The notes below the pieces were generated by a model. The model searched no databases and had not been told where the DNA came from. It saw only the letters and a list, made by a program, of their open reading frames with translations. DNA of 33,304 bases from Betaproteobacteria bacterium (GTDB taxonomy: Bacteria; Pseudomonadota; Gammaproteobacteria; Burkholderiales; Casimicrobiaceae), in assembly GCA_027492485.1 (NCBI GenBank), contig JAPUER010000082.1, forward strand, positions 1-33,304. Direction: 5' to 3'. Both the position numbers and the translations under genes were made by a program. This document shows, one piece after another, positions 1 through 33,304 of this stretch (positions within the stretch are counted from its first letter, which is position 1; every line of letters begins with the position of its first letter).

Positions 1-162
1 CGACACGGCTTACCCCCTCCCAGCCTCCCCCGGCGAGCGGGGGAGGAGCGCTCCCCAGTCCTCACGCGCTCGGCCGCTACGCCAGCTTGCCAATCAGCCG
101 TCGACTATCGCTGTTTTCCGCCGCTTTGCCCTTATCGAATGGGCTTCCCAGCACAAAGCTGC
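1..162. repeat. Intergenic repeat region downstream of parB
   Basis: No gene is seen here. The stretch holds a GC-rich hairpin (8-bp arms at 24-31 and 39-46). Roughly 7-109 is a diverged copy of a dispersed element whose second copy lies at about 30424-30521. Both copies share the C/G-rich hairpin, the string GGAGGAGCGCTCCCC, then CAGCTTGCCAATC and GTCGACTAT. It may act as a transcript end for parAB, but there is no T-run typical of a Rho-independent terminator. Confidence 0.6.
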
Positions 163-1059
163 TTACCGTTTCATCCGCGCAATCAGGCCGTCGAGCTGGT
201 CGAGGCTGGCGTAGCGGATCACCAGTTCGCCCTGCCCGCCGGCCTGATGCATGATCGAGACATAGGTGCCGAGCGCGTCGGCGAGCTCGGTTTCGAGGCG
301 GTCAAGATCGGGGTCGCGCGTAGCGGGCAGATCGAGCTTGCCCTGTTTGCTGCGCGCGGTCGGCACGCCGGGACGTTTGCCGGCGGCGGCGACCTCGGCC
401 TTCACCAGCGCCTCGGTGGCGCGCACCGAAAGCTCGTTGATCGCGATCTTTTCGGCCAGCATCACCTGCCGATCCTTCGGCAACGGCGCCAGCGCGCGGG
501 CGTGGCCCATGTCGAGCGTGCCGCTGACCACGCGCTGCTGCACCGGCTCGGCGAGATCGAGCAGGCGCAACAGGTTCGACACCGCGCTGCGCGACTTGCC
601 CACCGCCTCCGCCGCCTGCTCGTGGGTGAAGGCGAACTCGCCGATCAGCCGCTGGATGCCCTGCGCCTCCTCGATGGCGTTCAAGTCCTGCCGTTGCAGG
701 TTCTCGATCAGCGCCAGCGTCAGCGCGGTCTTGTCGTCGACTTCCTTGACGATCACCGGCACGTCGGCCAGACCGGCCAGTTGCGCGGCGCGGAAGCGGC
801 GTTCGCCGGCGATGATTTCATGCTTTCCGGCGCCGGTCTTTCTGACGACGATCGGCTGCATGATGCCCTGCGCCTTGATCGAGGCGGCCAGCTCGGCCAA
901 CGACGCATCGTCGAAACGGCGCCGCGGCTGATATTTGCCGGCGATCAGGTCGGCCACCTTGAGCGAGGTCACGCCCGCGGCCGGGGCATCCACCTTGGTC
1001 GGCTCCGGCATCAGAAGCGCATCGAGTCCGCGGCCGAGGCCTTTCAATTTCACTGCCAT
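163..1059 (-). CDS. parB: Chromosome partitioning protein ParB
   Basis: ParB is the CTP-dependent clamp that loads at parS and spreads on DNA to organise and segregate the origin region together with ParA. The 298-residue protein begins with the typical KLKGLGRGLDALL stretch. It has the ParB/Srx-type domain with the CTP-binding GERRFRAA box (about 85-92), the ENLQRQDLN box (about 119 on), a helix-turn-helix (about 146-168), and a C-terminal dimerisation part. The ATG at 1059 is preferred over the TTG two codons upstream. It lies downstream of parA on the same strand, with a palindromic repeat filling the gap. Two perfect parS sites for it are in this window at 4549 and 6000. Identification is firm from family motifs and context. 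Confidence 0.96.
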   Translation of the reverse strand: MAVKLKGLGRGLDALLMPEPTKVDAPAAGVTSLKVADLIAGKYQPRRRFDDASLAELAASIKAQGIMQPIVVRKTGAGKHEIIAGERRFRAAQLAGLADVPVIVKEVDDKTALTLALIENLQRQDLNAIEEAQGIQRLIGEFAFTHEQAAEAVGKSRSAVSNLLRLLDLAEPVQQRVVSGTLDMGHARALAPLPKDRQVMLAEKIAINELSVRATEALVKAEVAAAGKRPGVPTARSKQGKLDLPATRDPDLDRLETELADALGTYVSIMHQAGGQGELVIRYASLDQLDGLIARMKR

Positions 1060-1075
1060 AGTCAATCACACGGTT

Positions 1076-1177
1076 GCTCCCTCCCCTTCATGGGGAGGGC
1101 GGGGGTGGGGATGGGGTTGGGTTGCTGTGCGTGCAAACCTCATCCCCCTCCTGACCTCCCCCTTGAAGGGGGAGGAA
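1076..1177. repeat. Palindromic C/G-rich repeat between parA and parB
   Basis: Two inverted modules of CTCCC/GGGGAGGG and CCCCCTTGAAGGGGGAGG type are separated by about 45 bases. The same family of element is inserted in frame inside mnmG at 4253-4365. It occupies almost the whole parA-parB intergenic gap, so the two genes are probably still co-transcribed through it. No T-run marks it as a terminator. Confidence 0.65.
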
Positions 1178-1186
1178 CTTAATACA

Positions 1187-2002
1187 TCAATCGGCAGCGG
1201 CCGTTTGCGGCGCGGCATCCTGTTCGTGCCGCGCCACCAGCTCGGCGGCGAGCTGCAGGTAGGCCTGCGCGCCCTTGCTGGCTTTGTCCAGCAGCAGCGC
1301 CGGCAGCCCGTGCGACGGCGCCTCGGCGAGCCGCACGTTGCGCGGAATCACCGCCTTGAACAGCTTGTTGCCGAAGTGCTGTTCGAGCTGTGCCGCGACC
1401 TGTTGCGACAGCGTCATGCGCGGGTCGTACATGGTGCGCAGCAGGCCCTCGATTTCGAGCGTTGGATTGAGATGCTGCTGCATCTTGCGCAGCGTCTGCA
1501 CGAGGTCCGACAGCCCTTCGAGCGCGTAGTACTCGCACTGCATCGGGATCAGCACGCTGTCGGCCGCGCACAGCGCATTGAGCGTGAGCAGATTCAAGGT
1601 CGGCGGACAGTCGATCAGGATGTAGTCGTACTCCTCGGCGACAGCGGCAATCGCGGCCTTCAGCGTGTGGATCGCGTCCTTGAGCTTGGTCTCGCGGTCG
1701 GGCATGTTGACCATCTCGACCTCGGCGCCCGCGAGGTCGCGATTGGCCGGAATCAGGTCGAAGCCGCCCTGCGCCGCAACGCGCGCGTCGAGCATCGACG
1801 CCTCGCCGAGCAATACCGTGTAGACGCTCTGTTCAAGGCCGTTCTTGTTGACACCCGAGCCCATCGTCGCGTTGCCCTGCGGGTCGACGTCGATCAGCAG
1901 CACGCGACGATTCTGCGCGGCGAGCGAAGCCGCAAGGTTGACGGCGGTAGTGGTCTTGCCGACGCCGCCCTTCTGATTGGCGATGGCGATGGTTCTTATC
2001 AT
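1187..2002 (-). CDS. parA: Chromosome partitioning ATPase ParA (Soj)
   Basis: ParA is a Walker-type ATPase that binds nucleoid DNA in its ATP form and is released by ParB, moving parS/origin complexes. The 271-residue product opens MIRTIAIANQKGGVGKTTTA with the deviant Walker A KGGVGKTT at residues 11-18. It continues with VLLIDVDPQGNAT and a Walker B segment YILIDCPP. The open frame extends 24 codons further upstream, but that extension is translated from an intergenic inverted repeat (2025-2057). The ATG at 2002 has a GGAG ribosome site 7-8 bases upstream and matches the family start. It lies upstream of parB and downstream of a LysE-type gene on the same strand. Confidence 0.96.
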   Translation of the reverse strand: MIRTIAIANQKGGVGKTTTAVNLAASLAAQNRRVLLIDVDPQGNATMGSGVNKNGLEQSVYTVLLGEASMLDARVAAQGGFDLIPANRDLAGAEVEMVNMPDRETKLKDAIHTLKAAIAAVAEEYDYILIDCPPTLNLLTLNALCAADSVLIPMQCEYYALEGLSDLVQTLRKMQQHLNPTLEIEGLLRTMYDPRMTLSQQVAAQLEQHFGNKLFKAVIPRNVRLAEAPSHGLPALLLDKASKGAQAYLQLAAELVARHEQDAAPQTAAAD

Positions 2003-2024
2003 GCGCACGCTCCGCCTGCGCATG

Positions 2025-2169
2025 AAGGACGAATGACGAACGACGAATGACGCAAAGGAATATCGTCCCGACACCTCAAAAAAATGCCCTTGCTTGCAAA
2101 AAATTCATGCGGGCGGTCACTGCCTGGTCTGCCCTGCTTTGCGTCATTCGTCATTCGCCGTTCGTCCTT
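2025..2169. repeat. 33-bp inverted repeat between LysE gene and parA
   Basis: Arms at 2025-2057 and 2137-2169 are nearly perfect inverted copies built from the unit GACGAATGAC. They flank about 80 bases that include a short A-run and hold no gene. Related GTCATTCGTCATT units recur at about 2896-2914 and 3008-3036 around the neighbouring gene, so this is a small dispersed family concentrated at this locus. Confidence 0.75.
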
Positions 2170-2174
2170 GTCTT

Positions 2175-2870
2175 CTACTTCTGCAAAGCAAATTTCACGC
2201 TGAACCCGATCAGCGCGACGCCCGCGAGCCGCTTGAGCCAGGCGCCCGCCGACGGAAACCGCACGAACACGCGCTTCGCCATCTGCGCCGCGACGATCAG
2301 CCACATGCAGTAGCCGAACACCAGCGCCAGCACCACGGCCATGATGCGCGCGTAGGTCGCCGCGCCGTCGAAGCTGCCCTGATCGATGAACAGCGGAAAG
2401 AACGCGACGTAAAAACCGATCGTCTTCGGGTTCGACAAGGTCACCAGCATCGCCTCGCGAAACCATTGTGACGGCCCGCGCTCACCCGTTCGCGCTGAGG
2501 CGAAGCCGAAGCGTTTGCTGGTCAAACCCTTCGCTGCGCTCAGGGCGAACGGTTCGGGTGCGGCGCCCAGCGTCTGCTTCGCATCACGAATCAGCGTAAA
2601 ACCAATCCACGCGAGATAAGCCGCACCGGCGTAGCGCAGCATGTCGAACGCGCGTGGGTACGCGGCCGCGAACGCCGCCACGCCCGACAGCGCGAGCACC
2701 ATCCACACTGCATCGCCTGCCATCAAGCCGAGCGTGGCCCAGAAGCCCGCTTTCGGTCCGCCGTTTTTCTCGGCCATCGAAGTGAACAGCTTGATGGTGC
2801 CGGGGCCGGGGATCGCGAGGAAGATCAGCGTCGCGATGACCAGCGCCCAGAGGTCGTTGATGCCGGTCAT
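2175..2870 (-). CDS. LysE/RhtB family amino-acid exporter
   Basis: This 231-residue inner-membrane protein begins MTGINDLWALVIATLIFLAI with the LysE/RhtB hallmark PGPGTIKLF near residue 20. It has several hydrophobic spans and the late motif TLSNPKTIGFYVAFFPLFID. The family exports amino acids or homoserine-lactone-like small molecules; the substrate cannot be read from sequence. The ATG at 2870 has a strong GGAGG site; the upstream extension is from repeat DNA. Residues about 104-132 are an in-frame palindromic repeat (2475-2560) inserted in the central loop, making the protein longer than the usual 205-210 residues. Its position between rsmG and parA suggests co-orientation rather than a shared function. 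Confidence 0.88.
   Translation of the reverse strand: MTGINDLWALVIATLIFLAIPGPGTIKLFTSMAEKNGGPKAGFWATLGLMAGDAVWMVLALSGVAAFAAAYPRAFDMLRYAGAAYLAWIGFTLIRDAKQTLGAAPEPFALSAAKGLTSKRFGFASARTGERGPSQWFREAMLVTLSNPKTIGFYVAFFPLFIDQGSFDGAATYARIMAVVLALVFGYCMWLIVAAQMAKRVFVRFPSAGAWLKRLAGVALIGFSVKFALQK
2475..2560. repeat. REP-like palindrome inserted in frame in LysE gene
   Basis: Arms resembling CCGTTCGCGCTGAG and CTCAGGGCGAACGG flank a 50-60 base centre containing CGAAGCGTTTG and CCCTTCGCTGCG. The same element, with perfect arms, is inside tex at 12716-12792. It is translated without a stop as about 29 residues of low-similarity linker. Confidence 0.7.
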
Positions 2871-2889
2871 GGGCGACCTCCGGTCGCAG

Positions 2890-3036
2890 GACGAGAGGAC
2901 GAAGGACAAATGACGCGAGCACTCGGCCACGCGAATCGGTCATCCGCAGTCGACTCGTTTGGCAAGGCGTAGGGTGGGCACGGCGCGCTCACCCTGCGAG
3001 GCGCTTTTTCGTCATTCGTCATTGGTCATTCGCCCT
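2890..3036. repeat. Repeat cluster between rsmG and LysE gene
   Basis: The gap holds GACGAAGGACAAATGAC (about 2898-2914), a solitary CGTAGGGTGGGCA unit (about 2968-2980) and GTCATTCGTCATTGGTCATTC (about 3011-3031). The last one supplies the final codons and stop of rsmG. No further gene is seen. Confidence 0.6.
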
Positions 3037-3770
3037 GCGCGCATGGCGCGCCAAACCCTCTCCAGCCACACCAAACACCGCTCCGCCTCAAGAAACGGCA
3101 CAGTGAGCGCTCGCTTTCGATCGACAACCCAGCCGCTTCCGGCCAGTCCGGCGATTTCGTCGTCGGGGCTCTTGCCCTTCATCGCCAGCACCAGCGCATC
3201 TTCTTCGGGCGAGACGCAACCCTGGGCCGTCAGCACGAAATCGCGCAGCGAAGCATAGGCCCGGCTGATCACGACGTCGTAGGTGACGGGATGTTCTTCG
3301 ACGCGGCCGTGCACGGCCGAGAGATTGCCGATGCCCAGTGCCTCGGCGGCCTTGTTGACGTAGTCGGTCTTCTTGCGCACGGCGTCGATGGCGACGACTT
3401 CGAGATCGGGCCGCATCACGGCGATCGGCAGCGCCGGAAAACCACCGCCGGAGCCGACGTCGAGCAGCGTGGTCGCCTCCTTCGGGATGAAGTGCAGGAC
3501 GGCCAGCGAGTCGATGATGTGTTGCACCAGCATGGCCTCGGGCTCGCGGATCGCAGTCAGATTGATCACCGCATTCCACTCGGACAGGAAGGCCAGCGAT
3601 TCGATCAGTTGATCTTTCTGCTTTTCGCTCGCCTTCAGATGCAGTTCGGACAGTGCCGATTCCAGCGTCTTGCGCAGCCCGGCACGCAGTTCGGGCGTGT
3701 AGTCGATCAGCTCGCGGCCCGGTTTCAGCGGGCGATCAATGACAGGGCGCAGCCCCGCAGAAGTAGTCAT
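3012..3770 (-). CDS. rsmG: 16S rRNA (guanine-N7) methyltransferase RsmG (GidB)
   Basis: RsmG methylates N7 of G527 (E. coli numbering) in 16S rRNA using S-adenosylmethionine. From the ATG at 3770 the protein has 252 residues. It contains the family segment WNAVINLTAIREPEAMLVQH, the SAM-binding motif LLDVGSGGGFPALPIA, and the later SRAYASL motif. The frame stays open to 3905. An ATG at 3839 is possible, but the most upstream codons come from a palindromic repeat (3843-3922), and only the 3770 ATG follows a purine-rich AAGG. The C-terminal residues GRMTNDE derive from a repeat unit, so the tail has been replaced by repeat DNA. It sits directly downstream of mnmG, the classical gidAB arrangement. 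Confidence 0.93.
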   Translation of the reverse strand: MTTSAGLRPVIDRPLKPGRELIDYTPELRAGLRKTLESALSELHLKASEKQKDQLIESLAFLSEWNAVINLTAIREPEAMLVQHIIDSLAVLHFIPKEATTLLDVGSGGGFPALPIAVMRPDLEVVAIDAVRKKTDYVNKAAEALGIGNLSAVHGRVEEHPVTYDVVISRAYASLRDFVLTAQGCVSPEEDALVLAMKGKSPDDEIAGLAGSGWVVDRKRALTVPFLEAERCLVWLERVWRAMRAGRMTNDE

Positions 3771-3842
3771 GCCTTGACCTTGTGGGTTGATGCCCGGCTT
3801 GATGGCGGGGCGGGTGCCGGTTTTGTTGTTTTGAGTCATGTG

Positions 3843-3922
3843 CGTAGGGTGGGCAACTTGTCGCCCACGCGGAACACGGCGTCGATCGAGCGAACGCGTG
3901 GGCACGGGGTGCCCACCCTACG
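3843..3922. repeat. CGTAGGGTGGGCA inverted-repeat element
   Basis: Perfect 13-bp arms, CGTAGGGTGGGCA at 3843-3855 and TGCCCACCCTACG at 3910-3922, with a second nested CGCCCACGCG/CGCGTGGGC pair inside, give an 80-base imperfect hairpin. It fills most of the mnmG-rsmG gap. A single arm recurs at about 2968. It looks like a non-autonomous dispersed palindromic repeat. Confidence 0.8.
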
Positions 3923-3957
3923 AAGGCGATGCGGGGGAGGCAAGTCGATGCGCCCCA

Positions 3958-5979
3958 TCACGCGACGAACTCCGCCAACCGGCCTTTTTTCAGGTGCACC
4001 AGCAATAGCGAAATCGCTGCCGGCGTGATGCCCGAGATGCGCCCGGCTTGTCCGAGCGTTTCCGGGCGCTGGGCGGAGAGCTTGATTTGCACCTCTTTCG
4101 AGAGGCCGCGCACCTGGGTGTAGTCAAGGTCGGCGGGCAGACGCAGGTTTTCATTGGCAGCGTGGCGCTCAACCTCGTTCTGTTGACGCTCGATGTAACC
4201 CGCGTATTTGGCGGCGATTTCGACCTGTTCGGTGACGGATTCGTCGGGTATTGCTCCCTCCCCCAACGGGGGAGGGTTGGGGTGGGGGCAGGTCGCCTCC
4301 GAATCTAACCGTTCAGCGCCATTCATGTTCCCCCACCCCAGCCCTCCCCCGCTGGGGGAGGGAGTTGAATCGTTTTTCGCCTTCAACGCGAACTCCGCCC
4401 GCAACTCCGCAACCGCCGAATACGTCACCCCCGGTCGCCGCAGCAGATCGAACAGGTTGTATTCGCGCTCGATTGGCGTGCCGAGCAACTCGGTCGCACG
4501 GGTGGCGGACAGGATCGCCGGGTTCACCCAGGTCGATTTCAGCCGCTCTGTTTCACGTGAAACAGCATCGCGCTTGCGGTTGAAAGCGTCCCAGCGGGCG
4601 TCGTCAACCAGGCCCAGCGCCCTGCCCTGTTCGGTCAGTCGCATGTCGGCGTTGTCTTCGCGAAGTTGCAGCCGGTACTCGGCGCGGCTGGTGAACATGC
4701 GGTACGGCTCGGTCACGCCGCGCGTGATGAGGTCATCGACCAGCACGCCGAGATAGGCCTCGTCGCGGCGCGGACACCAACCGTCGCGGCCCTTCGCCTT
4801 CAGCGCGGCATTGACGCCGGCGAGCAGACCCTGCGCCGCCGCCTCCTCGTAACCGGTCGTGCCGTTGATCTGGCCGGCCATGAACAAGCCGTCGAGATAC
4901 TTGGTTTCGAGCGTCTGTTTGAGCTGGCGCGGATCAAAATAGTCGTACTCGATCGCGTAGCCGGGCCGCAGGATGTGAGCGTTCTCCAGCCCCGCCATCG
5001 AACGGATCAGCGCGAGCTGGATGTCGAACGGCAGGCTGGTCGAGACGCCGGCCGGGTAGATTTCGCTGGTGGTCAGCCCTTCCGGTTCGAGGAAGATCTG
5101 ATGGCTGTCCTTGTCGGCAAAGCGGTGGATCTTGTCCTCGATGCTCGGACAGTAGCGCGGGCCGACGCCCTCGATGACGCCGGTGAACATGGGGCTGCGG
5201 TCGAGCCCCGAGCGGATGATGTCGTGCGTCCGCGCATTGGTATGCGTGATCCAGCACGGTACCTGACGCGGGTGCAGCGCGCGGTCGCCCATGAAGCTGA
5301 ACACCGGCGCCGGATCGTCGCCGGGCTGCACGCCGACCTTCGAATAGTCGATGGTTTTGCCGTCGATGCGCGGCGGCGTACCGGTCTTCAACCGGCCTTG
5401 CGGCAGCTTCATCTCCTTGAGCCGGGCGCCGAGCGTCGTCGCCGCCGGGTCGCCGGCGCGGCCAGCGGTATAGTTTTCGAGCCCGATGTGGATCAGACCC
5501 GAGAGGAAGGTGCCAGCCGTCAGCACCACCGTCTCGCTCTCGAACTCCAAGCCCATTTGCGTCTTGACGCCGGTCACCCGATTTCCGGTCGTCAGCACGT
5601 CGTCGACCGGCTGCTGGAACAGCGTAAGGTTCGGCTGATTCTCGATGCGACGACGGATCGCGGCGCGGTAGAGCACGCGGTCGTTCTGGGCGCGCGTCGC
5701 GCGAACGGCTGGGCCCTTCGAGCCATTCAGGATGCGAAACTGGATGCCCGCCTCGTCGGTGGCAATCGCCATCGCGCCGCCCAAGGCGTCGACCTCCTTG
5801 ACCAGATGACCCTTGCCGATGCCGCCAATCGACGGATTGCAACTCATCTGGCCCAGCGTTTCGATGCTGTGCGTCAGCAGTAGCGTCCTGGCGCCGGCGC
5901 GCGCAGCCGCCAGCGCGGCCTCGCTGCCGGCGTGGCCGCCGCCGACGACGATCACATCAAAACGGTCGGGGTAGATCAT
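3958..5979 (-). CDS. mnmG: tRNA uridine-5-carboxymethylaminomethyl modification enzyme MnmG (GidA)
   Basis: MnmG with MnmE installs the cmnm5 group on the wobble uridine of certain tRNAs; it is an FAD/NADH-dependent cytosolic enzyme. The protein starts [20 protein letters not shown] with the FAD-binding GGGHAG motif. It carries [22 protein letters not shown], the GTPPRIDG and [16 protein letters not shown] segments, and the C-terminal helical domain ending [10 protein letters not shown]-like. At 673 residues it is about 40 longer than usual. Residues about 539-576 are a palindromic repeat (4253-4365) translated in frame as a Pro/Gly-rich linker before [14 protein letters not shown] perfect parS lies inside the gene and another just upstream of the start. 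Confidence 0.96.
4253..4365. repeat. Palindromic repeat inserted in frame in mnmG
   Basis: Outer arms of CTCCCTCCCCC...GGGGGAGGGAG type, each itself a hairpin (CTCCCCCAACGGGGGAG; CTCCCCCGCTGGGGGAG), flank a 40-base centre. The element is translated as [12 protein letters not shown] and [12 protein letters not shown]. It is the same family as the parA-parB gap element at 1076-1177. Confidence 0.8.
4549..4564. promoter_or_regulatory. parS centromere site inside mnmG
   Basis: TGTTTCACGTGAAACA, the full 16-bp palindromic parS consensus, lies within the mnmG coding sequence. It is the loading site for ParB encoded at 163-1059. Confidence 0.95.
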
Positions 5980-5999
5980 GAATTCAGCGAAACGGCCGA

Positions 6000-6015
6000 T
6001 GTTTCACGTGAAACA
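6000..6015. promoter_or_regulatory. parS centromere site upstream of mnmG
   Basis: This is a second perfect TGTTTCACGTGAAACA palindrome, 20 bases before the mnmG start codon and downstream of its candidate -10. ParB bound here would sit in the mnmG leader. Confidence 0.95.
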
Positions 6016-6036
6016 CGGGCCGGAAAAGGAGGTCGT

Positions 6037-6042
6037 ATTCTA
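6037..6042 (-). promoter_or_regulatory. Candidate -10 element of mnmG
   Basis: On the minus strand TAGAAT lies 57 bases before the mnmG ATG, placing a transcript start near 6030, upstream of parS. No convincing -35 hexamer is visible, so this is tentative. Confidence 0.3.
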
Positions 6043-6096
6043 CCGACGCCACCCTGCCCGCACACGCCGGTCGCGCCGGGATCGGGCTCCCGTCGC

Positions 6097-7740
6097 CTAC
6101 ATGGCCCAGCCCCGGGACGGCACTTTGCGCTCGCCGCGGCGCACCTCCTCCGTCACCTCAACGAACTGGCCGTTGCGCCAATCGAAAAACCGGGCGCCCG
6201 GCAGCGACGCGAGGTCCGGCGGCGGCAAGCGATAGCGATAGCGAATCGTGCTCCAGGTCGAGTCCGGCTTCGTCGAACCATTCGGGTTGTCTATTTTTGG
6301 CATCGGCCATTCCGGCAACGCCATCGCCAGCGGAAAGACGAACAGCCATGGCGTGCTCTCGGTCATCGCAAAGCAGCGCCAGGTGCGCTCCGGCCGTTCG
6401 GCGCGCGCCTTGACGGTGACGTCCGAAAACATGCGAAACAGCGGATGTTTCGTCTGCGTACCGAGAAACACCAGCAAACACGGATCATCGCCGGTCGTCC
6501 GGTCGGCAATCGCGGTCGCTGCCACCGAGTACGGGCGAATCTCGGCGTGCACCCATTGCGCAAACGATTTGCCGAGCGGTCGCAGCCAGACGCCCCCGAG
6601 CAGCACCAGCAGCACCATTGCCGCCGACAACGCCGTCGGCCACGTCGCCCGCGACAGCAACACCGCCGCCAGCGCCGCGCAGCCGGCCCACGGCGCATAG
6701 TAGAAGCGCAGGAAGGTAATCGTGCCGAACGGCGAGCCGTCGGCAATCGGCGCCGACAGGTGGGCCAACGGCGTCTGCACGACGACCGCCGCCAGCGTCA
6801 CCAGCGCCACCGCCGCCAGCACGCCACGCGATGGCGACGCGCCGGCCGCTCGCCGTCGCCCGAACCAGTCGCTGAGGGCCGCGGCCAGCAGCACTCCACC
6901 GATACCGATCAACCAACCCAGCCCGCGCGTACCGCCGAGCGCACTTATCGACAGCGCCGGCAGCAGCCGCAGCAGCGCGCCCAGCCCCTGCACTACCGCC
7001 AGCAACGGATTGCCGATCACCACCGCGTAGGCATCGGCGAGCATCAGATGTCGCCACAGGAACGCCGCGCCGATGGCGCCACCGAGCAGCGCGAACACGC
7101 CGAGCCGGCGCGACCACGACAGCGAACGCGCCGCCAGCGCCACAAAAGCCATCGCAGTGGCGACCGGATACGCCAGCTCTTTGCTCCAGCAGGCGGCCAC
7201 CGCCACCACCACCAGCGCCGCCGACGGCAACGCGGGGCGAGCGCTCACCAGCGCCGCCAGCACCAACCGGCCGAGCAGCAGCAGAAAACCGGTCGCCAGC
7301 AGGTCGAAGCGGTTGGACGGCCACAGCGCCGGCCCAAGGCTGAACGGCGCCAGCGCAAACAAGGCCACGCCCGCCAACAGCGCCCAGCCGCGCACCGACA
7401 ACGCCCGCAGCAGCGCCGCAAGCAGCAGCGCATTGCCGGCGTGCAGCGCCAGATTGATCAGCGCGTGCGGCGGGTAGTCGAGCCCGAATGCCCGTTGCGC
7501 CAGCCACCACGACACGACGCCGACCGGCCGGAAGTAAAACGGCTCGTAAAAATGACTTTGCCAGAACGCCACCCAGGGCGCCTCCACCATGCGCGCGGTA
7601 GCGATGAACACGTAATCGTCGATCACGAAGTCAGCGCGCGTCACCGGCCAGTACGCCCACACTGTCAGCGCCAGGATGGTCGCGAGCAGCAAACGCCCGC
7701 CGATGGACAAAGCAGCTTTTTGATCTTTCGCGTTATGCAT
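6097..7740 (-). CDS. Polytopic membrane protein, GT-C glycosyltransferase-like
   Basis: This 547-residue protein has about ten hydrophobic spans and a short soluble C-terminus. The first membrane span is followed by TRADFVIDDYVF (residues about 34-45), an acidic first-loop motif like the catalytic loop of GT-C glycosyltransferases that use lipid-linked sugars. A HFYEPFYFRPVG segment and WPSNRFDLLATGF follow, as in PMT/TMTC-like proteins. Function is inferred from topology and this loop only; substrate is unknown. The ATG at 7740 is the first in frame. It is divergent from the MFS gene, with an AT-rich 112-base gap (7741-7852), and lies upstream of mnmG on the same strand, 117 bases away. It could alternatively be an unclassified membrane protein. 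Confidence 0.72.
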   Translation of the reverse strand: MHNAKDQKAALSIGGRLLLATILALTVWAYWPVTRADFVIDDYVFIATARMVEAPWVAFWQSHFYEPFYFRPVGVVSWWLAQRAFGLDYPPHALINLALHAGNALLLAALLRALSVRGWALLAGVALFALAPFSLGPALWPSNRFDLLATGFLLLLGRLVLAALVSARPALPSAALVVVAVAACWSKELAYPVATAMAFVALAARSLSWSRRLGVFALLGGAIGAAFLWRHLMLADAYAVVIGNPLLAVVQGLGALLRLLPALSISALGGTRGLGWLIGIGGVLLAAALSDWFGRRRAAGASPSRGVLAAVALVTLAAVVVQTPLAHLSAPIADGSPFGTITFLRFYYAPWAGCAALAAVLLSRATWPTALSAAMVLLVLLGGVWLRPLGKSFAQWVHAEIRPYSVAATAIADRTTGDDPCLLVFLGTQTKHPLFRMFSDVTVKARAERPERTWRCFAMTESTPWLFVFPLAMALPEWPMPKIDNPNGSTKPDSTWSTIRYRYRLPPPDLASLPGARFFDWRNGQFVEVTEEVRRGERKVPSRGWAM

Positions 7741-7840
7741 GGGGCGCTAGGGCCTATTTTTTATTAAAGTCGACTTGTTAAAAAATTCGCCGCCAGCCCT
7801 TATTAAATCTTCGCTGTAGCCAAAAGCCAATGCTCTCCGC

Positions 7841-7846
7841 TAACAT
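7841..7846 (+). promoter_or_regulatory. -10-like TAACAT 6 nt before MFS start (leaderless)
   Basis: TAACAT ends exactly 6 bases before the ATG at 7853, which puts the expected transcript start on or next to the start codon. There is no Shine-Dalgarno sequence. The same geometry recurs at four other genes in the window. Confidence 0.45.
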
Positions 7847-7852
7847 TTACGA

Positions 7853-9133
7853 ATGCCCGATTCGCCCGACCCGGCGGCGCCGTCCGAGCCTATCACGCCA
7901 CCCGCCCCGCCCGCCGCCGACACTCTCGCCGGGCATGCTGGACATGCCGTGGCCCACCCGCCGCGCGGCTTCGTGTTCTGGCTCTCGGTGGCGCAACTGC
8001 TCAGTTGGGGCACGCTGTTCTATGCGTTTTCGCTGTTGCTCGAACATTTCGAGCGCGATCTGCGCCTGTCCCGCGTCGACGCCTCGCTCGCCTTCAGCCT
8101 GGCGCTGCTGGTCGAAGGCCTGCTCGCTTTCGCCGTCGGCCGCCTGATCGACAACGGACGCGGCCGTCTGGTGATGGCCGCCGGCTCGGTGCTGGCGGCG
8201 TTCGCCTTCGCCGCGCTGGCATGGGTGCAGAGCGCCTGGCAACTCTACGCGGCGTGGATCGTGGCCGGCGCCGCCATGGCCGGCTGCCTCTACCAGCCCG
8301 CGTTCTCGATCCTGATCCGCCGCTACCCCGAGGACTACCGCCGCGCCATCATCACGCTCACCTTCCTCGGCGGCCTTGCCAGCACGGTGTTCATTCCGAT
8401 GGTCGCCTGGCTGATCGCCGCCTTCGGCTGGCGCCACGCGGTGCTAGCGCTCGCCGCGCTGCACCTGGCGCTCGGGCTGCCGATCCATCTCTACTGGCTG
8501 CGCGGCGAGCCGCCCGCCGTGCCGCATGCCGCCGATACGCCGCGCAAGCGGCTGCTCGAATTCACCCACCACTTTCCGTTCTGGGGCCTCGCCGTGTTCT
8601 TCGTGCTGTTCTCCGGCATCACCACCGCGATGGGCGCGCATCTGGTGTCGATCCTGCGCGAGCGCCAATTGTCCGAGGCCTGGGTGATCGCCATTCCGGC
8701 GTCGATTGGCCTGCTGCAGGTGGCCGGCCGCCTGCTGCTGTTCTTCACCGAGAAGCACCTCGACGTGCACCGCGCCAACCGCTGGATTCCGACGCTACTG
8801 CCTGCCGCGCTGTTCGTGCTCGCGCTCGGCCTGCAATCGCCGTGGGTCGCCATCGTCTACGCCCTGCTCTACGGCATGGCCAACGGCATGATCACCATCG
8901 TCAAGGCCACCGCCATGGCCACCTACGTGTCGCGCGAACGGGCGGCCTCGCTGAACGGCTTGCTCGGCACGCCGACCGCCGTCACCCGCGCGCTGGCGCC
9001 GTCGGCGATCGCCGCATTGTGGACGGTCAGCGGCAGCTACCGCCTCGGCCTCGCGATCCTTTGTCTGGTCGGCGTGCTGGCCACCGTTGCGTTCTGGATG
9101 GCGCAGTTGCGCAGCCAATTGCGTAAAGCGTAG
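7853..9133 (+). CDS. MFS transporter
   Basis: This 426-residue inner-membrane protein has about twelve hydrophobic spans in two six-helix halves. After a Pro/Ala/His-rich cytoplasmic N-terminus (residues 1-36, including AGHAGHAVAHPP) the first span begins GFVFWLSVAQLLSWGTLFYAF. The loop GRLIDNGRGR (about 97-106) is the MFS motif-A region between helices 2 and 3, and YPEDYRRAIITLTFLGGLAS lies before helix 5. The central loop is about 30 residues. The substrate cannot be deduced; such single MFS proteins often export or import small organic molecules. The ATG lacks a ribosome site and is preceded by TAACAT at leaderless spacing. It is divergent from the GT-C-like gene. Confidence 0.88.
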   Translation: MPDSPDPAAPSEPITPPAPPAADTLAGHAGHAVAHPPRGFVFWLSVAQLLSWGTLFYAFSLLLEHFERDLRLSRVDASLAFSLALLVEGLLAFAVGRLIDNGRGRLVMAAGSVLAAFAFAALAWVQSAWQLYAAWIVAGAAMAGCLYQPAFSILIRRYPEDYRRAIITLTFLGGLASTVFIPMVAWLIAAFGWRHAVLALAALHLALGLPIHLYWLRGEPPAVPHAADTPRKRLLEFTHHFPFWGLAVFFVLFSGITTAMGAHLVSILRERQLSEAWVIAIPASIGLLQVAGRLLLFFTEKHLDVHRANRWIPTLLPAALFVLALGLQSPWVAIVYALLYGMANGMITIVKATAMATYVSRERAASLNGLLGTPTAVTRALAPSAIAALWTVSGSYRLGLAILCLVGVLATVAFWMAQLRSQLRKA

Positions 9134-9311
9134 TGCTACGTCGCCCACCGCGACCGCACGGCCGCAACACCGGTAAGCAGATGTAACACCCGGCTGGCGC
9201 GGTACACGGCGGCGGTGGCAGGGCGTTGTTGAAACATGCGGCAGCGCATGCCAACGGACAGCGAACCGCAAGCCAGCCGAAGTCGTCACCACTCAATCAA
9301 AGGAATACATC

Positions 9312-9635
9312 ATGAGCACCACCACCCTCCGCACCCTGCTTGCCGCCGCCGGCCTCGCCGTCGCATTCGGCGCCAGCGCTCAAACCGGCACCCCGAACAT
9401 CGACCAGCGTCAGGCCAACCAGCAGGCGCGCATCGAGCAGGGCAAAGCCACCGGTACGCTCAGCAAACGCGAAGCGGCGCGCATGGAAGCCGGTCAGGCC
9501 AAAGTCGAAGGCATGAAAGAAGTGGCAAAGGCCGACGGCAAGGTCACCCGCGCCGAACGCAAGGCCATCCAGAAAGAGCAGAACAAGCAAAGCCGGCGCA
9601 TCCATCGCCAGAAGCACGACGGCAACCGCAAGTAA
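9312..9635 (+). CDS. Small secreted Lys/Arg/Gln-rich protein
   Basis: A 107-residue protein with a clear signal peptide (MSTTTLRTLLAAAGLAVAFG, likely cleaved after ASAQ-type residues near 23-24). The mature part is charged and helical: NIDQRQANQQARIEQG, then TLSKREAARMEAGQ, KADGKVTRAERKAIQ and a basic end. Similar small exported proteins with the NIDQRQ...L(S/T)xREAAR...ADGKVT pattern are widespread in proteobacteria, with no assigned function. The ADGKVT stretch resembles a degenerate acidic metal loop, but this is only a resemblance. The ATG has an AAGGA site. The preceding 178 bases (9134-9311) hold no visible gene. Confidence 0.8.
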   Translation: MSTTTLRTLLAAAGLAVAFGASAQTGTPNIDQRQANQQARIEQGKATGTLSKREAARMEAGQAKVEGMKEVAKADGKVTRAERKAIQKEQNKQSRRIHRQKHDGNRK

Positions 9636-9670
9636 TCCGTAACCTGATGCGAGCGGGCTAGCACCTGGAT

Positions 9671-9697
9671 TGTCATCCTGAGCAAAGCGAAGGATCG
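9671..9697. repeat. Dispersed CATCCTGAG repeat unit
   Basis: The string GTCATCCTGAGCAAAGCGAAGG matches a short intergenic repeat seen in many proteobacterial genomes. It occurs once here, between the small secreted gene and the terminator of the next gene. Confidence 0.45.
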
Positions 9698-9780
9698 CCA
9701 GACCCACATCAGCTCTCGTCAAGCGCTTCGGCGCATGCCGTCTGATGTTTCGTCACGCTCCACATGACAAACACCCGCAA

Positions 9781-9806
9781 AAAGGGCGCACCGCGGTGCG
9801 CCCTTT
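9781..9806 (-). terminator. Rho-independent terminator of the DUF5648-like gene
   Basis: A perfect 26-bp palindrome (arms AAAGGGCGCACCG / CGGTGCGCCCTTT) is followed on the minus strand by further T residues. It lies 22 bases past the stop of the gene at 9829. Confidence 0.85.
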
Positions 9807-9828
9807 CGCTTTGCCGAAGTCGCTACGA

Positions 9829-11052
9829 CTATTGCACCGCAGTTGCCACCATGGTGGTGGTGCTGACGACGCTGAACCCCATTACCGTCGTGGTGTCGGT
9901 GATTTCGCCACGCACCAGGCCAACCCCCGGCGCGATCCAGGCGATAGTGCGCGTGTTCGAGGTGGAACCGATCGGGTAGGTTGTCGTGGTGTCGATCGTG
10001 AACTTGCAAGCATTGCCGTACGTACCCGCCGGCGCGGTCACCGATTCCCGCGATGTGAGCACGATGCTGCCGGTCTGGGTACCGTTGCCGGTGGGTGTGG
10101 CCGGGTTGAACGTCACCGTGCGATTGATGTTGATCGACTGCCCGATGCTCATCGTTTTCGGGAACACGATGGGCGGCGAGAAATAGGTTTCCTGCGTGGT
10201 GCCGTTGCTGGTAGAGCGTCCACCCAGTTCGCTCCACGACGTCGTGCCATCGGCGATCATGGTGTACGACGGCGTGCCACCGGTCGGAGTGTCGACGATG
10301 CGCGTTGCCGACTGGCCGTTGAAGCTCACCGGGTTCGCGTCATAGGTGCGCACCATCGTCGACGTCGAGCTGGCAGCGCCGCTGGTGCTGCTTTGGTAGG
10401 TGATCTGCTTGCCGGGGAAATAGAACGTACCGCAGGCGTCGCCGCTGGTCGGCGGCGTCACACTGGTGCTGGCCGCGGTGGCTGCGGTCGCACACAGAGC
10501 CGCACCTTCACCGACGTAGCCGGCAGCAATGGCCGCGTTGTACGTCGCCAGACTGGCGCTGTAGCGGTGATTCGATGTCTTGCCACCCGCCGCGACGCGG
10601 AAGCCGCGATAAATTGCCGTCGTGCCGGCCGGGCAGACGCCATCGGTCGGCTGTTGCGTGGCAAAGTCATAGTCTTCCCAGGTGAAGCCGGCAATGTTCT
10701 GGCCGCGGATCGATTCGCAATCCACGCCTTGGCGCCCGTAGAAATGCGAACTCACGAAGGCCGGCGTGTCGAACCGGATATAGAAACGGCAAACGCGGGT
10801 CTGTGCCGCCGTGGCCGACGCCGTGGCCGTTGCCTGAAAGGTCATGCCGGTCCGCTGAAAGTCGGCAACGCCGTCGAGCGCCGTCTGCTCGGCCGTGCGG
10901 CCGGTCATGAAGTACGCATCCAGTGCTTTGTTGTAGTACTCGACCACCGTCACTGTCTGTGCCGATGCCGCCACGGCAAAAGCCACCCCCAAAAGCGCGA
11001 ACATGCGCGCCGCTAGCAATCGCAACCCCCTCACAGCCAATACTCCCTTCAT
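9829..11052 (-). CDS. Secreted DUF5648-like protein with Thr/Ser-rich C-terminal domain
   Basis: This 407-residue exported protein has a signal peptide ending near AVAASAQ. The N-terminal third carries the DUF5648 pattern: VEYYNKALDAYFMTG, RTGMTFQA, VCRFYIRFDTPAFVSSHFYG, then IYRGFR and NHRYSASLATYNAAIAAGYVGEG. The C-terminal half (from about 200) is a Thr/Ser/Gly-rich beta-type domain (CGTFYFPGKQITYQSS...) that I do not recognise. The ATG at 11052 is two codons inside a TTG-started frame; an ATG at 11004 would also leave a complete signal peptide. A terminator hairpin ends just before the start. The DUF5648-like region reappears at the C-terminus of the last delta-60 protein (22175). Its function is unknown, probably cell-surface or extracellular. 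Confidence 0.8.
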   Translation of the reverse strand: MKGVLAVRGLRLLAARMFALLGVAFAVAASAQTVTVVEYYNKALDAYFMTGRTAEQTALDGVADFQRTGMTFQATATASATAAQTRVCRFYIRFDTPAFVSSHFYGRQGVDCESIRGQNIAGFTWEDYDFATQQPTDGVCPAGTTAIYRGFRVAAGGKTSNHRYSASLATYNAAIAAGYVGEGAALCATAATAASTSVTPPTSGDACGTFYFPGKQITYQSSTSGAASSTSTMVRTYDANPVSFNGQSATRIVDTPTGGTPSYTMIADGTTSWSELGGRSTSNGTTQETYFSPPIVFPKTMSIGQSININRTVTFNPATPTGNGTQTGSIVLTSRESVTAPAGTYGNACKFTIDTTTTYPIGSTSNTRTIAWIAPGVGLVRGEITDTTTVMGFSVVSTTTMVATAVQ

Positions 11053-11056
11053 TTGC

Positions 11057-11083
11057 AAAAAACTGGCCGGACAATCCGGCCAG
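11057..11083 (-). terminator. Rho-independent terminator after tex, abutting the next gene's start
   Basis: On the minus strand, arms CTGGCCGGA / TCCGGCCAG with a 3-base loop are followed by six T. It lies 75 bases past the tex stop and ends 5 bases before the ATG of the DUF5648-like gene. Confidence 0.85.
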
Positions 11084-11094
11084 ACATCAGTTTC

Positions 11095-11103
11095 ATCTTA
11101 GCA
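11095..11103 (-). promoter_or_regulatory. Candidate extended -10 for the DUF5648-like gene
   Basis: TGCTAAGAT on the minus strand is an extended -10 motif. It would start transcription near 11088, just before the hairpin at 11057-11083, so the hairpin would form the mRNA leader. No good -35 is visible. Confidence 0.3.
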
Positions 11104-11157
11104 AACGAAAACGACGCGGAAACTGCGCCAATTTAATTTCTGCCACCTCCGGCGCTG

Positions 11158-13524
11158 CTATCGCTTGAGCGCCGCAAAGGCAGCGGCCATCGCGCCCGCC
11201 GGGGCACGCGGCTCGCCGCGCTGACCTGCGCCCGGCCATGCGCGATCCGCCGGGCGCTGCTCAGCCGACGGACGCGGGCGCACCTCGGCGTCGAGCTTCA
11301 TGGTCAGCGCGATCCGCTTGCGCGCCACGTCCACCTCGACCACCTTGACCTTGACGATCTGCCCGGCCTTGACCACGTCCTTCGGGTCTTTCACGAACTT
11401 GTTGGCGAGCTGCGACACGTGCACCAGCCCGTCCTGATGCGCGCCGACGTCGACGAAAGCGCCGAAGGCGGCCACGTTGGTCACCGTGCCTTCGAGAATC
11501 ATGCCCTCGACCAGATCCTTGATGTCGTTGACGCCCTCGTTGAAGCGCGCCACCTTGAACTCGGGGCGCGGGTCGCGGCCCGGCTTCTCCAGTTCGGCGA
11601 GCACATCGCGCACCGTGATTTCGCCGACGCCATCGGCTGCAAACGCCGTGGCCGGCACCGTTTTCAGCGCGGCGCCGTTGCCGAGCAGCTCCGCCAGCGG
11701 CCGTTTCACGCGCTCGATGATCTTCTGCACCAGTGCATAGCTCTCCGGGTGCACGGCGCTGGCGTCGAGCGGATTGGCGCCGCCCTGAATGCGCAGAAAG
11801 CCCGCGCACTGCTCGAACGTCTTCGGCCCGATGCCCGATACCTTGCGGATGGCGTCGCGATCGGCAAAGGCGCCATGCTGCTCGCGATGCGCCACGATAT
11901 TGCGCGCGTTGCTCGCGCTCAGACCGGCGACGCGCGTCAGCAACGGCGCCGAGGCGAGATTCACGTCCACACCCACCGAGTTCACGCAATCCTCGACCAC
12001 GGCGTCGAGCTTCCTCGCCAGCAGCGATTGATTGACGTCGTGCTGATACTGGCCGACGCCGATCGATTTCGGGTCGATCTTCACCAGCTCCGCCAGCGGG
12101 TCTTGCAACCGCCGCGCAATGCTCACCGCACCGCGCAGACTGACGTCGAGATCGGGCAGCTCCTGTGATGCGTATTCGCTCGCCGAGTACACCGAGGCGC
12201 CCGCTTCGCTGACGACCACTTTGGTGACACCGGCGCCAAGTTGCCTGAGCAAATCCGCCGCCAGCTGATCCGTCTCGCGGCTCGCCGTGCCGTTGCCGAT
12301 CGCAATCAGTTGCACGCCATGCGTCTCGCACAGCTTGCGCAGCGTATGCAGCGAGCCGTCCCAATCCTTGCGCGGCTCGTGCGGATACACCGTGCTGGTC
12401 GCCACCACCTTGCCGGTCGCATCCACCACCGCCACCTTGACGCCGGTGCGGATGCCGGGGTCGAGCCCCATCACCACCTTGTTGCCGGCCGGCGCCGCCA
12501 GCAGCAAGTCGCGCACGTTGTCGCCGAACACCTTGATCGCCACCTCCTCGGCGCCCTCGCGCAGGCGGGCGAACAGATCGCGCTCTAGCGCCGGTGCCAG
12601 CTTCACTTTCCACGTCCAGCTCACCACCCGCTTCAGCCAGTCGTCCGCCGCACGCGCCTGATGCGACCATTGCACCTGGTTGGCGACCATGCCTTCGCAG
12701 ACGGAAAAAGGGGTGACCGTTCGCCCTGAGCCGGCAGGCGAAGGGTTTGATGTGCTGTGAGACCCTTCGCTGCGCTCAGGGCGAACGGGAACATTCGCCT
12801 CGGGCTGCACCAGCTTCACCGTCAGCACCTCCGCCAGCCACCCGCGAAACACCGCCAGTGCGCGATGCGAGGGCACCTTGCCGATCGGCTCGGCGTAGTC
12901 GAAGTAGTCGCGGAACTTGTCGCCGTCCTTCTCCTTGCCCTCCGCGACCTTGCTTTCGAACAGCCCGTTCGTCCACAGCCACTCGCGCAGCTTGCCAACC
13001 AGTGCGGCGTCTTCGGCCCACTGCTCGGAGAGGATGTCGCGCGCGCCGTCGAGGCAAGCCTGCGCTTCGGTAAAACCGGCGTCGGCATTCACAAACTTCG
13101 CCGCCTCAGCGAGCGGCGTCAACGTCGGAGCGGCGTACAGCGCATCGGCCAACGGCTGCAAGCCCGCCTCGCGTGCAATCTGCGCCTTGCTGCGTCGCTT
13201 CTGCTTGTACGGCGCGTAGAGGTCTTCGATCTCCTGCTTGGTCAGTGCGCGGTCCAGCGCCACCGCCAGTTCATCGCTCAATTTGCCCTGCTCGCGGATC
13301 GAGGCGAGCACCGCATCGCGCCGCTCGTCCAGCTCGCGCAGGTAGCCCAGGCGCTCGTCGAGAAAGCGCAATTGCACGTCATCCAGGCCATTGGTCGCCT
13401 CCTTGCGGTAGCGCGCAATGAACGGCACGGTAGCGCCGCCATCCAGTAATTCAACGGCCGCAGCGGCTTGTTTCGGGGCAATGGCAACGTCTCGCGCAAG
13501 ACGCGCGATCAGGGATTCAGGCAT
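11158..13524 (-). CDS. tex: Transcription accessory protein Tex (S1 RNA-binding)
   Basis: Tex is a conserved nucleic-acid-binding protein affecting transcription and stress or toxin expression. The 788-residue product has the N-terminal helical region (VPFIARYRKEATNGLDDVQLR), the YqgF/RNase H-like domain starting near 350 (VMGLDPGIRTGVKVAVVD), and a helix-hairpin-helix segment near 555-580 (VSGIGPKTFEQCAGFLRI). A C-terminal S1 domain follows (about 669-743, EGTVTNVAAFGAFVDVG...DGLVHVSQL), then a Pro/Arg/Ala tail. Residues about 245-270 are a REP-like element (12716-12792) translated in frame between conserved blocks. A minus-strand TACACT at 13559-13564 is a possible -10. The first 147 bases of the gene's 5' region are duplicated at 21802-21948. 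Confidence 0.95.
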   Translation of the reverse strand: MPESLIARLARDVAIAPKQAAAAVELLDGGATVPFIARYRKEATNGLDDVQLRFLDERLGYLRELDERRDAVLASIREQGKLSDELAVALDRALTKQEIEDLYAPYKQKRRSKAQIAREAGLQPLADALYAAPTLTPLAEAAKFVNADAGFTEAQACLDGARDILSEQWAEDAALVGKLREWLWTNGLFESKVAEGKEKDGDKFRDYFDYAEPIGKVPSHRALAVFRGWLAEVLTVKLVQPEANVPVRPERSEGSHSTSNPSPAGSGRTVTPFSVCEGMVANQVQWSHQARAADDWLKRVVSWTWKVKLAPALERDLFARLREGAEEVAIKVFGDNVRDLLLAAPAGNKVVMGLDPGIRTGVKVAVVDATGKVVATSTVYPHEPRKDWDGSLHTLRKLCETHGVQLIAIGNGTASRETDQLAADLLRQLGAGVTKVVVSEAGASVYSASEYASQELPDLDVSLRGAVSIARRLQDPLAELVKIDPKSIGVGQYQHDVNQSLLARKLDAVVEDCVNSVGVDVNLASAPLLTRVAGLSASNARNIVAHREQHGAFADRDAIRKVSGIGPKTFEQCAGFLRIQGGANPLDASAVHPESYALVQKIIERVKRPLAELLGNGAALKTVPATAFAADGVGEITVRDVLAELEKPGRDPRPEFKVARFNEGVNDIKDLVEGMILEGTVTNVAAFGAFVDVGAHQDGLVHVSQLANKFVKDPKDVVKAGQIVKVKVVEVDVARKRIALTMKLDAEVRPRPSAEQRPADRAWPGAGQRGEPRAPAGAMAAAFAALKR
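12716..12792. repeat. REP-like palindrome inserted in frame in tex
   Basis: Perfect 14-bp arms CCGTTCGCCCTGAG and CTCAGGGCGAACGG bracket GCGAAGGG and CCCTTCGC. The element is read through as VRPERSEGS-type residues. It is the same family as the insertion in the LysE gene. Confidence 0.85.
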
Positions 13525-13650
13525 CGGGAAATCGGCTCAATACTTCGGAAAGGCGCGCAGTGTAGCCGGTTGCCGGCGACGGCCGGTCGGCGCCGCCGAC
13601 GCGGCCGCCGCCGCTCGTTTCGCCGCAAGGCCACCGCAACCCGACACATC

Positions 13651-13761
13651 GGGTATGACCCGTAGCGCCGTCGTCAACGGCATCAACTTCGCGGCCAACG
13701 CCACCCGCAACACCTGGCCGCTGATCCGCGACTACTTGGTCAGCCAGTGCGGCATGGCGTG
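13651..13761 (+). pseudogene. Orphan 3' scrap of a delta-60/dockerin-like gene
   Basis: This fragment is nearly identical to the last 110 bases of the first array gene (15411 onward). It encodes SAVVNGINFAANATRNTWPL and YLVSQCGM, but there are no propeller repeats before it and the end runs into unrelated sequence. It is the remnant of an additional array member whose body has been deleted. The rest of the 13525-14023 gap holds the tex upstream region and about 260 bases in which I see no gene. Confidence 0.85.
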
Positions 13762-14023
13762 CGCGGTGCAACGTCTTTTCAGCCGAAACGTTATTCCGCC
13801 GCGGTTTGCAGCCCAAAAATCGGCAAGTCGACTTTCGATGTAATAGACCCCTGTGCCCCGTTTTTAGTGCGTTGTAGAAAAAAGCTATTGAGCCGACGCT
13901 CACTGTGGCGCCGCACTGGACGCGGCGGCCGGCGTGGTTTACCCTGCCGTTACGTCCTTGCTGGTGCCGTCCGGTTGCCGCCCGCCGTTTGCTGCCGCCG
14001 CGACCCGTTTGCTGGAGATTGCC

Positions 14024-15526
14024 ATGCCAAGCCTTCGCGCTCCCCGTTCCGGTCTCACCGCGCTGCGCGCCCTGCTTGCCTGCGTCGCCTGCATCGGCGT
14101 TGCCCATGCTGCGCCCGGCGATCTCGACCCCAGCTTCGGCTCCGGTTTCGGCAAGGTCATCACCGCGTTCGCCAGCAACAGTTCCGTCCGCGCACTTGCC
14201 GTGCAGCCCGACGGCAAACTGGTCGCCGCCGGTATCTGCGGGAGTGGCAGCAACACCGACGTCTGTCTCGCCCGCTACAACGCCGACGGCAGCCTCGACA
14301 CCGCCTTCGGCAGCGGCGGCACAGCGGTCACCGCGATCGGCAGCTTCGAAGACAACGCCCTTGCCCTCGTCCTGCAAGCGGACGGCAAGCTGGTCGTCGC
14401 CGGCTACTGCTCCAACGGCAGCAACCCGGACTTCTGTCTCGCCCGCTACCACACCAATGGCAGTCTCGACACCAGCTTCAACGGCAACGGCAAAGTCATC
14501 ACTGCGATCGGCAACAGCTACGACGTGGCCAATGCGCTCGTCGTACAACCCGACGGCAAGCTGGTTGCCGCCGGTAGCTGCCTGAACAGCAGCAGCAACT
14601 ATGACTTCTGCCTCGCCCGCTACAACAGCAACGGCAGCCTCGACGCCGCCTTCGGCACCGGCGGTACCGTCGTCACGCCGATCGGCAGCAGCGATGACCA
14701 GGCCTATGCTCTCGCCCTGCAACCCGACGGCAAGCTGGTCGTCGCCGGTACCTGCAACAACGGCGGCAACGACCCCTGCCTCGCCCGCTACAACGCCAAT
14801 GGCAGTCTCGACACCACCTTCAATCTCAGCGGCAAAGCGATCACCCCGATCGGCGGTAGCTTTAACGCCGTCCGGGCCCTTGCCGTGCAGCCCGACGGCA
14901 AGCTGGTCGTCGCCGGTTTCTGCCTCAACGTCGGCAACGCCGACTTCTGCCTCGTCCGCTATAACACCAACGGCAGCTTCGACAGCGCGTTCGGCAACAG
15001 CGGCAAAGTCCTCACCGCGATCGGCAATGGCGACGACTATGCCTATGCCCTCGCCCTGCAACCCGATGGCAGACTGATCGCCGCCGGCTACTGCTTGAAC
15101 GGCAGCAATTACGACTTCTGCCTTGCCCGCTACAACGCCGACGGCAGCCTCGACGCCAGCTTCAATACCAGCGGCAAAGTCCTCACCCCGATCGGCAGCG
15201 GTGACGACCGTGCCTTTGCCCTCGCCTTGCAGCCCGACGGCAAACTGGTTGCCGCCGGCGTCCGCATTGACGGCAGCAACAATGCCTTCGGCCTCGTCCG
15301 CTACGAGGGCGGCCCCTTTGGCTACCGCAGCTGTTCGCTGGACATCGACGGCGACAATCAGGTGCTCGCCACCACCGACATGCTGATCGGCGCACGGGTA
15401 GCGCTGGGCATGACCGGTAGCGCCGTCGTCAACGGCATCAACTTCGCGGCCAACGCCACCCGCAACACCTGGCCATTGATCCGCAGTTACCTGGTCAGCC
15501 AGTGCGGCATGGCGATCGCGCCGTAA
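14024..15526 (+). CDS. Exported seven-repeat delta-60 propeller protein, array member 1
   Basis: This 500-residue protein has a signal peptide (cleavage likely after VAHA, residue 29). Seven delta-60/DUF5122 repeats of about 57 residues follow. Their pattern is LDxxFxxxGKVxTxIG, then ALxxQPDGKLVxAGxC, then FCLARYNxNGS. Seven repeats suggest a closed seven-bladed beta-propeller. Most repeats carry two cysteines (AGxC and FCLARY), which could form an intrablade disulfide after export; the last repeat has lost both. Residues 436-500 are a dockerin-like module: LDIDGDNQVLATTDML Ca-type loop, a helix, and a closing QCGM. The ATG at 14024 has GGAG 7 bases upstream. It is first in a four-gene run. 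Ligand and role are unknown; an extracellular or surface binding protein is inferred. Confidence 0.85.
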   Translation: MPSLRAPRSGLTALRALLACVACIGVAHAAPGDLDPSFGSGFGKVITAFASNSSVRALAVQPDGKLVAAGICGSGSNTDVCLARYNADGSLDTAFGSGGTAVTAIGSFEDNALALVLQADGKLVVAGYCSNGSNPDFCLARYHTNGSLDTSFNGNGKVITAIGNSYDVANALVVQPDGKLVAAGSCLNSSSNYDFCLARYNSNGSLDAAFGTGGTVVTPIGSSDDQAYALALQPDGKLVVAGTCNNGGNDPCLARYNANGSLDTTFNLSGKAITPIGGSFNAVRALAVQPDGKLVVAGFCLNVGNADFCLVRYNTNGSFDSAFGNSGKVLTAIGNGDDYAYALALQPDGRLIAAGYCLNGSNYDFCLARYNADGSLDASFNTSGKVLTPIGSGDDRAFALALQPDGKLVAAGVRIDGSNNAFGLVRYEGGPFGYRSCSLDIDGDNQVLATTDMLIGARVALGMTGSAVVNGINFAANATRNTWPLIRSYLVSQCGMAIAP

Positions 15527-15540
15527 CGTCGGAGATTGCC

Positions 15541-17052
15541 ATGCCAAGCCTTCGCACTACCCGCCACCGCTTCGCTGCGCTGCGCGTCCTGCTTGCCTGC
15601 GTCGCCTGTATCGGCGTCGCCCACGCCGCGCCGGGCGATCTCGACCCCAGCTTCGGCGCCGCCGGCAAGGTCATCACAGCGATCGGCGCCACCAGCGACA
15701 CCGTCCGCGCCCTCGTCGTGCAGCCCGACGGCAAGCTGGTTGTTGCCGGCGTATGTCTCAGCGGCGGCAACGGCGTTTTCTGCCTCGCCCGCTACACCGC
15801 CGACGGCAGCCTCGACCCCGCCTTCGGCAGCGGCGGCAAAGTCATCACCTCGATCAGCAGCAACGGCGACAACACAGCCAGAGCCATCGCCCTGCAGCCC
15901 GACGGCAAACTGGTCGCAGCCGGCTACTGCTACAACGGCAGCAACGTCGACTTCTGCCTAGCGCGCTACAACACCAATGGCAGTCTCGACGCCTCCTTCG
16001 GCAACAACGGCACCGTCGTCACCGCGATCGGCAGCGGCGATGACAACGCCAACGCCCTCACCCTGCAGCCCGACGGCAAGTTGGTCGCCGCCGGTACCTG
16101 CGCCGCTGGCAGCAACACCAGCTTCTGCCTCGCCCGCTACAACGCCAACGGCAGCCTCGACACCAGCTTCAACGGCAGCGGCACCGTCGTCACCCCGGCC
16201 GGCAGCGGCTATGACTATGGCTATGCCCTCGCGGTGCAGGCCGACGGCAAACTGGTTGCCATCGGCTCTTGCTACAACGGCAGCAATTACGACTTCTGCC
16301 TCGTCCGCTACAACGCCAATGGTGGCCTTGACACCAGCTTCAACGGCAGCGGCAAAGTCGTCACCGTGATCGGCAGCAGCCATGACAATGCCTATGCCCT
16401 TGCCGTACAACCCGACCGCAAACTGGTAGTCGCCGGTGCCTGCTGGAACGGCAGCAATAACGACTTCTGCCTCGCCCGCTACAACGCCGACGGCAGCCTC
16501 GACACCGGCTTCAACGCAAGCGGCAAACTCATGACGCCGATTGGCAACGGTGCCGACTTTGCCTATGCCCTCGCCGTGCAGCCCGACGGCAAGCTGGTCG
16601 CCGCCGGTACCTGCCAGAACAGCGGCAACAACTACGACTTTTGCCTCGCCCGCTATAACGCCGACGGCAGCCTCGACGCCAGCCTCAACGCCAGCGGCAA
16701 ACTCATGGCGCCGATCGGCGCCGACTTTGACTTCGCCTATGCCCTCGCCCTGCAGCCCGACGGCAAGCTGGTCGCTGCCGGCGCCTGCGCCAACGGCAGC
16801 AACAACGCCAACTTCTGCCTTGCCCGCTACCAGGGTGGTCCGTTCGGCTATCAGAACTGCAAGCCGGACATCGACGGCGACGGCCGCAACACCGCGACCG
16901 TCGACGGCTTGATCTACATGCGGGTAATGCTGGGCCTCACCGGCAGCGCGGTGGTCAACGACATCAACTTCGCCGCCAACGCCTCCCGCAACACCTGGCC
17001 TGCGATCCGCAACTACCTGGTCAGCCAGTGCGGCATGGCGATCGCGCCGTAA
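15541..17052 (+). CDS. Exported seven-repeat delta-60 propeller protein, array member 2
   Basis: This 503-residue paralogue starts 14 bases after member 1 stops, with GGAG in the gap, so the two are likely one transcript. It has a signal peptide ending VAHA and seven delta-60 repeats with the cysteine pair in every blade. In blade five the consensus QPDGKL reads QPDRKL. The C-terminal module has the loop DIDGDGRNTATVDGL and ends QCGMAIAP. The upstream GTG at 15502 overlaps member 1 and is rejected because it would precede the signal peptide by 13 codons and lacks a ribosome site. Confidence 0.85.
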   Translation: MPSLRTTRHRFAALRVLLACVACIGVAHAAPGDLDPSFGAAGKVITAIGATSDTVRALVVQPDGKLVVAGVCLSGGNGVFCLARYTADGSLDPAFGSGGKVITSISSNGDNTARAIALQPDGKLVAAGYCYNGSNVDFCLARYNTNGSLDASFGNNGTVVTAIGSGDDNANALTLQPDGKLVAAGTCAAGSNTSFCLARYNANGSLDTSFNGSGTVVTPAGSGYDYGYALAVQADGKLVAIGSCYNGSNYDFCLVRYNANGGLDTSFNGSGKVVTVIGSSHDNAYALAVQPDRKLVVAGACWNGSNNDFCLARYNADGSLDTGFNASGKLMTPIGNGADFAYALAVQPDGKLVAAGTCQNSGNNYDFCLARYNADGSLDASLNASGKLMAPIGADFDFAYALALQPDGKLVAAGACANGSNNANFCLARYQGGPFGYQNCKPDIDGDGRNTATVDGLIYMRVMLGLTGSAVVNDINFAANASRNTWPAIRNYLVSQCGMAIAP

Positions 17053-17066
17053 CGCTGGAGATTGCC

Positions 17067-18569
17067 ATGCCAAGCCTTCGCACCGCCCGCTATCGCTTTG
17101 CCGCGCTGCGCAGCCTGCTCGCCGGCGTCGCCTGCATCGGCCTCGCCCACGCTGCGCCCGGCGATCTCGACCTCGCTTTCGGCTCCGCCGGCAAGCTCAT
17201 CACGACGATCGGCGGTGGCGGTGCTGTCCGCGCGCTTGCCGTGCAGCCCGACGGCAAGCTGGTCGCCGCCGGTGCCTGTCTCAACGGCGGCAGCAACGAC
17301 TTCTGCCTCGCCCGCTACAACGCCAATGGCAGCCCCGACACCACCTTCGGCAGCAGCGGCAAGGTGCTCACCGCGATCGGCAGCAATGACGACTCTGCCA
17401 ATACCCTCATGCTGCAGCCCGACGGCAAGCTGGTCGCCGCCGGCTACTGCTTGAACGGCAGCAGCTATGACTTCTGCCTCGCCCGTTACAACACCAACGG
17501 CAGCCTCGACCCCGCTTTCGGCACCGGCGGCAAGGTCGTCACCGCGATCGGCAGCGGCAATGACCTGGCCTACGCCCTCGCCCTGCAGCCCGACGGCAAG
17601 CTGGTCGCTGCCGGCAACTGCTACAACGCCAGCGGCACCGATTCCGACTTCTGCCTCGCGCGCTACCACGCCGATGGCAGCCTCGACCTCGCCTTCGGCA
17701 CCGGCGGCAAGGTCGTCACCCAGATCGGCAACAACAATGACAGTGCCTATGCCGTCGTCGTGCAACCCGACGGCAAGCTGGCCGCTGCCGGCACCTGCAT
17801 CACCGACAGCGGCTTTGCCTTCTGCCTCGCCCGCTACAACGCCAACGGCAGCCTCGACCCCACCTTCGGCATCGGCGGCAAAGTCGTCACCGCGATCAGC
17901 AGCTATAACAGCGCCTCGGCCCTTGCCGTGCAGCCAGACGGCAAGCTGGTCGCCGCCGGTGCCTGTTCCACCGGCAGTAACAGCGACTTCTGCCTCGCCC
18001 GTTACAACGCCGACGGCAGCCTCGACACCGGCTTCAACGGCAGCGGCAAAGTCGTCACCCCGATCGGCAGCAGCGACGACTACGCCTATGCCCTCGCCGT
18101 ACAGCCCGACGGCAGGCTGGTCGCCGCAGGCACCTGCGCCAGCAGCGGCAACTATGACTTTTGCCTCGCTCGCTACAACACCAATGGCAGCCTCGACACC
18201 GGCCTCAATATCACTGGCAAAGTCGTCACCCCAATCGGCAGCAGCCATGACCATGCCAATGCCCTCATGCTGCAACCCGACGGCAAGCTGGTCGCCGCCG
18301 GTGCCTGCGCCAATGGCAATAGCAGCGACTTCTGCCTCGCCCGCTACCAGGGCGGGCCGTTCGGCTACCGCAACTGCAAGCTCGACATCGACGGCGACAA
18401 TCGGGTACTCGCCACCACCGACTCGCTGATTCACCTGCGCATCGCCCTCGGCATCACCGGCAGCGCGGTGGTCAACGGCATCAGCTTCCCCGCCAACGCC
18501 ACCCGCACCACCTGGCCGCTGATTCGCAGCTATCTGGTCACCCAGTGCGGCATGGCGATCGCGCCGTAA
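17067..18569 (+). CDS. Exported seven-repeat delta-60 propeller protein, array member 3
   Basis: This 500-residue paralogue lies 14 bases after member 2, with the same GGAGATTGCC spacer. It has a signal peptide ending LAHA and seven repeats with paired cysteines. Blade three has a slightly longer cysteine loop (NCYNASGTDSDFC), and the dockerin-like module has the loop DIDGDNRVLATTDSL. The loop residues after AGxC and before DFC are the most variable part among paralogues, which would place diversity on one face of the propeller. Function is unknown. Confidence 0.85.
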   Translation: MPSLRTARYRFAALRSLLAGVACIGLAHAAPGDLDLAFGSAGKLITTIGGGGAVRALAVQPDGKLVAAGACLNGGSNDFCLARYNANGSPDTTFGSSGKVLTAIGSNDDSANTLMLQPDGKLVAAGYCLNGSSYDFCLARYNTNGSLDPAFGTGGKVVTAIGSGNDLAYALALQPDGKLVAAGNCYNASGTDSDFCLARYHADGSLDLAFGTGGKVVTQIGNNNDSAYAVVVQPDGKLAAAGTCITDSGFAFCLARYNANGSLDPTFGIGGKVVTAISSYNSASALAVQPDGKLVAAGACSTGSNSDFCLARYNADGSLDTGFNGSGKVVTPIGSSDDYAYALAVQPDGRLVAAGTCASSGNYDFCLARYNTNGSLDTGLNITGKVVTPIGSSHDHANALMLQPDGKLVAAGACANGNSSDFCLARYQGGPFGYRNCKLDIDGDNRVLATTDSLIHLRIALGITGSAVVNGISFPANATRTTWPLIRSYLVTQCGMAIAP

Positions 18570-18583
18570 CGCCGGAGATTGCC

Positions 18584-20095
18584 ATGCAAAGCCTTCGCAC
18601 CGCTCCCCACCGTTTCGCCGCGCTGTGCGCCCTGCTCGCCGGCGTCGTCGGCAGCGGCATCGGCATCGCCCACGCCGCGCCCGGCGATCTAGACGCCGGT
18701 TTCGGCGCCGGCTCAGGCAAGGTCACCACTGCGATCGGCACCGGCGGTGACTATGCCCGCGCGCTTGCCGTGCAGCCCGACGGCAAGCTGGTCGTCGCCG
18801 GCTACTGCAACAACGGCGGCAACAGCAGCTTCTGCCTCGCCCGCTATAACGCCGACGGCAGCCTCGACACCGGCTTCAACGGCAGCGGCAAAGTCGTCGC
18901 CCCGATCGGCACCGGCTTTGACTATGTCTATGCCCTCGCCCTGCAACCCGATGGCAAGCTGGTCGCCGCCGGCTCCTGCGCCAACAGCGGCAATCGCAGC
19001 TTCTGCCTCGCCCGCTACAACGCCGACGGCAACCTCGACACCGGCTTCAACGGCAGCGGCAAAGTCGTCACCCCGATCGGCAGCGGCGATGACTACGCCT
19101 ATGCCCTCGCCGTGCAACCCGACGGCAAGCTGGTCGCCGCCGGTACCTGCGCCAACGGCGGCCCCTATGACTTCTGCCTCGCCCGCTACAACACCAATGG
19201 CAGCCTCGACACCAGCTTCAACGGCAGCGGCAAAGTCATCACCTCGATCGGCAGCGGCGACGACAACGCCTACGCCCTTGCCGTACAACCCGACGGCAAG
19301 CTGGCCGTCGCCGGTACCTGCTCCAACGGCGGTAACAGCGACTTCTGCCTCGCCCGCTACAACAACGACGGCAGCCTCGACACCAGCTTCAACGGCAGCG
19401 GCAAAGTCATCACCTCGATCGGCAGCGGCAGTGACTATGCCGTCGCCCTCGCCCTGCAACCCGATGGCAAGCTGGTCGCCACGGGCGGCTGCGGGAACGG
19501 CCTCAGCGCCGACTTCTGTCTCGCCCGCCACAACACCGACGGCAGCCTCGACAACAGCTTCAACGGCAGCGGCAAAGTCGTCACCTCGATCGGCAACGGC
19601 GTTGCCGATGCCAAAACCCTCGCCCTGCAGCCCGACGGCAAGCTGGTCGTCGCCGGTGTCTGCGCCACCGGCAGTAACCACGACTTCTGCCTCACCCGCT
19701 ACAACGCCGACGGCAGCCTCGACACCGCCTTCAACGGCAGCGGCGTAGTCGTCACTCCGGTCGGCAGCAACGGTGGATTGGCCCATGCCCTCGCCCTGCA
19801 ACCCGACGGCAAGCTGGTCGCCGCCGGCTACTGTCGCAACGGCACCGAAGATGACTTCTGCCTTGCCCGCTACGAGGGTGGGCCGTTCGGCTACCAGAAC
19901 TGCTCGCTCGACATCGACGGCGACAATCAGGTGCTCGCCGCCACCGACTCGCTGATTCACGCGCGCATCGCCCTCGGGCTGACCGGCAACGCCGTCGTCA
20001 ACGGCATCAGCTTCCCCGTCAACGCCACCCGCACCACTTGGCCGCTGATCCGAAACTACTTGGTCAGCCAGTGCGGCATGTCGTTGGTGCCGTAA
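18584..20095 (+). CDS. Exported seven-repeat delta-60 propeller protein, array member 4
   Basis: This 503-residue paralogue is last of the tight run. Its signal peptide is a few residues longer (GVVGSGIGIAHA). Its blades are the most homogeneous of the set: four consecutive repeats contain LDTxFNGSGKVxT, suggesting recent internal duplication or conversion. All seven blades keep the paired cysteines, and the C-terminal loop is DIDGDNQVLAATDSL. The end reads QCGMSLVP, matching member 5 rather than members 1-3. The 159 bases that follow hold no clear terminator. Confidence 0.85.
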   Translation: MQSLRTAPHRFAALCALLAGVVGSGIGIAHAAPGDLDAGFGAGSGKVTTAIGTGGDYARALAVQPDGKLVVAGYCNNGGNSSFCLARYNADGSLDTGFNGSGKVVAPIGTGFDYVYALALQPDGKLVAAGSCANSGNRSFCLARYNADGNLDTGFNGSGKVVTPIGSGDDYAYALAVQPDGKLVAAGTCANGGPYDFCLARYNTNGSLDTSFNGSGKVITSIGSGDDNAYALAVQPDGKLAVAGTCSNGGNSDFCLARYNNDGSLDTSFNGSGKVITSIGSGSDYAVALALQPDGKLVATGGCGNGLSADFCLARHNTDGSLDNSFNGSGKVVTSIGNGVADAKTLALQPDGKLVVAGVCATGSNHDFCLTRYNADGSLDTAFNGSGVVVTPVGSNGGLAHALALQPDGKLVAAGYCRNGTEDDFCLARYEGGPFGYQNCSLDIDGDNQVLAATDSLIHARIALGLTGNAVVNGISFPVNATRTTWPLIRNYLVSQCGMSLVP

Positions 20096-20254
20096 GCGCG
20101 CAAACCTGCTCCTGCAGCGCACACTTTCGTGCCGAGTCGATAGTCGCCGGGACGATTCTTTGCATCGAGGCCGTGCGCGAGATTTATTCGTCCTATCATT
20201 AGACGATGCACCTGCGGCGTTCCGGCGCCGCGCTACACACCACGAGGGGTCACG

Positions 20255-21790
20255 ATGTTCTCAGCCACCGACACGCCACGACCATTTCACGGCGTTACTG
20301 TTCGCCGTCGGCGCCGTGCTGGCGCACTGCTCACCGCGTTCGCCACCGTATTGGCGATCATCGTCGCGCCCGCAAGCCACGCCGTCCCCGGCCAACCGGG
20401 CACGCTGGACACCACCTGGGCCACCACCGGAAAACTGATGTCGCCGATCGGCACCGGCGAGGACCGCGCCAACGCCCTCGCGGTGCAACCCGACGGCAAA
20501 GTCGTGGTCGCGGGAACCTGCCACAACGGTAGCAACAACGACTTCTGCCTCGCTCGCTACAACGTCAATGGCGTGCTCGACACCACCTTTGGCAACGGCG
20601 GTAAAGTCATCACCGATTTCAGCTCCGGCGAGGACTACACCGAGGACGACGCCACTGCCATTGCCTTGCAGCCCGACGGCAAGATCGTGGTGGCGGGCTC
20701 GTGCTTCCTCTACAGCCTCGAGTTCTGTCTCGCCCGCTACAGCGCCAACGGCGCGCTCGACGCCACCTTTGGCGATGGCGGTACGCTCATCAGCTTCATC
20801 ACCCCCGTCAGTGACAACGCCGCGGCCCTCGCCATACAACCCGACGGCAAAATCGTCATGGCAGGTTATTGCCCGGACGTCTTCTGCCTCGCGCGCTACG
20901 ATGCCAGTGGCGTGCTCGACACCACCTTTGGCAGCGGCGGCATCGTGTTCACCGATATGAGCATCTACGAGGACGAAGCCCGCGCGCTCGCCCTGCAACC
21001 CGACGGCAAAATCGTCGTGGCAGGTTCTTGTCTGGCCTCGGACGCCTTCTGCGTCGCGCGCTACGCTGCCAATGGCGTGCTCGATGCCACCTTTGGCAGC
21101 GGCGGCACAGTGGTCACCAACTTCGGCTCAACCAACGGCCGTGCCCTCGCCCTGCAACCCGATGGCAAGATCGTCGTGGCGGGAGAGTGCTACACCGGCA
21201 AGTGGGACATCTGCCTCGTCCGCTACAGTCCGAACGGCGTGCTCGACGCGAGCTTTGGCAGCAGCGGCAAAGTCGTCACCGCCATCGGCACAGACGCCAG
21301 CTACATCGGCGGGCTCGCCCTGCAACCCGATGGCCGGATCGTCGTGGCGGGCTACTGCTACAACGGCAGCAACAATGACTTCTGCCTCGCGCGTTACGTG
21401 TCCAGCGGCGCGCTCGACGCGAGCTTTGGCAGCAGCGGCAAAGTCATCACCGCCATCGGCACCGGTGCAGACGTCGCCACTGCCGTCGCGCTGCAACGCG
21501 ATGGCAAAATCGTCGTGGCAGGGTATTGCGACAACGGCAGCAACAAGGACTTCTGCGTCGCCCGCTACGACGGTGGGCCGTTCGAAACCCGCAACTGCTC
21601 GATGGATATCGACGGCGACGGCGTGGTGCTTGCCACCACCGATGCCCTCATCCTCGCTCGCGTGAGCCTCGGCCTCAGCGGCAATGCCGTCATCGGCGGC
21701 ATCACGTTTGCCGCCCACGCCAGTCGCCCAACCTGGGCTGACATCCGCACCTACCTTGTCGCCCAGTGCGGTATGTCGCTGGTGCCGTAA
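20255..21790 (+). CDS. Exported seven-repeat delta-60 propeller protein, member 5 (diverged)
   Basis: This 511-residue protein begins MFSATDTPRPFHGV with a long basic n-region (RRRRRAG) before the signal-peptide core and SHA cleavage. It has seven delta-60 repeats with consensus LDxTFGxGGxV and DGKIVVAG. It keeps the cysteine pair in every blade, though blade three has a shortened loop (GYCPDVFC). It ends in a dockerin-like module (MDIDGDGVVLATTDAL ... QCGMSLVP). The ATG has GAGGGG upstream. Its own 159-base upstream region, and blades clearly distinct from members 1-4, indicate an older paralogue with its own promoter. A weak TTGCAT / TTTATT pair (20160, 20183) is possible. Confidence 0.85.
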   Translation: MFSATDTPRPFHGVTVRRRRRAGALLTAFATVLAIIVAPASHAVPGQPGTLDTTWATTGKLMSPIGTGEDRANALAVQPDGKVVVAGTCHNGSNNDFCLARYNVNGVLDTTFGNGGKVITDFSSGEDYTEDDATAIALQPDGKIVVAGSCFLYSLEFCLARYSANGALDATFGDGGTLISFITPVSDNAAALAIQPDGKIVMAGYCPDVFCLARYDASGVLDTTFGSGGIVFTDMSIYEDEARALALQPDGKIVVAGSCLASDAFCVARYAANGVLDATFGSGGTVVTNFGSTNGRALALQPDGKIVVAGECYTGKWDICLVRYSPNGVLDASFGSSGKVVTAIGTDASYIGGLALQPDGRIVVAGYCYNGSNNDFCLARYVSSGALDASFGSSGKVITAIGTGADVATAVALQRDGKIVVAGYCDNGSNKDFCVARYDGGPFETRNCSMDIDGDGVVLATTDALILARVSLGLSGNAVIGGITFAAHASRPTWADIRTYLVAQCGMSLVP

Positions 21791-21801
21791 GCGCGCACTA
21801 C

Positions 21802-21948
21802 ACGGCACGATAGCTCCGCCGTCCAGCAACTCAACGGCCGCTGCGGTCTGTTGCGGAGCAATAGCAACGTCTCGCGCAAGACGCACGAGCGTCGATTCAG
21901 GTATCGGGGAATCGAATCGTTACTTCGGGAAGGCGCGCGGCACAGCCT
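21802..21948 (-). pseudogene. Truncated duplicate of tex 5' end
   Basis: This stretch aligns without gaps to 13422-13569, the first 35 or so codons of tex plus its leader, at roughly 80% identity by eye. It encodes RLARDVAIAPQQTAAAVELL in the same strand and frame, but the start codon position is ATA and the coding part stops abruptly next to member 5's stop codon. It forms a direct repeat with the intact tex end, bracketing array members 1-5. The remaining bases to 22174 hold no visible gene. Confidence 0.88.
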
Positions 21949-22174
21949 TTCTTTTCAAGGCCCGAGACGTTCGGTGCATCGCAAATCCGGGCAATCAGTG
22001 AGCGTCAGCATTGACTGTGGGCAATCGTAACGGTCGCAACAAATCCGCAGCAAGGTTGCACCGCAGGATCTGCATTCGACGTTACTGCAGCATCGAGACT
22101 ACACTGGCGACGTCGAGCAACCGTGCTCCGCAATGATCTTTTAATCGGCACGAACTGAGTTTTCGAGGCTCCGT

Positions 22175-23932
22175 TTGCTCAAATTACCAATCGTCTTTAG
22201 TGCACTTGCCGCTATGACCGGCGCTTTCGCCGCGCCGAGCGATCTCGATGCGAGCTTCGGAACGGCTGGGATCGTGACCACCGTAGTAAGCTCCAGCAAC
22301 ACCATCAAGGCACTCTCGTTGCAAGCTGACGGCAAAATTATCGCGGCCGGTGACTGCTCGAACGCTAACAAAGCTGGTTACGACATTTGCGTTGTTCGCT
22401 ACCAAAAAGACGGCGCGCTTGATACCAGCTTCAACGGTACCGGCAAGGTGATCTTCACGACCACCGCAATCTACAACGTCGCGGCTACCCTGGTCCTGCA
22501 ACCCGACGGAAAAATACTGGTGGGCGGGAATTGCACTGACGGCATCGGTAGCACCCTCTGCTTGATCCGCATTCTCGAAAATGGTTCGTTCGACACCAGC
22601 TTCAACGAAACTGGCAACGTGATCGACAAAACCAGCGCCGCCTCTGGCATTGCCCTGCAATCCGATGGCCGGATCGTTGCAGCAGGGGCTTGTCCCTACG
22701 GTACCAGCAACGCCTTTTGCGTCGCTCGCTTCACGCCCGACGGGGCACTGGATAGAACCTTCAGCGCCATCGGCAAGGTGATCACGCCCGTCAGCGCTGG
22801 TAACAATCGTGCCACCACAATCGCGCTTCAACCTGATGGCAAGATCGTGCTGGCAGGCTACTGCGCCAACGGCAGTAGCATTGACTTTTGCCTTGCCCGC
22901 TACCTGCCCGACGGAACACTGGATGCCAGCTTCAATAGCACGGGAACGGTAGTCACGCCGGTGGGGCGTGGTAGTGATCTTGTCTCCGCCGTGAGAATAC
23001 AACCAGATGGCAAGATAGTGGTTGTGGGTACCTGTTCCGACGGCAATGTGGCAAGGTTCTGTCTGGCGCGTTTTCAAACTAGCGGGGCACTGGATACCAG
23101 CTTCGGCGGCACCGGCACCCAGATCACGCCGATCAGCGGTGGCTTCCACGATTACGCTGGCGCCATCGCCCTGCAACCAGATGGCAAGATCATCGTGGCT
23201 GGCAACTGCGATGGCAAGTTCTGCGTCGCCCGCTTCCAGCTCAACGGCGCGCCAGATACCACTTTTAGCAGTGCCGGATCGGCGATCACCACGGTCAGTG
23301 CCTATAGCGAATCAGTCACCGCGCTCGCCTTACAACCGGACGGAAAGTTCATTGTGGCCGGTAGCGGCCGATATAGCGGCGGGAATTCGTTCGCACTCGC
23401 CCGTTACCTCGGCGGCCCCAACTCGCCGAAGACTCTCACCGAGTACGTCTACAACCCACTGAGCTACTACTTCCTGACATCACGCGATGCCGACAAAGCA
23501 GCGCTTGACGCAGCGCCGGGCTGGGCGCGTACCGGGCAATCGTTCTCGTCCCAGACGTTCGCGGAGCCCGGCGCGCTCGGCATCAGCCGCTTCTATTTCG
23601 ACAAGATCGCGAAGAACCAGACGCGCGGCAGCCATTTCTACACATTGGTGGATAGCGAGAAAACGGCACTCAATGCGCTGAATCCAGCCAATCAAGCGTT
23701 ACCACGACTACCTTTCAACGAGGGCGTTGATTCCTATGCGTTTCCGCCGGTTGTAGAGGGTGTGGGCGGAAATTGCACGGCGGCGCAGACACCGGTGTAC
23801 CGTGCGTTTCGCGGTCAAGCCCGCTTCCCGGATGACCCGAATCATCGCTTCACCACCAGCCTCTCCCTCTACAACCAACTGGTTGCGCAAGGCTGGGACG
23901 GTGAGGGCGTAAAGATGTGCGTGCCGAATTAG
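22175..23932 (+). CDS. Exported delta-60 propeller protein with DUF5648-like C-terminus, member 6
   Basis: This 585-residue protein starts at TTG with GAGG 5 bases upstream. The signal peptide is MLKLPIVFSALAAMTGAFAA. Seven delta-60 repeats follow (to about 420), more diverged than the others; several blades keep the cysteine pair, others lack one or both. Instead of the dockerin-like module it ends in a DUF5648-like domain (about 421-585): LTEYVYNPLSYYFLTSR, ARTGQSF, RFYFDK, SHFYT, VYRAFRG, NHRFTTSLSLYNQLVAQGWDGEG. The same domain is N-terminal in the gene at 9829. The gene stops 9 bases before the end of the convergent mscS-type gene. A secreted role is inferred; function is unknown. Confidence 0.85.
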   Translation: MLKLPIVFSALAAMTGAFAAPSDLDASFGTAGIVTTVVSSSNTIKALSLQADGKIIAAGDCSNANKAGYDICVVRYQKDGALDTSFNGTGKVIFTTTAIYNVAATLVLQPDGKILVGGNCTDGIGSTLCLIRILENGSFDTSFNETGNVIDKTSAASGIALQSDGRIVAAGACPYGTSNAFCVARFTPDGALDRTFSAIGKVITPVSAGNNRATTIALQPDGKIVLAGYCANGSSIDFCLARYLPDGTLDASFNSTGTVVTPVGRGSDLVSAVRIQPDGKIVVVGTCSDGNVARFCLARFQTSGALDTSFGGTGTQITPISGGFHDYAGAIALQPDGKIIVAGNCDGKFCVARFQLNGAPDTTFSSAGSAITTVSAYSESVTALALQPDGKFIVAGSGRYSGGNSFALARYLGGPNSPKTLTEYVYNPLSYYFLTSRDADKAALDAAPGWARTGQSFSSQTFAEPGALGISRFYFDKIAKNQTRGSHFYTLVDSEKTALNALNPANQALPRLPFNEGVDSYAFPPVVEGVGGNCTAAQTPVYRAFRGQARFPDDPNHRFTTSLSLYNQLVAQGWDGEGVKMCVPN

Positions 23933-23941
23933 CAACCGGCA

Positions 23942-25252
23942 TCACGCCCCAGCAACAGCCGCCTTCACCGTCGCCGCATCGACGCCGGCCTCGTTCACCA
24001 CCCGCACCACGCGCTGCGGGAAGGGCACGCTGATGCCCTCGGCCTGAAACGCTTTCCAGATGGCGAGGTTGATCTCGGAACGCACGTTGTTGATGCCGTT
24101 CTCCGGGTCGGCGATCCAGTAGCCGAGCGTCAGCTCCAGACCGTCGGCGGCGAAATCAGTCAGCATCGCGCCCGGCGCCGGATCCTTCAGCACGCGCGGT
24201 TGCGCCTGCGCCGCCGCGATCATCAGGGCGCGCGCGCGATCGACGTCGCTCGAGTAGTCGATCTGCAATTTGGTGTTGAAGGCAACGCGCTTGTTCTCCA
24301 GCGAGAGGTTCTCGACGCGATTGACCATGAACATCTCGTTCGGCACCACCGACTCGCGACCGTTGGCGGCGCGCACCACCGAGTAGCGAGCGTGGATGTT
24401 GGTGATCTGCCCTTCGAAGTTGTCGATCTTCACGCTGTCGCCGACGCGAAAGCTGCGCTCCAGCAACATGGCAAAACCGCCCACGTAATTTGCCGCGATC
24501 TTCTGCAGACCCAGCCCCAGCCCGACGCCCAGCGCGCCACCGAACACCGACAGCACGGTGAGATCGATGCCCACCGCGGTCAGCGCAATCAACAGCGCCA
24601 GCACGAACAAGCCGGCGCGCAACAGCCGCGTCAGCACCAGCCGCAGACTCATGTCGATGTGGGTGGCCATCAGCCGCGTTTCCAGCGTCGCCGACAGCCA
24701 GAGCGCGCCGAGCAGCGTCACCGCCACCAGCCCGAGCCCCTGCAACATGGTCAGCGCCGACACCTGGGTTTTGCCGATCGGCAGGCGGAATGCTTCCAGC
24801 TCCGCTTCGATTTCCGGCAGCACGCCCGCCATGTGCATGACCACCGCCAGCCACACCAGCACGCTGACGCTGTTGATGACGGCGCGCACCGGCGACGAAT
24901 TCGGGAACAGGCCGCGCAGCAGCTGCGCCACCGCGCGCACCACCGTCAGCGACGCAAACACCGGCACTGCCAGCTTGGGCAGCATGCCGCTCGCCGCGCC
25001 GTAGGCGGTCAGGCGAAACAGCAGCAACAGCCCGCACGTCACCAGCGGAAAAGTGAGCCCGTACCAGAGCGCATGCTTCAGCGCGCCAATGCCCGGCTTG
25101 CGCGCCCGCGGATCGCGCTCGCGGCGGCGGCTGACCCACACGCCGGCGAGCACACCGATGGCCATCGCCAGCAGCACTACGGCGATGTGCTCGACATCGA
25201 CGCGATCCAGATCCTCGAATTCGGCGAGCAGTTGCTGAAAGGGTGATGTCAT
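23942..25252 (-). CDS. MscS-family mechanosensitive ion channel
   Basis: This 436-residue inner-membrane protein has several N-terminal spans, then the MscS core: the pore-lining Gly/Ala-rich helix LGVGLGLGLQKIAANYVGGF, and the beta domain start LLERSFRVGDSVKIDNFEGQITNIHARYSVVR with NGRESVVPNE. A C-terminal alpha/beta domain follows. Such channels release solutes on hypo-osmotic shock. The ATG at 25252 (MTSPFQQLL) is chosen over a 68-codon upstream extension of non-conserved sequence. It lacks a ribosome site, and a CATAAT hexamer lies 6 bases before it, suggesting a leaderless transcript. It is convergent with the member 6 propeller gene. Confidence 0.92.
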   Translation of the reverse strand: MTSPFQQLLAEFEDLDRVDVEHIAVVLLAMAIGVLAGVWVSRRRERDPRARKPGIGALKHALWYGLTFPLVTCGLLLLFRLTAYGAASGMLPKLAVPVFASLTVVRAVAQLLRGLFPNSSPVRAVINSVSVLVWLAVVMHMAGVLPEIEAELEAFRLPIGKTQVSALTMLQGLGLVAVTLLGALWLSATLETRLMATHIDMSLRLVLTRLLRAGLFVLALLIALTAVGIDLTVLSVFGGALGVGLGLGLQKIAANYVGGFAMLLERSFRVGDSVKIDNFEGQITNIHARYSVVRAANGRESVVPNEMFMVNRVENLSLENKRVAFNTKLQIDYSSDVDRARALMIAAAQAQPRVLKDPAPGAMLTDFAADGLELTLGYWIADPENGINNVRSEINLAIWKAFQAEGISVPFPQRVVRVVNEAGVDAATVKAAVAGA

Positions 25253-25258
25253 GCGCCG

Positions 25259-25264
25259 ATTATG
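25259..25264 (-). promoter_or_regulatory. -10-like CATAAT 6 nt before mscS-type start (leaderless)
   Basis: Minus-strand CATAAT is separated from the ATG at 25252 by exactly six bases (CGGCGC). No ribosome site is present. Confidence 0.5.
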
Positions 25265-25496
25265 GCGCGAAAACCGGGTTACGCCGGCCACAACATCTTT
25301 TCGATCACAACGACCGTTGCATATGGGTTTGAGCCCAACAATCGGTAAAGTCGACATTGCTGCCAATATGCCACTCAGCCCATATGCGGCTTTCGTTGCT
25401 ACCACAAAGCTGTATCGACGACGCATGGTCGTCCGGTCATCGGATACATCGGGCAAACGATGACGATCAGTCGATTCTTAGGGGCACATCCGCTCC

Positions 25497-25502
25497 TACA
25501 AT
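25497..25502 (+). promoter_or_regulatory. -10 TACAAT 6 nt before dehydratase start (leaderless)
   Basis: TACAAT is followed by CGGACC and then the ATG at 25509. The hexamer is close to consensus; the -35 region is weak (TTCTTA at 16-bp spacing). Confidence 0.55.
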
Positions 25503-25508
25503 CGGACC

Positions 25509-26477
25509 ATGCTGCAATTCGCCGACGTTCAGGCCGCTGCCGCCCGCATCGAGGGCGTGGCGCATCGCACACCGATCCTGACCAACCGCACGCTGAACGC
25601 GCTGCTCGGCTGCGAGGTGTTCATGAAAGCGGAGAACTTCCAGCGCATGGGTGCCTTCAAGTTCCGCGGTGGCTACAACGCGATCAATGCACTGACCGAC
25701 GACGAACGCGCCCGCGGCGTGCTGGCTTTCTCGTCGGGCAACCACGCGCAGGCGGTGGCGCTGGCGGCGCAACTGCACGGCTGCCGCGCCACCATCCTGA
25801 TGCCCGCCGACGCGCCGCAGATGAAGCTCGATGCCACCCGCGGCTATGGCGCCGAGGTGGTCACTTACGACCGCTACCGCGAAGACCGCAGCGCGCTGGC
25901 CCGACAACTGGCGGCGGAGCGCAACGCCGTACTGATCCCGCCCTACGACTATCTGCCGGTGATGGCCGGGCAGGGCACCTGCGGCCTCGAAATCGCCGAC
26001 GAAGTGTCGAACCTCGATGCGCTGATCGTCTGCACCGGCGGCGGCGGCTTGCTGTCCGGCTGCACGGTGGGCGCCAAGGCGCGGCAGCCGGCGATCAAGG
26101 TCTTCGGTGCCGAGCCGGCCGTCGGCAACGATGTACAGCGCTCGCTGCGCAGCGGCGAAATCGTCAGCATCGACGTTCCCAAAACCATTTGCGATGGCCA
26201 GCAGACGCAAGCGGTCGGCCACCATCCCTGGGCCGTCATTCGCAGCCAGGTCACCGACATTCTCACCGCCAGCGACGCCACGGTGATCGCGGCGATGCGC
26301 TTCGCCTTCGAGCGCATGAAGGTGGTGCTGGAACCCTCCGGCGCCTGCGCGCTGGCGGCGCTGATGGAAGCGCGCGAACGCTTTGCCGGGCAGCGCGTGG
26401 CGGTTACCCTGTCCGGCGGCAACATCGATTTCACGCGCTTCGCGTCGTTGTTGCAGATGAACCCGCCATTGCGATGA
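25509..26477 (+). CDS. Threonine/serine dehydratase-like PLP enzyme
   Basis: This 322-residue fold-type II PLP enzyme deaminates threonine or serine, or racemises serine. It shows the lysine motif GAFKFRGGYNAI (Schiff-base Lys51), the phosphate/substrate loop SSGNHAQAVALAAQ (about 75-88), and the Gly-rich PLP-phosphate loop TGGGGLLSG (about 176-184). There is no C-terminal regulatory ACT domain, so it resembles catabolic TdcB, serine racemase or the short bacterial dehydratases rather than biosynthetic IlvA. The start follows TACAAT at leaderless spacing. The next gene starts 33 bases after its stop on the same strand, so the three genes to 28866 may be one operon. Confidence 0.9.
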   Translation: MLQFADVQAAAARIEGVAHRTPILTNRTLNALLGCEVFMKAENFQRMGAFKFRGGYNAINALTDDERARGVLAFSSGNHAQAVALAAQLHGCRATILMPADAPQMKLDATRGYGAEVVTYDRYREDRSALARQLAAERNAVLIPPYDYLPVMAGQGTCGLEIADEVSNLDALIVCTGGGGLLSGCTVGAKARQPAIKVFGAEPAVGNDVQRSLRSGEIVSIDVPKTICDGQQTQAVGHHPWAVIRSQVTDILTASDATVIAAMRFAFERMKVVLEPSGACALAALMEARERFAGQRVAVTLSGGNIDFTRFASLLQMNPPLR

Positions 26478-26510
26478 AGCATCGCGTTGCCGAAGCAGCA
26501 GTCCGCGACC

Positions 26511-27914
26511 ATGATCGCACCCGGCACCGCCACTGATAGCTCCGACCGCGGCCGTGCGGTGCCGCCGCCGTCGCGCATGGCGCCCTGCCCCTGCGGCAGC
26601 GGCCGGCGCTACAAGCACTGTTGCGGCGGTCGCAGCGATCGTCTGGTCGCGCTCGATCCGCAACGCCAGGCCGCGCTGGCAGCGCAGTCCGGCGGCGAGC
26701 TGCACACGGCCATCGCGGGTTATCGCGCCGTGCTGGCGCAGGCGCCCGACGACTACGACGTGCAGCACATGCTGGCGCTGTGCTACTACCAGCTCGGCTG
26801 CATGCCGGAGGCCTGCGCCCTGTTTCGCGCCGTGCTGGCGCGTTGGCCGATGCCGCCCGACGCGTTCTGGACCAACCTCAATCTGGTCGTCGCCAGCGCC
26901 GCCTGGCTGCCCGATCATCCGCTGCTGCAGGCGCAGCGCGCGCGCTACCTGCGCTGGCAGGACGCGATCGCCGGCGCAGCACCGCAGCCTCATGCCACCG
27001 TCAGCGTGGTGCTGCCGAGCTACCGGCACGCCGCCTTTGTGGCGCAGGCCATTGCCTCCGTCCGCGCCCAGACGCGACCGCCGGACGAACTGATCGTCAT
27101 CGACGACGGCTCCGGCGACGACTCGGTGGCGATCATCGGCGCCGCGCTGGCCGACTGTCCGATCCCGCACCGTGTCGTCAGCCGCAGCAATCGCGGTGCC
27201 GATGTCACGCTCAACGAAGCGATCGCGATGGCCAGCGGCGACTGGATCGCACCGCTCAATTCCGACGACGCCTACGACCCTGCGCGGCTGGCGACGCTGC
27301 TCGCCGCCTGCGCGCGCGAGGGTATCGACTGGGGCTTCGGCGGCGTCGACATCGTCGATGCGAGCGGGCAGGCGCTCGCTCGCGGCAACGAGATCACCGG
27401 CAAGCTCTACGCCGTGCACGACGCGCTGCATATGAGCGAAGCCCTGAGCCTCGCCTTTCTGCGCGGCAATCCCGCCATTTCGACCGGCAACCTGTTCTTC
27501 CGCAAGTCGCTCTGGCAACGCGTTGGCGGCTTTGCACCGCTGCGCTACAACCACGACTGGGCGTTCTGTCTGGCCGCTTCGATGCATGCCGAGCCGGTCT
27601 GGGTGCCGGCGGCGCGCTATCGCTACCGCTGGCACGGCGGCAACACCATCGGTGACAGCCGCATCGCGCCGCAACGCGAGGCCGCCGCCATGATGCAGCA
27701 GTTCGTCGCCCGCGCCTGCGTGACGCCCGACCGCGCCGAGCGCTGGCAGGCGTTCGCCCCCTGTGCGACCGGTTGGGGCCTCGCGTTCTGGACCATGCTC
27801 GCCGCCGGTGGCCATGTGCAACTGGCGCCGCGCGGGCAACTGCTCGACCTGCTCGATCGACTGGCCGCGGCCACGCCGGCGCGGCCACCGTTGCCGCCGT
27901 TCGGGCAAACCTGA
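26511..27914 (+). CDS. SEC-C motif - GT2 glycosyltransferase fusion
   Basis: This 467-residue cytosolic protein has three parts. A SEC-C zinc motif lies near the N-terminus (CPCGSGRRYKHCC, Cys26, 28, 37 and 38). A short helical TPR-like stretch follows (about 65-115, HTAIAGYRAVLAQAPDDYDV...). A GT2 family domain then starts near 165: VSVVLPSYRHAAFVAQAI, ELIVIDDGSGDDS, and the acidic LNSDDAYDPARL site, then GGFAPLRYNHDWAF. GT2 enzymes use nucleotide sugars. The ATG at 26511 has no clear ribosome site; ATG 26577, right before the SEC-C motif, is an alternative, and a TTG at 26487 is less likely. It is followed 10 bases later by a second GT2 gene. Confidence 0.85.
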   Translation: MIAPGTATDSSDRGRAVPPPSRMAPCPCGSGRRYKHCCGGRSDRLVALDPQRQAALAAQSGGELHTAIAGYRAVLAQAPDDYDVQHMLALCYYQLGCMPEACALFRAVLARWPMPPDAFWTNLNLVVASAAWLPDHPLLQAQRARYLRWQDAIAGAAPQPHATVSVVLPSYRHAAFVAQAIASVRAQTRPPDELIVIDDGSGDDSVAIIGAALADCPIPHRVVSRSNRGADVTLNEAIAMASGDWIAPLNSDDAYDPARLATLLAACAREGIDWGFGGVDIVDASGQALARGNEITGKLYAVHDALHMSEALSLAFLRGNPAISTGNLFFRKSLWQRVGGFAPLRYNHDWAFCLAASMHAEPVWVPAARYRYRWHGGNTIGDSRIAPQREAAAMMQQFVARACVTPDRAERWQAFAPCATGWGLAFWTMLAAGGHVQLAPRGQLLDLLDRLAAATPARPPLPPFGQT

Positions 27915-27924
27915 GGTCACAGCG

Positions 27925-28866
27925 ATGTCGTCCACGCCACTGCTTTCGACCATTGTTTTCTGCGATCCGCAGCACACCAATGCCGGCGCCGCCTACCTCG
28001 ACTGCGTGCTGCAGCAAACGCTGCCCTATGCGGATTTCGAGCTGATCGTCGCCGACAACTGCAACCGCGTCGGCTTTCGCGCCGAACTGATGGCGCTGGC
28101 GGCGCAGCACCCCGCGCTGCAATGCCGTTACCTGTCGTTGCCGCCCGGCGGGCGCGCGGCGGCGCTCAACGCCGGCGTCGCGATCGCGCGAGCACCGGTG
28201 ATTGCCATCCTCGCCGACGACGCGCTGCCGACGCCGGGCGCGCTGGCAGCGCACCTCGGTTTTCACCGCTACAACCCCGACCCGCTGGCGGTGTCGATCG
28301 GGCCGATGCCGTTTCGCGATGCGTTACGCGACGATCTGCTGCGCCGCTGGCTGGAGGATTCCGGCACCCTGCTCGGCGTGTCAGTGCGGCGGCACACGGC
28401 GCACTGGCCGCGCAATTTTTTCTTCTCCGGCAACTGCGCGATGAAGCGCTCGCTGTTCGACCGTATCGGCGGCTTCGACGAACGTTTCCCGTGGATCACC
28501 TGGGACGACTACGAATTCGGCCTGCGGCTGACCGCGGCGGGCGGCTACAGCCAGCTGGTCAGCGGCGCGCTGAGCTGGCACGAGCACTTCATCACGCTCG
28601 CCGAGCGCAGCGGCGCGTTGCGCAAGGGCGGCCATGCGGCCTTTCTGCACGAGCGCATCGGCGCCGCCGAGCGGCCGTGGCAGAAGATGCTCGAATCGGC
28701 AACCCGGCAGCGTCACCTGCCGTTACCGGCGGACGACCCGCAACTGCCCGCCGACCGGCGCATCGCCGTGTTCGAGGCGCATTTCGAACGCGCCTTTCTG
28801 GAAGGCTACGAGGCCGAGGCGCGCGGCGACCGCAGCGATCTGCGCAACCTGATCGGAAGCACCTGA
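27925..28866 (+). CDS. GT2-family glycosyltransferase
   Basis: This 313-residue protein has a GT2-like Rossmann start (LLSTIVFCDPQHTNAGAAYL, FELIVADNCNRVGF) and LPPGGRAAALNAGVAIARAPVIAILADDAL, where ILADDA supplies the acidic donor-binding pair. Later GGFDERFPWITWDDYEFGLRL carries the family ED-type acceptor-side acidic residues. The ATG at 27925 has GAGG upstream and sits 10 bases after the previous gene, implying translation from one transcript. The two transferases probably act on the same glycan; neither acceptor nor sugar is readable. Frames extending upstream overlap the previous gene and are not supported. Confidence 0.88.
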   Translation: MSSTPLLSTIVFCDPQHTNAGAAYLDCVLQQTLPYADFELIVADNCNRVGFRAELMALAAQHPALQCRYLSLPPGGRAAALNAGVAIARAPVIAILADDALPTPGALAAHLGFHRYNPDPLAVSIGPMPFRDALRDDLLRRWLEDSGTLLGVSVRRHTAHWPRNFFFSGNCAMKRSLFDRIGGFDERFPWITWDDYEFGLRLTAAGGYSQLVSGALSWHEHFITLAERSGALRKGGHAAFLHERIGAAERPWQKMLESATRQRHLPLPADDPQLPADRRIAVFEAHFERAFLEGYEAEARGDRSDLRNLIGST

Positions 28867-28970
28867 TCGGTCATTGGCTTTTGGCGTCGGTGCGCTGTTT
28901 TATTGGGCTGGCATCGCGATTTGTGGCCTAGTCGACTATCTGCCATTTCGCCGCGTCAGCCCATATGCAG

Positions 28971-29010
28971 CGGCGCATTCGGCGAAAAGCCGATAGCGGA
29001 ATGCACGCCG
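28971..29010. promoter_or_regulatory. Inverted repeat upstream of arginase promoter
   Basis: GCATTC (28975-28980) and GAATGC (28999-29004), flanked by CGGC and GCCG and with an inner GGC/GCC pair, form an imperfect dyad just upstream of the -10 at 29032. It may be an operator or a chance hairpin. Confidence 0.3.
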
Positions 29011-29031
29011 TTTCATCGCTCGCCGCACCCC

Positions 29032-29037
29032 TACAAT
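29032..29037 (+). promoter_or_regulatory. -10 TACAAT 6 nt before arginase start (leaderless)
   Basis: TACAAT, then CGCGCC, then ATG at 29044: the same hexamer and spacing as the dehydratase gene. No ribosome site is present. Confidence 0.55.
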
Positions 29038-29043
29038 CGCGCC

Positions 29044-29967
29044 ATGAAAAGTCACCCTATCGTGCGCCTGATCGGCGCCCCCACCGACATCGGCGCCGGC
29101 ACCCGCGGCGCCTCGATGGGCCCGGAGGCACTGCGCGCCGCCGACCTCGTCGCAGCGCTGACCGCGCGTGGCCTCACCGTGGTCGACGGCGGCAATCTGG
29201 GCGGTCCGCCCAACCCCTGGCTGCCGCCGCACGAGGGCTATCGCCACCTGCCGGAGGTACTGGCGTGGAACGTCGCGGTGCGCGACGCCATGAGCCATGC
29301 CCTGCGCGCCGGCGAATTCCCGATGCTGCTCGGCGGCGATCATTGCCTCGCCATCGGCTCCATCGCCGCGGTGGCCGCGCATTGCCGGCGCGTCGGCAAG
29401 CGACTGCGCGTGTTGTGGCTCGATGCCCACGCCGATTTCAACACCAGCATCATCACGCCGTCGGGCAACATCCACGGCATGCCGGTCGCCACGCTGTTCG
29501 GTTTCGGCGCCGGGGCGCTGGTCAATCTGGCCGACCCGGCGCCGGCGCTCAATCGCGACCAACTGGTGCAGATCGGCATCCGCAGCGTCGACGACGACGA
29601 AAAGCGCTTCGTGCACGAGCAGGGCCTGGAGGTGTTCGACATGCGCTCGATCGACGAGATGGGCATGCGCAACGTGATGCAGCAGGCCTTGCACGGCGTC
29701 GACGACGACACTCATCTGCACGTCAGCTTCGACGTCGATTTTCTCGATGCCGAACTGGCGCCCGGCGTCGGCACTGCCGTCCCCGGCGGCCCGACCTACC
29801 GCGAGGCCCACCTGTGCATGGAGATGATTGCCGATACCGGTCGCCTCGCCTCGCTCGACATCATGGAGCTGAATCCGGCGCTCGACGTGCGCAACCGCAC
29901 CGCGAAGCTGACCGTCGACCTGATCGAAAGCCTGTTCGGCAAATCGACGCTGATGCGCGCCGCGTAG
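29044..29967 (+). CDS. rocF: Arginase
   Basis: Arginase hydrolyses L-arginine to ornithine and urea using a binuclear Mn centre. The 307-residue protein contains the metal-binding motifs GGDHCLAIGS (near 96), LDAHADFN (near 127) and SFDVDFLDAELAPGVGTAVPGG (near 228). The GNIHGMPVATLFG substrate segment is also present. Length fits the arginase branch rather than agmatinase, as do the N-terminal IGAPTDIGAGTRGASMGP and the C-terminal MELNPALDVRNRTAKL. The ATG at 29044 is the family start; a longer frame to 28903 is intergenic. It is convergent with a small lipoprotein gene 32 bases away. Confidence 0.95.
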   Translation: MKSHPIVRLIGAPTDIGAGTRGASMGPEALRAADLVAALTARGLTVVDGGNLGGPPNPWLPPHEGYRHLPEVLAWNVAVRDAMSHALRAGEFPMLLGGDHCLAIGSIAAVAAHCRRVGKRLRVLWLDAHADFNTSIITPSGNIHGMPVATLFGFGAGALVNLADPAPALNRDQLVQIGIRSVDDDEKRFVHEQGLEVFDMRSIDEMGMRNVMQQALHGVDDDTHLHVSFDVDFLDAELAPGVGTAVPGGPTYREAHLCMEMIADTGRLASLDIMELNPALDVRNRTAKLTVDLIESLFGKSTLMRAA

Positions 29968-29999
29968 CCCAGGGGGCGCTGCGTGCGGTCAGCGCAAGG

Positions 30000-30251
30000 T
30001 CAGTTGCGCGGCACCGTGCCCTTGCCCTGCAGTACCGGCATCACCGAGTCGGCGGCAGCGGGCGTCAACACCTCGACGTCGTGACGACAATCGCGCTTCG
30101 GCACATTGCTGCCGGTCACCGTGCAGCGCGGTTCCTTCGCCTGCGCATTCGCCGCCGTCTGCTGCTGGCCATCGCTCGCGCAGCCGGCCGCCAACGCCAG
30201 CACCGCCGCGCCCAACACGCCCACGACCCACCGATTCAGCACATTAACCAC
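30000..30251 (-). CDS. Small lipoprotein
   Basis: An 83-residue predicted lipoprotein: short n-region, hydrophobic core VVGVLGAAVLALAAGC with lipobox LAAGC, then a polar mature part (CTVTGSNVPKRDC, two further cysteines close together). The GTG at 30251 is chosen because GGGAG lies 5 bases upstream; the frame is open further but would place the lipobox over 100 residues in. It is probably anchored in the outer membrane or its inner leaflet. No family is recognised. It is convergent with arginase. Confidence 0.7.
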   Translation of the reverse strand: MVNVLNRWVVGVLGAAVLALAAGCASDGQQQTAANAQAKEPRCTVTGSNVPKRDCRHDVEVLTPAAADSVMPVLQGKGTVPRN

Positions 30252-30346
30252 GATAACTCCCGTGACAGCATAGAAAACGTACAGTGTATAGAAGGCCCAC
30301 GCGGCAGCAACGGTGCGGTGCGCATCGCGCCGGTCGATTCGCCACG

Positions 30347-30521
30347 CCCTCCCCGCTCGCCGGGGAGGGCTAGGGTGGAGCATAAAGGTGGCGGTCGCTC
30401 GCTTGCAGACTCTTTGGCGAGAGGGCTTACTCCTATCCTCCCCCGCTTGCCGGTGGAGGAGCGCTCCCCGATCCTTCTGCGTTCGTTTACTGAAGCAGCT
30501 TGCCAATCCGGCGTCGACTAT
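30347..30521. repeat. Repeats between lipoprotein and radical SAM genes
   Basis: The 370-base gap (30252-30621) holds a 9-bp-stem hairpin CCCTCCCCG/CGGGGAGGG (30347-30369). It also holds a second copy (about 30424-30521) of the dispersed element found at 7-109, in the same orientation. No gene is seen apart from the flanking ones. Confidence 0.65.
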
Positions 30522-30604
30522 TGAAAACGGCGCCAGCCATCAACGAACAAGGCATCCCGAAAAAAGTTGCTGTCAACCGGCAACCCTTTCGCAACAGGCG
30601 ATAA

Positions 30605-30620
30605 CTGTACATAATTACAG
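30605..30620. promoter_or_regulatory. LexA (SOS) box
   Basis: CTGTACATAATTACAG matches CTGT-N8-ACAG exactly and extends as a perfect ACTGTA-N6-TACAGT dyad (30604-30621). It directly abuts the start codon at 30622 and spans the candidate -10, so bound LexA would block initiation. Confidence 0.85.
30610..30615 (+). promoter_or_regulatory. -10-like CATAAT inside the LexA box (leaderless spacing)
   Basis: CATAAT forms the centre of the LexA dyad and ends 6 bases before the ATG, the fifth case of this spacing in the window. Confidence 0.5.
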
Positions 30621-30621
30621 T

Positions 30622-31740
30622 ATGTCGTCGCCCAAAACGCCCAATCCCGCCAACGTCGTCAGCAAGGGGCGCGGCGCCACGCTGAACATGGCCGGGCGCT
30701 TCGAATCGCGCAGCGCCGAGTGGTTCGACGACGGCTGGGGCGACGCCGCGCACGACAGCGAACTGCTGGAACGCGCCGGCAAGCGCCCGAAGACGGTGAT
30801 CCACATCGAACAGGCGCGCTCCATCATCTCGCGCAACGATTCGCCCGACATCGGCTTCGAGCAGTCGATCAATCCCTACCGCGGCTGCGAACACGGCTGC
30901 ATCTACTGCTACGCGCGGCCCACGCACTCCTATCTCAATCTCTCGCCCGGCCTCGATTTCGAAACCCAGCTCTTCGCCAAGCGCAACGCCGTCACCTTGC
31001 TGCGCAAGGAGCTCGGCAAGCGCGGTTATGTGCCCTCGGCCATCAACCTCGGCGCCAACACCGATCCTTACCAGCCGATCGAACGCAGCGAACGCCTCAC
31101 GCGCGGCGTGATCGAAGTGCTCGCGCAATGCAATCATCCGCTCACCATCGTCAGCAAGAACGCGCTGGTCTGCCGCGACATCGATCTGCTGGCGCCGATG
31201 GCGGCGAAGAAGCTGGTCACCGTGTTCATCTCCATCTCGCAGCTCGACAACGATCTCACGCGCATCCTCGAGCCGCGCGCCTCGGCGCCCGCCAACCGCC
31301 TGCGCGCGGTACGCGAGCTGGCCGCTGCCGGCATCCCGACGGCGGTACTGGTGGCGCCGATCATCCCGTTCATCAACGACGAATATCTCGAACAGGTGCT
31401 GGCCGCCGCGCGCGACGCCGGCGCCGGCGCGGCGAGCTACACCATCATCCGCCTGCCTTACGAACTGAAAGCGCTGTGGCAAGACTGGCTCGCCACCCAC
31501 TTTCCCGATCGCGCCGAGCGTGTGATGGAGCGCATCCGCGACCTGCGCGGCGGCCGCGAAAACGTCAGCGAATTCGGCGAGCGCATGAAAGGCCAGGGCA
31601 TCTGGGGCGAACTGATCCGCCAGCGCTTCCGCAAAACCTGCACCCGGCTCGGTCTCGCGCATGCCTCGCAGAGCATTCCCAAGCTCGACACCTCGCTGTT
31701 TCGTCCGCCTGGCGACGACATGCAGCAATCCCTGTTCTAG
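30622..31740 (+). CDS. PA0069-family radical SAM protein (SplB-like)
   Basis: This 372-residue radical SAM enzyme has the [4Fe-4S] motif CX3CX2C at Cys89, 93 and 96 (RGCEHGCIYCYARPTH). It also has INLGANTDPYQPIE and later LAPIIPF-type and RGGRENVSEFG segments. It belongs to the group named after Pseudomonas PA0069, related to spore photoproduct lyase, so a DNA-repair or nucleic-acid role is plausible but unproven. The ATG at 30622 is set by the promoter; the open frame upstream to 30313 is repeat DNA. The LexA box at the start makes it a likely SOS gene, and from memory PA0069 itself is LexA-regulated in P. aeruginosa. Confidence 0.92.
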   Translation: MSSPKTPNPANVVSKGRGATLNMAGRFESRSAEWFDDGWGDAAHDSELLERAGKRPKTVIHIEQARSIISRNDSPDIGFEQSINPYRGCEHGCIYCYARPTHSYLNLSPGLDFETQLFAKRNAVTLLRKELGKRGYVPSAINLGANTDPYQPIERSERLTRGVIEVLAQCNHPLTIVSKNALVCRDIDLLAPMAAKKLVTVFISISQLDNDLTRILEPRASAPANRLRAVRELAAAGIPTAVLVAPIIPFINDEYLEQVLAAARDAGAGAASYTIIRLPYELKALWQDWLATHFPDRAERVMERIRDLRGGRENVSEFGERMKGQGIWGELIRQRFRKTCTRLGLAHASQSIPKLDTSLFRPPGDDMQQSLF

Positions 31741-31795
31741 CGCGATTTCGCCTACCGTGCGCAGTCGAAACACGCCCCATGAACAGGGTGCAAAC

Positions 31796-31823
31796 GTTGC
31801 CGCGCTGAAGCGGCTTCGGCAAC
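31796..31823. promoter_or_regulatory. Hairpin downstream of radical SAM gene
   Basis: GTTGCCG ... CGGCAAC with a GAAG-type inner loop gives a 7-bp stem. It lacks a T-run, so it may be a weak terminator or unrelated; the FNR-type site follows 11 bases later. Confidence 0.3.
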
Positions 31824-31833
31824 TGGGCAGACG

Positions 31834-31847
31834 TTGACACGGGTCAA
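31834..31847. promoter_or_regulatory. FNR/Dnr-type operator of the peroxidase gene
   Basis: TTGACACGGGTCAA is a perfect TTGAC-N4-GTCAA dyad of the FNR/ANR/DNR family. Its centre (31840.5) is 41.5 bases upstream of the start predicted from the -10 at 31870, the class II activator position. Confidence 0.75.
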
Positions 31848-31869
31848 ATTTGCCAGCGGCATATCCTTT

Positions 31870-31875
31870 TACATT
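31870..31875 (+). promoter_or_regulatory. -10 element of the peroxidase promoter
   Basis: TACATT gives a transcript start near 31882 and a leader of about 97 bases. The -35 position is occupied by the FNR-type site, as expected for an activator-dependent promoter. Confidence 0.55.
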
Positions 31876-31978
31876 GACCTTGTCGCTAGTAGGGTCTGCG
31901 CACGCTCACAGCGCCACCGCAACGACAAAACCGTGTCACAAACCGTCAAACGTCTTCCATGAAAGTGAGTTCTTTGCC

Positions 31979-32983
31979 ATGAACACGATCTTCGCCTGGA
32001 GTCTGCGCGCCATCGCGGCGGCCACTCTCGCGACCGCCGGTGCGGCCATATCGCAAAACCAGGAGCCCGTCTCGCCGGTGCCGGCGCCCAAGGCCGTCAA
32101 TCCCGCCGCCGTTGAACTGGGCAAGAAGCTGTTCTTCGATCCGCGCCTGTCCAAGTCCGGCTTCATCTCCTGCAATAGCTGCCACAACCTCAGCATGGGC
32201 GGCACCGACAACCTCAAGACCTCCATCGGTCACAACTGGCAGCAAGGCCCGATCAACTCGCCGACCGTGCTCAACTCGCGCCTGAACCTGGCCCAGTTCT
32301 GGGATGGTCGTGCCAAGGATCTCAAAGCGCAGGCCGCCGGCCCGATCGCCAACCCGGGCGAAATGGCCTTCACTCACGAACTGGCGATCGAGACGCTGCG
32401 CTCCATCCCGGGCTACGTGGCCGAGTTCAAGCAGGTCTTCAAAACCGACAAGCTGAGCATCGACGAGGTGACCACCGCCATCGCGGCGTTCGAGGAAACC
32501 CTGGTCACGCCCAACTCGCGCTTCGACCAGTGGCTCGATGGCGACAAGAAAGCGCTGACCGCCGACGAATTGGCCGGCTATCAGTTGTTCAAGGAAAGCG
32601 GCTGCGTGGCCTGCCACAACGGCCCGAACTTCGGCGGCAACTCGTTCCAGAAAATGGGCGTGGTGCAGTCCTACAAGACCGCCAGCACCGCCGAAGGTCG
32701 CAAGGGGGTGACCGGCAAGGACGCCGACCGGCTGAACTTCAAGGTGCCGACGCTGCGCAACGTGGAACTCACCTACCCGTACTTCCACGACGGCCAAGCC
32801 GAAACGCTGACTGCTGCGGTCGATCTGATGGGTCGCCTGCAGCTGGGCCGCGAGTTCAACAAGGTCGAGAACGCCAAGATCGTTGCCTTCCTCAAAACCC
32901 TGACCGGTCAGCAACCTCAGATGTCCCTGCCCATCCTGCCGCCGTCGGTGGACAGCACACCCAAGCCGCGCCCGTTCAACTGA
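31979..32983 (+). CDS. Diheme cytochrome c peroxidase (CcpA/MauG family)
   Basis: This 334-residue periplasmic enzyme reduces H2O2 using electrons from cytochrome c. After a signal peptide (MNTIFAWSLRAIAAATLATAG) it has two c-type haem sites: CNSCH (Cys65, Cys68, His69) and CVACH (Cys209, Cys212, His213). Family blocks include LGKKLFFDPRLSKSG, SPTVLNSRLNLAQFWDGRA, GPIANPGEMAF and VPTLRNVELTYPYFHDG. The ATG at 31979 directly opens the signal peptide; upstream frame extension is promoter DNA. Control by an FNR-type regulator is suggested by the upstream site, in line with oxygen-limited expression of this family. A strong terminator follows. Confidence 0.94.
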   Translation: MNTIFAWSLRAIAAATLATAGAAISQNQEPVSPVPAPKAVNPAAVELGKKLFFDPRLSKSGFISCNSCHNLSMGGTDNLKTSIGHNWQQGPINSPTVLNSRLNLAQFWDGRAKDLKAQAAGPIANPGEMAFTHELAIETLRSIPGYVAEFKQVFKTDKLSIDEVTTAIAAFEETLVTPNSRFDQWLDGDKKALTADELAGYQLFKESGCVACHNGPNFGGNSFQKMGVVQSYKTASTAEGRKGVTGKDADRLNFKVPTLRNVELTYPYFHDGQAETLTAAVDLMGRLQLGREFNKVENAKIVAFLKTLTGQQPQMSLPILPPSVDSTPKPRPFN

Positions 32984-33304
32984 TCGCGCACGCAGGCGGT
33001 TTGGCGTCGATGAAATATCGGCGCCAACCACCGATCTCCCACGGCCCTTCGGGGCCGTTTTTTCGATCCGGCACAAAAAAACCGATAGTCAGAACGCAGG
33101 AATGACGTACATTGCGTCTATGCATTTGTCATTACCGAAGTTACACAACACGAAGCACTCTCTTCTATCGCTTCCATCAATTTGGCCTTTTCGGTATCGT
33201 CGGCAAGCATCAGCTAATCGAGCCAAGCAAGACCGAGCAACTGTAGTTGGCGCAGGTTGGCTGCACCGCGCGACGAAGCTGGCGGCACTGGCAACGCTGT
33301 TTTG
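32984..33304. other. Region downstream of peroxidase gene without a clear gene
   Basis: Apart from the terminator at 33041-33063, this lower-GC stretch holds no supportable gene. A minus-strand frame open from the window edge to about 33094 contains cysteine- and arginine-rich residues but no recognisable motif and no start inside the window. Confidence 0.5.
33041..33063 (+). terminator. Rho-independent terminator of the peroxidase gene
   Basis: Stem ACGGCCC / GGGCCGT with a TTCG tetraloop is followed by a run of six T, 58 bases after the stop codon. Confidence 0.93.

What the first reader, a model, noticed from the sequence alone, without database searches (positions are those of the whole stretch)
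14024..23932. Array of six exported seven-repeat delta-60 proteins with swappable C-terminal modules
Six adjacent genes each encode signal peptide + seven delta-60 (DUF5122) repeats + a C-terminal module. Five modules are dockerin-like single Ca-loop domains (LDIDGD...TD, closing QCGM) and one is DUF5648-like. Four are head-to-tail with 14-nt gaps and a 1.52-kb period. Seven repeats suggest beta-propellers. A shared C-terminal module suggests attachment to a common surface or secretion partner, as dockerins bind cohesins. This would be an expandable surface-propeller system; the partner and ligand are inference.
Basis: partly seen in the sequence, partly recalled or inferred. Interest (0 to 1): 0.8.

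Follow-up and report, generated by a model that had tools for sequence, protein, structure and literature searches.

The report
Dockerin-like tags on secreted beta-propellers
Six neighbouring genes encode exported propeller-shaped proteins, five of which end in a calcium-loop tag that the same bacterium also puts on dozens of other, mostly exported-looking proteins, and a possibly cohesin-like protein of the same genome is a candidate, untested partner for that tag.

Summary
In detail: six adjacent genes (14024-23932, +), each with a signal peptide and seven delta-60 repeats; four lie head to tail with 14-nt gaps. AlphaFold2 closes d4 into seven four-stranded blades. The larger finding lies outside the window. 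The C-terminal module of d1-d5 is a genome-wide tag: 42 intact own-genome ORFs end in it (16 delta-60, 26 others: proteases, Kelch, RCC1, LamG and more). It is in 17 of 17 genomes of the genus but 1 of 47 others of the family. It is a remote dockerin: below Pfam's cut-off, 13-residue loop in 37 of 42, yet homologous to Pfam-recognised long-spaced dockerins (hhalign 99.1%). Window proteins carry one unit, half a dockerin. A genus-restricted secreted protein with a sub-threshold cohesin-like domain ends in the long tag in 5 orthologues and in a short dockerin in 6; an IPTL-CTERM-like gene follows it in the 6 loci read of 11. I read this as a non-cellulosomal, dockerin-type surface assembly. Tag family and propellers are well supported; the partner is inference.

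The parts
13652..13775 (+). decayed C-terminal module, remnant of a further array copy
   Evidence: A1 match 13652-13765, E 2.7e-19; DNA 90% identical to the end of d1 over 125 columns
14024..15526 (+). d1: signal peptide + 7 delta-60 blades + single-unit tag
15308..15523 (+). tag module of d1
   Evidence: A1 match E 8.5e-46
15541..17052 (+). d2: same architecture, 14 nt after d1
16834..17049 (+). tag module of d2
17067..18569 (+). d3: same architecture, 14 nt after d2
18351..18566 (+). tag module of d3
18584..20095 (+). d4: same architecture, 14 nt after d3; modelled (7 blades x 4 strands, low-confidence linker, helical tag)
19877..20092 (+). tag module of d4
20255..21790 (+). d5: same architecture, more diverged (54-55% to d1-d4)
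21572..21787 (+). tag module of d5
22175..23932 (+). d6: signal peptide + 7 delta-60 blades + DUF5648 instead of the tag

Best explanation
The six genes encode exported seven-bladed propellers. Five end in a Ca-loop tag, a half-dockerin, which belongs to a nearly genus-specific dockerin-like tag family found on about 43 proteins of this genome. I propose that the tag works as dockerins do: after Sec export (and probably T2SS) it docks the propeller, through a flexible linker, onto a cohesin-like receptor at the cell surface. The candidate receptor set is the conserved gene pair 'secreted, possibly cohesin-like adaptor ending in a dockerin' plus 'long protein with an IPTL-CTERM-like anchor'. 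Tandem duplication of the propeller+tag unit at the tex-mscS site adds new propellers to the same scaffold. Shown: genes, repeats, tag family, distribution, remote homology to dockerins, conserved adaptor-anchor gene pair. Predicted: folds. Inferred: Ca binding, docking, surface location, ligand.
Against: No cohesin over the cut-off in 17 of 17 genus genomes. The adaptor's cohesin call is sub-threshold: no cohesin match at E 1 in 9 of 9 whole adaptors scanned, none at E 10 in 3 of 4 adaptor domains, the own one included; its 11-row profile finds no cohesin in the PDB and hhalign against three distant cohesins gives prob 8% (E 0.0041, 35 columns). Adaptor not found in 6 of 17 genus genomes that carry 10-84 tag matches. 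The anchor's N-terminal domain has no cohesin match. With the 13-row tandem profile the best PDB hits are calmodulins (E 0.0012), with 1ohz at 0.0061, so part of the signal is the shared EF loop. Window tags have one Ca loop, not two. IPTL-CTERM cut-off is met by 1 of 3 tested, the other two just below.
Confidence: 0.45

Rival explanations
1. The tag is a calcium-stabilised cap or folding/export aid (for example for T2SS substrates), with no dedicated partner; its spread is by domain shuffling within one genus.
For: Single and tandem forms both occur; in the delta-60 tags an invariant Cys before the loop and one in the final QCG could close the unit; own genome has two secretins over the GspD cut-off; no cohesin over the cut-off; adaptor not found in 6 of 17 genus genomes.
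Against: Three proteins carry the tandem unit near the N-terminus, soon after the signal peptide (L115, L137; own L166), which suits a binding module better than a C-terminal cap. It does not explain the adaptor-anchor gene pair or the exchange of short dockerin and long tag.
Confidence: 0.3
2. The tag is a sorting signal read by a processing enzyme (sortase-like or exosortase-like), removed after transport.
For: Near-constant distance of the terminal loop from the stop, 53-63 residues in 36 of 42 (one at 70, five not parsed by the pattern); many unrelated passengers.
Against: No C-terminal transmembrane helix and basic tail in the tags as read; placement near the N-terminus in three proteins; a helical domain predicted at pLDDT 93.
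Confidence: 0.1
3. The tag binds an envelope polymer or matrix polysaccharide directly rather than a protein.
For: Near genus restriction would fit a genus-specific polymer; no confident protein receptor.
Against: Homology to dockerins, known (recalled) as protein-binding modules. No link to polysaccharide genes was looked for.
Confidence: 0.15

Closest known systems
Dockerin type I (Pfam PF00404) / cellulosomal dockerins
   Same: Ca loop followed by a helix (D-x-D-x-D...TDGLLxLR); usual C-terminal place; tandem form has two such units; homology through long-spaced Pfam dockerins
   Different: Below the Pfam cut-off; 13-residue loop in 37 of 42; about 60 residues per unit with further helices; one unit only in window proteins; no cellulase match among 37 of 42 tagged proteins scanned
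Planctosome, proposed for freshwater Planctomycetes (PMC6461901, passages read)
   Same: non-cellulosomal cohesin/dockerin, peptidases carrying dockerins, adaptor with both domains, envelope anchor
   Different: other phylum; the passages name cohesins outright; they mention no propeller array and no genome-wide tag
Saccharophagus degradans 2-40 (PMC2386152, passages read)
   Same: Gram-negative with dockerin-like and distant cohesin-like modules and no classical cellulosome
   Different: two dockerin-like and six cohesin-like ORFs only
delta-60 / DUF5122 repeat proteins (PF17164, TIGR02608)
   Same: repeats far over both cut-offs in 6 of 6 genes
   Different: Cys pair in the blades, tag at the C-terminus, tandem gene array
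PEP-CTERM, IPTL-CTERM and T9SS C-terminal sorting signals (recalled)
   Same: one C-terminal signature shared by many exported proteins
   Different: no TM-basic tail on the tags; Ca-loop helical domain; can be near the N-terminus

Membership tests
delta-60 / DUF5122 proteins | repeats over the curated cut-off | tested here: met
   PF17164 235-270 bits (cut-off 27) and TIGR02608 315-418 bits (cut-off 76.5) in 6 of 6
seven-bladed beta-propeller | seven four-stranded blades closing in a ring | tested here: inconclusive
   prediction for d4 only: 28 strands, pLDDT 92.8, pTM 0.83; 293 PDB matches at E 0.001 or less; no experimental structure, other five not folded
Dockerin_1 (PF00404) | profile score over the gathering cut-off | tested here: not met
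   not listed for d1-d5 at E 1; 18.0 and 17.3 bits for L087 tandem and L196 against 22.9; own genome searched in six frames: 1 match, under the cut-off
Dockerin_1 (PF00404) | two Ca-loop/helix repeats | tested here: not met
   one unit in d1-d5 of the window; two units in 23 of 42 own tagged proteins by the criterion
Dockerin_1 (PF00404) | 12-residue EF-type loop | tested here: not met
   13 residues from first to closing Asp in 37 of 42, 12 in 1, 9 in 1, 3 not parsed
Dockerin_1 (PF00404) | dockerin fold | tested here: inconclusive
Dockerin_1 (PF00404) | homology to accepted members | tested here: met
   hhalign prob 99.1, E 6.4e-19 to 15 long-spaced dockerins over the cut-off; only 15% to 8 short ones
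Dockerin_1 (PF00404) | Ca-dependent binding to a cohesin | not testable with these tools
   needs protein binding assays
Cohesin (PF00963), for the adaptor | profile score over the gathering cut-off | tested here: not met
   best 17.6 bits against 24.1, coverage 3-132/139, in 1 of 4 domains tested; 0 of 17 genus genomes over the cut-off
Cohesin (PF00963), for the adaptor | cohesin jelly-roll fold | not tested
Cellulosome | multi-cohesin scaffoldin with dockerin-bearing glycoside hydrolases | tested here: not met
   no cohesin over the cut-off; no cellulase family among Pfam matches of 37 of 42 tagged proteins (the other 5 are delta-60 proteins)
IPTL-CTERM, for the anchor gene | TIGR04174 over the curated cut-off | tested here: inconclusive
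   23.7, 20.3 and 20.1 bits against 20.5 in three orthologues; Pfam 19.8 against 20.8 in the own one; other three read by eye

The most novel reading that the evidence does not exclude
A Gram-negative, non-cellulosomal surface-assembly system nearly confined to one genus of uncultured Burkholderiales: a long-form dockerin on some 10 to 100 proteins per genome docks proteases, lectin-like domains and an expandable set of beta-propellers onto a diverged cohesin-like adaptor. The adaptor's own ending has been exchanged between a short dockerin and a long tag among species, as a second, self-avoiding binding type that joins it to an IPTL-CTERM-like anchored neighbour.
Probability: 0.33. Interest if true: 0.87.

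Novelty: new variant of a known kind. Interest (0 to 1): 0.72.

Why it matters
Cohesin-dockerin pairs are known mainly from cellulosomes (recalled). Here a genus outside that setting puts a diverged dockerin on dozens of unrelated, mostly exported-looking proteins, which asks how Gram-negative bacteria build extracellular protein assemblies and gives a concrete candidate receptor to test. It also gives a possible context to delta-60 proteins, which Pfam lists as of unknown function.

Tried and rejected
Considered and rejected: (1) Module unique to the array: refuted. (2) Standard Pfam dockerin: not over the cut-off. (3) Giant tagged protein L087/L153 (2413-aa frame, transglutaminase and Ig-like matches) as a scaffoldin: no cohesin match at E 0.001 (read). 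(4) T2SS cluster as the fixed neighbour of the adaptor: gspD lies about 10 kb upstream here and gspDEF-like genes are close in G015, but G012 has an isc-like cluster there (names from reading, except GspD). (5) Cohesin-like domain in the anchor's N-terminus: no cohesin match in 6 of 6, hhalign 0.1%. (6) Long antisense ORFs over the array: taken as composition artefacts, since the + frames carry the families. (7) Literature: the listings showed no paper that joins these tags or delta-60 repeats with dockerins; that is a reading of capped listings (searches list 15, 15 and 12 of 59, 24 and 64 papers), not of texts. Two papers were opened, passages only (PMC2386152, PMC6461901). VIA rows do not exclude other folds. 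A phmmer of one Pfam cohesin (L207) against the PDB found nothing, so one search's blank is a weak negative.

Weak points of method: the Sec-signal test is my own heuristic. A laxer first form took the best Met within 450 residues and is not used for counts; the strict form misses frames whose start lies far inside. Tag counts of the genome search are capped per genome (95 or 101 scored), so the highest are lower bounds. The module tree has 67 columns for 110 rows and 63 of 106 inner branches are open. The blade-position ratios rest on few sites.
Full report
OBSERVATION. ORF listing and reading give d1 14024-15526, d2 15541-17052, d3 17067-18569, d4 18584-20095, d5 20255-21790 and d6 22175-23932, all on the + strand. 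The d1-d4 gaps are 14 nt and d1-d4 share the start context GGAGATTGCC-ATG. Pfam finds seven DUF5122 stretches in 6 of 6 and NCBIfam seven or eight delta-60 stretches in 6 of 6. d6 alone ends in DUF5648. The six d1-d4 pairs have dS 0.29-0.41 and dN/dS 0.51-0.78: real, fairly fast diverging genes. In d1-d5 each blade carries two Cys, 5-11 and mostly 9 residues apart, except the last blade of d1, and the module has one Cys before the Ca loop and one in QCG, consistent with disulfides in an exported protein (inference).

FOLD. A model of d4 on a 43-row alignment has mean pLDDT 92.8 and pTM 0.83, with 28 strands in seven sets of four, then a low-confidence linker (about residues 401-410), then the helical tag. 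Foldseek against the PDB gives 293 matches at E 0.001 or less; the best are CylK entries at 1.9e-19, then a lyase of Fusarium and Sqt1 (that these are propellers is recalled). The propeller reading is thus supported by prediction, for one of six proteins.

THE TAG IS GENOME-WIDE. A profile of the five window modules finds 68 matches at E 1 or less in the own genome. I fetched the surrounding regions and searched their frames at E 0.01: 45 ORFs match, of which three are fragments (a contig-cut gene at the end of C6, one on C66, and the remnant in the window), leaving 42. In all 42 the module is the last domain. 16 of the 42 are delta-60 proteins and 26 are not. The others include two subtilases, an M36, an M10 and an M12B-like protease, a beta-lactamase-fold enzyme, a glucose/sorbosone dehydrogenase-like protein, Kelch and RCC1 propellers, LamG, RHS and transglutaminase-like proteins; 37 of 42 were scanned with Pfam, and seven of those had no match at the threshold used. 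One more own protein, L166, carries the tandem module near its N-terminus, soon after the signal peptide, as do L115 and L137 in relatives. By a strict heuristic 26 of 42 have a Sec-type signal, against 17 of 100 other gene-like frames; several of the other 16 have a plausible signal further inside the frame. 23 of 42 have two units in tandem by the criterion; the window proteins have one.

DISTRIBUTION. With the 42-row profile A3, 17 of 17 genomes of the genus match, with 10 to at least 95 places each, against 1 of 47 other genomes of the family (one place, in a 68% complete genome), and 3 of 368 non-own genomes of a class-wide sample, where the unit is again tandem and C-terminal in the three ORFs read. 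Delta-60 matches in the same 17 genomes range from 0 to at least 99. So the tag is the constant and the propeller is one passenger. The named contigs with close relatives are all titled Burkholderiales, Betaproteobacteria or Pseudomonadota MAGs (45 loci). I could not name the genus.

A CANDIDATE PARTNER. No cohesin exceeds Pfam's cut-off in 17 of 17 genus genomes. Two sub-threshold matches there (16.6 and 13.3 bits) proved to be orthologues, 54-57% identical, of an own protein, L071/L196: signal peptide, a domain of about 200 residues, then a tandem tag. The domain alone, from G008, has one Pfam match at E 10 or less, Cohesin, 17.6 bits, over 3-132 of 139 positions; the domains of the own protein, L199 and L203 have none, nine whole adaptors show none at E 1, the PDB profile search finds no cohesin and hhalign to three cohesins gives 8%. 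So 'cohesin-like' is a lead, not a finding. The family is in 11 of 17 genus genomes and 0 of 47 others of the family. Among the 11, 5 end in the long tag and 6 in a short dockerin; Dockerin_1 is over the cut-off in 5 of those 6. One orthologous gene thus carries either form, which is the best evidence that the long tag stands in for a dockerin. In 9 of 11 loci a tagged gene lies just upstream. In 6 of 6 loci read, of the 11, the next gene is a long protein ending in an IPTL-CTERM-like tail; the own one has a Calx-beta match over the cut-off, and of three tested with TIGR04174 one is over the cut-off and two just under. In G516, of another Pseudomonadota family, a Pfam cohesin (22.7 bits, 25.5 with its neighbours, cut-off 24.1) on a 1869-aa frame ending in a hydrophobic, basic tail lies beside two ORFs ending in long dockerins, one by Pfam and one by reading.

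ARRAY DYNAMICS. The array sits between a tex-like and an mscS-like gene (names recalled from sequence). The same site holds 2 delta-60 genes in G005 and none in G015, where delta-60 genes lie on the far side of mscS; two other loci show at least one next to tex, with mscS not in reach. The remnant upstream of d1 is 90% identical in DNA to the end of d1. On a tree of 110 modules (67 columns, weakly resolved) the delta-60 label needs 9 changes against 33.7 in shuffles, and starred branches force 2: passengers and tags mostly travel together, with few swaps.

MECHANISM. I propose Sec export, probably T2SS passage (GspD is present), Ca-dependent folding of the tag, and docking on a cohesin-like adaptor held at the surface by the IPTL-CTERM-like neighbour; tandem duplication supplies new propellers. 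Shown: genes, repeats, tag family, distribution, gene pair. Predicted: folds. Inferred: calcium, docking, surface, ligand.

KNOWN PRECEDENTS. Passages of PMC2386152 report two dockerin-like and six distant cohesin-like ORFs in Saccharophagus; passages of PMC6461901 propose a 'planctosome' of cohesin, dockerin and peptidases in Planctomycetes. The present case is a variant of that kind, larger in scale, with a diverged tag, in a Gram-negative genus.

Noticed in passing
window 13652-13775 (+): Decayed copy of the tag, 90% identical in DNA to the end of d1, between tex and d1.
   Followed up: yes
G000 C6:27675 end and C66:1 start (L061, L069): Assembly breaks inside delta-60 genes, so the delta-60 copy number of the genome may be underestimated; the pieces were not joined.
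   Followed up: no
window 22001-24000: GC is 0.586 over d6 against 0.64-0.67 for the rest of the array, and d6 has DUF5648 instead of the tag: perhaps of other origin.
   Followed up: no
window 14024-20092, blade turn after S-L-D-T: In d1-d4 the turn around F-[NG] of the blades shows more non-synonymous than synonymous change (ratio 3.9 and 2.2 in two 3-residue bins): possible diversifying selection, few sites.
   Followed up: partly
L210 (G516 C19:66000-80500): Two long-dockerin ORFs followed by a cohesin-bearing ORF with a C-terminal hydrophobic, basic tail in another Pseudomonadota family.
   Followed up: partly
L153 7383-14621 (-): 2413-aa frame with transglutaminase-like, LVIVD and Ig-like matches ending in a tandem tag; frames of 2390-2460 aa with the tag occur in G005, G012 and G015.
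   Followed up: partly
window 166-6003 (-): ParB-, ParA- and MnmG-like genes by reading (not scanned), suggesting that the array is near the replication origin.
   Followed up: no
window 13517-20122 (-): Antisense ORFs of 371-676 aa over the array, read as composition artefacts of the repeats.
   Followed up: no
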